Part shown: positions 1 to 64,000 of the stretch, in pieces
Numbering within the stretch: the first letter of the stretch is position 1
Layout: each line of letters starts with the position of its first letter
Source: a virus
DNA: 64,000 nucleotides
IMG/VR virus record: IMGVR_UViG_3300045955_000166
Location: 1 to 64,000 of that record
Direction: 5' to 3' (one strand)
The notes under the pieces: model-generated
Seen by the model: only the letters and a program-made list of their open reading frames with translations
What the model was told of the DNA's origin: nothing
The model's database searches: none
Made by a program: the position numbers and the translations under genes

Positions 1-147
1 ACTGTACGATCTGTACAAGTTATTGAAATGCCACTTCCTCTTACTGATCAAGTAGCACTTATTGCTAAAAGTCGTTTAGATTTTAATAGTTTACACGATA
101 TTACTACGCAAAAAGTAAGTGCTTTGGGCATTGCTGTTGTTCCTTAA
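1..147 (+). CDS. C-terminal 48 residues of a structural protein, probably the major capsid protein (partial)
   Basis: Frame 1 is open from the window edge to TAA at 145-147. The visible tail contains PLPLTDQVALIAKSRLDF and ends in GIAVVP. It has no motif diagnostic of a family. Because small virion proteins, head-tail connector and head closure genes follow, the gene is most likely the major capsid protein; that is positional inference only. Its stop codon lies inside the first copy of the recurrent TTAAATWATTTAA palindrome, and a strong hairpin structure follows, as expected behind a highly expressed capsid gene. Confidence 0.55.
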   Translation, partial: TVRSVQVIEMPLPLTDQVALIAKSRLDFNSLHDITTQKVSALGIAVVP

Positions 148-156
148 ATTATTTAA
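144..156. repeat. TTAAATTATTTAA palindrome copy
   Basis: Exact 13-bp palindrome covering the stop codon of the partial capsid-like gene. A degraded half copy (ATTAAATAATTG) follows at about 177. Confidence 0.9.
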
Positions 157-196
157 TAAGATTGGAATATATATTATTAAATAATTGTTGGATATA

Positions 197-261
197 GGGC
201 AGACTCTTAGGCCAAGAGAAATAAGAAAAATCCCTCTCTTTTTCTTATATTCTGCCCTTTT
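197..261 (+). terminator. Three-way-junction RNA structure with terminal T-run
   Basis: Outer stem GGGCAGA (197-203) pairs with TCTGCCC (251-257) and encloses two perfect hairpins: CTCTT 204-208 with AAGAG 214-218, and ATAAGAAAAA 221-230 with TTTTTCTTAT 239-248 (10 bp, 8-nt loop). TTTT follows at 258-261. It sits between the capsid-like gene and the first endonuclease gene. Simple use: intrinsic terminator or 3-prime-end stabiliser. The regular junction could also be a structured regulatory RNA. Confidence 0.75.
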
Positions 262-287
262 ATAAATCTTAGAGAGGAAGGAGAGGT

Positions 288-782
288 ATGATAACAAATA
301 CAACAGATGCAACACAAGAATATCGTGTTTGTAAAACGTGTTTAGAAGAACATCCTTTAATTGAACCATATTATGATACATATGTGAAACGTTTATTAAT
401 ATATCATTTAGAATGTTCTTCTTGTCGTGAAGCTAGACTAATAATTGATAGAGAACGGCGACAAAAATATAAAGAAGAAAATTTTGAAGAATATGTATAT
501 AAAGAATATCAACAATCAGCTAAGAAACGAGATCTTGAGTTTGATTTAACACAAGATGAATTAAATAATTTAATTTTTCAACCATGTTTTTATTGTGGTA
601 ATGTACCTGGATCTGGACCTACAGACAGAGTAGGATTAGATAGGATAGATTCTGATAAAGGATATACAAAAGATAATATTTTACCGTGTTGTGCAACATG
701 TAACTATGCAAAACAACGATTATCTATTGATGAGTTCTTTGAAATGTGTACAAAAATTGTTATACGACATCATTTACTATAA
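288..782 (+). CDS. Free-standing HNH endonuclease
   Basis: 164 residues. CxxC pairs at residues 15-18 and 43-46 precede a C-terminal HNH module: CFYCG at 100-104, GLDRIDSDKGYTKDN at 116-130, then CCATC at 134-138. The last pattern (LDRID...GYT..N..PCC..CN..K) is typical of phage HNH nucleases with a structural zinc. Expected role is DNA cleavage at a target in or near a structural gene, spreading the endonuclease gene by homing. It stands alone between the capsid-like gene and the small virion genes, with a strong ribosome site (AAGGAGAGG) before ATG 288. An internal palindrome copy (561-573) is read as residues ELNNLIF. Confidence 0.88.
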   Translation: MITNTTDATQEYRVCKTCLEEHPLIEPYYDTYVKRLLIYHLECSSCREARLIIDRERRQKYKEENFEEYVYKEYQQSAKKRDLEFDLTQDELNNLIFQPCFYCGNVPGSGPTDRVGLDRIDSDKGYTKDNILPCCATCNYAKQRLSIDEFFEMCTKIVIRHHLL

Positions 783-791
783 GGATTAAGC

Positions 792-1076
792 ATGGCGAAT
801 GTTCTTACTCAATATGATTTAATAAATTCAGGAAATGTATATCCTGCTGGATTGAAGTATAATGTTCTTGCTGGTGCTGCTGCTAATACAAATATTGCTG
901 TTGCAGGAATTGTTCCTACAGATAAAATTATTTTTTGTATTCAAATAGTTGCTACTTCAGCAAATGTTGTAGATTTAACATCAGAAGTTGTTATATTATC
1001 AAATGGAAATATACAGCTTACAACTACTGTATCAACAGGAAATAAATTAATTTTATGTTGGTATGATGTCAATTAA
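792..1076 (+). CDS. Small putative virion protein (capsid decoration-like)
   Basis: 94 residues, no signal peptide or membrane segment. The composition is beta-rich with repeated small residues (LAGAAANTNIAVAGI near residues 26-40), resembling small beta-sandwich proteins encoded beside phage capsid genes. Position just after the presumed capsid gene supports a head decoration or stabilisation role, but no diagnostic motif was recognised. The stop codon lies in a palindrome copy at 1073-1085. Confidence 0.5.
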   Translation: MANVLTQYDLINSGNVYPAGLKYNVLAGAAANTNIAVAGIVPTDKIIFCIQIVATSANVVDLTSEVVILSNGNIQLTTTVSTGNKLILCWYDVN

Positions 1077-1085
1077 ATAATTTAA
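1073..1085. repeat. TTAAATAATTTAA palindrome copy
   Basis: Exact copy overlapping the stop codon of the 792-1076 gene and lying about 15 bp upstream of the next ribosome site. Confidence 0.9.
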
Positions 1086-1113
1086 TACATGTTTTATAAA
1101 AGGAGATTATGAT

Positions 1114-1422
1114 ATGTATGTATCTGTAGCGGCTACTCCACAATATGCAGGTTATCTTCAAGTATATAGAAATGGGTTTCTTGTTGATAATTGTATTGCA
1201 GCATGTAATGTTTGTGGATGGGTAGAATACTTTTGTGTTGATGAAAATGATAGATTAATTTTAACTGAATCAAATGAACTTGTTCTTAAAAAAGATTATG
1301 GTACAGTTAGGTATTATCTTGCAAATAATGCTCCAAAAAATGTCATGGAAAATTTTGTACAAGAAATGAAAAATAACACATGTGAATGTGAGGTACACGA
1401 TGAAAGTAAAATTAGTGTATAA
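1114..1422 (+). CDS. Hypothetical protein in head region
   Basis: 102 residues, not recognised. It has six cysteines, including CNVCGW near residues 32-37 and CECEV near 94-98, and a run of alternating hydrophobic residues suggesting beta strands. AAAGGAGA stands before ATG 1114. It overlaps the following gene by about 23 bp, so the two are probably translationally coupled. Located among head-tail genes; a minor virion protein is likely by position only. Confidence 0.6.
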   Translation: MYVSVAATPQYAGYLQVYRNGFLVDNCIAACNVCGWVEYFCVDENDRLILTESNELVLKKDYGTVRYYLANNAPKNVMENFVQEMKNNTCECEVHDESKISV

Positions 1423-1624
1423 ATCATTTAATACGGCTGATGGAACATATTATGAAGGAGATATTATTGATAGTCCAGAAGCAAAAAATTGGTTAGATCT
1501 TTTTCCAACATGGTTTGAGAAAGTAGAAGATAAAGTAGAAGATAAAGTAAAAGAAATAGTTGTAGAAGAATTAGTAGAAGAAGTACCATCAACAAAAAAA
1601 ATTCCGAAAACAAAAAAAGAATAA
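1400..1624 (+). CDS. Small acidic/lysine-rich protein of the head-tail region
   Basis: 74 residues from ATG 1400, chosen because GAGG stands 7 bp upstream; an in-frame GTG at 1382 has no ribosome site. The N-terminal half (strand-rich, YYEGDIIDSPEAKNWLDLFP) resembles the small folded domain often encoded between capsid and connector genes. It is followed by an imperfect KVEDKVEDKVKE repeat and a lysine-rich, probably disordered end. Function unknown. Confidence 0.6.
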   Translation: MKVKLVYKSFNTADGTYYEGDIIDSPEAKNWLDLFPTWFEKVEDKVEDKVKEIVVEELVEEVPSTKKIPKTKKE

Positions 1625-1646
1625 TTTATCAGAAAGGGTATTAAGT

Positions 1647-1967
1647 ATGGCGAGTGTTGTAACAATGACTACTGAAGAAAAAGTTCTTTGTACTGTTGAA
1701 CCTGTTACTGAGGGAGGTTCTCCTGCACCTATAGATGGTGTATGTACTTGGCAAGTTGTTTCAGGAACATGTACAGTAGAACCAGTTGATGCTACAAGTG
1801 CTTATATTGTTTCTGGTGCTGCACCTGGAGCAAGTGTTGTAGAAGTGTCTGCTGATGCTGATTTAGACACGGGAGTTATGACTGTCACAAGTGTAATTAA
1901 TGTGACTGTGAATAATCCTAGTGCTTCTTCTCTTACTATTGTGATGGATGAACCAATATTAAAGTGA
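1647..1967 (+). CDS. Ig-like domain virion protein
   Basis: 106 residues. CTWQVVSGTCTVEP and GAAPGASVVEVSADAD are typical of bacterial Ig-like (Big) beta-sandwich domains found as decorations on phage virions, where they are thought to help attachment to surfaces. AGAAAGG precedes the ATG. The C-terminal segment IVMDEPILK is echoed in the same frame just beyond the TGA stop (see 1968-2015). Confidence 0.6.
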   Translation: MASVVTMTTEEKVLCTVEPVTEGGSPAPIDGVCTWQVVSGTCTVEPVDATSAYIVSGAAPGASVVEVSADADLDTGVMTVTSVINVTVNNPSASSLTIVMDEPILK

Positions 1968-2015
1968 ATGGCAACTTCTTTGAAGGTCATTATGGATGAT
2001 CCAGTATTAAAATAA
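1968..2015 (+). other. In-frame near-copy of the preceding gene's C-terminus beyond its TGA
   Basis: Directly after TGA 1965-1967 the same frame continues ATG...TAA, encoding MATSLKVIMDDPVLK. This matches the end of the preceding protein (SSLTIVMDEPILK) in spacing and most residues. It looks like a small tandem duplication separated by a stop. Either TGA is sometimes read through, or this is a degenerating duplicate. TGA ends many other genes here, so it is not reassigned. Confidence 0.5.
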
Positions 2016-2034
2016 TTAATCAAGGATACTTTTA

Positions 2035-2730
2035 ATGGGTAGTCAAGCATTTCATGCACATGGTTCAACACTTGAGATATATGATGGAGTGAACTTTATA
2101 CCAATAATTGAATTATCTGTTATTGGAATGAATTTTACTGCTGATGAAATAAATACAACAAGTCATATGTCGTTGAATGCATGGCGTGAATATGTACGTG
2201 GTTTAAAAAGTGCTGAAGTTCTTTTAGAAGGAAATTTAATTATTGGAAGTAACGCACATGGATTTAATGAAACTTATGGACTAGGGTATTTATTTGACAC
2301 TGGTACACTTTCTGTACTTCGTATACGATTTAAAGATGGAGATCCTTTAACTTTTCAGGCTATATTACCTGAATATACATGGATGAATGATGTTGAAGAT
2401 GCTATACGTTTTTCAGGAAAATTTCGTGTTTCAGGTATTGTCACAGAAGCTGAATTATATGTTCTTTTATGGGCAGAAGAATTTGATTTTGAACTTTTTG
2501 AATCTGGTGCATATGTTTCTGCGTGGTTTGAACCATGGGATTATGATCAAGGAAAAACTTGGGTTTCACAATATATTGATACTTGGGAATATATTTTTCC
2601 AACAGAAACACTTGAATATATTGATACATGGAATTATGTTTCTTTAACAGCACAAAGCAGATATATAGAAGAATGGGAACCAACTACTTTGACTGCAACA
2701 AGCCAATATATAGAAACGTGGGAATCATAA
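2035..2730 (+). CDS. Tail tube-like protein paralogue with C-terminal 15-residue repeats
   Basis: 231 residues. Residues about 1-135 are clearly homologous to the major tail protein at 5971-6414: HAHGSTLEIYDG, TADEINTTSHMSLNAWREYV and GLKSAEVLLEGN match HAWG, TADELDVTSHDSLDAWREF and GLKSMELTLEGN. The extra tail from about residue 145 is rich in Trp, Tyr and acidic residues and holds four repeats with exact 15-residue spacing: Y180IDTW, Y195IDTW, Y210IEEW, Y225IETW. It could be a minor tail tube or tube-capping protein, or a tube fold redeployed on the head. The stop abuts the next start. Confidence 0.75.
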   Translation: MGSQAFHAHGSTLEIYDGVNFIPIIELSVIGMNFTADEINTTSHMSLNAWREYVRGLKSAEVLLEGNLIIGSNAHGFNETYGLGYLFDTGTLSVLRIRFKDGDPLTFQAILPEYTWMNDVEDAIRFSGKFRVSGIVTEAELYVLLWAEEFDFELFESGAYVSAWFEPWDYDQGKTWVSQYIDTWEYIFPTETLEYIDTWNYVSLTAQSRYIEEWEPTTLTATSQYIETWES

Positions 2731-3387
2731 ATGGTATTTACTCAAGATTGGATAACAAATATAGGGGATGGGTATTGTGCTACGGGCATTTATGATGAAA
2801 CTATTAGAGGAACAGGTTCTTGTGTTATAAAAACTTATGCCGAAAATAAAGTTCATACTGCAATACCAACATCTCCTTTATCTCATGGGTTAGTATCAGC
2901 ACGATATAGATTTTTAGTTAATATAAAAGCTGGTACGGGTACAGGTTCTGCTACATATTTACGTGCTGGTTTATGTTTTATGTGTTCTGCTCAAAATATG
3001 TTAACAGGATTACATAATTTTTACTATACAGGTGTACGATTAAATCCTGATACTGGTGGATCACATTTTTTTTATTTACGTAAGGTAATTGGTGGAACAT
3101 TATATGATACAGGGACGTTATTAACATCAGCAGTAGTAGGTGGTCAAACAGGATTTAATAAAACATATGCTATGGAAGTATTTTGGGCAGTGAAGGGATC
3201 TGCTGTAGATATAGTAATTAAAAAAGGCTTACAACAAGATTTTAGTGATTTAGCGACAATTATATCACTTTCTGATACAAGTGGACATATTGTATCAACA
3301 AATGAAATGTTTTTTGTTCGTAGTGAAACTGGTGTAACATCAGCAACTGCTCTTTTTGATCATTTAGAAGTATCTCAATCACTTTAG
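2731..3387 (+). CDS. Virion beta-sandwich protein, family member 1 of 4
   Basis: 218 residues. Weakly but recognisably related to the proteins at 12514, 13166 and 14993: an N-terminal F..W.TNIG start, a central G..SARYRF segment with aromatic residues, an IKKGLQQDFSDLA segment and an FDHLEVSQSL end. The pattern resembles lectin/concanavalin-like jelly rolls used for glycan binding, but that fold assignment is inference. Start ATG 2731 follows the previous stop with no gap, so translation is probably coupled. Confidence 0.55.
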   Translation: MVFTQDWITNIGDGYCATGIYDETIRGTGSCVIKTYAENKVHTAIPTSPLSHGLVSARYRFLVNIKAGTGTGSATYLRAGLCFMCSAQNMLTGLHNFYYTGVRLNPDTGGSHFFYLRKVIGGTLYDTGTLLTSAVVGGQTGFNKTYAMEVFWAVKGSAVDIVIKKGLQQDFSDLATIISLSDTSGHIVSTNEMFFVRSETGVTSATALFDHLEVSQSL

Positions 3388-3402
3388 GTATAGGAAAATA
3401 AT

Positions 3403-4029
3403 ATGTTACATCCATGGGCATTGACAACTGTAGCTGCTGTAGAAGAAGCATTTGATTTAACACCAGGAACATTAACACCACAAATAGAAGCATCTATTAA
3501 TGCAGCTTCAGCACGATTAGAGGCTTTAACGGCCAGAAAATTAAAAAGTAGATTATATACAAATGAAAGATATGATGGAGTAAAACATCAATTTTTAACA
3601 TTGAATAATTATCCTGTAACAGATGTTGATACACTTACTATTTATGATGATGTTGAAACATTAGTAGAAGAAATTGTTGTTACAGATTTTAGTGAATTAA
3701 AGATTCTTCCTCCTGGTTTTTTGTATTTGCCACAATCAGTATTTATTGGTGGAGTAAGAAATGTAGCTGTGACGTATACAGGTGGATATCTTGAAGGTGT
3801 ACATGATGCTGAACTTATAGATCTTGAACAAGCATGTCTTGATATGATTTCATTAATGGGAGTACCAGGAGAAGGTGTTAGTAGATCAAATCCTGGTGTA
3901 AGACGTGAGGCATTAGGAAATTATAGTATCTCATATTTTGATTTAACAGGAAGTAGTAGTAGTGTAGGTGGGAAAAGTTGGCCTATTAGTATTGCATATG
4001 TTATATCTAGCTATGGTAAATTTGCCTAG
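3403..4029 (+). CDS. Head-tail connector protein (gp6-like)
   Basis: 208 residues. The N-terminal half has the alpha-helical pattern of phage gp6-like connectors (LTPQIEASINAASARLEALT), then YPVTDVDTLTIYDD and a C-terminal helix DLEQACLDMISLMG. Such proteins form a ring under the portal and link the filled head to the neck. The two following genes encode head closure and neck proteins in the usual order, supporting the call. Length is typical or slightly long for the family. Confidence 0.72.
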   Translation: MLHPWALTTVAAVEEAFDLTPGTLTPQIEASINAASARLEALTARKLKSRLYTNERYDGVKHQFLTLNNYPVTDVDTLTIYDDVETLVEEIVVTDFSELKILPPGFLYLPQSVFIGGVRNVAVTYTGGYLEGVHDAELIDLEQACLDMISLMGVPGEGVSRSNPGVRREALGNYSISYFDLTGSSSSVGGKSWPISIAYVISSYGKFA

Positions 4030-4032
4030 TAA

Positions 4033-4045
4033 TTAAATTATTTAA
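4033..4045. repeat. TTAAATTATTTAA palindrome copy
   Basis: Exact copy in the 29-bp gap between connector and head-closure genes. Confidence 0.9.
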
Positions 4046-4058
4046 TAAGGATACATAC

Positions 4059-4391
4059 ATGAGTTGGGTATCAAGTACGTTATTTACACATGATATAACA
4101 GTGGAACCCTATTCTGGTACTGATGAATATGGTAATGACACTTTTGGTCCACCTGTAGTATATAAAGGTCGGCAAGAAGAACGTAATGAAGAAAATCCAG
4201 AAGATGATAGAGATGTTTTGTTACAAAGAGCAACTGTGTATTTTTATGGGAATCCTCCAGTAAAATTGAATGATAGAATTACACTTCTTGATGGTCCTCA
4301 ATTTCCTATAATACAATTATTTAGGCAAAGGGGTCCAGGGAGTACAGTAGAATATATCTCTTGTATTGTAGGTAGACGTGCTGGAGAATAA
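4059..4391 (+). CDS. Head closure protein (head-tail joining family)
   Basis: 110 residues. HDITVEPYSGTDEYGNDTFGPPVVYKGR followed by a short beta barrel pattern and DRITLLDG is characteristic of the phage head-tail joining/head closure (SPP1 gp16-like) family. These proteins seal the connector and give the docking surface for the tail. Gene order (connector, closure, neck, terminator) agrees. ATG 4059 follows AAGGATACATAC. Confidence 0.75.
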   Translation: MSWVSSTLFTHDITVEPYSGTDEYGNDTFGPPVVYKGRQEERNEENPEDDRDVLLQRATVYFYGNPPVKLNDRITLLDGPQFPIIQLFRQRGPGSTVEYISCIVGRRAGE

Positions 4392-4403
4392 TAACTAAGG
4401 GAG

Positions 4404-4416
4404 TTAAATAATTTAA
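4404..4416. repeat. TTAAATAATTTAA palindrome copy overlapping a start codon
   Basis: Exact copy whose last A is the first base of the ATG of the next gene. The AAGGGAG ribosome site lies immediately upstream, so the palindrome occupies the whole spacer between ribosome site and start. Confidence 0.9.
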
Positions 4417-4847
4417 TGCCACGCACAAGTAGTTTTAGTATGAAAATGACTGGATTTATTCCTTTAGAAAAAAGTATGAAAAAAATACAGAATCAAGCTC
4501 CGGTAATTATGCATGAAGTATTAGTAAAAAAAGCAAAACTTGTATTTCGTAATGCAAAAGTTCTTGTGCCGATACGATATGGAGATTTAAAAAGAAGTGG
4601 TAGAATTGACATTTTCACAAATCCTAATGCAACAACTCAAATTGTTGAAGTGAGTTTTGGAAAAAACCCATTCGTACCTTACGCTTTAGTAGTTCATGAT
4701 AGGGTTATAGATGGAAGAACTGGAAAAATAATTCGACATAAAGGACAAACACAAGCGCATTATTTAAGTGACCCCTTCGATGCGGAAATTGAGAATGTTG
4801 CAAGAGACTTATACGCTGAAGTAATGAAGCTACTATCTAAAATATAA
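4416..4847 (+). CDS. Neck/tail completion protein (HK97 gp10-like)
   Basis: 143 residues. A helical N-terminal part (ending KKAKLVFRNAKVLVPI) followed by GDLKRSGRI, a strand segment, then Y.LVVHDR and a C-terminal helix match the HK97 gp10/minor capsid family located between head closure and tail terminator genes. It is thought to help join the finished head and tail. Ends 9 bp before an inserted endonuclease gene. Confidence 0.7.
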   Translation: MPRTSSFSMKMTGFIPLEKSMKKIQNQAPVIMHEVLVKKAKLVFRNAKVLVPIRYGDLKRSGRIDIFTNPNATTQIVEVSFGKNPFVPYALVVHDRVIDGRTGKIIRHKGQTQAHYLSDPFDAEIENVARDLYAEVMKLLSKI

Positions 4848-4856
4848 GAGGAATAT

Positions 4857-5366
4857 ATGGGAAAACGTTTAGATTTAGTGGGACAAACATTTAATTATTT
4901 AACTGTTTTAGAATTTAGTCATATGAATAATTATAATCAGTCTCATTGGACTTGTAAATGCTCTTGTGGAAATATTTGTGAAATAATGGGTGCTAAATTA
5001 AAAAATGGGCATACAAAAAGCTGTGGTTGTTATGGTAAAGAATTATTGAAAAATCGTATAAAAGAAAAAAATCCTAGATGGAAAGGTGGAAAATCTAAAA
5101 CAAAAAATGGATATGTAAGAATACGAAATGTTATTACTAAAAAAGATGAACTTGAACATATTAAAGTAATGGAAGAATATTTAGATAGAAAATTAGTAGA
5201 TAAAGAAAATGTTCATCATAAAAATGGTATTAGAGATGATAATAGGATTGAAAATTTAGAATTATGGACATCTTCACAGCCATCAGGACAAAGAGTAATA
5301 GACTTAATTAATTGGGCAAAAGAAATATTACGGCAATATTCTTTTGAAGAATTGAGGTTAAAATGA
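4857..5366 (+). CDS. HNH homing-type endonuclease (HNH_3)
   Basis: 169 residues. The N-terminal zinc module has CKCSCGN and SCGCYG. Next is a NPRWKGGKS basic linker, and the catalytic region is VHHKNGIRDDNRIENLELW, the classic HNH_3 pattern. A C-terminal helix may bind DNA. It splits two neck genes that normally adjoin and overlaps the next gene by 4 bp, so it has integrated without breaking the operon. It likely cleaves DNA in allelic phages to copy itself. Confidence 0.9.
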   Translation: MGKRLDLVGQTFNYLTVLEFSHMNNYNQSHWTCKCSCGNICEIMGAKLKNGHTKSCGCYGKELLKNRIKEKNPRWKGGKSKTKNGYVRIRNVITKKDELEHIKVMEEYLDRKLVDKENVHHKNGIRDDNRIENLELWTSSQPSGQRVIDLINWAKEILRQYSFEELRLK

Positions 5367-5758
5367 GTGTACTCGATGATCTTGGGTTATATCTTCAGGA
5401 AAACGGATTTGGACAGCTTGGGTCTACAATATTTTTAGGCGTACTTCCGAGCGAGCCTGTTAGCTATTTGGCATTAACTGAGGAATACGGATATGATGTG
5501 TATTACACACTTGAGGAAGTCCAGATGCGGTATGAGGAGCCAAGATTAATTGTGTGGTCAAAAAATCCTAGATATGAGGTAGCACGTAGTATTGCTCAAG
5601 ATGTATACAAATTATTTGGTGCGATACATAATCAGACAATTAATGGAATAAGATATTTAAGTTGTAAGCCTGAGCACCCACCCTACTTCAACGAAATAGA
5701 CCCGCAAAGGAATGTTTTTATTATTTTTTATATGGAAGTGTGTAAAGATGTTGAATGA
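5363..5758 (+). CDS. Tail terminator/minor capsid-type protein
   Basis: 131 residues. The pattern PSEPVSYLALTEEYG ... YEEPRLIVWSKNPRYEVARSIAQDVYKLF ... FNEIDPQRNVFIIFYMEV matches the phage minor capsid family that works as tail terminator: an alpha/beta fold with a central helix carrying the YEVAR element. It would cap the tail tube and join it to the neck. The gene overlaps its neighbours at both ends (ATGA with the endonuclease, 11 bp with the next small gene). Confidence 0.65.
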   Translation: MSVLDDLGLYLQENGFGQLGSTIFLGVLPSEPVSYLALTEEYGYDVYYTLEEVQMRYEEPRLIVWSKNPRYEVARSIAQDVYKLFGAIHNQTINGIRYLSCKPEHPPYFNEIDPQRNVFIIFYMEVCKDVE

Positions 5759-5906
5759 AATGCGGTATAAAAGTCCATTAATTCAATCAATCTATGAGAT
5801 AGCTACTGATTTACATAATGACAAAGGTATAAGTGATGCTACGTATGAAGAAATACGACAATTGTGTATTGACTCAATAGATACAGAATCTGATGAACAA
5901 GAATAA
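5748..5906 (+). CDS. Small protein resembling the N-terminal segment of HigA-type regulators
   Basis: 52 residues from ATG 5748, which overlaps the end of the tail terminator gene; longer in-frame starts would lie deep inside that gene. The segment LIQSIYEIATDLHNDKGISD followed by an acidic helix and C-I-D resembles the leader helices of small XRE/HigA antitoxins (AIHE.A.DLYxAGxI...T...E...LC), but the DNA-binding part is absent. It could be a fragment or an unrelated small helical protein. No toxin gene is adjacent. Confidence 0.5.
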   Translation: MLNEMRYKSPLIQSIYEIATDLHNDKGISDATYEEIRQLCIDSIDTESDEQE

Positions 5907-5912
5907 TTGGTA

Positions 5913-5932
5913 AAAGAGAAATAACTCTCTTT
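5913..5932 (+). terminator. Hairpin upstream of the major tail gene
   Basis: AAAGAGA 5913-5919 pairs with TCTCTTT 5926-5932 around a 6-nt loop. It is AU-rich and weak, followed by AATGTTTAT and then a palindrome copy. Possible terminator or 5-prime boundary for the tail tube message. Confidence 0.4.
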
Positions 5933-5940
5933 AATGTTTA

Positions 5941-5953
5941 TTAAATTATTTAA
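5941..5953. repeat. TTAAATTATTTAA palindrome copy
   Basis: Exact copy 18 bp before the start codon of the major tail protein gene, just ahead of its GAAAGGATC ribosome site. Confidence 0.9.
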
Positions 5954-5970
5954 TTGAAAGGATCAAAAGT

Positions 5971-6414
5971 ATGGCAAGTGCAGGTTTACACGCATGGGGT
6001 ACAATATTGAAAGTTGGAGATGGTCAAGTAGGAACAGAAGCGTTTACGGCGGTTGCAGAAATTAGTTCTATTACATCATCTTTAACAGCAGATGAATTAG
6101 ATGTAACAAGTCATGATAGTCTTGATGCATGGCGTGAATTTGTTCGTGGTTTGAAAAGTATGGAACTTACGCTAGAAGGAAACTATATACCAGCAGCACC
6201 AACACAAGATACAACAATAAATACAGGTATGTTATGGCTTTTTGATGAAGGCACACAACGAAATTATCAATTAGTTTTCCCTGACACAGGTACTACAACA
6301 TTTACTTTTAAAGCTATTACTGTGGAAGTGACACATACTGCTGATGTGGAAGATAAATTATCTTTTACTTCACGATTACGGGTAACAGGTGAACCAACAT
6401 TTGGTACTCCATAA
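5971..6414 (+). CDS. Major tail (tube) protein
   Basis: 147 residues. Shows the tail tube pattern of siphoviruses: HAWGTILKVGDG start, EISSITSSLTADELDVTSHDS followed by DAWREFVRGLKSMELTLEGN, and a C-terminal strand region DVEDKLSFTSRLRVTGEP. Stacked hexameric rings would form the tail tube. It is flanked by hairpins on both sides, and the tail assembly chaperone genes follow, which is the standard location. A paralogue with an extended C-terminus lies at 2035-2730. Confidence 0.85.
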   Translation: MASAGLHAWGTILKVGDGQVGTEAFTAVAEISSITSSLTADELDVTSHDSLDAWREFVRGLKSMELTLEGNYIPAAPTQDTTINTGMLWLFDEGTQRNYQLVFPDTGTTTFTFKAITVEVTHTADVEDKLSFTSRLRVTGEPTFGTP

Positions 6415-6439
6415 TTATATTTTTATGGAATAAAATTGT

Positions 6440-6483
6440 ATCTCCTTATGTTTTATAAAGAGAAAGATTAGACATAAGGAGAT
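6440..6483 (+). terminator. Perfect 12-bp hairpin after the tail tube gene
   Basis: ATCTCCTTATGT 6440-6451 pairs with ACATAAGGAGAT 6472-6483 (20-nt loop), followed by a short TTCTATATAT tract. Probably attenuates transcription so that tube protein is made in excess of the downstream chaperone and tape measure. The 3-prime arm contains a buried AAGGAGAT with no start codon behind it. Confidence 0.65.
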
Positions 6484-6523
6484 TTCTATATATATTTGAG
6501 AATTAATTTTTAAAGGAGATAAT

Positions 6524-6910
6524 ATGCCAGTTGTACAAACTATACCATTTATGTTAGAAAAAGAACGTCATTTACTTTATAATTGGAATGCTTTTATGAA
6601 AGCAGAATTAGAACTTACCAAAATAAAAGGAACACCCACCACAGCACTAGAAGTTTTTAAAAACATGGCTATGTTTGTTGATAATGAAACTGTAGATTTC
6701 ACGCAAATTTCTCTTACAGATTTACTTATTTTAGTATGGTCAGGTCTTATTCATGAAGATCCAAAATTAACATTAGATAGAGTTGGGGATAATTTGCTTT
6801 TTGCAGATCTTTCAAGGGTCATTATGGCTGTTAGTGAAGCTATTGCTGCATCTATTCCAAAAGATGATGAGGTAGAAACCGTCCCTTTAGAAGTAGTGAA
6901 GGAGAGCTAA
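6524..6910 (+). CDS. Tail assembly chaperone, lambda G-like
   Basis: 128 residues. Begins MPVVQTIPFMLEKERHLLYN, the style of G-type chaperones (RHLLYNWNAFMKAELEL), and ends in an acidic tail. It lies between tail tube and tape measure, where lambda G lies. Near its end, codons GTC CCT TTA contain the slippery heptamer C CCT TTA (6883-6889), placing the downstream T-like frame in the -1 phase, exactly as in lambda G/GT. The proteins would hold the tape measure during tail assembly and are not part of the mature tail. Confidence 0.85.
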   Translation: MPVVQTIPFMLEKERHLLYNWNAFMKAELELTKIKGTPTTALEVFKNMAMFVDNETVDFTQISLTDLLILVWSGLIHEDPKLTLDRVGDNLLFADLSRVIMAVSEAIAASIPKDDEVETVPLEVVKES

Positions 6911-7239
6911 CTGAAAACCGAGATCCACGCCAATTTTGGCTCAATCTTTGGGCAATGGCGATCTTTGATCTTCATTTAACTGATGAATTTTTTTGGAAAT
7001 TGACACCTATTGAATTTGATGCTATAATGAAAAGATATTTGGATGCAGAAGAAAGAACTGATAGACGATATGCTCTTGGAGCATATGTGAGTGCGAATGT
7101 ATGGGGTTCTACGAAAGGACCAAAGCCTACTTTAGATGATTTTATGCTCCATCAATACGGAACAAAAAAGGAGAAAAAGAAAAATTGGGAACAAAGTTTA
7201 GCTACTCTTAAACAACAAATTAGTAGTGTAAAAAAATAA
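6871..7239 (+). CDS. T-like extension of the tail assembly chaperone, reached by -1 frameshift
   Basis: This frame is open from 6871. After a shift at 6883-6889 the fused product continues RSSEGELTENRDPRQF, then WLNLWAMAIF and so on to 7239, giving a GT protein of about 238 residues. ATG 6955 exists but lacks a good ribosome site. Family features are FFWKLTPIEFDAIMKRY and a final DDFMLHQYG segment, as in GTA/TAC chaperone extensions. The frame relation, heptamer and gene order all agree; only the shift efficiency is unknown. Confidence 0.82.
   Translation, partial: GRNRPFRSSEGELTENRDPRQFWLNLWAMAIFDLHLTDEFFWKLTPIEFDAIMKRYLDAEERTDRRYALGAYVSANVWGSTKGPKPTLDDFMLHQYGTKKEKKKNWEQSLATLKQQISSVKK
6883..6889 (+). 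promoter_or_regulatory. Programmed -1 frameshift site CCCTTTA
   Basis: X XXY YYZ heptamer C CCT TTA in the zero frame of the 6524-6910 gene. Slipping puts the tRNAs on CCC and TTT and opens the 6871-7239 frame, 19 bp before the zero-frame stop. Confidence 0.82.
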
Positions 7240-7247
7240 GGATAATT

Positions 7248-8051
7248 ATGTTTACGGAAGAAACAAAAAAACAAGTATTAGAAGAATATTATAATAATAT
7301 AAATACGTCTATTATTTGTGAAAAATATAATTGTACAGATTCTAGTATTTATAATTGGATAAGACAAACAAATAATAAACCAAAGGGTAAATGGTCTACA
7401 AAATATTTTAAGAATAATGAATTTTTTAATAATCCCAATACTATTAATTCGTATTGGGCTGGTTTTATTGCCGCCGATGGTCATTTACATAAAACTAATA
7501 AAAGTGTGCAATTATTATTATCTATAATAGACTATAATCATTTAGAAAAATTTAAAGAAATAGTAGAATATACTGGTTTAATAAAAACAAGAAAAAGAAG
7601 ATACAAAGAAAATTCTTTTCAAAATGATATATGTTATTTATATATTAATAGTGCCCATCAATGGCATAATGATTTATGGAATAATTTTTGTATTCCTTCA
7701 GGAAACAAAACATTTAATTTAATGTTCCCTGAACAATTATCGTATGAAAACAAACTATCCTATATCGCTGGTTATACAGATGGTGATGGTAGTTTATACC
7801 TTACAAAAAATAATGCTATTACATTAAGTTTTGTAAGTGGTAGTAAAGAAATATTGAACGGTATTAAAAATTTTTTTGATATAAACTACTATTCATTTGA
7901 ATATAAAAATAAAGGATTGGCAAAATTATATAATTATGAAACTCATTTTAGGTATAAATTAAATGGAAAAAGAGTAGAGAAGATTGTACACGATATTAAA
8001 TTATTAAATCTTCCTTTACTTGAAAGAAAGTGGGGTGGGTTATTGCTATAG
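7248..8051 (+). CDS. LAGLIDADG homing endonuclease
   Basis: 267 residues. An N-terminal helix-turn-helix (EEYYNNINTSIICEKYNC ... SIYNWIR, residues about 10-42) is followed by two LAGLIDADG helices: YWAGFIAADGHL near residues 67-79 and YIAGYTDGDGSLY near 173-186. The catalytic acidic residues are present in both, so a single chain should form the active pseudo-dimer. It is inserted between the tail chaperone and tape measure genes, and its last 22 bp overlap the tape measure start. Expected to cleave near its insertion point in related phages. Confidence 0.92.
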   Translation: MFTEETKKQVLEEYYNNINTSIICEKYNCTDSSIYNWIRQTNNKPKGKWSTKYFKNNEFFNNPNTINSYWAGFIAADGHLHKTNKSVQLLLSIIDYNHLEKFKEIVEYTGLIKTRKRRYKENSFQNDICYLYINSAHQWHNDLWNNFCIPSGNKTFNLMFPEQLSYENKLSYIAGYTDGDGSLYLTKNNAITLSFVSGSKEILNGIKNFFDINYYSFEYKNKGLAKLYNYETHFRYKLNGKRVEKIVHDIKLLNLPLLERKWGGLLL

Positions 8052-11000
8052 TTGGTCATGTCGCTGTGAAATTCACCGGAAATAGTTCTGGTTTTGTACA
8101 AGCAATAAAAGAGATGCTTACCGTACTTTCATCTTTACATACTGCTTTGCTTAATACAGGGAAAAAAGCACACGACTTTGCAGATATTGTAACAAAAATT
8201 GCAGCTCCTGTGAAAGATTTTACGGATGCAAATAAAAATTCTATTACTTCGCTCAATAATCAAGCCACATCATTAAATAATACATCAAAATCATTTAATA
8301 ATTTAGCAACATCTTTAACAAAAATAGGTGGCTCACAAATAGCAATATTAAACAATATTGCTACTGCATTAAATCAATTAGGACAAGCATCAGGACATTT
8401 ACCAAGTAAAGTTGTTCCAGCATTAAATGGTTTAAATACGGCTACAAATCAACTGAATAATTCCATGAAAGGATTTGCTGGAACAGCAACAGGTTTTAAT
8501 AGTTCATTAAAAAGCATTGCAGGTGGGTTAGCAATAAAACAAGTGGCGCAAACTGCCATTGGTTCTATGGCTGGTTTAGAACATTCATTAAATCAAGTGT
8601 TGAAAATAGCACAACCTAAAGATTTTGCTGTGATAACGAAGGCTTTTATGGATGTTGCTGCAACAACATCGGTGGCGCATGATAAAATATCAGAATTAGG
8701 CCAGGAATTATTGCGTGCTGGTGTTCAAGCAAAAGATATGGGTGACATGTTAGATTTTGCAGCAAAAATGTATACTGTTTTTGGTGATGAAACTCAAGAA
8801 ATTCTCTTAAAAACTTTACGATTTACAAATGTAATGGGTGGTACGACTAAAGAATTTAAAGATTTTGTTAATGTCGTTACAAGTGTTGCAGATGTTCTTG
8901 AAACAAATAACCAAGAAACAATCCAATTAGCATCCCGATGGGCAGCATTTGGAAAATCGGTTAAATTAACGAATGAACAAATTGCTGCATGGTCTGGTAT
9001 TGCACGTTCTGCAAATGTTAATTCAGAAGCAGGAGCTACAGCTTTGCAAGAACTTTCAAAAGCTTTTGCAAAAGCAGGAACAGAAGGAGGAAAAGAACTT
9101 CAAGTGTTATCGGATATGTTGGGGATAACACAAGAGGCATTTGTTAAATTATTACAGACGAATCCTAATGAATTATTTGTTAAATTTTTTACTGCAATTA
9201 AGCAAGGTGCTTCTGATCCAGCAGGTTTGATAGCTATTGATAAAATATTAGGAGAAATAGATCTTAGTTCACAACGTTTAGGTAGATCTTTATTTCAAAT
9301 AGGTTCAAGGGCAGATGATTATGGTAAAGCCGTAACTGCTGCCATGCAAAAATCAAGTGATATTACAAAACAACATGAAGTAGCAGTACAAGGATTACAG
9401 TCCCAATGGGATAAAGCTAAAAATGCTTGGATAGTTACATCGAGTGTTTTATTAAAAGATGTAGGAGGAGCATTATTAGACGTTGTTAAAAAATTACAAG
9501 ATATGGCAGATGCGTTAAGAAAAATTAATCCAGAAACAATGGCTGTAATTCAAAATATTATAAAAATGGGTTTAGAATTTGTTACTGTAACTGGTTTAAT
9601 ATATGGGGCTACAACAGCAGCAAGAGCATTAATTGCTGTCTTTCTAGGATTTAATCCTGCTGCTTGGGCAGCAGCTATTGCTGGTGGTTTATATGTTGTT
9701 AATGAACAATTAAAAAATACAGAATCGTGGGCATATAAAGCTGCAAAAGCTGTAGGATTTATAGGTACAGAAGCAGATAGAGCCCGTAAAGCACAAGTTG
9801 AATTAGAAAGATCACAAGCGAAAGGTCCAGATGCTGGTGCTGCACGTACTGCTTTACAAGAACTCCTTAGACAACGTGAAGCATTAAAAAAGACAGGTAC
9901 TTTTGATGCAGAAATACAAATAGGATCTCTTGATAAAAGCATCAAAAAAATAGGGGACCAATTTAAAGATGATATAGAGATTCAAGTTTTAATAAAAGGA
10001 TTAACAGATAAAGATGTCGCTAAAGCAAAAGCAAGTATAGATGAAATAGATAAAAAAATAGCCGATGTAGAAGCAAAACATAAAGCGAAAACTCCATTGC
10101 CTATATGGAGTGGAAGTGAAGCAGATCTTAGAATTAAAAAATATAAAGAAGAAAGAAAAGCACAAGAAGATATTATTGTAGCACGCCAAAAATTAGAAGG
10201 TGCTTTAATAAAACAAACACAACCGTCAACAACTGGTGGAATTACAGAACAAGTAGAACCTATTAGTACAGTTAAACCTAAAGATACGAAAATTACTGTA
10301 ACAACAGAAGCTCAAAAATCTTTGAAAGAATTAGAAGCTGCTCTTGATGCTATAGAAAAGAAATTTAAAGCAACAGGTGATGAAGAAGATAGATTTAGAG
10401 AACGAAGTAAAGTTCTTAATAAAACTTTAGATGATCTTTCTAAAATGACAGATCCTACAGCAAAAGATGCTTTAGCAAAGGTTGGAAAACTATATAAAGA
10501 AAATGAAGCTGCATTAGATAAATATACAAATGTGACAAAAAAAGCTATAAAAGATAGTAATGATTTTAAAGCGACTACTGCTGCATTAACAAGAGAACAA
10601 CAATTATTAGGTGTTACAACAGAATCAATACAAACTGAGTTAAATGCGTATGAGTCTCGATTACGAGAAGTTTTAAAAGCTGGTGGTGATAATAAAGCAG
10701 AAGTTGCAAGTTTGACAGCAAAAATAAAAGAATTACAAACGGCATTAGCAGATTCAAAAGCCGCTGATGCACAAAAGAAAATAATGGAAACATTGAATGC
10801 ATCATTTGATAATGCTGCTATTCATGGTGGAACATATGCAGACAAAGTGAATGCTATACAACAACGTATAACAGCATTAAATACTGCACATAGGGCTTTG
10901 ATTAAATTATTAGGTGAAACTTCGCCAGCAGTTAAAAGTTTAGCAGATAGAATAACTGCTGAAGAAGAAGCATTAGCTCAAGCAAAAGGAGAAGAAAAAT

Positions 11001-11866
11001 ATGCTGAATTAATGGATAAAATAAAATTAAAAACGGTCGAAGCAGAAGAAGAATTTGGTGCTTTAGGTGATACTCAGGCATATCTTAAATCCCAAGTAGA
11101 TACTGCAACATTTGCTTTGTTAGGTATGTATAAGATATTCGGAGAAGGTTCACCACAAGTACAACAAGCGAGAGATGATTTAATTAGTGCAGCAAATGCT
11201 ATGGATATTTGGACAACAGGCAAAACAAAATTAGATGCTGCAATGAAAGTGGCCGATAAAAATGCAAAAGAAGAAGAAAAAGTTTGGCAAAAATTAGCTG
11301 ATACAATTAAAGGTGTTTCAGATCAAGTTGGTGAAGCATTAGCAAATATGGTTATTGGTGTTAAAACTACAAAAGAAGAATATAAACAAACATTAAAAGA
11401 GTTGTTGAAGATTATCATTAAATTTGTTATACAAGCTGTAGCACAGTTCATTATCCTAAGTATTGTTGGTGGTGCAGGTGGTGGTAGTATAGGACAACGT
11501 ATAGGAACATCTATTAGCACAGGTCTTACAGGAAATTTTGTGACACAAGTACCTGCAAAAGCCCAAGGTGGAGTGCTTACTAGACCAACAGTATCACGAT
11601 TAGCAGAAAGAGGTCCAGAAGCAGTAATACCTCTCCAAAATGGTACTGTACCTGTATCAATATATGGTGGGATGAATACAGGTGGAGGAATAGGGACAGG
11701 TGATATTGATCATCCATTTGAAGTAACGATTATAAACGTTGTTGAAAGAAGTAAAGCAGCAACTATGACACAAGATAAAAAAGCTATTATTAATACAATA
11801 AATGAAGATCTTGAAGCAAGGGGTGCTACATATCGTTCAATCAAAGGAATTTCTAAAGCACGATAA
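8030..11866 (+). CDS. Tape measure protein
   Basis: 1278 residues, the second longest gene and placed after the chaperone pair. Extended helical and low-complexity N-terminus (many Asn/Thr/Ser: LNNQATSLNNTSKSFNNLA), a conserved TP901-like core around residues 160-480, a hydrophobic stretch near 505-550, long coiled-coil regions (about 600-1050), a membrane-like segment IIIKFVIQAVAQFIILSIVGG, and an ending with a GGVLTRPTVSRLAERGPEAVIPL motif typical of tape measures. Length sets tail length. Start GTG 8030 is tentative because the preceding endonuclease overlaps; no better start is visible until ATG 8114. Confidence 0.9.
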   Translation: MGWVIAIVGHVAVKFTGNSSGFVQAIKEMLTVLSSLHTALLNTGKKAHDFADIVTKIAAPVKDFTDANKNSITSLNNQATSLNNTSKSFNNLATSLTKIGGSQIAILNNIATALNQLGQASGHLPSKVVPALNGLNTATNQLNNSMKGFAGTATGFNSSLKSIAGGLAIKQVAQTAIGSMAGLEHSLNQVLKIAQPKDFAVITKAFMDVAATTSVAHDKISELGQELLRAGVQAKDMGDMLDFAAKMYTVFGDETQEILLKTLRFTNVMGGTTKEFKDFVNVVTSVADVLETNNQETIQLASRWAAFGKSVKLTNEQIAAWSGIARSANVNSEAGATALQELSKAFAKAGTEGGKELQVLSDMLGITQEAFVKLLQTNPNELFVKFFTAIKQGASDPAGLIAIDKILGEIDLSSQRLGRSLFQIGSRADDYGKAVTAAMQKSSDITKQHEVAVQGLQSQWDKAKNAWIVTSSVLLKDVGGALLDVVKKLQDMADALRKINPETMAVIQNIIKMGLEFVTVTGLIYGATTAARALIAVFLGFNPAAWAAAIAGGLYVVNEQLKNTESWAYKAAKAVGFIGTEADRARKAQVELERSQAKGPDAGAARTALQELLRQREALKKTGTFDAEIQIGSLDKSIKKIGDQFKDDIEIQVLIKGLTDKDVAKAKASIDEIDKKIADVEAKHKAKTPLPIWSGSEADLRIKKYKEERKAQEDIIVARQKLEGALIKQTQPSTTGGITEQVEPISTVKPKDTKITVTTEAQKSLKELEAALDAIEKKFKATGDEEDRFRERSKVLNKTLDDLSKMTDPTAKDALAKVGKLYKENEAALDKYTNVTKKAIKDSNDFKATTAALTREQQLLGVTTESIQTELNAYESRLREVLKAGGDNKAEVASLTAKIKELQTALADSKAADAQKKIMETLNASFDNAAIHGGTYADKVNAIQQRITALNTAHRALIKLLGETSPAVKSLADRITAEEEALAQAKGEEKYAELMDKIKLKTVEAEEEFGALGDTQAYLKSQVDTATFALLGMYKIFGEGSPQVQQARDDLISAANAMDIWTTGKTKLDAAMKVADKNAKEEEKVWQKLADTIKGVSDQVGEALANMVIGVKTTKEEYKQTLKELLKIIIKFVIQAVAQFIILSIVGGAGGGSIGQRIGTSISTGLTGNFVTQVPAKAQGGVLTRPTVSRLAERGPEAVIPLQNGTVPVSIYGGMNTGGGIGTGDIDHPFEVTIINVVERSKAATMTQDKKAIINTINEDLEARGATYRSIKGISKAR

Positions 11867-11879
11867 GGAGATATTTTAC

Positions 11880-12482
11880 ATGGTAGCATGGCCTAGTAGT
11901 CCTTTACCATCAGCTATACATCCAGTTCAATTAGTAGAAGTGTTTAAAGAAATTGCATATGATAGTGGCTATACATATACAGAAAGCCAGTATTCAAGAG
12001 GATTACGTAAATGGGAATTAGATTATGTATATTTAACCGCCGCACAAAAGAACAAGTTTATTAAATTTCTTATGGATGTACGATTATCAGCAACAATAAT
12101 AACCTGGACATATCCATATGGTTTTACAATAGTAAATGCACCACAAACAACACCTATTACTGTGACAACAGCGTATACACATAACTTGTACAATGGTGAT
12201 ATGGTTGTTATAGCAGGTGTTACAGGTAATACTGCTGCGAATGGAACTTTTACAATAGGAAATGTAACTGCAACTTCATTTCAATTAATAGGATCAAGTG
12301 GAATAGCTACCTATGATGGTGGTGGTACAGCAAAATTACATCTTCCAAATATTCGTGTTGATTCTGATGAAGAATCTTTTAGTAGTTTTGGTAAAACTCT
12401 TGGGCCAGATATAGATAATAAAGGTGTGTATACTTTAACAGTAACACTTCAAGAAGTATTTAAAGTAGATGATTTATATTAA
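11880..12482 (+). CDS. Distal tail protein, DUF2460-like, copy A
   Basis: 200 residues from ATG 11880 behind AAGGAGATATTTTAC. The N-terminal half contains KWELDYVYLTAAQKNKFIKF, then a block with TTPITVTTAYTHNLYNGD and TGNTAANGTFTIGNVTATSF, an Ig-like insert common in tail tip proteins, and ends with DIDNKGVYTLTVTLQEVF. The second copy at 13825 shares the whole layout. Located just after the tape measure, matching distal tail/minor tail proteins that connect tube and hub. Confidence 0.7.
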   Translation: MVAWPSSPLPSAIHPVQLVEVFKEIAYDSGYTYTESQYSRGLRKWELDYVYLTAAQKNKFIKFLMDVRLSATIITWTYPYGFTIVNAPQTTPITVTTAYTHNLYNGDMVVIAGVTGNTAANGTFTIGNVTATSFQLIGSSGIATYDGGGTAKLHLPNIRVDSDEESFSSFGKTLGPDIDNKGVYTLTVTLQEVFKVDDLY

Positions 12483-12487
12483 AAAGA

Positions 12488-12500
12488 TTAAATAATTTAA
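12488..12500. repeat. TTAAATAATTTAA palindrome copy
   Basis: Exact copy abutting the TGGAGGTGG ribosome site of the next gene. Confidence 0.9.
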
Positions 12501-12513
12501 TGGAGGTGGTATT

Positions 12514-13164
12514 TTGTTCTCTCAATGGAATAAAAATGTATCAACAACATCTGCTACAGGATCTTTGGATTTAGTTACTCCTATTGCTGGAGTAGCTTCA
12601 GTAAGTTTAGATTCTATTGCTAGTACACAAGCAGTTTATGTAACACCTTCAGGAACAAGTGGTTTAGTAAAAGGTATAGAAAAAGGAAAATTACGTAGCT
12701 TAGTAAATATGAAAACTGGTACAGGTAATGGTTGTGGATTTGGTTTTGTTATTGTTGCAAGTGCAGAGACTATTGTTACTACTGCTGGTGCGTATTATCG
12801 TTATGAATTATTTTCTAGTGGAAGCTATAGTTTAGCACGTTCAAATAGTAGTATATTAACTACAGGAAGTCCTGGTACTACATTAAATTCTGGTTCAACT
12901 ACTATTGTACAAAATACAACATATAGTATGGAAATAGAATGGATTGTTGATTCTGTAAATTTGGGCGGAAATCATTTAACAATACGAAAAGGAACAGCTA
13001 TAGATTTTTCTAATATGGTTTTATTATCACAGTTTCTTGATCTTGGAGCACAAATTTTAACAGCAGGTAATTCTGAAGGTATATATTTAAGAGGATATAC
13101 TTCTGTTGGACCTGTGAAAGTATTATTTGATAGTACACAATTATATGAGTTAGTGGAGGTATAA
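12514..13164 (+). CDS. Virion beta-sandwich protein, family member 2 of 4
   Basis: 216 residues from TTG 12514 (GGAGGTGG 8 bp upstream). Nearly collinear with the next gene: SQWNKN start, GLVKGIEKGKLRSLV, NGCGFGFV, YSMEIEWIVDSVNLGG, LTIRKGTAIDFS and a final EGIYLRGYTSVGP...FDSTQLYELV. No signal or membrane segment. The strand pattern suggests a lectin-like jelly roll, perhaps a receptor-binding or tail-surface protein; that is inference from pattern and from lying among tail tip genes. Confidence 0.65.
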   Translation: MFSQWNKNVSTTSATGSLDLVTPIAGVASVSLDSIASTQAVYVTPSGTSGLVKGIEKGKLRSLVNMKTGTGNGCGFGFVIVASAETIVTTAGAYYRYELFSSGSYSLARSNSSILTTGSPGTTLNSGSTTIVQNTTYSMEIEWIVDSVNLGGNHLTIRKGTAIDFSNMVLLSQFLDLGAQILTAGNSEGIYLRGYTSVGPVKVLFDSTQLYELVEV

Positions 13165-13165
13165 A

Positions 13166-13810
13166 TTGTCATTATCTCAATGGAATCAGAATATATCAGC
13201 TTCCATGACTGTTGCTATAGATAACACTACTCCGATTACTGGAATATCTTCATTAACTTTAACATCACTTGTTTCAACACAAGTAGGTTATTTAACTCCG
13301 ACAGGTGTTAGTGGTTTAACGAAGGGTGTAGAACAAGGACGATTACGTACACTTGTAAAACCACGAAGTTCTGTTGGAAATGGATATGGATTCGGTTTAG
13401 TATGTGTAGGAAGTGCTGATACATTAGGAACTGTAAATGGTAATTTTTATCGTTTTGAATTTTTTAGTACAGGATCTTATGGCCTTGTAAGAGCAAATGG
13501 AGGGATGTTAAGTGCTGGTTCTCCTGGTACAGTATTAGCTACTGCATCGACAACTATAACTATAAATACAGTTTATGGAATGCAAATAGAATGGATTGCT
13601 GATAATACAAATTTTGGTGGTGTGTATTTGTCTATAAAAAAAGGAACAGCAACGAATTTTTCTGATTTAGCACTTTTAACACATTTAACAGATGCATCTG
13701 CTTCACAATTAATAACAAGTGCTAGTGAAGGTGTATATTTACGTGGATTTACATCAGTTTCAGAAGCAAAAGTTTCTTTTGATCAAACTGAACTTTTCTT
13801 ATTAGCATAG
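13166..13810 (+). CDS. Virion beta-sandwich protein, family member 3 of 4
   Basis: 214 residues from TTG 13166, one base after the previous stop. Shares with the preceding protein SQWNQNIS, GLTKGVEQGRLRTLVK, NGYGFGLV, YGMQIEWIADNTNFGG, LSIKKGTATNFSDLA and EGVYLRGFTSVSEAKVSFDQTELF. The tandem pair clearly arose by duplication. The loops between shared segments differ most, as expected for ligand-binding loops under selection. Confidence 0.65.
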   Translation: MSLSQWNQNISASMTVAIDNTTPITGISSLTLTSLVSTQVGYLTPTGVSGLTKGVEQGRLRTLVKPRSSVGNGYGFGLVCVGSADTLGTVNGNFYRFEFFSTGSYGLVRANGGMLSAGSPGTVLATASTTITINTVYGMQIEWIADNTNFGGVYLSIKKGTATNFSDLALLTHLTDASASQLITSASEGVYLRGFTSVSEAKVSFDQTELFLLA

Positions 13811-13824
13811 AGAGATATAAGATA

Positions 13825-14409
13825 ATGCCAACGTTTCCTAATATACCGTTATCCGAAGTAAGTCCAATATCAATTAATGATCCATGGTTGCAATCAAGTC
13901 ATCAGAAATATTTATATCAAGCCCGTACAAGACATATTAGACCAAAAAGAGCATATGAAGTAGAATGGAAAGGACTTCCAGCCGATAAAAAAAATGTTAT
14001 AGAACGTTTTATACGTTCACAAAGAGGTCCAGTTTTATCATTTCAATGGACACATCCATTTCGACAAAGTATAGTGATGGCATCAAATACGACTCCTATA
14101 AGTATTGAAACAGCATTTGATCATAATGTATTAGATTTAGATACTGTTATTATTGATGGAGTATTAGGTAATACTGCTGCAAACGGAACACATCAAGCAA
14201 AATATATCAATGCAACAACATTTCATTTAATTGATGTTGTAGGGAATGGTAACTATATAGAAGGTGGTGGAGTACGTATATTTTTCCCATATATGGGATT
14301 TATTATAGATCCTGATGGATATGAAGGATCTGAAAAACTTGTAGGACGTGATATAGATAATTTGGGATACTATAATTTAACATGTAGAATAATAGAACGA
14401 TATTTTTAA
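13825..14409 (+). CDS. Distal tail protein, DUF2460-like, copy B
   Basis: 194 residues. Parallels the 11880 gene: YEVEWKGLPADKKNVIERFI, TTPISIETAFDHNVLDLD, GVLGNTAANGTHQAKYINAT, a GGGVRIFFP strand, and an ending DIDNLGYYNLTCRIIERYF. The WKGLP and RSQRGPVLSFQWTHP segments are reminiscent of distal tail proteins that contact the baseplate hub. Two related copies separated by two beta-sandwich genes suggest a heteromeric ring or duplicate tip layers. Confidence 0.68.
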   Translation: MPTFPNIPLSEVSPISINDPWLQSSHQKYLYQARTRHIRPKRAYEVEWKGLPADKKNVIERFIRSQRGPVLSFQWTHPFRQSIVMASNTTPISIETAFDHNVLDLDTVIIDGVLGNTAANGTHQAKYINATTFHLIDVVGNGNYIEGGGVRIFFPYMGFIIDPDGYEGSEKLVGRDIDNLGYYNLTCRIIERYF

Positions 14410-14418
14410 ATAATTTAA
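14406..14418. repeat. TTAAATAATTTAA palindrome copy
   Basis: Exact copy overlapping the stop codon at 14407-14409 and lying directly before GGTAGGAGG. Confidence 0.9.
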
Positions 14419-14436
14419 TAGGTAGGAGGTTTACCA

Positions 14437-14961
14437 TTGATTACATGGCCTTTAGAATTAATACGATTAAAGAATGAATTACACGTTACTACACCATGGG
14501 TACATTGTATATTGTTACAATATAGAACAGCAACAAATCCAGATATATTTGGATCTCGATCTGTAACGGATCATAATGAATCTATTTTATTTAATAGTAT
14601 TGAATTTTTCCCGTATCCCTTTAAATTAGGAAGTATTGAACATAATAGTGCATCTGAATTACGTCGATTGACTCTTAGCACAGCAAATATAGATAGAGCA
14701 GTTATTGCATTGTTAGAAGAATTTTGGACTTCCGTATTAGATCCATTGTGGCAAATAACAGTATGGGTAGTAAATACATCAAATCCTGCATTAACACCTG
14801 TAAACAGTAATGATAAATTTGTGATACTCAATGCTCGTACTGATTTATTTAATGTAAGTTTTGAGTGCCAATGGGAAGGTTTATCATTGAAAAAAATTGT
14901 ACCTAGTAGACGATATGTAAGAGCAGGTGGTTTTGCACATATACCGAGACGTGTAAGATAG
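14437..14961 (+). CDS. Tail tip/hub protein (DUF1833/gpL-like)
   Basis: 174 residues from TTG 14437, with TAGGAGG 9 bp upstream. FPYPFKLGSIEHNSASELRR, LTLSTANIDRAVIALLEEF and a C-terminal VPSRRYVRAGGFAHIPRRVR ending fit minor tail proteins of the DUF1833 or gpL type that precede the NlpC peptidase and J genes in lambda-like tails. No metal-binding cysteine cluster like that of lambda L is visible, so the exact family is uncertain. Confidence 0.6.
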   Translation: MITWPLELIRLKNELHVTTPWVHCILLQYRTATNPDIFGSRSVTDHNESILFNSIEFFPYPFKLGSIEHNSASELRRLTLSTANIDRAVIALLEEFWTSVLDPLWQITVWVVNTSNPALTPVNSNDKFVILNARTDLFNVSFECQWEGLSLKKIVPSRRYVRAGGFAHIPRRVR

Positions 14962-14962
14962 A

Positions 14963-14975
14963 TTAAATAATTTAA
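14963..14975. repeat. TTAAATAATTTAA palindrome copy
   Basis: Exact copy right after the hub gene stop and before the ribosome site TTAGGAG. Confidence 0.9.
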
Positions 14976-14992
14976 TGTGTTAGGAGTTTTAT

Positions 14993-15643
14993 ATGGCTTT
15001 TTCAGATTGGCAATTTTATAGTGGTGCTGCACGAATAGATTGGTCATTAGATCTTATTGCTCCTATTATGGGAACAAGTTCATTAAAAGCACTATTAAAT
15101 AACTCTGCTGGTGATCAAGCAAATGGTGTTGTAAAGGCTGTAAGTGGACGAACAAAAGGCATTGAGCAAGGACGAATGCGTACACTTATTAAAACAGATA
15201 CAAGTGGAAATGCAAATAGATATGGAATTATATGTTTACAAAGTACAGATAATGTCTCTACAGCAACCCCAAATGGGTATTTTTTAGGGTATACACGAAC
15301 AGTAACTGATTTAATTGTTGCACGATTTACAAGTCAATTGTGGAGTTCATCTGTAGCACTTGCTAGTATTGATGCCGCAGCTTGGGTAATTCAAGGAACT
15401 ACGTTTAGTTTATTAACTGAATGGATTGTTGATACAGCAAATTTAGGTGGAGTGTATTTTGCTATTTCTACAGGAGCAGCTACAGATTTTTCAGATTTAG
15501 CAGTACGATTAAAACATATAGATCCTACTGGATCTGCTCATATTGCCGGAGTAGCAGAAGGATTAGGAGCGAGTTTAATATCTTTTACTGGTGGTGTTCC
15601 TTATACACAATTTGATCAAACAGAATTATATAGTTTACAATAA
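14993..15643 (+). CDS. Virion beta-sandwich protein, family member 4 of 4
   Basis: 216 residues. Shares the family landmarks: FSDWQFYSG start, GRTKGIEQGRMRTLIK, FSLLTEWIVDTANLGG, FAISTGAATDFSDLA and a final FDQTELYSLQ. The middle part has diverged with an insertion rich in Trp and Ala. Strong TTAGGAG ribosome site. Probably another tail-surface binding protein. Confidence 0.65.
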   Translation: MAFSDWQFYSGAARIDWSLDLIAPIMGTSSLKALLNNSAGDQANGVVKAVSGRTKGIEQGRMRTLIKTDTSGNANRYGIICLQSTDNVSTATPNGYFLGYTRTVTDLIVARFTSQLWSSSVALASIDAAAWVIQGTTFSLLTEWIVDTANLGGVYFAISTGAATDFSDLAVRLKHIDPTGSAHIAGVAEGLGASLISFTGGVPYTQFDQTELYSLQ

Positions 15644-15655
15644 GGACGGTAGTTT

Positions 15656-16453
15656 ATGAAAAAACGATGTGGAAAATGTTTACGATATAAATTTTTTAAT
15701 GAATATTGTAAAGATAAACATACTTCATCTGGACTACAATCATATTGTAAACAATGTAAAAATGAATGGCGTACTGGAATGCCATATATTCCAAAAGTAC
15801 GAGTAATTTCTGGTATATATGAATATGCTAATATGTATGAATATCATAAAAAGTATAGACAAATAAATAAAGAAAAATGGATAGCATATCGAAAAAAATG
15901 GTATATAAAAAAAATGCAAGGACATATTTATCAAAGAAGGAGAGGAAAAATTATTCCTCCAAGTAAGGAAGGAATGAGGGTATGTACGATTTGCTATGAA
16001 GAAAAAACTCTTGATGAATTTTTTATTTCTCGTATAGAACCATTAAAATTAGAACATCAATGTAAAATATGTCGCATGAAAATAATGATGGAACTTTATT
16101 GGAATACAACAGTATATAGAAAATATATATCTCCAACTTTGAATACACAAAAAATATGTAGTATGTGTAAAGAAATAAAAAATATAGATGAATTTTATTT
16201 AAGTAGTTTATGGGCAGATGAACATCAATATCAATGTAAAGAATGTCGGTCAGAATATCAACATAAAAAAAGATTTAAAGGAACAAAAAAAGGATTTCCT
16301 AAAAAACATTATACATGTTCAGTATGTTATAGTGAATTTACAAAAGAAAATATTGTTAAATTATTTAATGATGATATAGTATGTTTATCTTGTACTTCTT
16401 TTGATTTAGAAGAATCATTAGAAAAGATAATTGGTAAACCTGTTCTTGTATAA
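15656..16453 (+). CDS. Tandem zinc-ribbon protein without a visible nuclease domain
   Basis: 265 residues containing four CX2C...CX2C modules: C5/C8 with C31/C34, C110/C113 with C136/C139, C168/C171 with C194/C197, C221/C224 with C243/C246. The spacer between pairs is 22, 22, 22 and 18 residues. Each module looks like the zinc unit preceding HNH or endonuclease VII domains (K.C..C......F), but no HNH catalytic residues follow. Basic linkers suggest nucleic-acid binding. It lies among tail genes without structural similarity to them. It may be a decayed or unusual mobile endonuclease, or a DNA/RNA-binding regulator. Confidence 0.72.
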   Translation: MKKRCGKCLRYKFFNEYCKDKHTSSGLQSYCKQCKNEWRTGMPYIPKVRVISGIYEYANMYEYHKKYRQINKEKWIAYRKKWYIKKMQGHIYQRRRGKIIPPSKEGMRVCTICYEEKTLDEFFISRIEPLKLEHQCKICRMKIMMELYWNTTVYRKYISPTLNTQKICSMCKEIKNIDEFYLSSLWADEHQYQCKECRSEYQHKKRFKGTKKGFPKKHYTCSVCYSEFTKENIVKLFNDDIVCLSCTSFDLEESLEKIIGKPVLV

Positions 16454-16461
16454 GGAAATTT

Positions 16462-17169
16462 ATGGGGAAATATAATGGTAATGGATATACGAAATTTGAA
16501 TCACTTCGGGCTTTAACTCAAACTCAAAAGGAATATATCAAAGCCATACATTCTTCAGTTGTTACAATTGCAGTAGGTGCTCCTGGTACTGGTAAAACCT
16601 TCTGTGCTGCTGCATTAGCAAGTCAATACTATTACAAAGGTGATGTAGAACGTATTACTATCATACGTCCTACAGTACCTGCAAGTAGACCAATTGGGTT
16701 TATTCCAGGTGATGCTCAAGAAAAAATGGAACCTTGGGCAACACCAATTTTAGAAGTGTTAGAAGAAAAATTAGGCGCAAAATATTATGATGGCAGGAAT
16801 AATGGAACTATTTATACATATCCTATCATGTATTTACGTGGTTCTACACTTCGTAATTCTTTTATTATTATAGATGATTCGCAAAATTTAACAAAAGAAG
16901 AACTTCATTTAATTCTCACGCGCATAGGTGAAGGAAGTAAAGTTGTTATTACAGGAGATTTATCACAAAGCGATTTGTTTATAGAAAATGGTTTGTCTTT
17001 TGTTATTAAAAAAATACAACAACTTGAATTATCTGTGCCAATTATAACTTTTACTGATGGTGATATTTGTCGAAGTCAAACATGTCAATTATGGCACACT
17101 ATTTTTACATCTGTGGTATTGCAGGAGAGCATATATGAAGAATATAACAACAGTAATGGACTTAAATAA
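16462..17169 (+). CDS. phoH: PhoH-like ATPase
   Basis: 235 residues. Walker A GAPGTGKT at residues 39-46, the PhoH landmark RPTVPASRPIGFIPGDAQEKMEPW near 75-98, Walker B FIIIDDSQN near 138-146 and sensor VVITGDLSQ near 165. PhoH-family ATPases are RNA-binding or RNA-helicase-like proteins frequent in phages, role in infection uncertain. Its placement inside the tail-tip cluster is unusual because phage phoH genes normally lie with metabolic genes. The stop codon overlaps a palindrome copy (17162-17174). Confidence 0.88.
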   Translation: MGKYNGNGYTKFESLRALTQTQKEYIKAIHSSVVTIAVGAPGTGKTFCAAALASQYYYKGDVERITIIRPTVPASRPIGFIPGDAQEKMEPWATPILEVLEEKLGAKYYDGRNNGTIYTYPIMYLRGSTLRNSFIIIDDSQNLTKEELHLILTRIGEGSKVVITGDLSQSDLFIENGLSFVIKKIQQLELSVPIITFTDGDICRSQTCQLWHTIFTSVVLQESIYEEYNNSNGLK

Positions 17170-17665
17170 TTTAATAGATAAGTACATTGGTACGCCTTAT
17201 AGAGAACGTGGAAGTAATGATGGCATGGATTGTTATGAGATAGCACGTACATTATATAATGAAGGTCTTAACTTAAATATGTCAACATTTGCTCCTGATA
17301 ATACAGATAAATTTTTTGAATATTATTGTAAAGATTATGGTTGGGAATTTCCTTGGGAAAAATTACAACAATGGGACATGTTATTAATTCATTCTGTATT
17401 ACATCCTGTAGATCATTGTGGCATAGTATTAAATACAACAGAATTTGTTCATAGTATTTTACCTCCTGGTGTATGTATAGGGAAAATACAACAATATAAA
17501 CATAGAATCTATCAAATTGTTCGGCCAAGAATATTTGGAGAAGAATATGATGATGAAGCACGTGCAATTATTGAAAAATCACGTTCAATAATTTTACGAC
17601 AAGCTACATTTGATCAAGAAGATATATGGAAAGAAAATAATATGAAAGCGAGTGTGTATGAATAA
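17135..17665 (+). CDS. NlpC/P60-type tail-tip peptidase (lambda K-like)
   Basis: 176 residues from ATG 17135 behind CAGGAGAGC, overlapping the PhoH gene. Catalytic Cys33 in NDGMDCYEIA and His94 in VDHCGIVL match NlpC/P60 cysteine peptidases; the YIGTPYRERG lead-in is typical. In lambda-like phages this protein (K) assists tail tip assembly and may cut peptide cross-links of the wall during DNA injection. It immediately precedes the J-like gene, as in lambda. Confidence 0.82.
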   Translation: MKNITTVMDLNNLIDKYIGTPYRERGSNDGMDCYEIARTLYNEGLNLNMSTFAPDNTDKFFEYYCKDYGWEFPWEKLQQWDMLLIHSVLHPVDHCGIVLNTTEFVHSILPPGVCIGKIQQYKHRIYQIVRPRIFGEEYDDEARAIIEKSRSIILRQATFDQEDIWKENNMKASVYE

Positions 17666-20600
17666 AGTTAAAATAATTATGTCACCATTCAAAGGGATGA
17701 ATGGTGAATATCATACACTCGAATATGAGGTAGAGGAAGGGAAATATCTTCATGAGATTTTTCAAGATTGGGATTTAAATGCTGTTAATATTGCAGTTAA
17801 TGGAACATCTATTGAAGAAAAAGCATTATATTTACCTTCTGCAAATTCAGAAATTATTGTATCTGGACAAATAGGTATTCCTTTTCTTATTGTTATTGCT
17901 ATTTCTATCATTATTTCTGTTGTATTAAGTGTTGTAATGATGTTGTTGTTTCCTGTTAAACCACCTAAATTTGAGCCACCAGAAAAAGAAGGATCAAGTT
18001 TTAGTTGGTCTGGTATACAAACAACACAGGGACCTGGAAATGTAGTACCAATTATTTATGGCCGACATAGAGTAGGTGGACAATTATTAACAGCTTATGT
18101 TGAAGAACGAACAAATAATCAAGAGTTCACGATTCAAGATCCTGTTTTAAATATGTTGATATCTGTAGGAGAAGGTGAGATTGAAGAATTTGAAATGGAT
18201 ACCGTAGAAATTAATGATCAACCAATTAGTAACTATCAAGAAATTTCTTTGGATTCACGTTTAGGTACACCAAATCAAACACCTATACCTTTTTTTACGC
18301 AATCAAAGAATACATTTGATCAAGGTAATATAGATTTTTCAGAAAATCCAGTTACGTATACAACATTAGCAGCAATAAATGGATTTATTATCCATGTAGA
18401 TTTTGCTGCGGGATTATATCATATAGATGCTAAATCTGGTGTACGAGCAAATAATACATCGACATGGCAGTACAGATATAGACTTAATGTTGGTCCTGGT
18501 TCATGGTCTGCTCCTCAACGTATTTCGACATCAACAGATCAAAAGAAAACTGTCCATCGTCCTATTAAAGTTGAGAATCTTCCTCTTGCTGTATATGATA
18601 TTGAAATTTCACATGTAAGTGCTACGTTTACTGATGATCAATCAGAATTTAAACCATATTTAACAAAAATATCTGAAATAGTTGATGTAACAGAAGCATT
18701 TCCGAATACGGCTTTATATGGTTTACGAGTTGTTGCAACAGAAAATTTACAAGGTTCATTACCTAATGCTACAGTTATTATTAAAGGAACAAAAGTTAGA
18801 GTAGGATCTTTTTTAAATACCCCTATATATTCAGAAAATCCTTCATGGTGTTTAATGGATTTTATGACAAATGTACGGTATGGTTTAGGTTTACCAGATG
18901 AAGAAATTGATTTGGCTTCTTTTATTGCTTTTGCAAGTTATTGTGATGAATTTGTAGATGTTGATGAAGATCATGATGGAATAGCTGATGCTCAAGAAAA
19001 ACGTGCAATCATTAGTTATGTTATTGATACTGATGCTGATGCACCACAGGTTATTGATGAAATTCTTATGCCGACAAGAGCAGTATTAGTAAAGACTGAG
19101 GGATTATGGAAAGTTAAGATAGCACAAGATAGTGTTCCTGTTCAATTAATTACGTGGGCATCAACAATACGAGATTCTGTTATTTTGACATATATACGAG
19201 ATTCTGAAGCTACGAATGTCTTAGAATGTCGTTTTTCAAATAGTAATGATGATTATGAGCAAGATGTTTTAGTATATCCGAGAGTTGAAGATTGGCCTTA
19301 TCAAGTTAATAAAAGTTCATTAGAATTTCGTTCGGCAGCCCGACCAACACAAATAGAACGAGAAACAGCATTTAATTTAGTTTCAAGACGTTATCAAAAA
19401 CAGGCCATAGAATTTGAAATGAATATTGCAGGAATGATCTTTGAGATTATGGATGTGATTCGTTTTTCACACCCATTGCCTGGATATGGATGGTCTGGTA
19501 GAGTAGTTGAAAATTATGGAGCAACAGTAACAAACACAAGAGAAATAGTCCTTGATTCAGAAGTTCCGTTTGCTCCTGGTGGTATTTATCATGTATTTCT
19601 TCAAAATAAAGATGATGTGCAAAATGTGAGATTGTTAGTAAATCCAGCATCAACACAAACAGTAAATACAAGAGTTCTTCAATTAGATGCAGCAGAACCA
19701 GATCTTACATTTGTACCATCTGAAGGTTATACCCAATGGGCATTTGGTAAAGCAGAACCATTTAATACAGCTTATAAATTGTTTCGTATTACAAAAGTTG
19801 AACGTGCTGGTGATTTTATTATTTCAGTGACAGGGGTTGAACATAATCCAACTATTTTTGATCCATTTACAGCAGAATTATTGCCAAGTCCATCACATTT
19901 AATTAAGCCTGATGGACCACCACCACCTTTGATTCAGTTAGTTGGATTTGAAGAAATTTTCCGCGATGCTACAGGAAACTTAAATAATTTTATTGTTCTT
20001 GAATGGGATGTTATGCAAGTTGAAGAAGCACGTAGAGTAAATCCACGTATAAAATATGGTGTATATGGTGGAGGATTGGTATATAGACGATATGTAGAAG
20101 GAAGTGCTGTAGCAGGATCATTATTAGTAGGTGAATTTCTTGCTGCTGAAGCTGGATCTCAAGATTTTGATAATTTGTCAGGTTTTAATTTAGTAGGATC
20201 TGTCACAGGACAATATGCTTTTCAATATAAAGAATTAGCTCCACCTGTAGGTACGATTATTCAATATAGGGTTGTACCTATTTCGGTACGTGGTACTCCA
20301 AATTATGATGGACTTCTTCAAGTAGAAATTACTGTCACAAATATTGATGTGACTCCTCCTGCTGCTTCAGTAGGTTTAGTGGCTGAAGGTGGTATTAGAG
20401 CTATTGAACTTTCATGGTCTAATCCTACTGTGTTAGATTTTGATGGGGTAGAAATTTGGGCATCTAAAATAAATAATAGAGCAGCAGCAACAAAGGTTGG
20501 TTCAGTATTTAATGGTGGAGTAACGTTTTCACATACAGGTTTAGGAAATTTAGAAACATGGTACTATTGGATACGTTCATTTGATTATGCAGGCAACTTT

Positions 20601-21062
20601 AGTCCGTTTCATCCTGAAAGCCCAACAGCAGGAGTATCAGCTACTACACTCGATGGTTTTGGAGATAATTTACGTTTAAGTGGAAATTATTTGTATGCAA
20701 ATAATGTTCCGTATAATGCATCAGGTGTTCATGTAGGTGAAATTTATATTGCTGATGCTATGGCTATAGCAACAATTACTGCTGAATTTGCTGTGGCAAA
20801 TGAACCAAACGAATTAGCAGTAACATATTTCTATGATGGTCAAGAACATTGGATTTATTTACTTGATGAACCAGATGCCGAAGGTTCACGCTATGGCGCA
20901 CAGGGTAATAATGCTGTTGTATATAATACAAAAACTCGAATGATGGGAGCCATAGCAGCAAATACAACTATACCTATTAAACTTTATAATATTGAAGATA
21001 GTAATACATCAACTGTCACATGGGTACGTGTAATGATTTATGGTTTTTCAGCCGGAACATAA
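17658..21062 (+). CDS. Tail tip / host-specificity protein (lambda J-like with fused I-like head)
   Basis: 1134 residues from ATG 17658 (GTG 17652 also possible). Residues about 1-70 form a small beta-grasp-like domain as in lambda I. A double membrane-like hydrophobic segment follows near 73-100 (GIPFLIVIAISIIISVVL), then a J-type core starting GPGNVVPIIYGRHRVGGQLL. Residues about 885-985 look like fibronectin type III (DVTPPAASVGLVAEGG ... WYYWIRSFDYAGNFSP), and a final beta domain would bind receptor. It forms the central tip that contacts the host and lets DNA pass. Confidence 0.88.
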   Translation: MNKVKIIMSPFKGMNGEYHTLEYEVEEGKYLHEIFQDWDLNAVNIAVNGTSIEEKALYLPSANSEIIVSGQIGIPFLIVIAISIIISVVLSVVMMLLFPVKPPKFEPPEKEGSSFSWSGIQTTQGPGNVVPIIYGRHRVGGQLLTAYVEERTNNQEFTIQDPVLNMLISVGEGEIEEFEMDTVEINDQPISNYQEISLDSRLGTPNQTPIPFFTQSKNTFDQGNIDFSENPVTYTTLAAINGFIIHVDFAAGLYHIDAKSGVRANNTSTWQYRYRLNVGPGSWSAPQRISTSTDQKKTVHRPIKVENLPLAVYDIEISHVSATFTDDQSEFKPYLTKISEIVDVTEAFPNTALYGLRVVATENLQGSLPNATVIIKGTKVRVGSFLNTPIYSENPSWCLMDFMTNVRYGLGLPDEEIDLASFIAFASYCDEFVDVDEDHDGIADAQEKRAIISYVIDTDADAPQVIDEILMPTRAVLVKTEGLWKVKIAQDSVPVQLITWASTIRDSVILTYIRDSEATNVLECRFSNSNDDYEQDVLVYPRVEDWPYQVNKSSLEFRSAARPTQIERETAFNLVSRRYQKQAIEFEMNIAGMIFEIMDVIRFSHPLPGYGWSGRVVENYGATVTNTREIVLDSEVPFAPGGIYHVFLQNKDDVQNVRLLVNPASTQTVNTRVLQLDAAEPDLTFVPSEGYTQWAFGKAEPFNTAYKLFRITKVERAGDFIISVTGVEHNPTIFDPFTAELLPSPSHLIKPDGPPPPLIQLVGFEEIFRDATGNLNNFIVLEWDVMQVEEARRVNPRIKYGVYGGGLVYRRYVEGSAVAGSLLVGEFLAAEAGSQDFDNLSGFNLVGSVTGQYAFQYKELAPPVGTIIQYRVVPISVRGTPNYDGLLQVEITVTNIDVTPPAASVGLVAEGGIRAIELSWSNPTVLDFDGVEIWASKINNRAAATKVGSVFNGGVTFSHTGLGNLETWYYWIRSFDYAGNFSPFHPESPTAGVSATTLDGFGDNLRLSGNYLYANNVPYNASGVHVGEIYIADAMAIATITAEFAVANEPNELAVTYFYDGQEHWIYLLDEPDAEGSRYGAQGNNAVVYNTKTRMMGAIAANTTIPIKLYNIEDSNTSTVTWVRVMIYGFSAGT

Positions 21063-21064
21063 GA

Positions 21065-21077
21065 TTAAATTATTTAA
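21065..21077. repeat. TTAAATTATTTAA palindrome copy
   Basis: Exact copy immediately after the J-like stop; the first of two in the 108-bp gap before the fibre gene. Confidence 0.9.
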
Positions 21078-21123
21078 TAGAGGAATAGAATGTATGAATA
21101 CATTGTTATATACAGAATACAAA

Positions 21124-21136
21124 TTAAATAATTTAA
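21124..21136. repeat. TTAAATAATTTAA palindrome copy inside a small inverted repeat
   Basis: Exact copy enclosed by ATACAG (about 21112) and CTGTAT (about 21138), so the site sits in an arm that could fold as RNA. Second copy 59 bp after the first. Confidence 0.85.
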
Positions 21137-21170
21137 TCTGTATGATTTTTATTATAAAGGAGAATTAAAT

Positions 21171-24100
21171 ATGGGTGCTATTGGTAGTGGGACATCTACA
21201 TCTTATCCAGTGACGCTTGATACATTATTATATGTATCACCTGGAGGATTATCTGATTATACAAATGGTCCAAACCCTATTGCAGATAGTCAGTCAAGAG
21301 TAGATGCTGAGTTTATGAATGATGTGATAGATGCACTTATCGCTATTGAAACAGAATTAGGTACATCACCTTCAGGTGTCTATGGTTCTGTAGCAGAACG
21401 ATTTGATACTATAGGTGGTGCAGGTGGTGGTTTTCCTGGTGCATCTACAGATAATGCTATTGTGAGATGGAATGGTTCAACAGGAACATCATTACAAGAT
21501 AGTGTTATGATCGTTAGTGATACTGGTAATGTAGAAGGTATTGTTGATTTAACTATTACACGTAACCTTCTTATTGGTGGGACAGCAGCAGGTACATTGC
21601 TTGATAATGGCATAGTAATAGCATTAGGTGTTGGACCTAGTACACAACCTACGAATGCTGTACAATTATGGGCAGCAGATAGAGCAGGATCACCAGGAAA
21701 AACATCATTACACGTCAGGGCAGAAGATGGTACACAACATGTTTTTGGAGATCGTGTTGGCATAGGTACAGTAGCTCCTTCTGAAGCATTAGAAGTTGTT
21801 GGTGGAATTAAATTAGGAACTACGGCATTATTAGCAAATGGTACGATACGTTTTACAGGGGCAGATATTGAAGGCCGCATTAATGATAGTTGGGTGTCTA
21901 TGACAGCGGGTAGTGCAGGAGGAACAACGTCAGGTATTTGGACATGGACAACACAAACCGTAACCCCGCCACCAGGACAACGTATTGGTGTAAATAATTC
22001 AGTCTATGATTTAGCTACGCAAATGTATATTACAGAAGTAAGTGCAAATGGGACAGATTCAAGTATTCTTTTAGATGATTTGAATGTTGGTGATACTATA
22101 TATATTCAAGATAAAATAGATTCATCAAAATATGTGCGTTATACAGTAGCGGGGGATCTTACAGATAGTGGAGATTATCGTACAATTCCTGTTACTTTTG
22201 TAAGTACAGGTGTTGCAAATATTTCTAATAATGCTGAAATTTATGTCCAATTTAATCTTTTAGGTATTCATGGATCTGGAGCAACAAATGCTGTAACTAT
22301 ATGGACAGATCAGTACACGTTAAGTGCTGATGCACAATTACATTATGAATCTACTTCAAATAATTTTGGATTAAAAGCAACCACATTTGGGACAGGTGCT
22401 CAAGGTGTTTTGGCTCTTGCATTAGGGAATGCTCCTACAACATCCCCTGTAGATACTGTGCAATTGTGGGCAGCGGATAGAGGAGCAACAGGAGGAAAAA
22501 CAGGACTCCATATACGAACAGAAGATGGAACTTCACATGTGTTTAGTGATTTTGTGGGATTAAATAATTTAACTCCATTAGCTGAATTAGATGTTGTTGG
22601 TACACAACGAATTACACGTAATGCTACTTCTTCAAGTACACTGTGGAATGTCTTGAATGTTCGTGTAAAAGGAACAACAGATTCATTAAGTCCAGGTTTT
22701 GGTTCATATATAAGTTTTATTAATGAAAACTTTTCTGGAGCAAGTTTTGAAATAGCAAGAATTGCAGGCTCAAGAGGTCCAACAGATACTGATGGTATTC
22801 TTACTTTTTATGTTGCAAATGCTACTGTTTTTGCAAAAACAATTTCTATTGATAAAGATGCAAACCTTCGGATTAATATGTCATCAGTTGGAACAGGTTT
22901 AACACAAGGTATAGTAATAGGATCTGGTATTGCTCCTACTACATCACCTGCTGATGCTGTGCAATTGTGGTCTGCTGATCGTGCAGCTACAGTAGGAAAA
23001 GCCTCATTACACTTACGTACTGAAGATGGTACTTCGCATGTATTTGGGGATAGAGTAGGTATAGGAACATTAACACCTGGTTTTTCTCTTGATGTTGTTG
23101 GTGCTATTAATGTAAGTGATCCAACAAATACACGTAGTAATTTAGGTTTAGGAACAGCAAGTACACCTGAATTTTTACGCATAGGTATAGGAACACCTTC
23201 TACTGCCTCTGCACCACTTATTTTTGCAACAGGTACAGTACAGAAAATATTGTTACAAGGTGATTCAATATCTACACGATATGGTTTTGGACTTGCTTCT
23301 CTTGCATTGCAAATATTTAGTCCAACAACTGCTCGTATTGATTTAGGTGGGATGAGTACAGTAGATGGCACAACATTTACTTCAAATTTAAGTGTACATA
23401 ATACAAGTGGGAACATAGGTATTGGCACAGGAACATTTGGTACAGGAGCAACAAAAACACTTGCATTGTTTAATGGTGTAGCTCCTACAACTTCTCCTGT
23501 AGATACGATTCAAATGTGGAGTGCAGATAGGAATGCTACAGCAGGCAAAGGTTCACTACATCTCCGTACAGAAGATGGAACTTCACACGTATTTGGAGAT
23601 AGGGTAGGAATAGGAACTACTAATCCTACAGTAGCATTAGATGTTATCGGCGCAATAAAAGTAAGTGATATATCAACAACACAAACAAATCTAGGTATTG
23701 GTACAGGTTCAAGTACCCAATTTGATAGATTAGGATTAGGAACAGCAGCATCAGCAGATGCACGATTAACATTTCTTGCTGAATTAGGTCAGAAAGTTTT
23801 ATTATATGGTGATAATATTGCAGTCCGATATGGTATGGGACTTGCTTCTGGTACTTATCAAATATTTTCTGCATCAAATGGTACTGTTGATATCGGAAGC
23901 ATGTCTGCTGCTGATGGTATAACATTTACGAATAGACTTTCTATTCAAGGTTCTAATGGAAATATAGGTTTAGGAACAAAAACTTATGGGACAAGTGCAG
24001 TACGAAATTTTGTACTCTTTGCAGGAACTGCTCCTACGACTTCTCCTGTTGATGCTGTATCATTATGGACAGAAGATCAAGGTGCTGTTGCTGGAGAAGC

Positions 24101-27014
24101 AGCATTGACACTTCGTACTGAAACAGGAATAGTACATTCATTTGGAACAAATATAGGTTTTGGTACGACTATTCCAATAACTCCAATTCATATTGTACGA
24201 GAAGGAGTACACACGTCTCTTACAGTTGATTCATATTATACTAATTCAGGGGCTTCTAATCTTGTTTTTCGCAAAGCCTATGGAACGCTTGCAGCACCAA
24301 CACGTTTAGGAGTTAATGCAAGTCTAGGGAATATTTCAGGATATGCTTGGGCACGTGATGCAGCTAATACGGTTGATCAATTTGTATTACTTTCCCGATT
24401 AGTACAATCAGTTGACTCTGTGGATGCACAAGGACGTATGGGTGGACGCCAAACACTTTCTTTATCACCTGGAGTTTCTGCTGCAATAGTTGAAATGTTT
24501 CGTTGGGATCAAGGTGGGAATTATCATATTGGTTCAACAACAACAGGAACAGGTCTTACACGTGGGCTTGTAATGGCCTCTGGTACTGCTCCTGCAACAA
24601 GTATTGCCGACCAAATACAAATGTGGGTAGCAGATCAACATGGTGTAGCAGGTGATGCTGCATTACACATTATGCCTGAAATAACTACATTATATACTTT
24701 TGGTAATACATTTACTATGGGTTCATTAGGAACACCACCAGCAGTAGCAGGAGGTAACGTTCATTTATATGGTTCGTCAATGGTATTAACTATTGATAGA
24801 AATGATACATCAATTACATTCCCACAAATTCAAATGCGAAAATCAAGAGGAACAGCAGATGTTCCATTAGTAACAATAGAAGGTGATCGTACATTAGGTT
24901 TGTATGGATTAGCATATGTAAGAAATGCAGCAGATACTGCTGATGCATATCAAGCAGGAAGTTTAATGATGTATAGAGCATCAAATTTTGATGCCCAAGG
25001 TAGATCTGGTGGGGATATTAGTTGGTGGACATCATCAGGAGTATCAGCAAGTATAAGCGAAAAAATGTATTTAAATCCAGCAGGACAATTAGGTTTAGGT
25101 CCTGGTTTAACATACGCAACAGTTCTTCCTTCTGGATCATTATTAAATGTAAGTAATTTAGATGTAACAACAGGTAGTTTAACATTAGTATCTCAACGTG
25201 CAGCTATTGTATCTGGTAATGTTCTTAACGGTATTGAATTTTGGTCTAATGATACAAGTTATACTACTCAACCAGGATACATAAGTGCATATTTGAGAGT
25301 ATATGCAACAGAAGCCCATGCATCAGGTGCGATAGGTAGTCGTATGGTTTTTGCTACATCACTTATTGGTGGTGCATCTCCTTCTCCAAGATTAACAATT
25401 GATCCATGGGGTACAGTAATTATAGGTGCAGCAGCATCACCAGCAAGTATGACAGGTGGATTAGTTATATCTTCTGGTGCTGCTCCTACTGCTTCTGTTG
25501 CTGATGGTGTGTTATTGTGGTCAGCAGATAAAGAAGGTGCAGCAGGTGACGCAGCATTGCACATACGTACTGAAGATGGATTTGTTCATGTACTGGGTAG
25601 TGAAATAGGTTTTAATGTAAGTGATCCTATTGGGACACTTAATGTTAATGGTTATAATAATTATTTTGAACGCCATGATGCAAATGCAGTAGGCTATAAT
25701 ACTATAAATAGAAAATCACGTGGAACAAGAGAAGTCCCTGTACGGCTTATAGCAGGAGATATTGTGTCATATTGGAGTTCCCAAGGCTATGTACGAAATG
25801 CAGGTAATACGGCTGATGTATGGACGTATATGACTCGTATTGATTCAGTAGTTCAATCGGTAGATGTAGAAGGTAGGGCAGGTGGAGTAATGATTTTTTA
25901 TACGTGTCCACCTGTAACTGGTTCTCTTACTGAACGAATGCGTATTACTGAAAGTGGTTTTGTTGGGATAGGTATATCTGTACCAGCAACAACACTTCAT
26001 GTTGGAAATAGTGATGTAACTGATGCTGGATTAGCATTGACATCTCAACGTGTAGCTATTGCAGTAGATAATGTGTTGAATGGAGTGGATTTTCATAGTA
26101 ATGATACAAATTTAAGTATAAGTACACTAACAGCATATATACGTGCATATGCGAGTGAAACACATACAGCGACAACACTAGGATCACGTATAACATTTGC
26201 AACAACAGCTATAGGTGCTGCTGCTCCTACTTTGCGTATGACATTGATGGATACTGGTGTATTAAGTATGGGAACATGGACAGGACAAAAAATTAATTTA
26301 TATGACTCAACAGTAAATAAATATGGTTTAGGTATTGGTAGTTCACAATTGCAGATTTATTCTCCTAATGCTGCAACTACAAGAACAGAAATTGGTGGAA
26401 TGTCAAATACAGATGGTGTAACATTTATTCCTGTTTTGCGTGTATTACCATCTTCTACAAGTATGGTGCTTGGTCCTGTTGGAGCAACAGCAGTAGGTAC
26501 ATCTGGTACGTATGTATTTGGTATTTCTACAGGAACACGTGCTACAACTTCTCCTACTGCTATGGTGCAAATGTGGACAGAAGATCAAGATGGTGCAAAT
26601 ACAGCAGCTTTACATGTCCGAAGTGAAGGAAACTGGATTACAAAAATTGGACAAGGAATTATTACACGTGCAGCATATTTAACTTTAACAACATATACAA
26701 CTGCTGCACCATATTCTCCTGTAGCATTAGAAGAATCAAATAGAACTTTTCTTGCAAGTAACACAAGTGCAATGACACAAGTGAGTTTGCCTGCTGCTGC
26801 TGTAGGATATGTATTTAAATTTATTGTAACAGCAGCACAAGGACTTCGTATACGTGCTTTTACTGGCGATACAATACGAATTGGATCAACAGTAACTGCT
26901 GCTGCTGGATACATTCAATCAACTACTCTTGGTGATTATATAGAACTTTTTGCTACAAGTTCAGGAGGATGGTATGCACGTTCACCAATACAAGGTTGGA
27001 CAATAGGTGTATAA
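21171..27014 (+). CDS. Giant repetitive tail fibre
   Basis: 1947 residues. At least eight repeats of an element like APTTSPVDAVQLWSADR followed by a loop and LHLRTEDGTSHVFGDRVG occur, starting near residues 156, 420, 588, 770, 950, 1138, 1436 and 1790, with VGIGT..P...LDVVG linkers usual in trimeric fibres. Repeats 1-4 are well conserved, 5-8 diverged. The last about 110 residues lack the repeat and may be the tip. No S74 autocleavage motif was seen. Located directly after the J-like gene, it is the likely side or central fibre for host recognition. Confidence 0.85.
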   Translation: MGAIGSGTSTSYPVTLDTLLYVSPGGLSDYTNGPNPIADSQSRVDAEFMNDVIDALIAIETELGTSPSGVYGSVAERFDTIGGAGGGFPGASTDNAIVRWNGSTGTSLQDSVMIVSDTGNVEGIVDLTITRNLLIGGTAAGTLLDNGIVIALGVGPSTQPTNAVQLWAADRAGSPGKTSLHVRAEDGTQHVFGDRVGIGTVAPSEALEVVGGIKLGTTALLANGTIRFTGADIEGRINDSWVSMTAGSAGGTTSGIWTWTTQTVTPPPGQRIGVNNSVYDLATQMYITEVSANGTDSSILLDDLNVGDTIYIQDKIDSSKYVRYTVAGDLTDSGDYRTIPVTFVSTGVANISNNAEIYVQFNLLGIHGSGATNAVTIWTDQYTLSADAQLHYESTSNNFGLKATTFGTGAQGVLALALGNAPTTSPVDTVQLWAADRGATGGKTGLHIRTEDGTSHVFSDFVGLNNLTPLAELDVVGTQRITRNATSSSTLWNVLNVRVKGTTDSLSPGFGSYISFINENFSGASFEIARIAGSRGPTDTDGILTFYVANATVFAKTISIDKDANLRINMSSVGTGLTQGIVIGSGIAPTTSPADAVQLWSADRAATVGKASLHLRTEDGTSHVFGDRVGIGTLTPGFSLDVVGAINVSDPTNTRSNLGLGTASTPEFLRIGIGTPSTASAPLIFATGTVQKILLQGDSISTRYGFGLASLALQIFSPTTARIDLGGMSTVDGTTFTSNLSVHNTSGNIGIGTGTFGTGATKTLALFNGVAPTTSPVDTIQMWSADRNATAGKGSLHLRTEDGTSHVFGDRVGIGTTNPTVALDVIGAIKVSDISTTQTNLGIGTGSSTQFDRLGLGTAASADARLTFLAELGQKVLLYGDNIAVRYGMGLASGTYQIFSASNGTVDIGSMSAADGITFTNRLSIQGSNGNIGLGTKTYGTSAVRNFVLFAGTAPTTSPVDAVSLWTEDQGAVAGEAALTLRTETGIVHSFGTNIGFGTTIPITPIHIVREGVHTSLTVDSYYTNSGASNLVFRKAYGTLAAPTRLGVNASLGNISGYAWARDAANTVDQFVLLSRLVQSVDSVDAQGRMGGRQTLSLSPGVSAAIVEMFRWDQGGNYHIGSTTTGTGLTRGLVMASGTAPATSIADQIQMWVADQHGVAGDAALHIMPEITTLYTFGNTFTMGSLGTPPAVAGGNVHLYGSSMVLTIDRNDTSITFPQIQMRKSRGTADVPLVTIEGDRTLGLYGLAYVRNAADTADAYQAGSLMMYRASNFDAQGRSGGDISWWTSSGVSASISEKMYLNPAGQLGLGPGLTYATVLPSGSLLNVSNLDVTTGSLTLVSQRAAIVSGNVLNGIEFWSNDTSYTTQPGYISAYLRVYATEAHASGAIGSRMVFATSLIGGASPSPRLTIDPWGTVIIGAAASPASMTGGLVISSGAAPTASVADGVLLWSADKEGAAGDAALHIRTEDGFVHVLGSEIGFNVSDPIGTLNVNGYNNYFERHDANAVGYNTINRKSRGTREVPVRLIAGDIVSYWSSQGYVRNAGNTADVWTYMTRIDSVVQSVDVEGRAGGVMIFYTCPPVTGSLTERMRITESGFVGIGISVPATTLHVGNSDVTDAGLALTSQRVAIAVDNVLNGVDFHSNDTNLSISTLTAYIRAYASETHTATTLGSRITFATTAIGAAAPTLRMTLMDTGVLSMGTWTGQKINLYDSTVNKYGLGIGSSQLQIYSPNAATTRTEIGGMSNTDGVTFIPVLRVLPSSTSMVLGPVGATAVGTSGTYVFGISTGTRATTSPTAMVQMWTEDQDGANTAALHVRSEGNWITKIGQGIITRAAYLTLTTYTTAAPYSPVALEESNRTFLASNTSAMTQVSLPAAAVGYVFKFIVTAAQGLRIRAFTGDTIRIGSTVTAAAGYIQSTTLGDYIELFATSSGGWYARSPIQGWTIGV

Positions 27015-27027
27015 TTAAATTATTTAA
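27015..27027. repeat. TTAAATTATTTAA palindrome copy
   Basis: Exact copy one base after the fibre gene stop codon, adjoining the terminator hairpin. Confidence 0.9.
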
Positions 27028-27066
27028 TTTTATCTCTATAACTGCCTATTACAGAGATAAAATTTT
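27028..27066 (+). terminator. Intrinsic terminator after the fibre gene
   Basis: TTTTATCTCT 27028-27037 pairs with AGAGATAAAA 27053-27062 (15-nt loop), followed by TTTT. The stem is AT-rich but 10 bp long and bounded by the fibre stop. Confidence 0.65.
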
Positions 27067-27132
27067 GAACAACCCTTATGAAATGAAAAGAGAGGAGGTA
27101 TATTAGAGAGAGGAAAATAGGCACATGTGTTA

Positions 27133-27145
27133 TTAAATTATTTAA
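27133..27145. repeat. TTAAATTATTTAA palindrome copy
   Basis: Exact copy 21 bp before the exported-protein gene at 27167. The rest of this gap (27067-27132) holds only a purine-rich AGAGAGGAGG stretch without an associated gene. Confidence 0.9.
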
Positions 27146-27166
27146 TCAATCAATGAAGGAGTTTTT

Positions 27167-27658
27167 ATGAAGAAATGGATTGTAGGTTGTTTAGTTGTTC
27201 TTTCATGTTTAGTATTTGCTCAAGTATCTCTGGCCGATGTTATTGCTACAAGAACAAATGCAAATCAATTAACCGTAGGAGCAGGTTCTGCTTCATGTGT
27301 ACCAGTAGTGAATGTTGGTGCATTACGATTTGTAACAACACGTGATTATCAACGTGTTGTGTTTCAATATACTGCTGAATGTACAGTAAAAAGTCCAGAT
27401 ACATTTACATGGCTTAATGTAGATTTACTGGTTGATGGAGCACAGATTTCTCCAACACAAACCATTGACAATGCCTTCTGTACATCTAGAGGTATTAATG
27501 ATCTCAATGGTTGGGTAAGTCCAACAGTTGTTGGTGTTGTTGTTGTACCAGAAGCAGGTATACATACAGCGCAAGTGAATGCAAATCTTGTCAACTGTAA
27601 TAATGCAACTGATGATGTATGGCGATTAGATGACAGTACAATAGTGTTATCTAACTAA
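27167..27658 (+). CDS. Exported protein of unknown function
   Basis: 163 residues. Sec-type signal peptide MKK + hydrophobic core to about residue 23 (cleavage likely after SLA before DV). The mature part has four cysteines that could form disulfides (C43, about C70, C104, C143) and a beta-rich pattern (VVGVVVVPEAGIHTAQVNANLV). No lysis or enzymatic motif recognised. It lies at the end of the late region with a lipoprotein gene. It might modify the host envelope or block superinfection; inference only. Confidence 0.7.
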   Translation: MKKWIVGCLVVLSCLVFAQVSLADVIATRTNANQLTVGAGSASCVPVVNVGALRFVTTRDYQRVVFQYTAECTVKSPDTFTWLNVDLLVDGAQISPTQTIDNAFCTSRGINDLNGWVSPTVVGVVVVPEAGIHTAQVNANLVNCNNATDDVWRLDDSTIVLSN

Positions 27659-27667
27659 GTAGAATGT

Positions 27668-27687
27668 GGGAGGTATAAATACCTCCC
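27668..27687 (+). terminator. GC-containing hairpin between the two exported-protein genes
   Basis: GGGAGGTA 27668-27675 pairs with TACCTCCC 27680-27687 around TAAA, followed by a palindrome copy containing an A/T run. Reasonable terminator or RNA stabiliser. Confidence 0.65.
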
Positions 27688-27688
27688 A

Positions 27689-27701
27689 TTAAATAATTTA
27701 A
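27689..27701. repeat. TTAAATAATTTAA palindrome copy
   Basis: Exact copy beginning two bases after the hairpin and ending before the AAAGGTG ribosome site. Confidence 0.9.
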
Positions 27702-27715
27702 TGCAAAGGTGAATT

Positions 27716-28270
27716 ATGAAAAAATTAAGTGCAATTGTTGCAGTATTTATTATGTGTGTAGGTTTTGCTTTAAGTGGATGTACAAGAACAGTCATTGCTA
27801 CTCCTACTCCTTCTACTGCTCCTGTTGCTCAAGATGCTCCTACTGTTCAAAATGATGATCCTCCTCTTGTTGGTACACCACGTAGGATTTCTGTTGATCG
27901 TTTATTAGAGCATGTTGTTAAACAAACAACATCTCATTATTTAACAACACATATGGGATTTGCTCATATTTTATATGCTGAAGTACGTAGAGCACAACGG
28001 ATTACTAATCCAACAGAAATAGGACAGGTTTCACAAATTAAAACTATTATGTGGAGAAAGATTGTTTGGAGTCGAATGGAAATGAGTAGAGAGAGACGTT
28101 TTAGTGAATTTTTCACGCTACTTCAAAATGAAATAGATGAAGAATTTGAAAGAGCTGAAAGACAAGATAGAATAGAATCACGTGTAGTTTTTGTACCAGT
28201 AATAAATGTGCTTCAATCTATTGCAGATGCTACTGTACCATATTGTCCTACTGTGTGTCTACATTATTAA
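27716..28270 (+). CDS. Predicted lipoprotein
   Basis: 184 residues. MKK start, hydrophobic core and lipobox ALSGC with the acylated cysteine at residue 22, then a Pro/Thr/Ala-rich linker and a helical, charged domain with RRISVDRLLEHVV and RERRFSEFFTLLQNEIDEEFERAERQDR. It should be anchored in the outer or cytoplasmic membrane facing the periplasm. Phage lipoproteins of this kind act in superinfection exclusion or as outer spanins; the large helical domain argues against a simple spanin. Confidence 0.75.
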   Translation: MKKLSAIVAVFIMCVGFALSGCTRTVIATPTPSTAPVAQDAPTVQNDDPPLVGTPRRISVDRLLEHVVKQTTSHYLTTHMGFAHILYAEVRRAQRITNPTEIGQVSQIKTIMWRKIVWSRMEMSRERRFSEFFTLLQNEIDEEFERAERQDRIESRVVFVPVINVLQSIADATVPYCPTVCLHY

Positions 28271-28287
28271 ACTTTAAAATTTACCCC

Positions 28288-28316
28288 TTGTCTTATGTCA
28301 AGATGTAAATTATAAT
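28288..28316 (+). promoter_or_regulatory. Sigma70-type promoter before the replication region
   Basis: TTGTCT (28288-28293), 17-bp spacer, perfect TATAAT (28311-28316). The predicted start near 28323 coincides with the foot of a hairpin (28325-28362). It follows the late-region lipoprotein gene and faces the replication genes. Confidence 0.65.
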
Positions 28317-28324
28317 TAAACGTA

Positions 28325-28362
28325 GGGCATTCTGGAGCCAAATAAAGGTATTCCTGATGCCC
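28325..28362 (+). other. Hairpin at the predicted 5-prime end of the replication transcript
   Basis: GGGCAT 28325-28330 pairs with ATGCCC 28357-28362, enclosing about 26 nt. If the promoter above is used, the stem begins within the first few nucleotides of the RNA, a position typical of 5-prime stabilising or regulatory hairpins. A TTCTCT tract follows, so attenuation is also possible. Confidence 0.5.
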
Positions 28363-28396
28363 TTCTCTACTATGAGATTTATGGAAAAGGTGATAT

Positions 28397-28804
28397 ATGA
28401 TAGAAAATATTATAGATTATTTAGGATTACAAATAAATGCTAAAAAGAAAAATTACCATCCACTCATGGCAACAGAATATCATGATTTAAGAGGATTAGA
28501 TATACGTTGGAGAGTACCTACCTTTCTTGATGTACAAGATGAAGAATGGATGTTTTTATGTGCATGGGGGCAAAAAGTCCGTACAGCAGTATTGAATAAA
28601 ACTGAAGTCTGTATGTTGACAAATAATGCACAGTATCTTCTTAAAAGTAAACTCCTACCTTTAGCACAATATATGATGATGTGTTACTCAGAATATTGGA
28701 TCTCAGATAAAAGTTCATATTTATTATTTTTTAATTTTGATATAGATTTATCTCCATTAAAAAAATATGGATTTATTTTGGGTACAAAAATTAACTTGAC
28801 TTAA
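28397..28804 (+). CDS. Hypothetical protein, first gene of the replication region
   Basis: 135 residues, not recognised. Mixed alpha/beta composition with WRVPTFLDVQDEEWMFLCAW and a C-terminal YLLFFNFDID segment. No signal peptide, membrane span or metal motif. First gene after the 28288 promoter, hence probably early. Stop codon lies in the 28801 palindrome copy. Confidence 0.6.
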   Translation: MIENIIDYLGLQINAKKKNYHPLMATEYHDLRGLDIRWRVPTFLDVQDEEWMFLCAWGQKVRTAVLNKTEVCMLTNNAQYLLKSKLLPLAQYMMMCYSEYWISDKSSYLLFFNFDIDLSPLKKYGFILGTKINLT

Positions 28805-28813
28805 ATAATTTAA
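28801..28813. repeat. TTAAATAATTTAA palindrome copy
   Basis: Exact copy covering the stop codon of the 28397-28804 gene. Confidence 0.9.
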
Positions 28814-28844
28814 TATGATACAATTTTCTGTACAGGAGGTTCAT

Positions 28845-29342
28845 ATGATACCATTGCAAATGAAGATCATGCAGAATGTAGAAAAATATGCACGATTAGC
28901 GAATGTATCCTCATTTTATATTTTAAATTCGGCCAAAGATTATTGTACTGAAGAAGATTTTATATGGATAACCCAATATCTGTATGGATGTCAAACACAA
29001 TCTGAACGTTTGCCAGAAGGAAAAAGAGGTATACTTTATGATTTAGTAGATCCTATAGAACGTTTTTCTGCTATAATAGGATTGTTTATACGTTATTTGA
29101 TTGATGCACGATTGTTGAATCCATACAATCTTATCGCACTTTTTGAAAATGATACGCAACCACATATTATTTTTTTGTATGGATTAGAATATATAGATGC
29201 AAATATAAAATCACAGATCATTCAATTCCTATATAATCCTCCGTTTGATGCGGTTGTTACAATACAAGATAAAATGAGATTTCAACAAATTTATCCAAAA
29301 GACCTGTATAGTTACTTGTTAAACAACTATAAGATTATATAG
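28845..29342 (+). CDS. Hypothetical protein upstream of helicase, possibly loader-like
   Basis: 165 residues from ATG 28845, behind a perfect AGGAGG. It lacks a Walker A motif, but the segment HIIFLYGLEYIDANIKSQII resembles a Walker B strand plus helix, and FDAVVTIQDKMRFQQIYP resembles a sensor strand, as in AAA+ helicase loaders or degenerate ATPases. It directly precedes the DnaB-like helicase. A loader or accessory role is inferred from this position and vague fold resemblance. Confidence 0.5.
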   Translation: MIPLQMKIMQNVEKYARLANVSSFYILNSAKDYCTEEDFIWITQYLYGCQTQSERLPEGKRGILYDLVDPIERFSAIIGLFIRYLIDARLLNPYNLIALFENDTQPHIIFLYGLEYIDANIKSQIIQFLYNPPFDAVVTIQDKMRFQQIYPKDLYSYLLNNYKII

Positions 29343-29352
29343 GAGATACCCA

Positions 29353-30573
29353 TTGAATACAGAATTAGCATGTTTGTCTGCATTTCTTATGCAAGCAAAC
29401 AAGAAAGCCTTATTTGAGGAATTAACTCCTGTTTTATTCTCTAGTGATGTGTATTCATTCATTAGAGATTATTATTTTAAGTATCATACGTTTCCTACTC
29501 ATGAAGTTATAGAAGAAGAAAGTGGAGTATCATTACCATACGTTGATGGAGAATTTGAATATTATTTAACGAAAATTAAAAATCAACATATCCATGCACA
29601 ATTGATGGATATTAATAATATTTGTTCTCCATATCTTCAACAAGGAAATTATGATCCTTCAATAGCATTAGATAAGTTACTTGCACATATATTGGAAGTG
29701 AAGAAATCAAAACCTGATTCTTCTATTGATTTCGCGCATTCAAAAGACATACTCATAGAAACAATGAATGCCGTAGCAACAGGAGAACAACAACTTTATA
29801 AATTTGGATATGACTGGTTAGATGAACTCACTAATGGGTTTTCTGGTGGGGATTTAGTATCCATTGTAGCACGATTAAATATTGGTAAAACATTTTTCAT
29901 GCTACATGTAGCGAATTATCTATGGAACACCTATAAGATTCCTATATTATTTCTTTCATTAGAAATGCCTGCAAAACGAATAGCACAAAGATTAGTAGCA
30001 TTGAATACAGATATTAACTTGAACAAGATCCTTCAAGGAGCATTAGATAAGAAAGACTGGAAACAATTTAATGATTTAATGAAACGGTTATCAAATAAAA
30101 CATGTCCATTCAAGATCCATCATGATTTTAGAGTACCAGTAGAATCTGTGTATGCTAAAGCACAATCCTTTGGAGCACAGATAGTTTTTGTAGATGGTGC
30201 ATATTTGTTACGTATTAATAAATACCTAGCAAAAACTGAACGATATGCTTTAGTAGCAGAAGAATTGAAAGGATATTCATTAGGGTTAAATGTTCCTGTT
30301 ATTACTTCATGGCAACTTAACAGAGAAGCAGATAAGAAAAAAGAAATATCTGCATCAAATATCTACTACTCTGATGATATAGCACAGTTATCCTCTGTTG
30401 TTATTGCCCTAAGTCCTAATACAGATCTTGATAAAGATTTCAGGAGAAAAGTACAGGTTCTCAAAAGTAGAGATGGAAGATTAGGAGAAAATCTCATAAA
30501 TTGGAGTATTAGTGATGGGATTGATTTTAGTACCTTTGATCAATCAGTTCTAAAATTAGGAGATTATTTTTAA
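29353..30573 (+). CDS. dnaB: Replicative DNA helicase (DnaB-like)
   Basis: 406 residues from TTG 29353 behind AGGAGATACC. The short N-terminal helical domain (about 1-110) is followed by the RecA-like motor: GFSGGDLVSIVARLNIGKT (Walker A about 173-180), FLSLEMPAKRIAQRL, Walker B IVFVDGAYLL, and SWQLNREADKKKE containing the arginine-type motif. It should unwind DNA at the phage fork as a hexamer. The next gene is primase and shares the last base, a standard coupling. Confidence 0.88.
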   Translation: MNTELACLSAFLMQANKKALFEELTPVLFSSDVYSFIRDYYFKYHTFPTHEVIEEESGVSLPYVDGEFEYYLTKIKNQHIHAQLMDINNICSPYLQQGNYDPSIALDKLLAHILEVKKSKPDSSIDFAHSKDILIETMNAVATGEQQLYKFGYDWLDELTNGFSGGDLVSIVARLNIGKTFFMLHVANYLWNTYKIPILFLSLEMPAKRIAQRLVALNTDINLNKILQGALDKKDWKQFNDLMKRLSNKTCPFKIHHDFRVPVESVYAKAQSFGAQIVFVDGAYLLRINKYLAKTERYALVAEELKGYSLGLNVPVITSWQLNREADKKKEISASNIYYSDDIAQLSSVVIALSPNTDLDKDFRRKVQVLKSRDGRLGENLINWSISDGIDFSTFDQSVLKLGDYF

Positions 30574-31421
30574 TGGATGTTTCCACAATAATTGAATTGA
30601 TCAAAGAAAAGAAATGGGGATCATATAAAATATCTGGTAAATGGATAAATCTTTCTTGCCCATGGGCAAAAGAAAAACATGTTCATGGCACAGATACTCA
30701 TGCATCCTTTGGTATTAATATTGAAAAGTTATATTATAATTGTTTCACATGTAATACAAATGGTTCATTAATTAAATTATTTAATGGTATTGTACAACCT
30801 AGTACCATACTATTGCAGTTGCCGATACAAGAAAAAGATGATATAATATATCCAGAATATTTTCTCAAAACATTAAAAAGGAATTATGTCCATCCATATT
30901 TAGATAAAAGAAAAGTTCATGCAGATGTACGTATTCTTTTTGATTTTCGTTATGATAGTTTGCATCATCGTATAGGAGTTCCCATACGAAATTTTGATAA
31001 GAAACTTGTAGGGTTTGTAGGACGTTCTCTTATTTCTATGCCCAAGTATTTTATATATCCATGGTATGGTGAATCTAATGGTCATATATGGTTAGGAGAA
31101 CATTGGATAGATCTCAATGAACCAGTAGTGTTAGTAGAAGGATTATTTGATGCAGCAAGAGTATACGAAGTAAAATCGAATGTTTTGGCATCATTAGGAT
31201 CACAACTTCCACAAAATAAGTTAAAACGTATACGAAATGCTCCATATGTGTTTACATTGTATGACAATGATGTTGCAGGAGATAATGCTAGAAGGAAAGT
31301 CTCAAATTATTTTGGAAAAAATAATATACGACATTTACGTTTACCAGAGACAATAAAAGATCCAGGTGATGCAAGCATAGAAATATTACAGAAATTATTT
31401 CAAAAAGAATTGCTTTGGTAG
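30573..31421 (+). CDS. DNA primase (zinc finger plus TOPRIM)
   Basis: 282 residues. N-terminal CHC2-like zinc site (NLSCPW at 27-31, NCFTCNTNG at 57-64), then a TOPRIM domain with VVLVEGLFDAARVYE (catalytic Glu about residue 190) and LYDNDVAGDNARR (metal-binding Asp pair about 231). It is shorter than bacterial DnaG, lacking a helicase-binding domain. It would make primers for lagging-strand synthesis. A palindrome copy (30772-30784) sits within the coding region. Confidence 0.85.
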   Translation: MDVSTIIELIKEKKWGSYKISGKWINLSCPWAKEKHVHGTDTHASFGINIEKLYYNCFTCNTNGSLIKLFNGIVQPSTILLQLPIQEKDDIIYPEYFLKTLKRNYVHPYLDKRKVHADVRILFDFRYDSLHHRIGVPIRNFDKKLVGFVGRSLISMPKYFIYPWYGESNGHIWLGEHWIDLNEPVVLVEGLFDAARVYEVKSNVLASLGSQLPQNKLKRIRNAPYVFTLYDNDVAGDNARRKVSNYFGKNNIRHLRLPETIKDPGDASIEILQKLFQKELLW

Positions 31422-31434
31422 GGAATATTTTCCC

Positions 31435-31463
31435 TTGACATAATTGTTATAAGGAGGTATACT
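31435..31463 (+). promoter_or_regulatory. Consensus sigma70-type promoter before the SSB-like gene
   Basis: TTGACA (31435-31440), exactly 17 bp, TATACT (31458-31463); expected start near 31470. An AAGGAGG (31451-31457) lies within the spacer and can serve only read-through transcripts. Confidence 0.75.
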
Positions 31464-31480
31464 TAATAGATACAGCACGA

Positions 31481-32443
31481 ATGTTGTCTGATATACATAA
31501 CGGATTGACAATATATGATCCTATAACATGTACGTACACATTGCCAAATGGGGTAATTGTATCCTCTGAGTTATTAAATTATTTAAAAAATAATACAAAG
31601 GAGTATATTGCTACTGGAAAGAAGTTTCGACAAGAACTAAAAGAAGAACCATCCATTAAAAGAGAGAAAATTCATATGGCATCTACAATTTCTGCAAAAG
31701 AAATGGCTCAAATTCAAAAAGCCCAAAAAGCAGCAGCAGAGAAAAAAGCAAATGGAGAAGCACCTGCTACTCAATTATGGCCTTTCTGGATTCCTGTTGG
31801 TGAAGAAAGAGATGTTACATTTTTAGATGGTGATGTTGTAACTGAAGATGGAGTTGAATTATTTGATGTTCCTTTCTATCTTCAACATACAGTACAGACA
31901 GGAACAACATGGCTTTCCTTTCAATGTCCTAAACGAAAACATGGTGATTGTCCAGCATGTAATGCTGGTGTAAAAGGGACGTATGTTTGTGTGTTTACCA
32001 TAATCAATCATACACCTATTATATCGAAAAAAGATCCCTCTGTTACCTATGAAAACCAAAAACAGTTATTTATTGCGACTTCTGGAACACGTGAAGAATT
32101 ATTCATGCGTGCTAAGAAATTTGGAGGTTCACTAAAAGGTCAGTTAGTGAATATTGGAAGGAGCAAGAAAGATAAAGCACCAAGAGTAGGTGATGTATTT
32201 ACTTTCATGGGTAAACGTTCTTTGGCAGAACTAAAGAAAATCTGTGGGAAAGAATATAATTTTTCTCCTGCAAATTATGATGAAGATTTATTTGTGTATA
32301 CTCCTGAACAACTCCTTGAATTAGGTGTAGGTTATAAAGGACATTCTAATAATACAAAACCACAAGGACAAAAAAGTGGTAAGGTTGCTTCTCTACAACA
32401 AGAAGAAGTTGTAGATATGGAAGAAGAAACGTTAGAATGGTGA
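31481..32443 (+). CDS. Single-stranded DNA-binding protein-like
   Basis: 320 residues from ATG 31481. The core from ATG 31676 contains LWPFWIPVGEERDVTFLDG, FYLQHTVQTGTTWLSFQCP, a CPAC motif in the same region, a QKQLFIATSGTREELF stretch, KGQLVNIGRSKKDKAPRVGD and an acidic C-terminal tail ending EEETLEW. This pattern is shared by phage SSB-type proteins encoded between primase and recombinase. The true start is uncertain: AAGGAGG spaces well to a non-standard ATA at 31466; ATG 31676 is a plausible internal start giving 255 residues. Confidence 0.7.
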   Translation: MLSDIHNGLTIYDPITCTYTLPNGVIVSSELLNYLKNNTKEYIATGKKFRQELKEEPSIKREKIHMASTISAKEMAQIQKAQKAAAEKKANGEAPATQLWPFWIPVGEERDVTFLDGDVVTEDGVELFDVPFYLQHTVQTGTTWLSFQCPKRKHGDCPACNAGVKGTYVCVFTIINHTPIISKKDPSVTYENQKQLFIATSGTREELFMRAKKFGGSLKGQLVNIGRSKKDKAPRVGDVFTFMGKRSLAELKKICGKEYNFSPANYDEDLFVYTPEQLLELGVGYKGHSNNTKPQGQKSGKVASLQQEEVVDMEEETLEW

Positions 32444-32496
32444 AATGTTCTTTTTCATTATAGGTATGCAAATAATATACGTATAAAAGGATTAAC

Positions 32497-32577
32497 ATGT
32501 TTTTAATACGATCTCCACCTTTAGATCTGTTCCTTATTTTTAAACACTATTTTATAGGAGCATACATTGGTATCTGA
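32497..32577 (+). CDS. Possible 26-residue micro-ORF overlapping the recombinase start
   Basis: ATG 32497 has AAAAGGATTAAC upstream; the peptide MFLIRSPPLDLF...YIGI is hydrophobic and stops 11 bp inside the recombinase gene. It could couple translation of that gene, or be chance. Confidence 0.25.
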   Translation: MFLIRSPPLDLFLIFKHYFIGAYIGI

Positions 32578-33598
32578 TGATATTTTGAAATTTTTAAAAA
32601 AGCATCATGGAGAGAAGATTTATTCAATGGGTAGTGAATTAAAAGAAGGAGAGAAAGTATCAACAGGGATATTCCCTATTGATTTTATGTTAGGTGGTGG
32701 GATTCCATTAGGAAAAATAACACATATCTATGGCCCGAAAGATGCTGCAAAAACAACCTTAGCATTGTCGATAACAGGAGAATTACAACGAGCAGGAAAG
32801 AAATGTTTTTATGTTGATACTGAAAATACCTTTGATCCTAATTGGGCAGACACACTTGGTATCGACTTAAATAATTTAATGGTTTTTCAACCTGCTAATG
32901 GAGAGCAAATTGTAGATATTGTTGATGGTTTACTCAATTGTGATGATATTGACTTTGGTGTGATAGATTCGTTAGGAGCTATTATTACAACAAATGAAAT
33001 TGAATCCTATGGAGATAAGCAAATTGTTGCTGGTTCTTCAAGTATCATTACAAAGATACTACGAAAAGCTATACATGCACAATTAGAACAAAGTAAGAAA
33101 GAGTATTATCCTACATTACTTTGTGTGAATCAAGTACGACAAAAGATAGGTGTATTGTATGGGAATCCTGAATATGCTCCTGGTGGAGCAATGGTAGAAC
33201 ATGCACCATCATTAAACTTGCGGATAACAGGAAAACCAGTTATCTATAAAGAAGTAAATCCTAATGTCGCAATAAAACATCAATTGAATTTGACAGTGAA
33301 AAAAAGTAAAATGAAAACAGTGTTGAATCACATAGAATTTGAGATTGGTTTGCAAAACGTAGGATCTATTAAAGCAGGGAAAAATGATGATGCAGATTTG
33401 ATGCTCAAATATCTTAAATCATTTAATTTGTTAGGGAAATTAGGTACGACTATTATTTGTTTAGGAAGGGAATATACATCACAGAAAGCATTAAAAGAAG
33501 ATATTGTAAATGATAATGAATGGAAAATGTATGTGCAACAACAGCTTATAGAAACAGGACAGGTACAATTTGGTGAAGAACAAATGGTTGATGAATGA
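32567..33598 (+). CDS. RecA/UvsX-like recombinase
   Basis: 343 residues from TTG 32567 behind TAGGAGCATACA. ATPase core: STGIFPIDFMLGGGIPLGKI then the P-loop GPKDAAKT (56-63), YVDTENTFDPNWADTLGID, Walker B DFGVIDSLGA, LLCVNQVRQK and PGGAMVEHAPSLNLRI, all collinear with RecA. It would catalyse strand exchange in phage recombination and replication restart. Odd: the P-loop Gly before Lys is Ala (DAAKT instead of SSGKT). The C-terminal part (about 250-343) differs from bacterial RecA. A palindrome copy (32867) is read as DLNNLMV. Confidence 0.88.
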   Translation: MVSDDILKFLKKHHGEKIYSMGSELKEGEKVSTGIFPIDFMLGGGIPLGKITHIYGPKDAAKTTLALSITGELQRAGKKCFYVDTENTFDPNWADTLGIDLNNLMVFQPANGEQIVDIVDGLLNCDDIDFGVIDSLGAIITTNEIESYGDKQIVAGSSSIITKILRKAIHAQLEQSKKEYYPTLLCVNQVRQKIGVLYGNPEYAPGGAMVEHAPSLNLRITGKPVIYKEVNPNVAIKHQLNLTVKKSKMKTVLNHIEFEIGLQNVGSIKAGKNDDADLMLKYLKSFNLLGKLGTTIICLGREYTSQKALKEDIVNDNEWKMYVQQQLIETGQVQFGEEQMVDE

Positions 33599-33914
33599 TA
33601 CAGGTAAAGGAGGAAAAAACTACGAAAAAAAATCTGCTAAAAAATTACAAGGACAATTAACATCAGGTTCTGGAGCAAAAGATAAAAAAGGAGATTTATT
33701 ATTTGGAAATCTCCTTTTAGAACTTAAATCAAGTACACATGAATCTATAACATTAAAGAAAGAGTATCTACAAAAAATACGAAAAGCAGCCATTGAACAA
33801 AATAAACAACCTGGACTGCTTTTTTCATTTGTGACTATGAATGGTGTTGCAGAAGAAGAATGGTTATGTATTCCATTGTATTTATGGAGATATATTAATG
33901 AAGATAAGACTTGA
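33591..33914 (+). CDS. Holliday-junction resolvase-type PD-(D/E)XK nuclease
   Basis: 107 residues from ATG 33591, overlapping the recombinase stop. NYEKKSAKKL, GSGAKDKKGDLLF, LLLELKSSTHESITL and ALEQ-like helix (AIEQNKQPGLLFSF) give the E...GD...ELK arrangement of small archaeal-Hjc-like nucleases. It could resolve recombination intermediates or process replication forks with the adjacent recombinase. A RuvC-type resolvase is also present at 43472. Confidence 0.65.
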   Translation: MNDTGKGGKNYEKKSAKKLQGQLTSGSGAKDKKGDLLFGNLLLELKSSTHESITLKKEYLQKIRKAAIEQNKQPGLLFSFVTMNGVAEEEWLCIPLYLWRYINEDKT

Positions 33915-34158
33915 TCATTTTATTGGCGTAGAAATTCCCGAAAGAAACAGAGAAGTATGGGCACAAAAAGTGTATGATGATTTAGTACATTCAAAAGATC
34001 CTATAGATTTTTCATATCGTTGTTCTGGTGATTCACTTGTTGTTGGTTTTAGGGATTCAGAAAATCAAATTGATATATATGATTGTCAAATAAAAAGAAT
34101 ATCTGATGTATGGCTTGATGAAAAAGAACAGATTCCAGGTGGACTTTTCAACTTTTAG
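33898..34158 (+). CDS. Hypothetical protein
   Basis: 86 residues from ATG 33898, overlapping the nuclease gene; GGAGATAT precedes it. Mixed acidic/basic composition with RNREVWAQKVYDDLVHSKDP and a strand-rich second half. Not recognised; it lies in the recombination cluster and is probably co-translated with its neighbours. Confidence 0.6.
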   Translation: MKIRLDHFIGVEIPERNREVWAQKVYDDLVHSKDPIDFSYRCSGDSLVVGFRDSENQIDIYDCQIKRISDVWLDEKEQIPGGLFNF

Positions 34159-34167
34159 GAGAGAATT

Positions 34168-34989
34168 TTGTTAGATCAAATTTTGCGGGAAAAAACAACA
34201 AAGGTTATTCAAACACGATCTAATGATATACTCCATGCATCAGATTTGGATAATCCTTATTGCCCAAGGCAACAATATTATAGACATAAAGAAGAACAAA
34301 AAAAGATAGTACAAGGATCTTTTTTAACCTATACATTTGACATAGGATACTCTATAGAAGATTTAATACGTGAACAATATTTAAAAGAATACATCTACGG
34401 TACATGGCAATGTATGTCACAATATTCTGATAATGTAATTTGCGGAAAATTAGAGAAAGGAGGATATTGGGATAAAGAATGTGATGATTGTGGATGGGTA
34501 CATTGGAAGTACAAGGAGTTTGAATTTATTAGTAGTGAATATTTGTTACATTGTTCATTAGATGGGATTCTTTTGATAGGGGGTGATTTTTATTTATTAG
34601 AAATAAAGTCTATCAATGAAGAACTATTCAAGAAACTTTATAAACCATTAGAGCATCATGAATGGCGTACACAGGTGTACTTGAACTGTATGAATACACC
34701 TTCATTTATTAATTCTGAGATAGGAGAACTTATCGGACCTATTCAAAGAGGATATATTCTTTACTGTGCAAAAAGTTCAGGAGTGTTTGTAGAAGGATCT
34801 ATATTTCCTTTTAAAGTATTTGAAGTGAAATATAGTGACATTTCTCATGAAATTAAACATCGTACAGATCCATATTATGAGGCAAAAAGTACAGGTGTAT
34901 ATCCAATGAGAGTATGTACATCTATACAAGATAAGCAGGCAATTAATTGTCCATTTTTTTCACCGTGTATGGTGCCAAAATTATTATAA
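34168..34989 (+). CDS. Cas4/RecB-like PD-(D/E)XK exonuclease
   Basis: 273 residues from TTG 34168 behind AGGAGAG. LHASDLDNPYCPRQQYYRH near the start, catalytic LLHCSLDGILLIGGDFYLLEIKS (D and E-x-K) near residues 128-152, and a C-terminal CTSIQDKQAINCPFFSPC cluster that could hold an iron-sulfur centre together with the first cysteine, as in Cas4-type nucleases. A central CDDCGW adds another cysteine pair. It is a candidate 5-prime exonuclease supplying single strands to the recombinase. Confidence 0.75.
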   Translation: MLDQILREKTTKVIQTRSNDILHASDLDNPYCPRQQYYRHKEEQKKIVQGSFLTYTFDIGYSIEDLIREQYLKEYIYGTWQCMSQYSDNVICGKLEKGGYWDKECDDCGWVHWKYKEFEFISSEYLLHCSLDGILLIGGDFYLLEIKSINEELFKKLYKPLEHHEWRTQVYLNCMNTPSFINSEIGELIGPIQRGYILYCAKSSGVFVEGSIFPFKVFEVKYSDISHEIKHRTDPYYEAKSTGVYPMRVCTSIQDKQAINCPFFSPCMVPKLL

Positions 34990-35005
34990 AAAAGGAGAAC
35001 GATAT

Positions 35006-35290
35006 ATGGCAACTGAAATTACAACTTTGGTAGGGACGTTTGTACTTGGTTGGCTTACTGGTGCAGAACGGAGAGAAGCAGTAGATCTTTGTGATGTGGT
35101 GTATTTATTCCTTGGTATTAAACATATCAGTGGTACACCATTGGTTGTAGCTCTACCAGAGAAAGCAGAGGATGTAATGCCATTGTTAGAGCATTTTAAA
35201 TCAAAAAAAGAAGAAGCTATGACACAAAATGTGCAACCAGTAGTTGCACAAACTGCTCCAACACAACCAACAGTGGAACTTGTAAATTAA
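35006..35290 (+). CDS. Hypothetical small protein with hydrophobic N-terminus
   Basis: 94 residues. N-terminal LVGTFVLGWLTGAERREAVD is amphipathic or possibly membrane-associated; the C-terminus is Gln/Pro/Val-rich and probably flexible. AAAGGAGAACGATAT precedes the start. Not recognised. Its stop lies inside the palindrome copy at 35287. Confidence 0.6.
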   Translation: MATEITTLVGTFVLGWLTGAERREAVDLCDVVYLFLGIKHISGTPLVVALPEKAEDVMPLLEHFKSKKEEAMTQNVQPVVAQTAPTQPTVELVN

Positions 35291-35299
35291 ATAATTTAA
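35287..35299. repeat. TTAAATAATTTAA palindrome copy
   Basis: Exact copy overlapping the upstream stop codon and adjoining TTAAAGGAT, the ribosome site of the proteasome-like gene. Confidence 0.9.
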
Positions 35300-35315
35300 T
35301 TAAAGGATAAACACT

Positions 35316-35879
35316 ATGTCTTGTATTCTTGCTTTAAGAGAAGGTGATATTGTTCATTGTTTAGCTGATACAGCTTGTACAGTAGGTGATAATCTTAAAG
35401 TAAAAATGACAAGTAAAATGTTTATCACAGAGACAAAGGAGTACATTATAGGGGGTTCAGGAGTAGGGAGATTTATAAATATCATTCAATATTTAGATCT
35501 CCCCTCCTATAAAGAATATAATTTTTGTCCACATAAATTCATGATATGTGAATTTATTCCCGTATTGATGGAAGCGTTTGAGCCATTACGACAAGATGAC
35601 AGTGATAATCATTGTGTGAATAGTTTTGGATTGGTTGTTGCGTTTACAAATAAGATATACACTATATATGCTGATTTTTCTGTATTAGAGCATGAGGACT
35701 ATGCTGCAACAGGATCTCCATTTGAAGCAGCAATAGTTGGTTTAAACATTGTCACTAAAAATTTATCATTGTATCCAGGTAAAATACAACTAGAAATAAT
35801 TTTGGATTCAATTATAGAACATAACAACTATGTATCAAAACCTTATATTTATTTTAATACAGGAATGCTAGGAGGATAA
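35316..35879 (+). CDS. HslV/proteasome-like Ntn-hydrolase fold protein
   Basis: 187 residues. MSCILALREGDIVHCLADTA, KMTSKMFI, YIIGGSGVGRFINII, then late YAATGSPFEAAIVGLNIV follow the order of proteasome beta/HslV-like proteins (nucleophile at position 2, D..A, IG.SG..R, GSP..AA..GL). After Met removal the nucleophile would be Ser2, possibly Cys3, instead of Thr. A peptidase, amidase or inactive scaffold is possible. Neighbours are DNA-processing genes, which give no hint of a substrate. Confidence 0.6.
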   Translation: MSCILALREGDIVHCLADTACTVGDNLKVKMTSKMFITETKEYIIGGSGVGRFINIIQYLDLPSYKEYNFCPHKFMICEFIPVLMEAFEPLRQDDSDNHCVNSFGLVVAFTNKIYTIYADFSVLEHEDYAATGSPFEAAIVGLNIVTKNLSLYPGKIQLEIILDSIIEHNNYVSKPYIYFNTGMLGG

Positions 35880-35880
35880 A

Positions 35881-36168
35881 TTGACACCTTTTGTGAAGTA
35901 TGTAATAGCACCATTACCTATGAGTCCTGAATTTGTATTTTTAACACAACAATATTTTAAAGGCCATGCTATTATACAAGATCAAGAAATATGGATACTA
36001 AACTTACGAGAAGATATTGTGCATGGAATCATGCTTGAATTAAATAAAAAAATGCCTTATACAATTTTGACGGTAACTAAGACTATATGGCCTCAAGGTA
36101 TAGAATTATGGCATCGTCAATATGTATATGGTAAATCAATAGAAAGACACGCAAGACGTGTGTATTAG
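35881..36168 (+). CDS. Hypothetical protein
   Basis: 95 residues from TTG 35881, AGGAGG 6 bp upstream and one base after the previous stop, so it is probably coupled to the Ntn-hydrolase-like gene. A helical middle (LREDIVHGIMLELNKKMPY) and an aromatic, basic end (WHRQYVYGKSIERHARRVY). Not recognised. Confidence 0.6.
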   Translation: MTPFVKYVIAPLPMSPEFVFLTQQYFKGHAIIQDQEIWILNLREDIVHGIMLELNKKMPYTILTVTKTIWPQGIELWHRQYVYGKSIERHARRVY

Positions 36169-36176
36169 GAGAACAC

Positions 36177-36641
36177 ATGAAAATTTGTAGTGCAGAAGAA
36201 TGTAATGAAAAACATTATGCTAAAGGATATTGTAAAAAGCATTATTTAAGAATCTGGAAGAATGGAACATTAATTATAATAAAAAATCCTAAAAATCATA
36301 AAGAGTATAAAAATCCAAATTGGAAAAATGGTAAATCATCTCATTATTTATATAAAATTTATTATGACATGATTGGTAGATGTACTCGTATTACACATGT
36401 GCGTTATAAAGATTATGGTGGTAGAGGGATTATAGTTTGTGAAAGATGGAAAGATAATTTTTGGAATTTTGTAGAAGATATGGGAGAAAGGCCAGAAGGA
36501 TATTTATTAGATAGAATGGATAATAATAAAGGATATTATCCTGAAAATTGTAGATGGGTAGATAAATTTGTTTCAGCTAAAAATAAAAGAGGATATGGAA
36601 TAGAATATAGACAAAGAAATAATAAAGGTCAATTTATATGA
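36177..36641 (+). CDS. HNH homing-type endonuclease
   Basis: 154 residues. N-terminal zinc finger (CSAEECNEKHYAKGYCKKHY), NPNWKNGKS linker, then MIGRCTRITHVRYKDYGGRG, VCERW and GYLLDRMDNNKGYYPENCRW, the usual phage HNH pattern with catalytic DRM/N residues. It overlaps the next exonuclease gene by 4 bp. Likely mobile. Confidence 0.88.
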   Translation: MKICSAEECNEKHYAKGYCKKHYLRIWKNGTLIIIKNPKNHKEYKNPNWKNGKSSHYLYKIYYDMIGRCTRITHVRYKDYGGRGIIVCERWKDNFWNFVEDMGERPEGYLLDRMDNNKGYYPENCRWVDKFVSAKNKRGYGIEYRQRNNKGQFI

Positions 36642-37240
36642 GATATTTGTCAGTGGATTTGGAAACGACCGGATTAAATAAAGAAAAATGTCAGGTATTA
36701 GAAATAGCTGTTGTCTATGATGATACTGAACATGTACAGGATATTACTGCTTGTCCATATTTTCATTGTTATATCCAACATCCAATGTATTGTTGGGAAC
36801 CTACAGCCTATAAAATGAATCAGAAATTGTTTGAAGAAATATTAAATGCAAAAACAAAAATAATGGATACACTTGATTTACATCAGATTAATTTTTATAA
36901 ACAATGGTTTGGTGTATTAGATTCAGAAAGTGTTGGGTATGCAGTATCACGATGGTTAAAAGCAATTAACTATGAAGCACCTTATATTGTAGCAGGAAAA
37001 AATTATGGATCTTTTGATTTAGGATTTTTAGAAAGACTTCCTCATTTTACAGAAAAAGTGAAACTTCCACATCGACATTTAGATCCTGGTTCATGGTTTG
37101 TAACTTTAGAAGATATCCGTATACCAGATCTGAAAGAATGTAAAAAACGAGCAAAGCTACCAGAAAATATAGCGCATAGAGCATTAGATGATGCAAGAGA
37201 CGTTATATTACTTACACGACACCATTATAATATTAAATAA
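36638..37240 (+). CDS. DEDD-family 3-prime exonuclease
   Basis: 200 residues. Motif ExoI YLSVDLETTGLN (Asp7, Glu9), ExoII GSFDLGFLERL near residues 126-136 and ExoIII HRALDDARDVILL near 184-196 match DnaQ/RNase T-type exonucleases (DEDDh). It could proofread, mature RNA or process DNA ends. PolA at 55666 has its own exonuclease domain, so a separate repair or RNA role is likely. Confidence 0.85.
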   Translation: MRYLSVDLETTGLNKEKCQVLEIAVVYDDTEHVQDITACPYFHCYIQHPMYCWEPTAYKMNQKLFEEILNAKTKIMDTLDLHQINFYKQWFGVLDSESVGYAVSRWLKAINYEAPYIVAGKNYGSFDLGFLERLPHFTEKVKLPHRHLDPGSWFVTLEDIRIPDLKECKKRAKLPENIAHRALDDARDVILLTRHHYNIK

Positions 37241-37263
37241 AAACCTTGAATAAATGGAGAATT

Positions 37264-37932
37264 ATGGATATAATTGTATATGATGATTGTATAGACGTTA
37301 TGGCGAAAATGTCAGATCTTAGTGTAGATATGATTTTGACTGATATACCCTATGGAATAGGAAACAAAAAATCTCATGGATTACGTATATTAGATAAAGG
37401 AAAAGCAGATATTGTTACATTTGATCTTGGGATATTTGTTGACGAATGTATACGATTGGCAAAAGGTAGTATTTATATTTTTTGTTGGATAACACAGTTA
37501 AGTTTTATCGCCCAAAAATTTATTGATAAAGGATTAATTATTCGACAAGGAATATGGGAAAAAACAAATCCTTCTCCTATGAATGGTCAGCATCTTTGGT
37601 TGTCTGCTGTAGAGAATTGTATGTTTGCACGAAAAAAGAATGCAACATTTAATCAACATTGTAAAAGTGCCGTATGGAAATTTCCGACAAAACAAAGTAA
37701 ATTACATCCAACAGAAAAACCACAGAAATTATTAGAGTATTTAATACAAAGTTCATCAAATGAAGGTGATAGAATTTTAGATCCTTGTGCTGGATCTGGT
37801 AGTACAGGTGTTGCATGTAGGAATCTTGGTAGACATTTTGTTCTTATTGAAAAAGAACAAGAATATTGTGAAGTAATAAGTAAACGATTGCAACAAGAAT
37901 ATATTGATGGAAAGGATCTACATGTCTTATAG
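37264..37932 (+). CDS. DNA methyltransferase, beta-class (N6-adenine or N4-cytosine)
   Basis: 222 residues from ATG 37264 with GGAGA upstream. Motif IV LTDIPYGIG (27-33; DIPY instead of DPPY) precedes motif I DPCAGSGSTGVA near residues 174-185, the order of the beta class, with HPTEKPQKLLEYLIQ between them. It would methylate exocyclic amino groups, perhaps shielding phage DNA. No cognate restriction gene is near, so it is a solitary methyltransferase. The end overlaps the reductase start by 11 bp. Confidence 0.85.
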   Translation: MDIIVYDDCIDVMAKMSDLSVDMILTDIPYGIGNKKSHGLRILDKGKADIVTFDLGIFVDECIRLAKGSIYIFCWITQLSFIAQKFIDKGLIIRQGIWEKTNPSPMNGQHLWLSAVENCMFARKKNATFNQHCKSAVWKFPTKQSKLHPTEKPQKLLEYLIQSSSNEGDRILDPCAGSGSTGVACRNLGRHFVLIEKEQEYCEVISKRLQQEYIDGKDLHVL

Positions 37933-40474
37933 TCGTGAAGAAGTCTATAATGAAACTATTAAATATTTTAATCAAGACATCCTTGCTTCTGAAGTATGGA
38001 TGAATAAATATGCACTACGAAATAAAGAAGGTCAGTATTTAGAAAACTCTCCATTGATGATGCATCAGAGACTTGCACGTGAATTTGCTCGGATAGAACT
38101 TAAATATGATAATCCAATAAGTGAAGAATCTATTTTATCATTTTTTACAGATTGGAGTATTATTCCACAAGGGAGTGTTATGTATGGTGCGGGTAATCCT
38201 TTTACGACTGTTTCTCTTAGTAATTGTACTGTGCTTGGCTCTGATACTGATTCCTATGCTGGTATATTAGATCTTGATCAACAAGTCGTGCAATCGGCTA
38301 AACGTCGAATGGGATATGGATTAGATATTTCTTTTCTTCGGCCAAAAGGATCATCTGTAAATAATGCTGCACAAACATCTACAGGTGCAGTATCGTTCAT
38401 GGAACGTTTTTCCAATAGCACACGTGAATGTGCTCAAGAAGGAAGGAGAGGAGCATGTCTTATTTCTTTAGATGTTCGTCATCCTGATATCTATGATTTT
38501 GTCACTATAAAAAATGACAGAACAAAAGTGACTGGTGCAAACATTAGTATAAAAATACGTGATGATTTTATTCATGCAGTACAACATGATACAGATTATA
38601 TTTTACGTTATCCTAGTGACTACAATTTCTATGAACATGATATGAATGATGAAGGAGATAAGATACGAATTGCACCATATAATACTCTTGAACCTACTTC
38701 TTTTGGATATGTAAAGAAAATTAAGGCCAAGGAATTATGGGATTTAATAATTAAAAATGCAAGAGAACATAGTGAACCAGGATTATTTTTATGGGATAGG
38801 ATGTTAAATTATGATCCTGCTAGTGTGTATCCTTCTCTTACTCCTGTTAGCACTAATGCTTGTGGAGAAATCCCACAAGCAGTAGGTGATACATGTCGAT
38901 TGATTGTATTGAATCTCCTAAAATGTGTTGATTATCCTTTTACAAAACAAGCAACATTTAATTTTAGTCGATTAGAACAATTAGCAGGTTTACAATTACG
39001 GTTAGGTGATGATTTAGTTGATTTAGAAATAGAAGCCGTAGACAAAATAATTGCAAAAGTTGCTGATGATCCAGGTCCATATTATTTGAAGGAATGTGAA
39101 TTACGTTTATGGAAACGTATAAAAGAACAAGCAATTAATGGTAGACGATGTGGTTGTGGTTTAACAGGTTTAGGTGATACTTTTGCAGCATTGAATATAC
39201 CCTATGGATCTGTACAAGCATTAGATTTAGTAGAAAAAATTATGTATATGAAAATGCGAGTAGAGTTAGAAGAATCTATAACACTTGCAAAAGAACGTGG
39301 ACCTTTTGCATTTTTTAATTTTGAATTAGAATTTGATGATAACCTTCAAGGACAAAATCCTTTTTATGAAATGATACGTACTGAATATTCATGGTTGTTA
39401 AAACATCTACAAATGTATGGAAGGAGGAACGTAAACTGGAGTTGTGTAGCTCCTACAGGATCTGTGTCTATTTTGACAGGAACAACTTCTGGAATAGAAC
39501 CATTATTTAAACCATATTATTTGCGCCGAAGAAAAGTAGAACATACAAATGAAGATTTTATAGATCAAAATGGCGATAAATGGCAAGAATATTTTGTGCT
39601 TCATCCACAGTTTAAAAAATGGATTGATGAAACACATGGTTATGTAGAGGAAAGTAATAAATTAACTCAAGACGAATTAAATTATTTATATACCCTTTCT
39701 CCATGGTATGGTTCAAATGCAGAAGAAATAAGTTCATATAATAGAATCCGTATACAATCTATAGTTCAACATTATACAACATCTGCAATTTCTTCTACAT
39801 TGAATTTGCCTGAAGATGTTACAGAACAACAAGTATCAGATATTTACCTTCAGTCATGGGCATTAGGATTAAAAGGAGTAACAATTTATAGGGCAAATTC
39901 TCGTACAGGAGTTCTTATAGATATGAATAAACACCAAAAATCTGTGACGTTTGAAAAACGTCCAGAAATATTACAAGCAAAATTACTTACATTTTGGAAT
40001 GAAGGAAAAAGATGGTTAGGTGTTATTGGATTAAAAAATGATCAACCATATGAATTGTTTGCAGGTGAATTTTCCGAATTGATCCCCATTGATACGGATA
40101 AACCTGCTACTATTAAAAAGGTAAAAGAACCAGATACGCATAATCAATATTGGCTTTCATATTATACAGATACTACACAACGATCATTGCTTTTAAATAA
40201 TCTTGGTGAGAATATTTACGGTAACTATGCACGTTTAATAAGTGGTTTGTTACGACATCAAATGCCCATTAATTATGTTGTATCTGTTTTAGAAAAATTG
40301 CGATTAGAAGGAAACAGCATTCATACATGGAGAAATGGCGTTATACGATTGTTAAAATATTATGTAACAGATGGAGTATCTACTGGATCTCTTTGTAAAG
40401 AATGTGGTGGACAAATGGTGTATCAAGAAGGATGCAAACGTTGTCTACAGTGTTTAACAACGTTATGTGGGTGA
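37922..40474 (+). CDS. nrdJ: Class II (B12-dependent) ribonucleotide reductase
   Basis: 850 residues from ATG 37922 with GGAAAGGAT upstream. Reductase landmarks: VMYGAGNP, VSLSNCTVLGS (active-site Cys), MGYGLDISFLRPKGSSVNN, TPVSTNACGEIP (N-x-C-x-E radical site), SCVAPTGSVSILTGTTSGIEP, and a C-terminal zinc-type cysteine cluster CKECGG...CKRCLQC. The C-terminal cluster and the absence of a beta-subunit gene point to adenosylcobalamin-dependent NrdJ. It converts ribonucleotides to deoxyribonucleotides and works with ThyX (45388) and dCTP deaminase (49110). Confidence 0.87.
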   Translation: MSYSREEVYNETIKYFNQDILASEVWMNKYALRNKEGQYLENSPLMMHQRLAREFARIELKYDNPISEESILSFFTDWSIIPQGSVMYGAGNPFTTVSLSNCTVLGSDTDSYAGILDLDQQVVQSAKRRMGYGLDISFLRPKGSSVNNAAQTSTGAVSFMERFSNSTRECAQEGRRGACLISLDVRHPDIYDFVTIKNDRTKVTGANISIKIRDDFIHAVQHDTDYILRYPSDYNFYEHDMNDEGDKIRIAPYNTLEPTSFGYVKKIKAKELWDLIIKNAREHSEPGLFLWDRMLNYDPASVYPSLTPVSTNACGEIPQAVGDTCRLIVLNLLKCVDYPFTKQATFNFSRLEQLAGLQLRLGDDLVDLEIEAVDKIIAKVADDPGPYYLKECELRLWKRIKEQAINGRRCGCGLTGLGDTFAALNIPYGSVQALDLVEKIMYMKMRVELEESITLAKERGPFAFFNFELEFDDNLQGQNPFYEMIRTEYSWLLKHLQMYGRRNVNWSCVAPTGSVSILTGTTSGIEPLFKPYYLRRRKVEHTNEDFIDQNGDKWQEYFVLHPQFKKWIDETHGYVEESNKLTQDELNYLYTLSPWYGSNAEEISSYNRIRIQSIVQHYTTSAISSTLNLPEDVTEQQVSDIYLQSWALGLKGVTIYRANSRTGVLIDMNKHQKSVTFEKRPEILQAKLLTFWNEGKRWLGVIGLKNDQPYELFAGEFSELIPIDTDKPATIKKVKEPDTHNQYWLSYYTDTTQRSLLLNNLGENIYGNYARLISGLLRHQMPINYVVSVLEKLRLEGNSIHTWRNGVIRLLKYYVTDGVSTGSLCKECGGQMVYQEGCKRCLQCLTTLCG

Positions 40475-40560
40475 TATGTGGGTAACTGGTTCTTTTGACT
40501 GTGGTGTGTAATAACGTCAACATTTGTTGTATGGTTATTTATTTGGGGAGTTTTTATCTA

Positions 40561-40589
40561 TTGACAAAAAGGTTCTTTAGGTGTATACT
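40561..40589 (+). promoter_or_regulatory. Consensus sigma70-type promoter after nrdJ
   Basis: TTGACA (40561-40566), 17 bp, TATACT (40584-40589), followed by TTATATAAT. Predicted start near 40596. A palindrome copy (40624-40636) lies about 30 bp into the transcript. The remaining nrdJ-to-promoter gap (40475-40560) shows no gene. Confidence 0.8.
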
Positions 40590-40623
40590 TATATAATGGA
40601 TAAAAAGAGCAAGGATGCTTCTA

Positions 40624-40636
40624 TTAAATAATTTAA
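40624..40636. repeat. TTAAATAATTTAA palindrome copy downstream of a promoter
   Basis: Exact copy about 28 bp after the predicted start of the 40561 promoter, where a roadblock or operator would act. Confidence 0.9.
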
Positions 40637-40657
40637 TTACATGAGAATAAAATAAGT

Positions 40658-41206
40658 ATGCTCATTGAAGAAATCTGGCAAGACATACTTGGGTTTGTGG
40701 GATTCTACCAGATAAGTAATTATGGTAGAGCCAAGAGCTTAGAAAGATGTGATAGTAAAGGTAGGCAATTAAAAGAAAAAATATTGAAGCCTAAAATAGA
40801 TAGGAATGGGTATTTTTATGTTAGATTATCTAAAAATGGTAAATGGAAAAATTTTAGTATATCTCGTTTAGTGGCTTTACATTTTATTCCAAATCCAGAA
40901 AATAAAAAGGAAGTAAATCATTTTGATGGCAATAAATCTAATAACCATGAATTAAATTTACAATGGTGTACAAGATCTGAAAATTGTTTACATGCTTATA
41001 AATTCAGATTAAAAGATTATAAAGAAGAAAATAATCCAAATTCAAAATTAAATTGGGGTCAAGTAAATATAATACGGGCAATGTTAAATGAAAAAAATGA
41101 AAAAGGTACAAAGAAATATACCCAAAAAAACATTGCTGACATTTTTAATGTATCGTCACATTTAATTCAGAAAATTAAATTAAATAAAATATGGAAATAC
41201 ACCTAA
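40658..41206 (+). CDS. NUMOD4/HNH homing-type endonuclease
   Basis: 182 residues. NUMOD4 start EIWQDILGFVGFYQISNYGR, HNH core VNHFDGNKSNNHELNLQWCT followed by RSENCLHAYK, and a C-terminal helix-turn-helix (QKNIADIFNVSSHLIQKIK) for site recognition. Clear paralogue of the gene at 48568. Unlike the other endonuclease genes it has its own promoter. Confidence 0.92.
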   Translation: MLIEEIWQDILGFVGFYQISNYGRAKSLERCDSKGRQLKEKILKPKIDRNGYFYVRLSKNGKWKNFSISRLVALHFIPNPENKKEVNHFDGNKSNNHELNLQWCTRSENCLHAYKFRLKDYKEENNPNSKLNWGQVNIIRAMLNEKNEKGTKKYTQKNIADIFNVSSHLIQKIKLNKIWKYT

Positions 41207-41222
41207 GAATTATGAGGTAATT

Positions 41223-41537
41223 ATGAAAAAGCCAGAAGGGAGAGAAGTAATAATCTATAACGCAAAACAAATACTCGATTATATAGAGGAAAAATATAAA
41301 TTTAATTATTATGACTATGTATTCCATATCATAGTCAATGCAATGTTATTTCCTATACGTGGTGCAATTACTCTTACACAAAAAGACATACCTATATTAG
41401 AAAAAAATATTGTAGAAACAGGAGATCCAGAAATAAAAACAAAGTTATTCATTGTTCGTGATTATATGACAACTATTTTAGATGAGTTTAACATTAATGG
41501 GGAGGTATGGCTTAGTAATGATATCAACCCTGATTAA
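41223..41537 (+). CDS. Hypothetical protein with YIEEKY motif
   Basis: 104 residues. AKQILDYIEEKYKFNYYDYVF near the N-terminus and ILDEFNINGEVWL near the end resemble the 48292 protein (IDEVLAYLEEKYGAD ... ILTEEFGPDFNLNIG). Both lie next to paralogous NUMOD4/HNH genes. Function unknown. Confidence 0.6.
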   Translation: MKKPEGREVIIYNAKQILDYIEEKYKFNYYDYVFHIIVNAMLFPIRGAITLTQKDIPILEKNIVETGDPEIKTKLFIVRDYMTTILDEFNINGEVWLSNDINPD

Positions 41538-41757
41538 AAAATTTATTGATAATGATGGCAAAGAAATACAACCTGAAGATTTTATTTTATATGTTACCGA
41601 AACAAAAGCCACAGTATATAAAGTTTTAAAGTTTGATTTGCCTTATGTACATTTGCTTTCTTTAACGTCAGGGAATTTAGTTATTCGACTTGATCATGAA
41701 TTAGAACCATGTTATCTTATAACAGATAAAATTAATTTTCATTATAGAGGTACATAA
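41518..41757 (+). CDS. Hypothetical small protein
   Basis: 79 residues from ATG 41518, overlapping the previous gene; GGGGAGG lies 12 bp upstream, a little far. A compact strand-rich sequence (EDFILYVTETKATVYKVLKF) suggests a small beta-barrel. Not recognised. The stop overlaps the next ATG by one base. Confidence 0.5.
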   Translation: MISTLIKKFIDNDGKEIQPEDFILYVTETKATVYKVLKFDLPYVHLLSLTSGNLVIRLDHELEPCYLITDKINFHYRGT

Positions 41758-42002
41758 TGCTCTGGATACTCCTTTTATTATGGTTGTTTATTATTATCCT
41801 TATATCTTCTACGTCATTGATCTCTGCTTTATTTAGAGAAGTAGAAGTAGATAAAACGAATCTTCAAGTTATTATTCAAAGATATAGAGATGAACAGGGT
41901 TTTCTATACTTACTTTGGATGTGGATAAGTATAGCTTGTTGGCTTGTACTTTTCACAATTGTTGATTTTGTTAAACTTATAATGCGTCTAATTAAATCAT
42001 AG
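41757..42002 (+). CDS. Two-span membrane protein
   Basis: 81 residues with hydrophobic helices at about 2-22 (LWILLLLWLFIIILISSTS) and 50-72 (LYLLWMWISIACWLVLFTIV), separated by a charged loop. Size and topology allow a holin-like or envelope-associated role, but no lysin is adjacent. Starts at the last base of the previous stop. Confidence 0.55.
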   Translation: MLWILLLLWLFIIILISSTSLISALFREVEVDKTNLQVIIQRYRDEQGFLYLLWMWISIACWLVLFTIVDFVKLIMRLIKS

Positions 42003-42012
42003 GAGATATACA

Positions 42013-43392
42013 GTGTCAGGTGTCTGTACATTAGCACAGATAACAGAAATTGAAAAACACCCTAATGCTGATAGATTACAGGTTGCTACAGTATTAGGAG
42101 AGAAAGTTATTGTAGGACTTGATGCAAAGATAGGGAACTACGTATTATATTTTGATTGTGATTGTCAACTCTCACAAGAATTTTGTGATGCAAATGATTT
42201 AATTGCGCGATATGACACTACAGGAATAAAAATAGGTGGTGGATATTTTGATACAAAAAGACGTGTACGAGCACAAAGTTTTCGTGGTATAAAATCTAAT
42301 GGATTTGTGTGTCCATTAAATTATTTAAGTTATTGCAAGGGTGATGAAATACTACAAACAGCACAAGTAGGATATCAGTTTATTTCCATTAATGGTTCTG
42401 AAATTTGTAGTCGATATATTGTACCAGTAAGACAACATTCTATATCCGGTAAACAAAAAGCTATACGTAAGGCACAAGTACCTACATTTTTAGAACATGT
42501 AGACACAGATCATATACGATATCATTTAAGTCAGATGCTTGTTCCAGGTGACAGGATCTACGTTACTGCAAAAGTCCATGGTACAAGTGGTAGACTCCAT
42601 AGAGGCATCAATCGTACACCATATGCAAATAAATGGTTAAATCGTATCTCATGGATGTTTAAACCACGATATGAACATTGGGTAGGTTCTCGGAGAGTCA
42701 TTAAAGGAACCACAGAAGCCCATCAGAATAGGCGTTTTTTGGGTTACAAGTTGCCCTTCCTTGCATTATTTTTCTCAGGTAGGGGTAACACAAGGGGTTA
42801 CTATTCTGATGAATCTTTTCGTTTTGATGATGTGCAAAATATAAAACTTCATAAAGGAGAAACAATCTATTATGAACATGTAGGTTTTATAACTGCCTAT
42901 CAACCTATTATGCCTGGAGTAGACTTAAAAAAATTGCCCAAGGATATACAAAAACAATATAAACCAAATACTGATGAACCAGATAAGTTACATTTTAAAT
43001 ATGGTTGTTTTCCGTATCAACGTAAATTACTTGTGTATAGAATTACCTGGACAAATGAAGATGGTGAAGTGTATGAATTACCATGGTCTTTGATAAAGAA
43101 AAGATGTGGTGAACTCCAATTAGATCATGTTGTAGATATTGCATCCTTACATATGAGCGATTATATACGAGTAGGAGATTTACCTTTTGTTCAATTATTA
43201 GCTACGTATACAGAACGTCCAGATCCTTTAGATAGTTCTCATTATATGGAAGGTGTAGTTTTTCGAGTAGAACGAGAAAACGGTTCTACATATTTCTGGA
43301 AGTATAAATCTCATACCTTTCTTGTTGGAGAAGGTTTAGTAAAAGATTCAGGACAAGTAGATATAGAAGAACAACAATCTCAAGGAACATAA
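42013..43392 (+). CDS. RNA ligase, Rnl5/DraRnl-like
   Basis: 459 residues from GTG 42013 behind AGGAGATATA. The N-terminal domain (about 1-120) has ITEIEKHPNADRLQVATVLG, a tRNA-binding/OB-like element that marks the Deinococcus-type ligases. The nucleotidyltransferase domain has motif I AKVHGTSGR (Lys187 as adenylation site), motif III IYYEHVGF, motif IV MEGVVFRV and motif V FWKYK. It would seal broken RNA, for example tRNAs cut by host defence. A kinase partner candidate lies at 60363. Confidence 0.85.
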   Translation: MSGVCTLAQITEIEKHPNADRLQVATVLGEKVIVGLDAKIGNYVLYFDCDCQLSQEFCDANDLIARYDTTGIKIGGGYFDTKRRVRAQSFRGIKSNGFVCPLNYLSYCKGDEILQTAQVGYQFISINGSEICSRYIVPVRQHSISGKQKAIRKAQVPTFLEHVDTDHIRYHLSQMLVPGDRIYVTAKVHGTSGRLHRGINRTPYANKWLNRISWMFKPRYEHWVGSRRVIKGTTEAHQNRRFLGYKLPFLALFFSGRGNTRGYYSDESFRFDDVQNIKLHKGETIYYEHVGFITAYQPIMPGVDLKKLPKDIQKQYKPNTDEPDKLHFKYGCFPYQRKLLVYRITWTNEDGEVYELPWSLIKKRCGELQLDHVVDIASLHMSDYIRVGDLPFVQLLATYTERPDPLDSSHYMEGVVFRVERENGSTYFWKYKSHTFLVGEGLVKDSGQVDIEEQQSQGT

Positions 43393-43394
43393 AA

Positions 43395-43475
43395 ATGCTA
43401 TGGGAGATAATGACTGCTATACAATATATGTGTTTAGGTTTTGTGATAGCATTGTTATATGTGTGGTATAAATGA
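43395..43475 (+). CDS. 26-residue membrane peptide
   Basis: ATG 43395 encodes MLWEIMTAIQYMCLGFVIAL followed by LYVWYK, one membrane span. It fills the gap between the ligase and resolvase genes and overlaps the latter by ATGA. Genuine translation is plausible from the overlap but unproven. Confidence 0.45.
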   Translation: MLWEIMTAIQYMCLGFVIALLYVWYK

Positions 43476-43972
43476 TAGTAGCAGGTATAGATCCATCTAC
43501 ACATACAGGAGTAGTTATTATAAATGAAAAATTAGAAATCCTGTATTCTAAACTTTATAATGTAGAACAAAAAGGATTATTAGGAGCACAAGTGCTCGGA
43601 AATAAATGTAAACGTATTGTAAGAGATTATGAAGTGACTTCCGTATTTATAGAAGGAATTTCATGGGGATCACAAAATAAGAATGTCCTAGAAATGCTTG
43701 CTGTAATCAATATTTTATTGCGACATTATTTATTTAATGTCTGTTCAGTGTATGTAGTTCCACCATTGACTATGAAGAAATTTATCACGGGCAATGGAAA
43801 AGCTACAAAAAAAGATATAGCAATGGGACTAAAAACAACATGGAATTTGTTTTTATCTAATGAACACCTACGAGATGCTTTGGGGTTAGCTATAACAGGA
43901 GTGTATTACTTGAATAATTTAAATAGTCCATGGGGTTATAAACTACAAAATAAAATACGGAGAGTACAATGA
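43472..43972 (+). CDS. RuvC-like Holliday junction resolvase
   Basis: 166 residues. RNase H-fold pattern: VAGIDPSTHTGVV (Asp6), VFIEGISWGSQ (Glu about 60), a helix, VVPPLTMKKFITGNGKATKK and HLRDALGLAITGVYYL (Asp about 138). The VPP...K..TG.G.A.K element is a RuvC signature. It would cut four-way junctions made by recombination before packaging. Confidence 0.82.
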   Translation: MIVAGIDPSTHTGVVIINEKLEILYSKLYNVEQKGLLGAQVLGNKCKRIVRDYEVTSVFIEGISWGSQNKNVLEMLAVINILLRHYLFNVCSVYVVPPLTMKKFITGNGKATKKDIAMGLKTTWNLFLSNEHLRDALGLAITGVYYLNNLNSPWGYKLQNKIRRVQ

Positions 43973-44280
43973 TTCTTAATAATGAGAAAAATAATCATTT
44001 GCAATTAACATCTTATAATTATAAAATCTATGATTGGGTAGATATTGAAGAACTTTTAAATAAACATGGGTTATCTTTTTGGATTGATGAAGGTGATTAT
44101 TATTTTAATATTCGGGCATGGTTTCATGAAAATAATTATTGGAGTGACATTCTTTTAGTTAGTGATTGGAAAATTGAATATTACACATTTAATGAAACGA
44201 GAGAAGATCAGTATGTAAAAAAAGTATTAGAAAAAATATGTGAATTAATGGAAGAATGTTATATATTTATGGAAACATAA
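43969..44280 (+). CDS. Hypothetical acidic protein
   Basis: 103 residues, rich in Asn, Tyr, Trp and acidic residues (WVDIEELLNKHGLSFWIDEG, DWKIEYYTFNETRED). Overlaps the resolvase gene by 4 bp. Not recognised. Its acidic aromatic surface resembles DNA-mimic proteins only loosely. Confidence 0.55.
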   Translation: MILNNEKNNHLQLTSYNYKIYDWVDIEELLNKHGLSFWIDEGDYYFNIRAWFHENNYWSDILLVSDWKIEYYTFNETREDQYVKKVLEKICELMEECYIFMET

Positions 44281-44282
44281 AT

Positions 44283-44888
44283 ATGGAAGATATATCAACA
44301 TTAGAAAACAAAATAAAATTAGGGGCATACTTATGGGATGTTAGAAGAAAAGGAAAATATAAAAATAATTTTATAAATTTTCGGAAATATTTAAAACAAG
44401 AACATGCATATATTTCTCCAACAGAAGCTATACATTACATTGATTTATATGTAATGTGTGCTTATAATAATATAACACTTCAAAATATACAAGGTATATC
44501 ATGGAAACGTATTAAATTATTTTTGAAAAAAATAACAAAAGAGAATAAAGATGCTATGTTAAAAGCCGCTAAAGAAATGTCAGAGGAAGAATATGAAGAT
44601 TATATTTTTCCTAATAGAAAAATTTTTATGGGTAAAAATATAATAATACATATTCCTGCACATAAATATGCCTTATTATATAAAAAATTTCATGATGTAA
44701 AAGATCTTCATAAATTTGCATATATGTATGAAGTATTAGAGTTTCTTTTAAAAGAGGATAAAGATGTATATTATAAAAATGAAAAATTAACTAATTTATT
44801 AGATCAGATGTCATTAGATGATATATTAGAATATGTTACAAAAAAATATCCACATACATTAATTGAAGTGACTGAATTAGAAGGGTAA
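44283..44888 (+). CDS. Hypothetical helical protein
   Basis: 201 residues from ATG 44283. Largely alpha-helical and lysine-rich (KNNFINFRKYLKQEHAYISP, LLDQMSLDDILEYVTKKYPH). The pattern ISPTEAIHYIDLY...N.. recalls short helical domains of phage Dna/recombination helpers, but no family was recognised. Confidence 0.6.
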   Translation: MEDISTLENKIKLGAYLWDVRRKGKYKNNFINFRKYLKQEHAYISPTEAIHYIDLYVMCAYNNITLQNIQGISWKRIKLFLKKITKENKDAMLKAAKEMSEEEYEDYIFPNRKIFMGKNIIIHIPAHKYALLYKKFHDVKDLHKFAYMYEVLEFLLKEDKDVYYKNEKLTNLLDQMSLDDILEYVTKKYPHTLIEVTELEG

Positions 44889-44893
44889 GATAT

Positions 44894-45391
44894 ATGCCTG
44901 AGTATATCACAGGGGAAATGTTTACAGAACTTGGATATGCTGATTTGTTTTTAGTAACAGCAAATTCTTTCATTAAACAGAATGGATCATTAGTCATGGG
45001 AGCAGGAGCAGCAGGGAAGTTAACGAAGCTCTATCCTCATATTCCTTTTGAAGCAGGTCAATTAGTACGTGAGGTATGTGGGCATTTGGGGGTATATGGT
45101 GTTTTAGTTCTTACAGAATTGAAAGGAAAACATGTAGGTATTTTCCAAACAAAGAAAAATTATATGCAACCATCAAGTGTAGCTCTTATTGCATATTCAT
45201 GTGAACTTCTTTGTAAACTTGCTGCACATTATAATCGTGTTGTTGTGAATTTTCCTGGTATCGGATACGGGTTACTGGAGAAAGATCTTGTACAAGTATA
45301 TACAGATACATTACCAAATAATGTATATATTTATGAATCATTAAATGGTGTGAAAATGGTAAATGCTTTAAATAAAAGGAAAGTTTCATGA
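44894..45391 (+). CDS. Macro-domain protein (ADP-ribose binding)
   Basis: 165 residues. FLVTANSF (19-26), NGSLVMGAGAAGKL (30-43) and NFPGIGYGLLEKD (119-131) correspond to the ADP-ribose binding loops of macro domains, including the Asn and the GIGxG loop. Such proteins bind or hydrolyse ADP-ribose; DarG antitoxin macro domains remove ADP-ribose from DNA thymine. The NADAR gene at 46252 lies two genes on, supporting an anti-ADP-ribosylation role. It overlaps ThyX by 4 bp. Confidence 0.75.
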   Translation: MPEYITGEMFTELGYADLFLVTANSFIKQNGSLVMGAGAAGKLTKLYPHIPFEAGQLVREVCGHLGVYGVLVLTELKGKHVGIFQTKKNYMQPSSVALIAYSCELLCKLAAHYNRVVVNFPGIGYGLLEKDLVQVYTDTLPNNVYIYESLNGVKMVNALNKRKVS

Positions 45392-46080
45392 GGAATAATG
45401 GACAAATATGTGTTGAATTACAGGAAGTTATGGGTTCAGACAGGGCGATTGCCGAAAGTGCATGGACAAGTAGTACAACACTTCAAGGAAAAGAAAAACG
45501 AACAGATGAAGATGTGATACGGATTGTAAAAATGCTCATTGATCATAAACATCATTCTCCATTAGAAGCTGTTGTATTTCGATTTTGGATCAAAATGCCG
45601 ATATTTACTGATAGACAACATATGACACATAGGATTGCATCTCATAATGGTATGAGTGGGAGATATCGTACCATGCCTGAAGAATGGTATCATGTACCTT
45701 CAGATGTGCAAGAGATTCTTTTGTCATGTTATGAAGATTTATTAATGGATGATTATGAGAACTTGTGTGAACAATCGCATAATGTATATAGAACGGCATT
45801 AAATAATTTAAAGGAACAAGAAAAATTAGGGCATATAACAAATGCCGAATATAAAAGAGTACGAGAATTTTATAGAGGCATATTACCTCAGTCAAGTATG
45901 ACTGAGAGAGTTACTATTATGAACCTACGATCATTTGCTAATTATCAAAAACTCCGAAATAGTGAACATGCACAACCAGAAATTAAGACAGTTGCTCAAT
46001 TAATGTTAGCAGAAGTAGAAGATAAAAATATGTGTCCAGTGGCAATACACACTTTAAAAGAAAAACATTGGGAACTATAA
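45388..46080 (+). CDS. thyX: FAD-dependent thymidylate synthase
   Basis: 230 residues. The ThyX signature at 80-93 reads THRIASHNGMSGRY, with HR, Ser85, Ser90 and RY conserved; the usual first Arg of RHR is Thr. Also KHHSPLEAVVFRFWIKMPIF at 54-73 and a FANYQKLRNSEHAQPEI end. It methylates dUMP to dTMP using FAD and NADPH. It sits between the macro-domain gene and a small zinc protein gene. A palindrome copy (45799) is internal. Confidence 0.92.
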   Translation: MRNNGQICVELQEVMGSDRAIAESAWTSSTTLQGKEKRTDEDVIRIVKMLIDHKHHSPLEAVVFRFWIKMPIFTDRQHMTHRIASHNGMSGRYRTMPEEWYHVPSDVQEILLSCYEDLLMDDYENLCEQSHNVYRTALNNLKEQEKLGHITNAEYKRVREFYRGILPQSSMTERVTIMNLRSFANYQKLRNSEHAQPEIKTVAQLMLAEVEDKNMCPVAIHTLKEKHWEL

Positions 46081-46274
46081 TGAGTAAAGTACAATGTTTA
46101 GAATGTGGTGAAATTTTAGAATCAAAATATCGACATGATTTTCAACAATGTTCATGTCCTAATCAGACCTTTGTTGATGGAGGATCTGCCTATATACGTT
46201 GTGGTGGGGTTGATTTAAATAAAATTAAAGTATTAAGTGGGAATAATAAATATGATGACGATAATGGAGTTTAA
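46080..46274 (+). CDS. Small zinc-ribbon protein
   Basis: 64 residues from ATG 46080, TAATG overlap with thyX. VQCLECGEILES, then CSCPNQTFVDGGSAYIRCGG: two cysteine pairs likely holding zinc. This type of short ribbon protein is common near phage nucleotide genes; function unknown. Confidence 0.6.
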   Translation: MSKVQCLECGEILESKYRHDFQQCSCPNQTFVDGGSAYIRCGGVDLNKIKVLSGNNKYDDDNGV

Positions 46275-46704
46275 AGGTAAGTATAAATTTTTATCAAATT
46301 TTTTTCTCTGTAAAGTTGAATATGAAGATAAAATATATAAATCAGCCGAACACGCATATCAAGCATCAAAAACAGATGATGAATATTGGAGCACTATAAT
46401 TGCTGAAGCAGATACGCCAAATAAAGCAAAACAATGTGGAAAAAAATGTCCATATATTCGTGAAGATTGGGATGAAGTAAAAATAAATATTATGAAAAAA
46501 ATTGTGTATAACAAGTTCATGCATAATGATAAATTGAAACAACAGTTAATTGCAACATCTCCTTCAAAACTCATTGAAGGAAATTACTGGCATGATAATT
46601 GGTGGGGTAGTTGTTTTTGTCAAAAATGTAAAAATATACAGGGAAGTAATATGTTAGGGTTAATTCTTATGGATATTAGGGAACAAAGTATTACTAAAGG
46701 ATAA
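46252..46704 (+). CDS. NADAR-family protein (YbiA-like)
   Basis: 150 residues from ATG 46252 (ATG 46264 and GTG 46237 also possible). FLSNFF at 13-18, IYKSAEHAYQASK at 28-40, a middle KK.PYIREDWDEVKI segment and LIEGNYWHDNWWGSC are standard NADAR features. The family includes N-glycosidases acting on ADP-ribosylated guanine and phage anti-DarT factors such as AdfN of RB69. Together with the macro-domain gene it suggests reversal of toxin-made ADP-ribosylation of phage DNA. Confidence 0.82.
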   Translation: MMTIMEFKGKYKFLSNFFLCKVEYEDKIYKSAEHAYQASKTDDEYWSTIIAEADTPNKAKQCGKKCPYIREDWDEVKINIMKKIVYNKFMHNDKLKQQLIATSPSKLIEGNYWHDNWWGSCFCQKCKNIQGSNMLGLILMDIREQSITKG

Positions 46705-46708
46705 GTAT

Positions 46709-46972
46709 ATGAAAAGAAATATGTGGTTTGTAGGTATTTTTATAGGTTTATTGTTAGGTGGATGTGTTGCTGCTGTAGATCCGTATGGAAATGTCTCTGT
46801 AACCCCTGCTCCTGTGACAATTACAACGCCACCTGTGTATATACAGCCATCTCCACCTGTCTATGTGACACCACCTAGTTATCGTTATAGACGATGTTAT
46901 TCGTATCGACAAAGACAATATGATAGATACGGTAATTGGTATGGTTATCGAACCTATAGGAGATGTAACTAA
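46709..46972 (+). CDS. Small lipoprotein with Pro- and Tyr/Arg-rich tail
   Basis: 87 residues. Lipobox LLGGC, Cys19. The mature part has alternating Pro/Thr/Val (VTITTPPVYIQPSPPVYVTP) and then YRYRRCYSYRQRQYDRYGNW. Such a rigid plus basic tail could bind peptidoglycan or LPS. Related in style to the exported protein at 47969. Role may be envelope modification or lysis; no evidence decides. Confidence 0.65.
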   Translation: MKRNMWFVGIFIGLLLGGCVAAVDPYGNVSVTPAPVTITTPPVYIQPSPPVYVTPPSYRYRRCYSYRQRQYDRYGNWYGYRTYRRCN

Positions 46973-47244
46973 TGAGACTTTATGATGTATATGGAGAAAA
47001 AGGATGTCAAATAAAAGTTGGTGAACGTGCTATGTTATGTTATGTACCAGGAAATACAGTGCTTATTCCTGATGGAGTGTACGTATGTCATGAAGGATTA
47101 GTGGTAATCCATAATGGAATTTTTGTATGTGAATTAGATGATTTATATACGAAATGGGGTGATAAATTAGATAAGTGTGTTATTTTGGATAGTATAAAAC
47201 CTGATAATAAAAATGATGAAGAACCTTTTACTAATGGGGTATAA
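46972..47244 (+). CDS. Hypothetical protein
   Basis: 90 residues starting at the last base of the previous stop. Strand-rich with glycines (GNTVLIPDGVYVCHEGLVVI) and an acidic disordered end. Not recognised. Confidence 0.55.
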   Translation: MRLYDVYGEKGCQIKVGERAMLCYVPGNTVLIPDGVYVCHEGLVVIHNGIFVCELDDLYTKWGDKLDKCVILDSIKPDNKNDEEPFTNGV

Positions 47245-47245
47245 T

Positions 47246-47383
47246 ATGATGCTTACTGTTACAATGATTTTAGCAATTCTTGCTTTAATATTAGCAGCTT
47301 TGGCTGGTGCTAATTGGGTTCCTTTATGGGTATCTGTAGTATTATTAGCGGTACTACAATTACTTCAACATGTACCACGATAG
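47246..47383 (+). CDS. Small membrane protein
   Basis: 45 residues from ATG 47246. Nearly the whole chain is hydrophobic (LTVTMILAILALILAALAGA, then WVPLWVSVVLLAVLQLLQHV), giving one long or two short membrane spans. It fits the gap between neighbouring genes and starts right behind one. Candidate small holin-like or envelope protein. Confidence 0.5.
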   Translation: MMLTVTMILAILALILAALAGANWVPLWVSVVLLAVLQLLQHVPR

Positions 47384-47389
47384 GAAAAA

Positions 47390-47402
47390 TTAAATTATTT
47401 AA
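47390..47402. repeat. TTAAATTATTTAA palindrome copy
   Basis: Exact copy seven bases after the small membrane protein gene, followed by a hairpin at 47413. Confidence 0.9.
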
Positions 47403-47412
47403 TGATGGAATG

Positions 47413-47432
47413 AGCACCTTGAAAAAGGTGCT
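47413..47432 (+). terminator. Perfect 8-bp hairpin with GAAA loop
   Basis: AGCACCTT 47413-47420, GAAA loop, AAGGTGCT 47425-47432. No T-run follows, so it may be a stabiliser or translation-control element of the gene at 47446 rather than a terminator. Confidence 0.5.
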
Positions 47433-47445
47433 TAAAGGGAATACA

Positions 47446-47766
47446 ATGATATTCAAATATTATGAAGCAATTGTAAGTGGTGGTGACGAACATCAACTTC
47501 AATTAAGTCCTACAAATTATGTTGTCTATGCTGTTGGTGAAGATTTAATGGAATGTACAGATAATGTTATTGTATATCTTCATACGTTGAACAGACATTT
47601 TCCAGATAGATATGCTTTTACACCATATAGTTATGAAGGTGGTGTATGTGCAAGATATTATCGTTTCCCACCAAAACCTAATGTTGATTTAACATTGGGA
47701 TTTTATGCAGCAGAACCACATGGATCTACTGACAGCCATTGGATGCACCAATGTATGCAAAATTAA
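47446..47766 (+). CDS. Hypothetical protein
   Basis: 106 residues from ATG 47446; further upstream in-frame starts cross a hairpin and a palindrome and are unlikely. NYVVYAVGEDLMECTDNVIV and a C-terminal part rich in aromatic and His residues. Not recognised. Confidence 0.55.
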   Translation: MIFKYYEAIVSGGDEHQLQLSPTNYVVYAVGEDLMECTDNVIVYLHTLNRHFPDRYAFTPYSYEGGVCARYYRFPPKPNVDLTLGFYAAEPHGSTDSHWMHQCMQN

Positions 47767-47781
47767 GTAAAGGAGATACAC

Positions 47782-47988
47782 ATGTATATAGTTACTGTTC
47801 GAGAAACAATTGAAACAGCTTTTACATTGGATTGTGACTCAGAAGATCAAGCAAAAAGTGTAGTAATGCAATATCTTGATGGACATTATATGGACAGTGG
47901 TCCTTTTATAGATAAGGAAGAAGTCTATACAAATGCCGTAGAAATACTTTCAGTAAAGGAAGAAGAACATGAAAATGAATCTCCGTAA
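47782..47988 (+). CDS. Small hypothetical protein (DpnD/PcfM-like pattern)
   Basis: 68 residues. Starts YIVTVRETIETAFTLDCDSE and continues EDQAKSVVMQYLDGHY, reminiscent of the beta-alpha DpnD/PcfM-type small proteins. AAAGGAGATACAC is a strong ribosome site. It overlaps the exported His/Arg-rich protein gene. Confidence 0.55.
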   Translation: MYIVTVRETIETAFTLDCDSEDQAKSVVMQYLDGHYMDSGPFIDKEEVYTNAVEILSVKEEEHENESP

Positions 47989-48292
47989 AATTTTGTTATG
48001 TAGTATGTTAGGATTATTTTTATCCGTTGGTGTACCTTCTATAATTGATTCTGTGGAAGCCCATGGAGGTCATTCAGATTGGCGTGGACGTGAACATCAT
48101 AGACGTGAACATCATCAACGTGAACATCGTAGACATCGTAATAAGCATCGTAGAGAAAGACAACGTATATATCGTGGTGGACAATACATATATATACAAC
48201 CACCTGTTGTATATACTCCAGCAAGACGTTGTGTAAATAGACAAGTACAATGGTGTCATCCACATTATAGATGGGAAAGAAGGTGTTATTAA
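47969..48292 (+). CDS. Exported His/Arg-rich protein
   Basis: 107 residues. Sec signal peptide to about residue 31 (SVEA, then HGG). The mature part begins with a run of RxHH repeats (about residues 41-63: REHHRREHHQREH), followed by RGGQYIYIQPPVVY and two Cys-containing segments. The cluster could bind metal or anionic envelope polymers. Comparable in style with the lipoprotein at 46709. Function unknown. Confidence 0.65.
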   Translation: MKMNLRKILLCSMLGLFLSVGVPSIIDSVEAHGGHSDWRGREHHRREHHQREHRRHRNKHRRERQRIYRGGQYIYIQPPVVYTPARRCVNRQVQWCHPHYRWERRCY

Positions 48293-48564
48293 TGTCTAAA
48301 CCACAATTAAAGACTTTAAGCTATTATGATATAGATGAGGTTTTAGCTTATCTTGAAGAAAAATATGGTGCAGATACAATTGAATCAGTACAAGAGATAC
48401 TTGATTATTTTGATTATGAATTGCCTACTGTCACATTTATTACGTATGAAGATAAACATAAACTCTATTATATGGCTCCAATTTTTGTAGAGAAAAAAGA
48501 GAAAGAATTTGCTATACTTACAGAAGAATTTGGACCAGATTTTAATTTAAATATTGGAGATTGA
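48292..48564 (+). CDS. Hypothetical protein with YLEEKY motif
   Basis: 90 residues from ATG 48292 (TAATG coupling). YYDIDEVLAYLEEKYGADTI then TVTFITYEDKHKLYYMAPIF. Similar to the 41223 protein in its N-terminal helix and C-terminal end. The following gene is the second NUMOD4/HNH. Function unknown. Confidence 0.6.
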   Translation: MSKPQLKTLSYYDIDEVLAYLEEKYGADTIESVQEILDYFDYELPTVTFITYEDKHKLYYMAPIFVEKKEKEFAILTEEFGPDFNLNIGD

Positions 48565-48567
48565 TAT

Positions 48568-49098
48568 ATGTCTGTAAGTAAAAAAGAAATATGGAAAGAT
48601 ATTATTGGATATGAGAATTATTATCAAATAAGTAATTATGGAAATGTAAAAAGTTTAGAACGTTCTTTTCATTTAGGAGGAATAAGAAAAGAAAAAATTT
48701 TAAAATTCAGTATAAATACAAGTGGATATTTTCAGGTTACATTACAAAAAAATGGAGAAAAGAAAAATTATCTTGTACACAAATTAGTAGCATTGCATTT
48801 TATACCTAATCCAGATAATAAATCTGAAATAAACCATAAAGACGGAAACAAATTAAATAATTTAATTAATAATTTAGAATGGTGTACAAGATCTGAAAAT
48901 GCTTTACATGCTTTTCAATTAGGTTTAAGAAATAATAAAGAAGAAAAAAGTCCAAATAGGAAATTAAATATTCAACAAGTTTTTGAAATACGAGAATTAT
49001 TAAATAAAAAAATTCCACATAAAATAATTGCAGAAAAATATAAAGTTAGTCATCATTGTATAGCTAATATAAATACAAAACGTACATGGAAATTTTAG
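48568..49098 (+). CDS. NUMOD4/HNH homing-type endonuclease
   Basis: 176 residues. KEIWKDIIGYENYYQISNYG (NUMOD4), INHKDGNKLNNLINNLEWCT (HNH), RSENALHAFQLG and a terminal helix-turn-helix HKIIAEKYKVSHHCIANINT. Paralogue of the 40658 gene, about as related as expected for a duplicated mobile element. A palindrome copy lies within it (48853, reading KLNNLI). Confidence 0.92.
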   Translation: MSVSKKEIWKDIIGYENYYQISNYGNVKSLERSFHLGGIRKEKILKFSINTSGYFQVTLQKNGEKKNYLVHKLVALHFIPNPDNKSEINHKDGNKLNNLINNLEWCTRSENALHAFQLGLRNNKEEKSPNRKLNIQQVFEIRELLNKKIPHKIIAEKYKVSHHCIANINTKRTWKF

Positions 49099-49109
49099 GA
49101 GGAATTTTA

Positions 49110-49667
49110 ATGTTATTAAATGATAAAATGATTTGTGAGTATGTAAAAAACTATAATATGATTAATCCTTTTATTGATCATAAAGTAAAATCTGTCTTGA
49201 GTTATGGTCTTGATCCTGCTGGATATGTTATAACTTTACAGCCACATTTTTTGGTATTTTGCCCAACAAAAGATTATATAATTGATTCATTACAACAAGA
49301 TAATATGGATAATTATTATCTTATTGAAAATGATTATGTACATATTCCTCCATATGGACGTATATTAGGATTAGCTACAGAACGTTTGAAGTTACCTCTT
49401 AATGTGAGTGCTGAATGTTGGGGAAAATCATCTCTTGCTCGTATAGGAATAGTACCTCATATTACACCTATTGAAGCAGGATATGAAGGGAATTTAACTA
49501 TTGAAGTATCTAACTTTAACTCCTGTGGTGTAAAGTTATATGCTGGTGTTGGTATTGCTCAAGTACGTTTTCATTTACATGAGACTGTAGGAACAGCATA
49601 TCAAGGAAAATATCAAGGCGCAAGTAACATAGAACTTAACAAATATCATGTTGAGGAGCATATATGA
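49110..49667 (+). CDS. dcd: dCTP deaminase/dUTPase family protein
   Basis: 185 residues from ATG 49110 behind AGGAGG. VSAECWGKSSLARIGI, THI-type segment PHITPIEAGYEGNLTIEVSN and KLYAGVGIAQVRFH, then YQGKYQG match the Dcd family trimer (S-S-x-A-R-x-G and E-A-G-x-x-G). It converts dCTP to dUTP (or directly to dUMP), providing the substrate for ThyX. Confidence 0.88.
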   Translation: MLLNDKMICEYVKNYNMINPFIDHKVKSVLSYGLDPAGYVITLQPHFLVFCPTKDYIIDSLQQDNMDNYYLIENDYVHIPPYGRILGLATERLKLPLNVSAECWGKSSLARIGIVPHITPIEAGYEGNLTIEVSNFNSCGVKLYAGVGIAQVRFHLHETVGTAYQGKYQGASNIELNKYHVEEHI

Positions 49668-50017
49668 AATTATATATGAATCATAATAATTTAACATGTG
49701 CATATTATAATAAAACTCAAGAGGAATTAATGTTAGGGTTTTATGGAAATTTCCCCTACGTGCATTATAATAATGATGCAGCTACTAATTTATTAGAGCG
49801 CACATTGATTGGTATTACGGAAATACCAGAAGAAGAAGAAAATCATATTATTTATCATCATCCATTAGAAGTGTTAATAATTAACCGAATTGATTTAGCT
49901 GCTGCTGATCAACTTGACAATACATTACGAATATGGTTTAATAGTGGAAACGATTTTCTTGAAATTCATTCACCAAGAGCAGAAGAAATGTTTGAAAGGA
50001 TCAAAACGTCAATATGA
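49664..50017 (+). CDS. Hypothetical protein
   Basis: 117 residues overlapping dcd by ATGA. Asn/Tyr-rich N-terminus (YYNKTQEELMLGFYGNFPYV) and a helical end (SPRAEEMFERIK). Not recognised. Confidence 0.55.
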   Translation: MKLYMNHNNLTCAYYNKTQEELMLGFYGNFPYVHYNNDAATNLLERTLIGITEIPEEEENHIIYHHPLEVLIINRIDLAAADQLDNTLRIWFNSGNDFLEIHSPRAEEMFERIKTSI

Positions 50018-50196
50018 AGAAATTTAGAAAAAACACAGATGAGGGTCATAAACAACTTAAAATGGAACCCTTAAAGAAAGAAAAGTATAAATATCAACAA
50101 TTTCTTTCTGAAGAAGAAAAACTTGACTTAAATCAACGAAATGGATATAATTTTTACAGAGATAAATCTCTTATAAAGGATATAGAAGATGCCTAA
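50014..50196 (+). CDS. Small basic protein
   Basis: 60 residues, Lys-rich, overlapping both neighbours by a few bases. KYKYQQFLSEEEKLDLNQRN suggests helices. Not recognised. Confidence 0.5.
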   Translation: MKKFRKNTDEGHKQLKMEPLKKEKYKYQQFLSEEEKLDLNQRNGYNFYRDKSLIKDIEDA

Positions 50197-50389
50197 ATTT
50201 GAAGTAGTATTGCATACCAAGTCTATTTTTGTTGTTGAAGCTGCTACAAGGGGTGAAGCATTGCGTGTTTGTGTAGAAGGTGGTATTGTTCCGCGTAGAC
50301 AAACAACAGAAAATTTTGAAGTATCACAAGCAGGTACATTTGCTTATGTTGATAATATGAAAGACAGTGATGATACTGTAGCTGTATGA
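50189..50389 (+). CDS. Small hypothetical protein
   Basis: 66 residues. FEVVLHTKSIFVVEAATRGE, then ALRVCVEGG: a beta-alpha pattern like small phage proteins of the DpnD type. Last gene before a palindrome copy and a terminator hairpin. Confidence 0.5.
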   Translation: MPKFEVVLHTKSIFVVEAATRGEALRVCVEGGIVPRRQTTENFEVSQAGTFAYVDNMKDSDDTVAV

Positions 50390-50392
50390 GAA

Positions 50393-50405
50393 TTAAATAA
50401 TTTAA
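50393..50405. repeat. TTAAATAATTTAA palindrome copy
   Basis: Exact copy directly between the preceding stop codon and the terminator hairpin. Confidence 0.9.
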
Positions 50406-50407
50406 TC

Positions 50408-50426
50408 GGGCTGTCAAGAGCAGCCC
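50408..50426 (+). terminator. GC-rich hairpin
   Basis: GGGCTG 50408-50413 pairs with CAGCCC 50421-50426 around a 7-nt loop, followed by ATGTAAAATTTTAT. Most GC-rich stem in this half of the window; likely terminator of the operon segment ending at 50389. Confidence 0.6.
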
Positions 50427-50454
50427 ATGTAAAATTTTATCTGAAAGATAATCT

Positions 50455-50598
50455 ATGGGTGATTATTATTTCATTTTTCTTGTTTCTCTTGGTATATTTA
50501 CTCTTTTAGGTACATTTATCTGTGCTATTGTTTTGTTAATAATTTTATTTTTTGGGCGTAATAAAAATGAAAAGCATGATGGAAGTGTTTGTGATTAA
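50455..50598 (+). CDS. Small single-span membrane protein
   Basis: 47 residues from ATG 50455. Hydrophobic core FLVSLGIFTLLGTFICAIVL followed by a positively charged FFGRNKNEKHDG end, so N-out topology is expected. Overlaps the next tiny membrane gene by 32 bp in another frame. ATG lies 28 bp after the hairpin; ribosome site weak (GAAAGA). Confidence 0.5.
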   Translation: MGDYYFIFLVSLGIFTLLGTFICAIVLLIILFFGRNKNEKHDGSVCD

Positions 50599-50683
50599 TT
50601 GTATTGTCTATGTAGTATTTGGTTGTATAGTTACTGGCATGATTTGTTTATTTATGTGGTATTATTTCAGGAGGAATAAATGA
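50567..50683 (+). CDS. Small single-span membrane protein
   Basis: 38 residues from ATG 50567: MKSMMEVFVINCIVYVVFGC and onward to WYYFRRNK. One membrane span with a basic C-terminus. Overlaps the previous gene and, by ATGA, the kinase gene; its own coding end (AGGAGG) supplies the ribosome site of the kinase. This arrangement resembles overlapping spanin pairs, but no lipobox is present. Confidence 0.5.
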   Translation: MKSMMEVFVINCIVYVVFGCIVTGMICLFMWYYFRRNK

Positions 50684-51270
50684 GAATAGGGTTAATGGGT
50701 GTATCTGCATGTGGTAAAACAACATTAGCATTATATTTGACACACAATAAAATAGTTGATGTGTCATTTTTACCAAGTTGTGCAAGAAAAATTGCAGCAG
50801 AACATGGTTTTCAATCAAATGAAGATTTTATGAATGCATCAGTGGGTGATGTATATGCATGTCAAGATCGTATGTTTACGTATAGAATGGAGCAAGAACA
50901 ATATTTAAAAGAATTTGTATCAGATCGAACTTTACTTGATATTTTTATTCACACAATATTTCGTTGTCCATCAATGGTATCAGAATTTATGTATAAAACA
51001 TACCAACGACAAGTATATACATCATTAAAAACATATGATTATTTATTTTATTTAGAATCTCCACCTATTATAAAAGATGATGATCCACTTCGTATTACAG
51101 ATCAATCAATTATTTATGTACTGCAAATATTATATTATGACTATATAATTATGTTTAATAATAAAGCGGTACAAGGTAAAAACAAACCCATATATTATCT
51201 ACCATGGGACACCTTAGAAAATCGTGTAGAAAAAGTACAAGCGATACTAGGAGATCAAGAGGAAAAGTAA
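50680..51270 (+). CDS. P-loop nucleoside/nucleotide kinase-like protein (AAA_28)
   Basis: 196 residues. Walker A GVSACGKT at 7-14, then ARKIAAEHGF, DRTLLDIFIHTIF (DR acidic pair typical of NadR/thymidylate-kinase-like folds) and YLFYLESPPI. The AAA_28 family includes small-molecule kinases. AGGAGG precedes ATG. It opens the cluster with the PPDK-like and phosphatase-like genes, so it may belong to the same pathway. Confidence 0.7.
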   Translation: MRIGLMGVSACGKTTLALYLTHNKIVDVSFLPSCARKIAAEHGFQSNEDFMNASVGDVYACQDRMFTYRMEQEQYLKEFVSDRTLLDIFIHTIFRCPSMVSEFMYKTYQRQVYTSLKTYDYLFYLESPPIIKDDDPLRITDQSIIYVLQILYYDYIIMFNNKAVQGKNKPIYYLPWDTLENRVEKVQAILGDQEEK

Positions 51271-51271
51271 C

Positions 51272-53089
51272 ATGTTAAAAACTCGTTTTTTCTATAAAAG
51301 TACGGATGAAAAATATAAAGAATTACCAGAACAAATCCATAAAGAAGTCTATGGAAATAAGGCAACAAATCTTTTTGGATTAAAGTCTATAGAGGATATC
51401 AATGTTCCTTTCTTTGTTGTTTTGCCGACAAATTTTTGCCGACTCTATAGAAAAGATAAAGTACAAGCAGAATTAAGACTTGTTGATGTTATTAAACAAG
51501 TCTTAGTACCACAATTTGGAAAAAAATTAGTATCTGTCAGATCTGGTGCTCCGTATTCTATGCCTGGACTTATGAGTACCATTCTTAATGTTGGATTAAC
51601 AGTACAGAATTTTAAAGAATGGATGGAAAAATTAGGACAAGAAGCAGCATTTAATTCTCTTTTCCGTTTTCGGAAAATGTTTGGTGAGACAGTTTTAGGA
51701 TTGACATTACATAGTACCTATGTATTTAATGATCCTGTACAATCATTAAAAAATATAAAAGCCGAATATGAAGCACTTCAACAAAAAACTCCAGAGATGT
51801 TAGATCTAGGGAGTCAATTATTTTATGCTATAAAAGCTATATGGGAAAGTTGGGATTCTCCAGAAGCAGAAGCCTATAGAAAATTTAATCATTTAAAAGA
51901 TGTAGGTACAGGTGTAATTATTCAAGAAATGGTGTTTGGCAACACCTTCAGAGGTTCTACAGGTGTCATGTTTTCTTCTAATCTTGAAACAGGTGCAGAT
52001 AGAATACAAGGAGAGTACATTTTTAATGCTCAAGGAGAAGATATTGTTTCAGGCCATGAGACACCTTTAAATATTGATACACTTTTAGAAACAGGATTTG
52101 AAGCATTATATAAACTTCTTGAAAAAAATGCCAAAAAAATAGAAAACCATTACAAATATCCACAAGATATTGAATGGACATTATATAATAAAAGATTGTA
52201 TTTCTTACAAACACGTGATGCAAAAATTCCATCAAGTACAAAAATAACAATGTTGTATGAAAACCTTATTCTCCAAAAGAATCATATTCCATTAAAGCAT
52301 TTAACTCTCCAAGATTTTATGTTAGATGTAAACAAACTCAGTATATCAAAAGATACACCATTTTTTAATGGTAAAAGTGCATGTAATGGTGTAGCTATTG
52401 GGACATTAACATTTGATATAGACAAATGTACAGAGAACTCTATCTACTGTACAGAATATACCACAACAGAAATGATTCCTGCTCTCTTAAAATGTAAAGG
52501 AATTATTGCTCTTACAGGTGGTATAACATCTCATGCAGCAGTATTAGCAAGAAGTTTACAAAAGCCATGTTTATTAAATTTAGAAGCAGAATATAATGCC
52601 GAAAAAAATACATTGAGTACAAATGATTTATGTTTACTTGAAGGTGACACAATTTCTTTAGATAGTACCAATGGAAAATTATATAAAGGAAAAGGGAAAA
52701 TTGTAAAAGATACTGTATTATTAAAAAAAATAGATTCAATATGGACATTTATTTTTTCGTATTTCAAAGATCCATTAGTAATAACAAATCCATATATACC
52801 ATTAGAAATGATAGGGAAAAATGTTTTATTAGATCCTTCATGGTTTATGTTTCCTTATGAAGAATTTTGTAAAAAAATAAAACCATTACAAAAAACGATA
52901 CGGACATATTATGTTCATAGATCAAATAATATTCATCCATATTATTTAAAATTTGTTAATGAAGAAATTGTTGACAAACACTTAGAGAACTATTATAATT
53001 TATTAGGAGCACATGATATTACACATGTAGAAAAAGGAATATTTACTCATGAAGAATTATTACGGGCAATGATAGCAACAATAATTTAA
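51272..53089 (+). CDS. PPDK/PEP-synthase-like phosphotransferase lacking the TIM barrel
   Basis: 605 residues. ATP-grasp domain (about 1-330): KLVSVRSGAPYSMPGLMSTI at 85-104, a typical PPDK signature, and IEWTLYNKRLYFLQTRD at about 295-315. The swivelling phosphohistidine domain (about 360-470) has LTGGITSHAAVLARSLQKPC, His about 421. The C-terminal 125 residues are not the PEP/pyruvate TIM barrel of PPDK (which needs about 350) but an unknown helical domain. It should move a phosphate from ATP through His to an unidentified acceptor, as in rifampin phosphotransferase-like enzymes. Confidence 0.8.
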   Translation: MLKTRFFYKSTDEKYKELPEQIHKEVYGNKATNLFGLKSIEDINVPFFVVLPTNFCRLYRKDKVQAELRLVDVIKQVLVPQFGKKLVSVRSGAPYSMPGLMSTILNVGLTVQNFKEWMEKLGQEAAFNSLFRFRKMFGETVLGLTLHSTYVFNDPVQSLKNIKAEYEALQQKTPEMLDLGSQLFYAIKAIWESWDSPEAEAYRKFNHLKDVGTGVIIQEMVFGNTFRGSTGVMFSSNLETGADRIQGEYIFNAQGEDIVSGHETPLNIDTLLETGFEALYKLLEKNAKKIENHYKYPQDIEWTLYNKRLYFLQTRDAKIPSSTKITMLYENLILQKNHIPLKHLTLQDFMLDVNKLSISKDTPFFNGKSACNGVAIGTLTFDIDKCTENSIYCTEYTTTEMIPALLKCKGIIALTGGITSHAAVLARSLQKPCLLNLEAEYNAEKNTLSTNDLCLLEGDTISLDSTNGKLYKGKGKIVKDTVLLKKIDSIWTFIFSYFKDPLVITNPYIPLEMIGKNVLLDPSWFMFPYEEFCKKIKPLQKTIRTYYVHRSNNIHPYYLKFVNEEIVDKHLENYYNLLGAHDITHVEKGIFTHEELLRAMIATII

Positions 53090-53103
53090 TAAAGGAATAA
53101 TAT

Positions 53104-53415
53104 ATGTCTCATACATTTGGAACACTAGGTATCTGTTTACCTGTTAATGATTCTTTTTTCGTAGGAGATGTAAAATTTACTGTAACAGAGATACGACATA
53201 ATTGGGTGAAAAAGCACTATACATGTGCTTTAACATATGCTGCTCAAGAAAAAGAAGGAGTTATAATACTCAAACAAAATCATGAGTTACCATTTTATAG
53301 TGAGTTACTGTCACCTGTATTTATGTGGATAGGCAAAAGAACAACTTCTTCTATTGCACACGTGTTCATTAGCGCATATAAGAACGTTCCCATTAGGAGA
53401 GAGAATTATGTTTAA
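53104..53415 (+). CDS. Hypothetical protein
   Basis: 103 residues. Mostly beta (CLPVNDSFFVGDVKFTVTEI, YTCALTYAAQEKEGVIILKQ) with a positively charged end. Lies between the PPDK-like and the first phosphatase-like gene and overlaps the latter by 8 bp. Not recognised. Confidence 0.55.
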   Translation: MSHTFGTLGICLPVNDSFFVGDVKFTVTEIRHNWVKKHYTCALTYAAQEKEGVIILKQNHELPFYSELLSPVFMWIGKRTTSSIAHVFISAYKNVPIRRENYV

Positions 53416-53914
53416 CCTGATTAAATTCTTTAATGGTTTCTTTCATCGCCCAACACAAGAACCAATATATACAGAAGAAATCAAATGTGTTCCTTCATTT
53501 GATAATCTTCATTTATTTTCATCGAAAGGGATTATTATTGATGCTCCAGATCCTTACGTTATTATTGCTGGACCTTTTTATAAAAAGCCGAGTAACATAA
53601 GAGGATTATGTTTAGATGAAGAATTTTATACAATAAATAATGCAACAAATGATTGGTTATTTCCTATACCAGATTTTCAAGTACCAAAAGATAAGAGTGC
53701 TTTTAGACAGATTTTGGTAGACGTGTATCGTCATGCCAAAAAAGAAAAGATTGTTTATATAGGATGTAAAGGAGGATTTGGAAGAACAGGTATGGCTATT
53801 GCGTGTTTACTCAAGATGCATGGCAGTAAAAATCCTGTAAAAGAAGTTAGATTATTATATGATAAAAGAGCGGTTGAAACACCAGAACAAGAATCGTTTG
53901 TAACGAGATTTTAA
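53408..53914 (+). CDS. Dual-specificity/tyrosine phosphatase-like protein 1
   Basis: 168 residues from ATG 53408 behind AGGAGAGAG. Signature P-loop VYIGCKGGFGRTGMAIA: C120-X5-R126. The general acid candidate Asp89 lies in FPIPDFQVP (83-93). This is the cysteine phosphatase core of PTP/DSP or inositol phosphatases. Phage versions act on unknown phosphoproteins or small molecules. The related gene at 54845 flanks the same 312-residue protein. Confidence 0.78.
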   Translation: MFNLIKFFNGFFHRPTQEPIYTEEIKCVPSFDNLHLFSSKGIIIDAPDPYVIIAGPFYKKPSNIRGLCLDEEFYTINNATNDWLFPIPDFQVPKDKSAFRQILVDVYRHAKKEKIVYIGCKGGFGRTGMAIACLLKMHGSKNPVKEVRLLYDKRAVETPEQESFVTRF

Positions 53915-53925
53915 GGAAACAAATC

Positions 53926-54864
53926 ATGCCAATTATAGACTTGTATGTATCACCTGTACGCAAACCCTTCATGTACCCTGTTCTGGCAGAACGTTTATAT
54001 GATTGGTATGATTTGTATAGTAAACATAAACGTTCTCCAGAAGCAGATATGTTTGCTTTTTATTATCTCAATCAATCTGTAAATGCTCTTGAAGGGTTAT
54101 ATGGGTTATATGGAAATCTCCAAGAAAAACAAGTTATTGTAGATGACTATATTACAACGACACTTGATGTAGCAGAGCATATTGTTGTGTATCTTCTTTT
54201 TATATGTTTACGAGAAACACGACATGCATATAATAAAAATCCTAATTTTAAACATTGGGCAAATTTACCAGAAAATAAAGAGACAGCAGCAGTAGTAATG
54301 TCTTTACGAAATACGGGACCTTTAAAAAGTATAGAGCAAGCTGTAAAATTTCTCCAAAAATCACAGTTGTCATTATGTACAATGCTTGAATCAATTTCTA
54401 AGTTATTTGTGTCAGGATGTTTTGGAATGTCATGTGGTGGAAAAAATTGGAAAGTTATTACAGATTTTACCTTAGATTATTTCAAAGGAAAACTCACAAC
54501 AGAAATGTTTGTTGATTTGTGTTTTAACTTAGAGCACAATACCTCTGATATTTTTAATAAAGGCATTGTATTTACTGATAGTAGACCGTTTTTTAAGGCA
54601 TTATTGGACATACAACATGAAGGAAAATTACCTGTTCTTATAAAATATGCCGAGAACATATTTAAAAATTTAAATCAAAAAAAGGTTTATGAAGCTCTTG
54701 TAGAATATGAAACAATATTTCCGTTAGCTTCAGAGAATGAAGAATATCATTTGTTGAAGTACAACATACTTAAAGAGTTTATTTCCATTAATACAAGTCA
54801 TAAAACGGTATTTCTCAAATTTCCTATAGCAAACGAGGTTTTCATTGAGAAAAGAAAAATGTAA
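53926..54864 (+). CDS. Unknown 312-residue protein between two phosphatase genes
   Basis: 312 residues, mainly helical. Starts PIIDLYVSPVRKPFMYPVLA; other segments include FYYLNQSVNALEGLYGLYGN, LFVSGCFGMSCGGKNWKVIT and LEHNTSDIFNKG. No nucleotide or metal motif identified. A His/Asn/Glu-containing stretch could be catalytic. It overlaps the second phosphatase gene, strongly suggesting a shared task. Confidence 0.65.
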   Translation: MPIIDLYVSPVRKPFMYPVLAERLYDWYDLYSKHKRSPEADMFAFYYLNQSVNALEGLYGLYGNLQEKQVIVDDYITTTLDVAEHIVVYLLFICLRETRHAYNKNPNFKHWANLPENKETAAVVMSLRNTGPLKSIEQAVKFLQKSQLSLCTMLESISKLFVSGCFGMSCGGKNWKVITDFTLDYFKGKLTTEMFVDLCFNLEHNTSDIFNKGIVFTDSRPFFKALLDIQHEGKLPVLIKYAENIFKNLNQKKVYEALVEYETIFPLASENEEYHLLKYNILKEFISINTSHKTVFLKFPIANEVFIEKRKM

Positions 54865-55336
54865 ACATCCAGTTCTTATGATAAATGATACTTCGGTATA
54901 TGGTGGTTCTATTTTTGATATACCGAAAAATGTTGCAGATCATTATTTTCTTTTAGATGGAGGTATTAAAACCAGTAATACCTCCTATGTTACCGTACAT
55001 CATATACCAAATTGGGGAGTACCAAAGGATATCCATTCATTCAATCAATGTTTAGAAAAAGCTGCAATATTTGTCAATGAAGGATGTCCTATATTTGTTG
55101 GATGTTTAGGTGGACATGGGAGAACAGGATTATTTTTATCTATTCTTTTATTTCAGTTGACAAAAGACAGGTTGAGTTTGTATAATTTAAGAGAACAATA
55201 TTGCTACAAAGCCGTAGAGACAACTACACAATATAAATTTCTCATGGACTATGGTTTAGAAATTTATGCATTAGATTATAAGCGAGTAAAAGAAAAAGAA
55301 GAACAACGGAGAACATATGGAAAAAAGCCCACATAA
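54845..55336 (+). CDS. Dual-specificity/tyrosine phosphatase-like protein 2
   Basis: 163 residues from TTG 54845 (GAGG upstream), 20 bp inside the previous gene. P-loop VGCLGGHGRTGLFLSI: C87-X5-R93. The candidate acid region IPNWGVPKD (54-62) has no Asp at the position seen in the first phosphatase, so chemistry may differ. Sequence similarity to the 53408 protein is limited to the core, indicating an old duplication or separate acquisition. Confidence 0.76.
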   Translation: MRKEKCKHPVLMINDTSVYGGSIFDIPKNVADHYFLLDGGIKTSNTSYVTVHHIPNWGVPKDIHSFNQCLEKAAIFVNEGCPIFVGCLGGHGRTGLFLSILLFQLTKDRLSLYNLREQYCYKAVETTTQYKFLMDYGLEIYALDYKRVKEKEEQRRTYGKKPT

Positions 55337-55655
55337 AATGTATGATATTGTTTTAGGAAAGACTGGATCAAAATATATACTTATCGCTCAAAGTGCAGAA
55401 TTAGATATCACAGTACGTATAACACCTGTGAATGTTACTTTTCATGCATATATACATGATACAGAAAATGAAAATATTAAAAAATATATAGAAAAATTGG
55501 GATTTAATTATAATATTCAATATTGGTCAGGACGATTTATGGTAGGAACAAAATTAAATAAATTAATTGTTATCGGAGGTATTTTATATGCATTGACAGA
55601 TGTTGTACAATGGACAACTCCTTGGCCTGATTCAAAGTTATTATTTAGTGTATAA
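55317..55655 (+). CDS. Hypothetical protein
   Basis: 112 residues overlapping the phosphatase gene by 20 bp. Strand-rich with IVLGKTGSKYILIAQSAELD and IVIGGILYALTDVVQWTTPW. Not recognised; precedes the polymerase. Confidence 0.5.
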   Translation: MEKSPHKMYDIVLGKTGSKYILIAQSAELDITVRITPVNVTFHAYIHDTENENIKKYIEKLGFNYNIQYWSGRFMVGTKLNKLIVIGGILYALTDVVQWTTPWPDSKLLFSV

Positions 55656-55665
55656 GGGTTAGATT

Positions 55666-57924
55666 ATGTTTACTATATGGGGTTCTTCATTAGAAGGGTA
55701 TTTATCATTCTTTAAAGGATTTGATTATCAGTTATATGATAAAGGTTCAGTACCTACTGATGGTTTGATATTGGCATTAGGAAATCCAGCTTTACAAGTC
55801 CTAAAAGATGAAGGATTGATTGCCAAGAATAGAACACTTGCATCATTACAAGATGATATTTATGCATATGAGAATGCCTTTATATTGCCTACATATCATC
55901 CAGAGGAAATAGAAGAAGATTATACAAAAAACTTCGATTTGATATGGCGACTAAAACAAATAGCTCGGTATGAAACAACAGGAACTTTTAATGTTGAATT
56001 ACCGCCTATGTCATGGGTATCAGATCTTCAAGAATTATATAAACATGCTAGTCAAAACAAATGGGTAGCATTTGATATAGAGACACAAGGTTCAGATCCT
56101 TTTAATGCAAACAACTATATCATTTGTTTCACATTTTCCTCTGGAGAATATTCGTGTGGAGTGTACATTAACGGTCAATTACCAAAGAAAATTCATGAAC
56201 AATTAACGTTCATATTAAATAATTTACTTTGGAAAGTAGAAGGTGCAAATCTCAAGTATGATTTGTTATGGTTAAAAGTAAAATATGGAATCACGTGTAT
56301 AAATTTTGCATGTGATACGACACTTATAGGTTCATTACTTGATGAAAATAGATCGAATAGTCTCACATTACATTCTCGTATTTTTACTCCATGGGGAGGA
56401 TATGATAGTCAACTCAATAAAAAATATGATAAGAATAATATGGCAGAAGTGCCAATAGAGGAATTAGGTCCTTATGCTATAGGTGATGCCATAGCAGAAT
56501 ACAAAGTAGGTGAAATATTTCGGCAACAATTAAAAGAAGAAGAACTTAAAATACGTAAAGTTCATAGGAGAGTTGGTCCCATGAACTTTTATCAAAAGCT
56601 ACTCCATCCTATTGCCCGTACTTTTGAAGATATAGAGTACAGAGGTATTCATGTTGATCTCGAATATCTAAATGCTTTAGAAATGGAAGTTGCATATGAA
56701 ATATCTGAAGTGTCACAGAAAGCATTACAATTAATACCAAAATCTCTCCAAAGAAAATATGCAGATAACTTGAGTATTACACGTGCTTCTTTGTTACAAG
56801 ATTATCTGTTTACTCCTGAAGGATTAAATTTAGAACCATTTGTTGTAACACCAAAATCAAATAAACCATCTACGTCATATAAAGATCATTTATATCAATT
56901 TAAAACACATCCAAAAGCAGGTAAATTTATTGAGTATCTTAAACGATATAGTGAATTGAATAAGATACTTAGTACCTATATTGTAGGATTCAAAACCCAT
57001 ATACGAGAAGATGGTAAATTCCATCCATCAGTCATATTACATAGGGGAAGTTTTGAAGATGGGAGTAGGGGAGGTACAGTTACAGGTAGGATAGGATGGA
57101 AAAATCCTCCATTAATGGTGCTACCTTCGCATACAATAGATGCAGAACGTATACGAAAAATGTTTGTTGCTCCACCTGGATATATGATTGTAGGAGCAGA
57201 TTTGAGTCAAGCAGAGTTACGATTGGTAGCCCATTTATCGAAAGATCCAGTAATGATGCAAGCATTCAAAGAAGGAAAAGATCTCCATAAGGTTACAGCA
57301 TATAATACACTCGGAATTACTGAACAACAATTTTTTAATTTACCAATAGATAAACAGAAACATTATAGACAAGTAGCGAAGTCACAAAATTTTGGCCTTG
57401 TTTATGTTATGGGGTTTAGGGGGTTGCAAGTTTATGCAGAGAAATCCTATGGAGTAGCATTCTCATTAGATGATGCTCAGAAATACTATAATTCGTTTCA
57501 TGCAACATATAAGAATATTAAACCATGGCATAAGAAATGTATCTCCCATGCCTATGAACATGGGTATATGGTGTCATTATTAGGACGTATACGACATCTC
57601 CCACAGATCTATTCTTCTATTGATAAGATAAGACAACAAGCAGAAAGAAGATCAACGAATGCTCCTGTACAAGCAGATGCAAGTGATTTGAATTTGTTGG
57701 CAGTATTAGAAATCAGTAAAGATCCTAACGTTCAAGTATGGGGTACGATTCATGATAGTATTTATGCCTATGCACCAGAGCATATAGCTATTGAATGTGC
57801 TCAAAAATTAAAATGGACTATGGAGAATTTGCCAACAGAGCAATTTGGATGTTCGTTGAGTGTACCTCTTGTGGCCGATGTTAAAGTGGGTTACAATCTT
57901 TCTGAAATGGAAGAAATAAAATAA
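55666..57924 (+). CDS. polA: DNA polymerase I-type (family A) with UDG-like N-terminal domain
   Basis: 752 residues. The N-terminal segment (about 30-105; LALGNPALQVL, ILPTYHPEEI, then a C-terminal helix) resembles the uracil-DNA glycosylase fold present at the front of several phage polymerases. The exonuclease domain has WVAFDIETQ at 133-141. Polymerase motifs: TGRIGWKNPPL, IVGADLSQAELR (motif A), RQVAKSQNFGLVYV (motif B) and WGTIHDSIYAY (motif C). A 5-prime nuclease domain is absent. This is the main replicative polymerase. Seen in the polymerase gene is a degenerate palindrome (56214). Confidence 0.92.
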   Translation: MFTIWGSSLEGYLSFFKGFDYQLYDKGSVPTDGLILALGNPALQVLKDEGLIAKNRTLASLQDDIYAYENAFILPTYHPEEIEEDYTKNFDLIWRLKQIARYETTGTFNVELPPMSWVSDLQELYKHASQNKWVAFDIETQGSDPFNANNYIICFTFSSGEYSCGVYINGQLPKKIHEQLTFILNNLLWKVEGANLKYDLLWLKVKYGITCINFACDTTLIGSLLDENRSNSLTLHSRIFTPWGGYDSQLNKKYDKNNMAEVPIEELGPYAIGDAIAEYKVGEIFRQQLKEEELKIRKVHRRVGPMNFYQKLLHPIARTFEDIEYRGIHVDLEYLNALEMEVAYEISEVSQKALQLIPKSLQRKYADNLSITRASLLQDYLFTPEGLNLEPFVVTPKSNKPSTSYKDHLYQFKTHPKAGKFIEYLKRYSELNKILSTYIVGFKTHIREDGKFHPSVILHRGSFEDGSRGGTVTGRIGWKNPPLMVLPSHTIDAERIRKMFVAPPGYMIVGADLSQAELRLVAHLSKDPVMMQAFKEGKDLHKVTAYNTLGITEQQFFNLPIDKQKHYRQVAKSQNFGLVYVMGFRGLQVYAEKSYGVAFSLDDAQKYYNSFHATYKNIKPWHKKCISHAYEHGYMVSLLGRIRHLPQIYSSIDKIRQQAERRSTNAPVQADASDLNLLAVLEISKDPNVQVWGTIHDSIYAYAPEHIAIECAQKLKWTMENLPTEQFGCSLSVPLVADVKVGYNLSEMEEIK

Positions 57925-57941
57925 TTTAATAGGAGGAACAA

Positions 57942-58247
57942 ATGGAAGAAAAAGAATATGTGTATAGACAAATTAATGATGTGTATATTACAGGAGAAAG
58001 ATTAATAGATCTTGTGAAAGAGTTTCAACGATATATAGAAAAATATGGTTCTACAATTCGATTAGAGTACAAGTATGATGGACATACATATTCTGGTTTT
58101 GAATTTTATTTTGAATATAAAGATTTAGAGACAGATGAGGAATATCAACAACGATTACATTCAAAAGAACTTGCACAGAAAATCGTGGAAGAAAAAGAAA
58201 AAGAAACATTAAAGAAACTTATGGAGAAGTATTTCCCTAATGTTTAA
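57942..58247 (+). CDS. Hypothetical acidic protein
   Basis: 101 residues, behind AGGAGGAAC. N-terminal ITGERLIDLVKEFQRYIEKY, a short strand pair, and a C-terminal helix rich in Glu/Lys (LHSKELAQKIVEEKEKETLK). Probably a small dimeric or coiled-coil protein. A one-mismatch palindrome precedes it (about 57910). Not recognised. Confidence 0.55.
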   Translation: MEEKEYVYRQINDVYITGERLIDLVKEFQRYIEKYGSTIRLEYKYDGHTYSGFEFYFEYKDLETDEEYQQRLHSKELAQKIVEEKEKETLKKLMEKYFPNV

Positions 58248-58671
58248 ACTTACATATACTGAATTGAAAAAATTTGATTTTGATTTGCTTATTAGTTTTA
58301 CAGAAAAAGCAAACACTCTCATGTGGTACTATGAATCTGGTATGCTTGCACAAATAATACGATGTGAAACACAAGTAATTTATAACGTACCACTTATTTA
58401 TTTAGAATTTGATTGTACTGCTTATGCAGACTATAATAAACAATATGAACGAATGATCTACTATACAAATGATATGTCACAACAACAAACAGCTACGGAT
58501 ATGGGATTACAAAAGACAAGAGATTATGCATACTTTGCATCGAATACAGATTTTAATGAATGGTTCACAATATTGAACGGAAAATTTTGGGAGGAATATA
58601 AAGAAATACAAAGAGAAGAACCGTATTTATATTGGTTAGAAAACGAATTATATAAAGCAAGAAATCATTGA
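58240..58671 (+). CDS. Hypothetical protein
   Basis: 143 residues overlapping the previous gene. Acidic and aromatic (YLEFDCTAYADYNKQYERMI, FWEEYKEIQREEPYLYWLE). No motif recognised. Confidence 0.55.
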   Translation: MFKLTYTELKKFDFDLLISFTEKANTLMWYYESGMLAQIIRCETQVIYNVPLIYLEFDCTAYADYNKQYERMIYYTNDMSQQQTATDMGLQKTRDYAYFASNTDFNEWFTILNGKFWEEYKEIQREEPYLYWLENELYKARNH

Positions 58672-58696
58672 AATAATTCTAAAGATATACTATAAT
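58668..58696 (+). promoter_or_regulatory. Sigma70-type promoter with palindromic -10 region
   Basis: TTGAAA (58668-58673), 17 bp, TATAAT (58691-58696). The -10 lies inside the perfect 18-bp palindrome ATACTATAATTATAGTAT (58687-58704), a likely repressor or regulator site. It drives the small genes from 58735. Confidence 0.75.
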
Positions 58697-58734
58697 TATA
58701 GTATCGAACACTTTTATACATAAAGGAAAAAAAC

Positions 58735-58977
58735 ATGGAAAATTTGACATTGAATGAATTACAAGTTATGATAGGGAATCTTGCTCATGGTATGGCATTG
58801 TTATCAGAAGCATTTACGGATTATGCAAAATCAATAGGTGAATGTATGATGACAAGTAACACTATTATTGAAGATAAATTCCAAGAAATTGATCAATCAT
58901 TAGTAAAGATAAATGAGAAAATTGATACAGCAGGTTCATTGTTAGAACTTAGTTTATGTGGACCACATAAAAATTAA
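58735..58977 (+). CDS. Small helical protein
   Basis: 80 residues, AAAGGAAAAAAAC upstream. Helical repeat pattern (MENLTLNELQVMIGNLAHGM, then KFQEIDQSLVKINEKID) suggests a coiled coil. First gene after the 58668 promoter. Not recognised. Stop overlaps the 58974 palindrome. Confidence 0.55.
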   Translation: MENLTLNELQVMIGNLAHGMALLSEAFTDYAKSIGECMMTSNTIIEDKFQEIDQSLVKINEKIDTAGSLLELSLCGPHKN

Positions 58978-58986
58978 ATTATTTAA
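58974..58986. repeat. TTAAATTATTTAA palindrome copy
   Basis: Exact copy covering the previous stop codon and running into AAGGAGGG, the ribosome site of the next small gene. Confidence 0.9.
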
Positions 58987-58998
58987 GGAGGGTTTTAT

Positions 58999-59151
58999 AT
59001 GGCTGGTCATAATGTTGATAGAAAAAAAGCCCAACGTAATTTGAATAAGCGTATTGAAGGATGGCAAAAAACTATTACTATGCCATCCAGTACAACCCCT
59101 AAACCCAATGATAAAAATTTTACAAAACCAGGATCTCATAAAAAAAGTTAA
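58999..59151 (+). CDS. Small basic protein
   Basis: 50 residues: MAGHNVDRKKAQRNLNKRIE, a linker with Pro/Thr, and GSHKKS. Strongly basic, so nucleic-acid binding is possible. Excellent ribosome site AAGGAGGG. Not recognised. Confidence 0.55.
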   Translation: MAGHNVDRKKAQRNLNKRIEGWQKTITMPSSTTPKPNDKNFTKPGSHKKS

Positions 59152-59161
59152 AAGGAGAAAG

Positions 59162-59653
59162 ATGGAGATGAAACAATATTGTCAAATTTGTGGATTTTTT
59201 AAAGAAGATGCCATACAAAGAAATTATCCACAACTAGAAGCAAAAGGTATTAAATGGCTTGTTGTACTCTGTGATATATGTTATGAAGGTTTGCGAGCAC
59301 GAAAAACCACTATGAAAGATTGGATGCAGCAGAAGGTTTGTGTACCTTATACATCAAATGGCCCTGAGCAACAATTAGAAGATACAATACATCTTCATAT
59401 TACAACACTAGAAGGTGTTGAATTAGGTGATGTACAATTTGAATCAAAAACATTGAGAGGATATGTATGGGGTAAACTTCGCGCATACGAGTATCAACAC
59501 AGAGATAAATCATTAATTGGATGGCAACCAGTTTTATATGTAACAATACATAATGATTATCGTACAACACATCATTTTGTAACACCTACTGGGCAAAAAT
59601 TATATACGGCTACAAAATTTATGGTGTACAATAAAAAGGGGTATATGCAGTAA
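59162..59653 (+). CDS. Hypothetical zinc-containing protein
   Basis: 163 residues from ATG 59162 (AAAGGAGA upstream). QYCQICGFFKED and LCDICYEGLRARK give two CxxC pairs about 35 residues apart, a treble-clef or ribbon pattern, followed by a strand-rich half (TLEGVELGDVQFESKTLRGY). Unknown role. Confidence 0.55.
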   Translation: MEMKQYCQICGFFKEDAIQRNYPQLEAKGIKWLVVLCDICYEGLRARKTTMKDWMQQKVCVPYTSNGPEQQLEDTIHLHITTLEGVELGDVQFESKTLRGYVWGKLRAYEYQHRDKSLIGWQPVLYVTIHNDYRTTHHFVTPTGQKLYTATKFMVYNKKGYMQ

Positions 59654-59920
59654 ATGAGAACAAAATGGATAAATCATTGTAATCATGACTCACAGTTTTG
59701 TATTGGTTCAGTACAAGGTGAAGAACGAATTTATGATGTTTATGTTTATCCTGCACATGGAACACATGAAGTGTGTGCAAGGTATGGTAATAATCCAAAA
59801 GATTGTTTAAGCACAGGTCTTATTGGAGATCTTTTCCGGTTAAGTACATTATCAGATGACTATATGACTATATGTAACTTTTTATTACAACACGGTTCCC
59901 TTCAATATTGTCGTATATAG
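59654..59920 (+). CDS. Hypothetical protein
   Basis: 88 residues, starting directly after the previous stop. HCNHDSQFCIGSVQGEERIY and CARYGNNPKDC contain several Cys/His that could bind metal. Not recognised. Confidence 0.5.
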   Translation: MRTKWINHCNHDSQFCIGSVQGEERIYDVYVYPAHGTHEVCARYGNNPKDCLSTGLIGDLFRLSTLSDDYMTICNFLLQHGSLQYCRI

Positions 59921-59929
59921 GAAAGAGCT

Positions 59930-60187
59930 ATGGAACTTCCTAAAACAGCAATTCGATGTATGTGTCAACATATGTTTTGTCAATTGTGTAAAGAAGATTG
60001 GAATGATTATCTTGTAACAGCAGAGTATTTATGGCATAAATTTCAGCCACTTTCTTATGAAAGTCCATATACACATCGTACAGGTAAAGTTGGGCTAACA
60101 GATGATTTAGAGACAGTCATAAAGAAAGGAATAAAATCCCAAGAGCTAATAACATTGTTACAACCATTAGTACAGGAGAAAAAATAA
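59930..60187 (+). CDS. Hypothetical protein with Cys/His cluster
   Basis: 85 residues. IRCMCQHMFCQLCKEDW holds four cysteines and a histidine in 14 residues, consistent with a zinc site near the N-terminus. Ends by overlapping the next ATG. Confidence 0.5.
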   Translation: MELPKTAIRCMCQHMFCQLCKEDWNDYLVTAEYLWHKFQPLSYESPYTHRTGKVGLTDDLETVIKKGIKSQELITLLQPLVQEKK

Positions 60188-60366
60188 TGACATTAGATGA
60201 AATAATCCAACGATTAAAGATTGTTGAAACAGAAATACAAGAACTTCATAATGCACTTATGACATTAAGTGTGTTAGTGCATAGATTAGAAGGACGAATA
60301 AATACAGTAGCTGCTGTAGGTTCTGTTATTACTCCTCCAAACATTAGGTACAAGGTACAATCATGA
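60187..60366 (+). CDS. Small coiled-coil protein
   Basis: 59 residues from ATG 60187. Heptad-like DEIIQRLKIVETEIQELHNA continuing to VLVHRLEGRI, then a short tail. It overlaps the previous stop and the next start (ATGA). Confidence 0.5.
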   Translation: MTLDEIIQRLKIVETEIQELHNALMTLSVLVHRLEGRINTVAAVGSVITPPNIRYKVQS

Positions 60367-60878
60367 ATCCAGTATGTGTGATGTTAATGGGTATTCCTGG
60401 TTCTGGTAAGACACGATTGGCATTAAACATACAAAAAAAATGGTCAGAGAAAAATTATCATATTTTAAGTACAGATGATATCTTTACAGAATTAGGAAAA
60501 TCCCATGGATGGTCTTATAATGATGCATTCAATAGGATTCCATTTCAAACTGTTGAAGATATATTTTATGATAGATATATAGAATATGTTGCCGATAGAA
60601 AAAACATCATTATTGATCAAACAAATGTTACACGATATGCACGACAGAAAAAATTAAATTATTTAACTTCTGATTATATCAGAGTTGGTATCTATGTTGA
60701 TACTCCTCTACAAGAGATTCGTAGACGATTAGAGTTACGTTTTGAAGAAACAGGAAAAGATATTCCCGAAGAAAATATAAAAAATATGATTTCAAAATTT
60801 CAAGTACCTACGTTGGCTGAATTTGATAATCTTTTTTTCACAAGTAAATTAACAAAGCTGAAAGATTTATTTGCATGA
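60363..60878 (+). CDS. Polynucleotide kinase-like P-loop protein (AAA_33)
   Basis: 171 residues. Walker A GIPGSGKT at 10-17, STDDIFTELGK acid pair near 38-48, IIIDQTNVTRYARQKKL and IYVDTPLQEIRRRLELR match the kinase part of T4 Pnkp-type and zeta-like kinases (DQTN and the R..R lid). No 3-prime phosphatase domain is attached. It could rephosphorylate 5-prime ends for the RNA ligase at 42013. Contains a palindrome copy (60654). Confidence 0.75.
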   Translation: MNPVCVMLMGIPGSGKTRLALNIQKKWSEKNYHILSTDDIFTELGKSHGWSYNDAFNRIPFQTVEDIFYDRYIEYVADRKNIIIDQTNVTRYARQKKLNYLTSDYIRVGIYVDTPLQEIRRRLELRFEETGKDIPEENIKNMISKFQVPTLAEFDNLFFTSKLTKLKDLFA

Positions 60879-61138
60879 ATCAGATTATGGTGTGGACAAT
60901 GTATAAAGAAGAATTAGATAATCTTATTAACAGAATTTATAAAAGAACATATTCTTCATATAAGTATGAAGAAGATAAGATTATCTATGTACCATACATT
61001 GAACCACGTCCATTGTTATCCTATGAAAGAGTACAAACATTTAAGAGTGGAGCAATAGTCTATAATTTAAGTAAAGATGCTGTATGGGATTTTATGGAGA
61101 ACGGATATCTTCCACAAGGAAACTATTTAATACTCTGA
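60875..61138 (+). CDS. Hypothetical protein
   Basis: 87 residues overlapping the kinase gene by ATGA. EDKIIYVPYIEPRPLLSYER and YNLSKDAVWDFMENGYLPQG. Not recognised. Confidence 0.5.
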   Translation: MNQIMVWTMYKEELDNLINRIYKRTYSSYKYEEDKIIYVPYIEPRPLLSYERVQTFKSGAIVYNLSKDAVWDFMENGYLPQGNYLIL

Positions 61139-61146
61139 GGTATATT

Positions 61147-61335
61147 ATGTTTAAATGGTTACATGAATGTCTTTATAAACTGTATAATCTTCAAGAAACA
61201 GAAGTGACATATGTGTGTGATATGTGTCATAAAACTGTAACAGATACGATTTATATTCGTATGGATATCCTTTCATATTGTTGTGATGAATGTTATACGT
61301 CAATGTTTTCTAATAAAGAAAGAGTCCATGAATAA
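61147..61335 (+). CDS. Small zinc-ribbon protein
   Basis: 62 residues from ATG 61147. VCDMCHKTVTDT and YCCDECYTS form a double CxxC zinc site. The next gene encodes another ribbon protein in a different frame. Confidence 0.55.
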   Translation: MFKWLHECLYKLYNLQETEVTYVCDMCHKTVTDTIYIRMDILSYCCDECYTSMFSNKERVHE

Positions 61336-61525
61336 AATAGGGATGAAATATGTATGTGGGACATGTGGGCAGATGACTCTTAGGTATTTCCCTGTATACG
61401 AATGGTTTCCAACATATACTATGTGTAGTTTTTGTAGTAAAGATGCTGAAGTTATACGAGAACAAAAAGAAAAGGTACGAATAAATGATACGTATTACTT
61501 ATCAAGAATCTCAAGATCTTCTTAG
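61328..61525 (+). CDS. Small zinc-ribbon protein
   Basis: 65 residues from ATG 61328, overlapping its neighbours on both sides. YVCGTCGQMTLR and MCSFCSKDAE provide the four cysteines. Function unknown. Confidence 0.5.
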   Translation: MNKIGMKYVCGTCGQMTLRYFPVYEWFPTYTMCSFCSKDAEVIREQKEKVRINDTYYLSRISRSS

Positions 61526-61715
61526 TAATTGTAATGTAGGTTATTATTGTCATAGTGAAGGTATTCCTGCAAAAAATGGAGCACCTTCTGTAGTAGGATT
61601 ACAAAATGGAGAAATTTATTTATTTATGCCCGAAGAAATAGGTAATGAACAATGGAATGAATTAATGGAAAAACAAGTAGAAGAACTTATAGATTTTTTA
61701 GATAAGGAAACATAA
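61485..61715 (+). CDS. Hypothetical protein
   Basis: 76 residues, start inside the previous gene. CNVGYYCHSEGIPAKNGAPS followed by GLQNGEIYLFMPEEIGNEQW. Not recognised. Confidence 0.5.
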   Translation: MIRITYQESQDLLSNCNVGYYCHSEGIPAKNGAPSVVGLQNGEIYLFMPEEIGNEQWNELMEKQVEELIDFLDKET

Positions 61716-61921
61716 TGGAACTCAGTAATAATTTAAAGGACATATTAGAAGCCTTAGATAAAACAGGAATAGATTGTATATGTGAATGTAATCCTGATAC
61801 CTATTTTGTAACGTGTGGTAACATAACTTTCAATTTTGATGTGAACGAAAAATTAGTTGGAATAGGTTTTGTAAAACCTGATATTACACAGTATGCATAT
61901 GTGGGTTTATTAAATAATTAA
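61715..61921 (+). CDS. Hypothetical small protein
   Basis: 68 residues. Helix then CICECNPDTYFVTCGNITFN with four cysteines. Shares one base with the previous stop. Not recognised. Confidence 0.5.
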   Translation: MELSNNLKDILEALDKTGIDCICECNPDTYFVTCGNITFNFDVNEKLVGIGFVKPDITQYAYVGLLNN

Positions 61922-61931
61922 AGGACAACAT

Positions 61932-62141
61932 ATGGCTACGAAAAAACCTGCAAAAACTGCCCAAAAAACTTCTACAGCAAATGTAACAAGAGTCCCTAGT
62001 TATTGGGTATTTACTTCATTTGAGGGAAAAGGGAAAGCCAAATATCCAGTAAAGGGTTACACAGATCTATATGATGCTCAAATGCACGCAACAGATATAG
62101 ATGGTTATGTAGTAGATATGTATGTAAGGGCAATAAAATGA
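61932..62141 (+). CDS. Hypothetical small basic protein
   Basis: 69 residues. Lys/Thr/Ala-rich N-terminus (ATKKPAKTAQKTSTANVT) like disordered DNA-binding tails, then a compact WVFTSFEGKGKAKYPVKGYT domain. Not recognised. Confidence 0.5.
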   Translation: MATKKPAKTAQKTSTANVTRVPSYWVFTSFEGKGKAKYPVKGYTDLYDAQMHATDIDGYVVDMYVRAIK

Positions 62142-62293
62142 ACGAGCACACAGAAGAATATAACGATGAAGAAGATGATATATTTGATTATGAACAATAC
62201 ATATATTATCAAGTATATTACACATATAAAGATAAATTTGAGAAACAACCTGATGAAAATATACTACAAGAAATACAGAAATATATATCATGA
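62138..62293 (+). CDS. Small acidic protein
   Basis: 51 residues from ATG 62138: MNEHTEEYNDEEDDIFDYEQ, then a Tyr-rich helix. Strongly acidic. It overlaps both neighbours by ATGA-type junctions. Acidic character is compatible with DNA mimicry but nothing more supports that. Confidence 0.5.
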   Translation: MNEHTEEYNDEEDDIFDYEQYIYYQVYYTYKDKFEKQPDENILQEIQKYIS

Positions 62294-62817
62294 AAGTTAT
62301 AAGTGGTGGACAGACAGGTGTTGACATTGGCGGTTTGCTTGCGGCAAGAGATGTAGGTTATAATACAGGTGGATATGCAGCTAAAGGATATCGTAATGAA
62401 AATGGATATAAAGACAAAAAATTACAACAAGAATTAGGATTAATAGATAACAAATTATCGTATAAGGAACGTACACAAGCAAATATCGAAGTGAGTGATG
62501 CAACAATTATTGTCGCTAAAAATTTAGCTAGTCCTGGTACAGCATTGACATTAAAATTCCTTACAGAGTTTTATCATAAACCTTATTTTGTTTTTCGTAT
62601 GACGTATAAACAAGATGAATATAACATGCAGAAACATGCATTAATTTATTGGCTTTTATTACGTCAATGTGATATACTTAATATAGGGGGCAATAGAGAG
62701 AGTGTAGCACCAGGCATACAAAAGTATATATACAATATGCTCACAAAAATATTTACTTTTTATGATGATAAAATATGGGAAGAATTTATACATAAAAAAT
62801 TAAGGAAAAAAGAATGA
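62290..62817 (+). CDS. SLOG-fold protein (YpsA/molybdenum-carrier-like)
   Basis: 175 residues. MKVISGGQTGVDIGGLLAAR, GGYAAKGYRNENG, then YKERTQANIEVSDATIIVAK and SPGTALTLKFLTEF match the cpYpsA-related SLOG family, a Rossmann-like fold that binds nucleotides or NAD/ADP-ribose-type ligands. SLOG proteins occur in nucleotide-signalling conflict systems. Its phage role is unknown; note the macro and NADAR genes earlier in the same genome. Confidence 0.72.
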   Translation: MKVISGGQTGVDIGGLLAARDVGYNTGGYAAKGYRNENGYKDKKLQQELGLIDNKLSYKERTQANIEVSDATIIVAKNLASPGTALTLKFLTEFYHKPYFVFRMTYKQDEYNMQKHALIYWLLLRQCDILNIGGNRESVAPGIQKYIYNMLTKIFTFYDDKIWEEFIHKKLRKKE

Positions 62818-63074
62818 CAAAAACACAATTTAAGAAAGCATTGATTGCACTTGTGCCACAGATAGAAGATTGGATGACAGATGAGAATCTTACTGAAGCA
62901 GCAATATATGTAGCTGTTATTGGATGGTGTTTTCAATTTCCTGAGAATCATTTGACAATAGAAATTAAACCACATATTAAGGAGCTATATAACTCAGGTG
63001 ATTTTAAATTTGATCTTGAATCTGAATCAACAGAAATAAATAATACAGATGGGAATGTTGGACAATATCTCTAA
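62814..63074 (+). CDS. Hypothetical protein
   Basis: 86 residues overlapping the SLOG gene by ATGA. Helical N-terminus (FKKALIALVPQIEDWMTDEN) and an acidic end. Not recognised. Confidence 0.5.
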   Translation: MTKTQFKKALIALVPQIEDWMTDENLTEAAIYVAVIGWCFQFPENHLTIEIKPHIKELYNSGDFKFDLESESTEINNTDGNVGQYL

Positions 63075-63085
63075 AGGATATTATT

Positions 63086-63259
63086 ATGGTACAATATGTT
63101 GAAAATGGTTTTGTGGATGAAGTAACAGGTGATTATCATATAGGAGGTATGTGGTATTTTTGGGATGAATCAATGTCACATATATATGGTCCTTATGAAA
63201 CAAGAGAAGATGCAGAAGATGTCGAAGAATTTTATCATAAAGTGTATCTTGGTGATTAA
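63086..63259 (+). CDS. Small hypothetical protein
   Basis: 57 residues from ATG 63086. VDEVTGDYHIGGMWYFWDES, then YGPYETREDAEDVEEFYHKV: a beta hairpin plus helix typical of small phage proteins. Stop codon lies in the 63256 palindrome. Confidence 0.5.
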   Translation: MVQYVENGFVDEVTGDYHIGGMWYFWDESMSHIYGPYETREDAEDVEEFYHKVYLGD

Positions 63260-63268
63260 ATAATTTAA
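63256..63268. repeat. TTAAATAATTTAA palindrome copy
   Basis: Exact copy overlapping the stop codon of the 63086-63259 gene, directly before CAGGGGAATC. Confidence 0.9.
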
Positions 63269-63280
63269 CAGGGGAATCAT

Positions 63281-63577
63281 ATGAAGGAAATCTATAGGTA
63301 CTACAGAGATGTACATAGTATGCCAGTAGTAACAGAATGTGCCCTGTATAATGATCAACATGAATTACTTGCACTTGGGTATGCAGTATGTTCGGCATGG
63401 GATCAATGTCAAAAAGCAATAGGACGAAACATTGCAAAAGAACGAGCACATTATGCATTAGAAATGGAAGATAGTGTAGCATTACCTATTTCACGAATTA
63501 AGGTACTACGAAAACTCACATCTCTTTCACAAGAGTTACCTGCATGGAAAGCTATTAAGGTACAACAAAATGATTGA
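63281..63577 (+). CDS. Hypothetical protein
   Basis: 98 residues. ECALYNDQHELLALGYAVCS strands followed by a helix KAIGRNIAKERAHYALEM and KVLRKLTSLSQ. Not recognised. Confidence 0.55.
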   Translation: MKEIYRYYRDVHSMPVVTECALYNDQHELLALGYAVCSAWDQCQKAIGRNIAKERAHYALEMEDSVALPISRIKVLRKLTSLSQELPAWKAIKVQQND

Positions 63578-63671
63578 TGTTCTTATGTATCTATTTTATA
63601 CGATACTTATTGTTGGGGTTATTGTAGGTATATCATATTTTATTATGTCTATGTTTGAGGATAAATTCTAA
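63570..63671 (+). CDS. 33-residue membrane peptide
   Basis: ATG 63570: MIDVLMYLFYTILIVGVIVG and onward to FEDKF, one span. Overlaps the preceding gene by 8 bp and shares one base with the next ATG, so translation is likely. Confidence 0.5.
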   Translation: MIDVLMYLFYTILIVGVIVGISYFIMSMFEDKF

Positions 63672-63886
63672 TGACACTAACAGATCAAGCAATTTATGAA
63701 CTTGAAAAATGTTTACAACGAATGAAGTTTTATAAGAAGTTCCCTGGATATGGAAACTATCATGCTCTCACATTACGTGCTTCAAGAGAAGTACGATATA
63801 TACTAGGCCAATGGAACAATACTGCTGCACAATTAAAAAACAAAGCCGAAAAAGATGATAAAGAAAAATTATGGGGGAGTAAATGA
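63671..63886 (+). CDS. Hypothetical small helical protein
   Basis: 71 residues: TDQAIYELEKCLQRMKFYKK, then TLRASREVRYILGQW. Basic, helical; not recognised. Confidence 0.5.
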   Translation: MTLTDQAIYELEKCLQRMKFYKKFPGYGNYHALTLRASREVRYILGQWNNTAAQLKNKAEKDDKEKLWGSK

Positions 63887-64000
63887 TATTTAAAGATTTA
63901 TATATAGGTGATGTATTTTATTATCTTGGAGAAAAATTTGTGAAAATAATCGACTCAAATTATTTTGGTGATATTGATTTTAATAATGTTGTTTCATTAC
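63883..64000 (+). CDS. 5-prime part of a gene cut by the window edge
   Basis: ATG 63883 overlaps the previous stop (ATGA); frame open to the end for 39 codons (MIFKDLYIGDVFYYLGEKFV ...). Too short to classify. Confidence 0.5.
   Translation, partial: MIFKDLYIGDVFYYLGEKFVKIIDSNYFGDIDFNNVVSL

What the first reader, a model, noticed from the sequence alone, without database searches (positions are those of the whole stretch)
50680..55336. Phosphotransfer cassette: kinase-like, truncated PPDK-like, two CX5R phosphatases flanking an unknown protein
The 51272 protein has an ATP-grasp domain and a swivelling phospho-His domain but no PEP/pyruvate TIM barrel; its last 125 residues are a different domain. 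Next to it are a P-loop kinase-like gene and two phosphatase genes that flank, and in one case overlap, a 312-residue protein of unknown family. Known precedent: rifampin phosphotransferase uses ATP-grasp plus phospho-His without PEP synthesis. A phage-encoded phosphorylation and dephosphorylation cycle on an unknown target (metabolite, host protein or the 312-residue protein) would be new.
Basis: partly seen in the sequence, partly recalled or inferred. Interest (0 to 1): 0.78.

Follow-up and report, generated by a model that had tools for sequence, protein, structure and literature searches.

The report
Phage split phosphohistidine dikinase with phosphatases
This phage carries a widely conserved gene block in which an enzyme usually filed as a pyruvate/PEP enzyme has lost its pyruvate site and is tied, in some phages as one fused protein, to a new helical protein family and to phosphatases, so it probably adds and removes a phosphate on something not yet known.

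Summary
The 51272 protein keeps every ATP-grasp and phosphohistidine residue tested. It has no Pfam PEP-utilizers_C (pyruvate/PEP) domain, and neither do the seven genomes tested; 14/14 control genomes do. Homology to true PPDK stops at PPDK residue ~530, where the barrel begins. In long relatives the tail is a compact, sequence-eroded beta/alpha barrel; in the window it is shorter still.

The cassette is real and syntenic: PPDK-like, CsrA-like, PTP1, X (the 312-aa protein), PTP2, Y, DNA polymerase A. This exact order occurs in 65 of 104 distinct loci; most others are cut by contig ends or lack one gene. Hosts include Vibrio, Stenotrophomonas, Rhizobium and Rhodobacter. The P-loop kinase is not part of it.

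Key result: in two phage contigs (56% identical proteins) the ATP-grasp and phospho-His domains are fused directly to X, which replaces the barrel, with PTP2 next door. A third contig has a free phospho-His domain beside X and PTP2. X is all-helical, has no PDB structural match, and has near-invariant E, R, H, D, H, N and K residues.

Best reading: a split dikinase whose acceptor module is X, reversed by CX5R phosphatases. The final substrate is unknown.

The parts
51272..53089 (+). PPDK-like phosphohistidine enzyme, 605 aa: ATP-grasp (aa ~20-320), swivelling phospho-His domain (aa ~365-470, His421), short eroded C-terminal region (aa ~462-605) instead of the PEP/pyruvate barrel
   Evidence: Pfam PPDK_N and PEP-utilizers; homology to PPDK ends at PPDK residue ~530; catalytic residues invariant in up to 96 sequences; no PEP-utilizers_C in the genome
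53104..53415 (+). CsrA-like small protein (103 aa), conserved second gene of the block
   Evidence: family profile finds the window copy at 5e-20; Pfam CsrA PF02599 hits 4 of 12 family members, best 1.7e-7; the window copy alone has no Pfam hit
53408..53914 (+). PTP1, CX5R dual-specificity-like phosphatase (start ATG 53408 preferred over TTG 53354)
   Evidence: Pfam PTP-SAK 3e-11; C138 and R144 in 88/88, general acid D107 in 87/88, numbered from 53354; Shine-Dalgarno AGGAGAGAG before 53408
53926..54864 (+). X, 312-aa all-helical protein (phrog_20946), proposed acceptor module of the dikinase
   Evidence: E97, R99, H100, W175, D197, H204, N205, K212 invariant or nearly so in 95 sequences; AlphaFold model all-alpha, pTM 0.80; no PDB fold match; found fused to PPDK-like in L119 and L170
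54845..55336 (+). PTP2, CX5R phosphatase; window copy has Asn56 at the general-acid position
   Evidence: Y_phosphatase 3e-7; C87 86/86, R93 85/86, Asp 80/86 and Asn 6/86; TTG start with upstream GAGG; the one phosphatase kept next to the fused enzyme
55317..55655 (+). Y, short copy of the family called 'transporter' or 'pyruvate decarboxylase' in vibriophages; last gene before PolA
   Evidence: profile built without the window finds it at 6e-24
55666..57924 (+). DNA polymerase A, constant right-hand neighbour of the block
   Evidence: Pfam DNA_pol_A 6.5e-66; same position in 65 exact-order loci
50680..51270 (+). P-loop kinase-like protein, NOT part of the conserved block
   Evidence: found only in the window and its 77% relatives

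Best explanation
The block encodes a split phosphohistidine dikinase and its reversal. Step 1 (inferred from invariant residues): the ATP-grasp domain phosphorylates His421 of the swivelling domain, giving AMP plus Pi or PPi. Step 2 (inferred from gene fusion): the phospho-His arm swings not to a PEP/pyruvate barrel but to protein X. X takes the phosphate on a bound substrate or on one of its own residues, using its conserved Glu/Arg/His/Asp/His/Asn/Lys set. Step 3 (inferred from gene neighbourhood): the CX5R phosphatases PTP1 and PTP2 remove that phosphate. The CsrA-like protein and Y are accessory. The eroded barrel left on most PPDK-like copies is at most a docking platform. The end substrate is not known. 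Candidates in order: a nucleotide or DNA base (the block abuts DNA polymerase A, and DLP3 and DLP5 have heavily modified DNA), a protein, a glycan.
For: (1) Two contigs carry ATP-grasp + phospho-His + X in one uninterrupted ORF of 780 and 782 aa, with X in the barrel's place. PPDK profile aa 12-498 at 3e-155 and X at 9e-20 in L119; 56% identity between the two; PTP2 is the next gene in both. X's E, R, H, D, HN, K motif residues are kept in the fusion. (2) A third contig has a free 108-aa phospho-His domain just upstream of X and PTP2. (3) Strict synteny: 65 of 104 distinct loci have PPDK-csr-PTP1-X-PTP2-Y-PolA, all on one strand. (4) Every ATP-grasp and phospho-His residue tested is invariant where aligned, apart from D299 (E in two sequences) and S420 (C in some), while the C-terminal region has no invariant residue, so catalysis is kept but not at a barrel site. 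(5) PEP-utilizers_C is absent from seven whole genomes with the block; 14/14 controls ring. (6) X-PPDK distance correlation is the highest pair in the block, 0.72. (7) PTP Cys and Arg are invariant or nearly so.
Against: X also occurs without any PPDK-like gene in the sequence at hand: X+PTP2 in L071-L075 and L082, and X domains inside large proteins in L076, L085, L172, L176, L182 and a 595-kb huge phage. X must then use another phosphate source or do something else there. Fusion and synteny show partnership, not phosphotransfer to X. No activity, complex or substrate is shown. Many neighbours of PolA in phages are unrelated to it. Vibrio SIO-2-type phages lack PTP2 and a few contigs lack PTP1, so the two phosphatases are not both essential. 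The window's PTP2 lacks the usual general acid.
Confidence: 0.6

Rival explanations
1. Auxiliary metabolic gene: a working pyruvate phosphate dikinase that interconverts pyruvate and PEP for the host, as published for vibriophages.
For: PMC12038007 models the J26 homologue with a PEP/pyruvate barrel at residues 524-691 and docks PEP there. Long relatives are indeed predicted to have a compact barrel. NCBIfam pyru_phos_dikin hits the N-terminal half.
Against: Homology ends at the barrel boundary. The whole genomes lack PEP-utilizers_C. Most PEP-pocket residues named in that paper change even among its close relatives. The barrel region has no invariant residue and is 113-246 aa long. Two relatives replace it with X. 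Strict linkage to phosphatases and X is unexplained.
Confidence: 0.06
2. The block builds a modified nucleotide or DNA base. The phospho-His enzyme plus X phosphorylates a base or nucleotide as an activated intermediate, the phosphatases trim it, and PolA copies or incorporates it. (A special case of the best explanation with a named target.)
For: The block abuts PolA in nearly all loci. dCTP deaminase or dUTPase lies upstream in several. DLP5 DNA is cut by only 4 of 36 restriction enzymes (PMC5834331) and DLP3 by 0 of 15 (PMC7326821).
Against: DLP5 also carries sugar and glycosyl genes that could explain its modified DNA. No digestion data for the vibriophages were found in the papers read. 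X has no similarity to any nucleotide enzyme.
Confidence: 0.25
3. Protein phosphorylation: X itself, or a host protein it recruits, is the phosphorylated target, and the PTP-type phosphatases reset it (a phage-encoded phosphorelay switch for host takeover).
For: CX5R phosphatases of this kind are close to archaeal and bacterial protein-tyrosine phosphatases. X has an invariant His at the end of a helix (H100, H204) that could accept phosphate. The CsrA-like neighbour suggests regulation.
Against: The window PTP2 lacks the general acid. CX5R enzymes act poorly on phospho-His (general knowledge). X's dense conserved set looks more like a substrate pocket than one accepting residue.
Confidence: 0.2
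4. Glycan cycle like plant GWD/PWD plus SEX4/LSF2: a dikinase without a pyruvate barrel phosphorylates a polysaccharide and PTP-type phosphatases with different positional preference remove it.
For: The same combination of enzyme types: a PPDK-like dikinase with an essential phospho-His and DSP phosphatases SEX4 and LSF2 (PMC12892837). The free phospho-His domain of L234 gives a weak GWD1_pHisD hit, 0.0011.
Against: No carbohydrate-binding module or glycan enzyme in the block. X is unlike any such domain. Linkage to PolA is not explained.
Confidence: 0.08
5. ATP-driven switch: the ATP-grasp/phospho-His pair only cycles ATP to AMP and moves a domain, and X is a structural partner (packaging, replication) with no phosphotransfer.
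For: The C-terminal acceptor region is eroded. X exists alone in large proteins without dikinase.
Against: X keeps invariant charged residues in 95 sequences including the fusions. Phosphatases are retained next to the minimal fused form.
Confidence: 0.1

Closest known systems
Pyruvate phosphate dikinase (TIGR01828; 1KBL, 5JVJ)
   Same: ATP-grasp domain with the active-site Lys, Arg, Asp/Glu, Gln and Arg positions, swivelling domain with TxHAA phospho-His, same domain order
   Different: homology stops before the PEP/pyruvate barrel; no PEP-utilizers_C; barrel eroded, shortened or replaced by X
Barrel-less 'pyruvate, phosphate dikinase' NF004531 (PRK05878, 534 positions)
   Same: ATP-grasp and phospho-His without a full barrel; 219.8 bits over aa 21-474
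   Different: scores below the family cut-off of 456; no X or phosphatase partner known to me
Rifampin phosphotransferase (NF041857)
   Same: dikinase chemistry on a non-pyruvate acceptor (general knowledge; weak hit 4.7e-9)
   Different: different domain order (phospho-His domain last), dedicated rifampin domain, no phosphatases or X
Glucan water dikinase with SEX4/LSF2 phosphatases
   Same: dikinase lacking the pyruvate barrel paired with CX5R dual-specificity phosphatases (PMC12892837)
   Different: plant enzymes, carbohydrate-binding modules, no X, no gene block
phrog_18609, phrog_17568, phrog_20946
   Same: the phage families that hold the PPDK-like, PTP and X proteins
   Different: annotated one by one as kinase, 'thymidylate synthase' (wrong) and unknown; not described as one system
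CsrA family (PF02599)
   Same: the small second gene is a divergent member
   Different: often carries an extra C-terminal part; function not tested

Membership tests
Pyruvate phosphate dikinase | ATP-grasp nucleotide domain with catalytic Arg/Glu/Gln/Arg | tested here: met
   PPDK_N 2.8e-32; R90, E301, Q313, R315 invariant
Pyruvate phosphate dikinase | phospho-His in TxHAA on the swivelling domain | tested here: met
   PEP-utilizers 2.3e-14; H421 in all 95 aligned
Pyruvate phosphate dikinase | C-terminal PEP/pyruvate TIM barrel with its active-site residues | tested here: not met
   no PF02896 in own genome or six others, controls 14/14; profile homology ends at ~530; no invariant residue in the C-terminal region
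Pyruvate phosphate dikinase | scores over the curated equivalog cut-off | tested here: not met
   281.5 bits against 843.45
Pyruvate phosphate dikinase | pyruvate + ATP + Pi to PEP activity | not testable with these tools
   needs enzyme assay
Rifampin phosphotransferase | ATP-grasp, rifampin domain, C-terminal phospho-His domain | tested here: not met
   phospho-His domain lies in the middle; 35.2 bits against cut-off 999
Glucan water dikinase system | dikinase without pyruvate barrel plus CX5R phosphatase | tested here: met
Glucan water dikinase system | carbohydrate-binding modules and glucan substrate | tested here: not met
   no such domain in any block protein; substrate itself not testable here
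CX5R (PTP/DSP) phosphatase | Cys-X5-Arg P-loop and general-acid Asp loop | tested here: met
   PTP1 fully met; PTP2 P-loop met, acid Asp in 80/86 but Asn in the window
CsrA | CsrA Pfam profile match | tested here: inconclusive
   4 of 12 family members match, best 1.7e-7; window copy only through the family profile
Split dikinase with X (proposed here) | X physically linked to ATP-grasp/phospho-His in natural fusions | tested here: met
   L119 and L170
Split dikinase with X (proposed here) | phosphoryl transfer from His421 to X or its substrate | not testable with these tools
   needs biochemistry

The most novel reading that the evidence does not exclude
A new class of phosphohistidine dikinase in which a previously unknown all-helical family (X) replaces the pyruvate barrel as phosphoryl acceptor module, run as a reversible cycle with PTP-type phosphatases, and used by a large phage lineage to make a phosphorylated intermediate, possibly on DNA or its nucleotides, that no known pathway contains.
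Probability: 0.3. Interest if true: 0.88.

Novelty: new variant of a known kind. Interest (0 to 1): 0.72.

Why it matters
Several phage papers read here treat this gene on its own as a pyruvate/PEP metabolic gene, or its neighbours as a tyrosine phosphatase, thymidylate synthase, transporter or pyruvate decarboxylase. The evidence here says these are parts of one conserved system that very probably does not make PEP. It gives a testable partner (X), a minimal two-protein form (fused enzyme plus one phosphatase) that is easy to assay, and a possible route to the unexplained modified DNA of phages such as DLP3 and DLP5. It also warns that 'auxiliary metabolic gene' calls based on half a protein can mislead.

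Tried and rejected
P-loop kinase as part of the system: rejected, only in the window clade. X as a known fold or family: no Pfam (scattered single weak hits DUF7222, DUF2992), no PDB sequence, no PDB fold at E<=0.001, and in BFVD only four convincing hits, taken as family members. phrog_17568 'thymidylate synthase' label: rejected, the proteins are CX5R phosphatases. X or PTP2 on plasmids: no X; one weak M. jannaschii PTP. Listeria and Enterococcus 'phage' hits with the enzyme: the one opened (Enterococcus, L014) encodes a full-length PPDK on an unverified contig; not the system. Searches for papers on dikinase and DNA hypermodification: none. DNA-modification target: kept only as a rival, because DLP5 has other candidate modification genes.
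Full report
Observation. The 605-aa protein at 51272 has two Pfam domains, PPDK_N and the PEP-utilizers mobile (phospho-His) domain. It has no PEP/pyruvate domain, and neither has any other gene of the 69,467-bp record. Both flanking genes are CX5R phosphatases. The 312-aa protein (X) has no Pfam, NCBIfam or PDB match and belongs to phrog_20946, function unknown.

Conservation. tblastn found the enzyme in 55 phage records and X in 40, mostly vibriophages plus Stenotrophomonas, Rhizobium and Rhodobacter phages. The annotated neighbourhoods show the same order. Profile searches of IMG/VR and GTDB contigs gave many more. Over 104 distinct loci, 65 have exactly PPDK-like, CsrA-like, PTP1, X, PTP2, Y, PolA, always on one strand. 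Most of the rest are cut by a contig end or miss one gene. Six lack only PTP2 (SIO-2 type Vibrio phages).

The P-loop kinase at 50680 is found only in the window and its 77%-identical relatives and is not part of the block.

The enzyme. All ATP-grasp and phospho-His positions checked, including R90, E301, Q313, R315, T419 and H421, are conserved in every aligned sequence, apart from D299 (E in two) and S420 (C in some). Profile alignment to full-length PPDK stops at PPDK residue ~530, the boundary of the PEP/pyruvate barrel. The region after it is 113-246 aa long and has no invariant residue. In a 231-aa example it folds in silico with high confidence (pLDDT 91) into an alternating beta/alpha structure whose Foldseek hits are mainly TIM barrels, none at E<=0.001. 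So most relatives keep an eroded, shrunken barrel, and the window copy is shorter still.

A 2025 paper on phage J26 calls the protein a PPDK with a PEP-binding barrel (PMC12038007). Most of the PEP-pocket residues it names are not conserved even among close relatives, while the phospho-His is.

The decisive finding. In contig IMGVR 3300044262_000032 (L119) the 780-aa enzyme runs straight from the phospho-His domain into X, with no barrel; PPDK profile aa 12-498 at 3e-155, X at 9e-20. A second contig (L170) has the same fusion at 56% identity. In both, PTP2 is the next gene and the only phosphatase of this kind found in the record. A third contig (L234) has a free 108-aa phospho-His domain just upstream of X and PTP2. 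X therefore stands where the acceptor domain stands in PPDK. The distance correlation between X and the enzyme (0.72) is the highest in the block; this fits co-inheritance but does not prove contact.

X. AlphaFold gives an all-helical model (pLDDT 79.7, pTM 0.80) with no PDB fold match and only four convincing viral matches, which I take as family members. Across 95 sequences D197, H204 and N205 are invariant, and E97, R99, H100, W175 and K212 are conserved in every sequence that covers them. The fusions keep these residues (for L119; the L170 sequence shows the same motifs). Such a set looks like a catalytic or phosphate-binding site; that is inference.

How it most likely works. Shown by sequence: intact ATP-grasp and phospho-His machinery, intact phosphatase P-loops, linkage and fusion to X, loss of the pyruvate site. 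Inferred: autophosphorylation of His421, transfer to X or its ligand, removal by PTP1/PTP2. Unknown: the final target. Enzyme types combined in this way have a functional precedent in plants, where glucan water dikinase is paired with SEX4/LSF2 phosphatases (PMC12892837). That is an analogy, not membership. A nucleotide or DNA target is attractive because of PolA next door and the restriction-resistant DNA of DLP3 and DLP5, but DLP5 has other candidate genes.

Limits. X also occurs without a dikinase, including in a 595-kb huge phage, so X cannot depend on this enzyme everywhere. Many contigs are fragments. No biochemistry exists. Novelty was checked only in the open-access library; no paper found there describes the block as one system.

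Noticed in passing
L010/L165 (DLP5) record 90207-90995 and DLP3 gp141; phrog_17568: The second phosphatase of the block is annotated 'thymidylate synthase ThyX' in GenBank and its PHROG is named thymidylate synthase; it is a CX5R phosphatase.
   Followed up: yes
L018 (J26) ORF102, and 'transporter' in LV6, R21Y, V-YDF132: Gene Y is annotated as pyruvate decarboxylase or transporter in different vibriophages; the same family is a 112-aa protein in the window.
   Followed up: partly
L168 (LR756511.1, 595-kb huge phage) 14404-19412 of the locus: Two tandem large proteins (about 950 and 694 aa) carry X domains with no dikinase or related phosphatase found in the genome; the larger has a weak SPT5 KOW-like hit.
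   Followed up: partly
L085 (Uhrbacteria MAG) 1174-8798: Two tandem giant proteins (1217 and 1322 aa) with a C-terminal X domain.
   Followed up: partly
L082 (Woesearchaeota MAG) 7227-14083: X with a zinc-ribbon-like tail and PTP2 with a zinc-finger-like N-terminus, followed by an AAA ATPase and a DUF2201 metallopeptidase-like protein.
   Followed up: partly
window 40658-41206 and 48568-49098: Two related HNH homing-endonuclease-like ORFs, one just before the dCTP deaminase-like gene.
   Followed up: no
window 42013-43392 and 60363-60878: RNA ligase-like and polynucleotide-kinase-like genes, possibly an RNA repair pair.
   Followed up: no
L013 (Bacillus phage G gp139): A 365-aa PPDK-like protein with a shortened ATP-grasp region and no C-terminal domain, next to an FtsZ-like gene.
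   Followed up: no
OR846604 (Enterococcus phage Efs 1-1-1; similar hits in Listeria phage LM contigs): Unverified 'phage' contig encodes a complete 881-aa PPDK and is probably bacterial contamination.
   Followed up: partly
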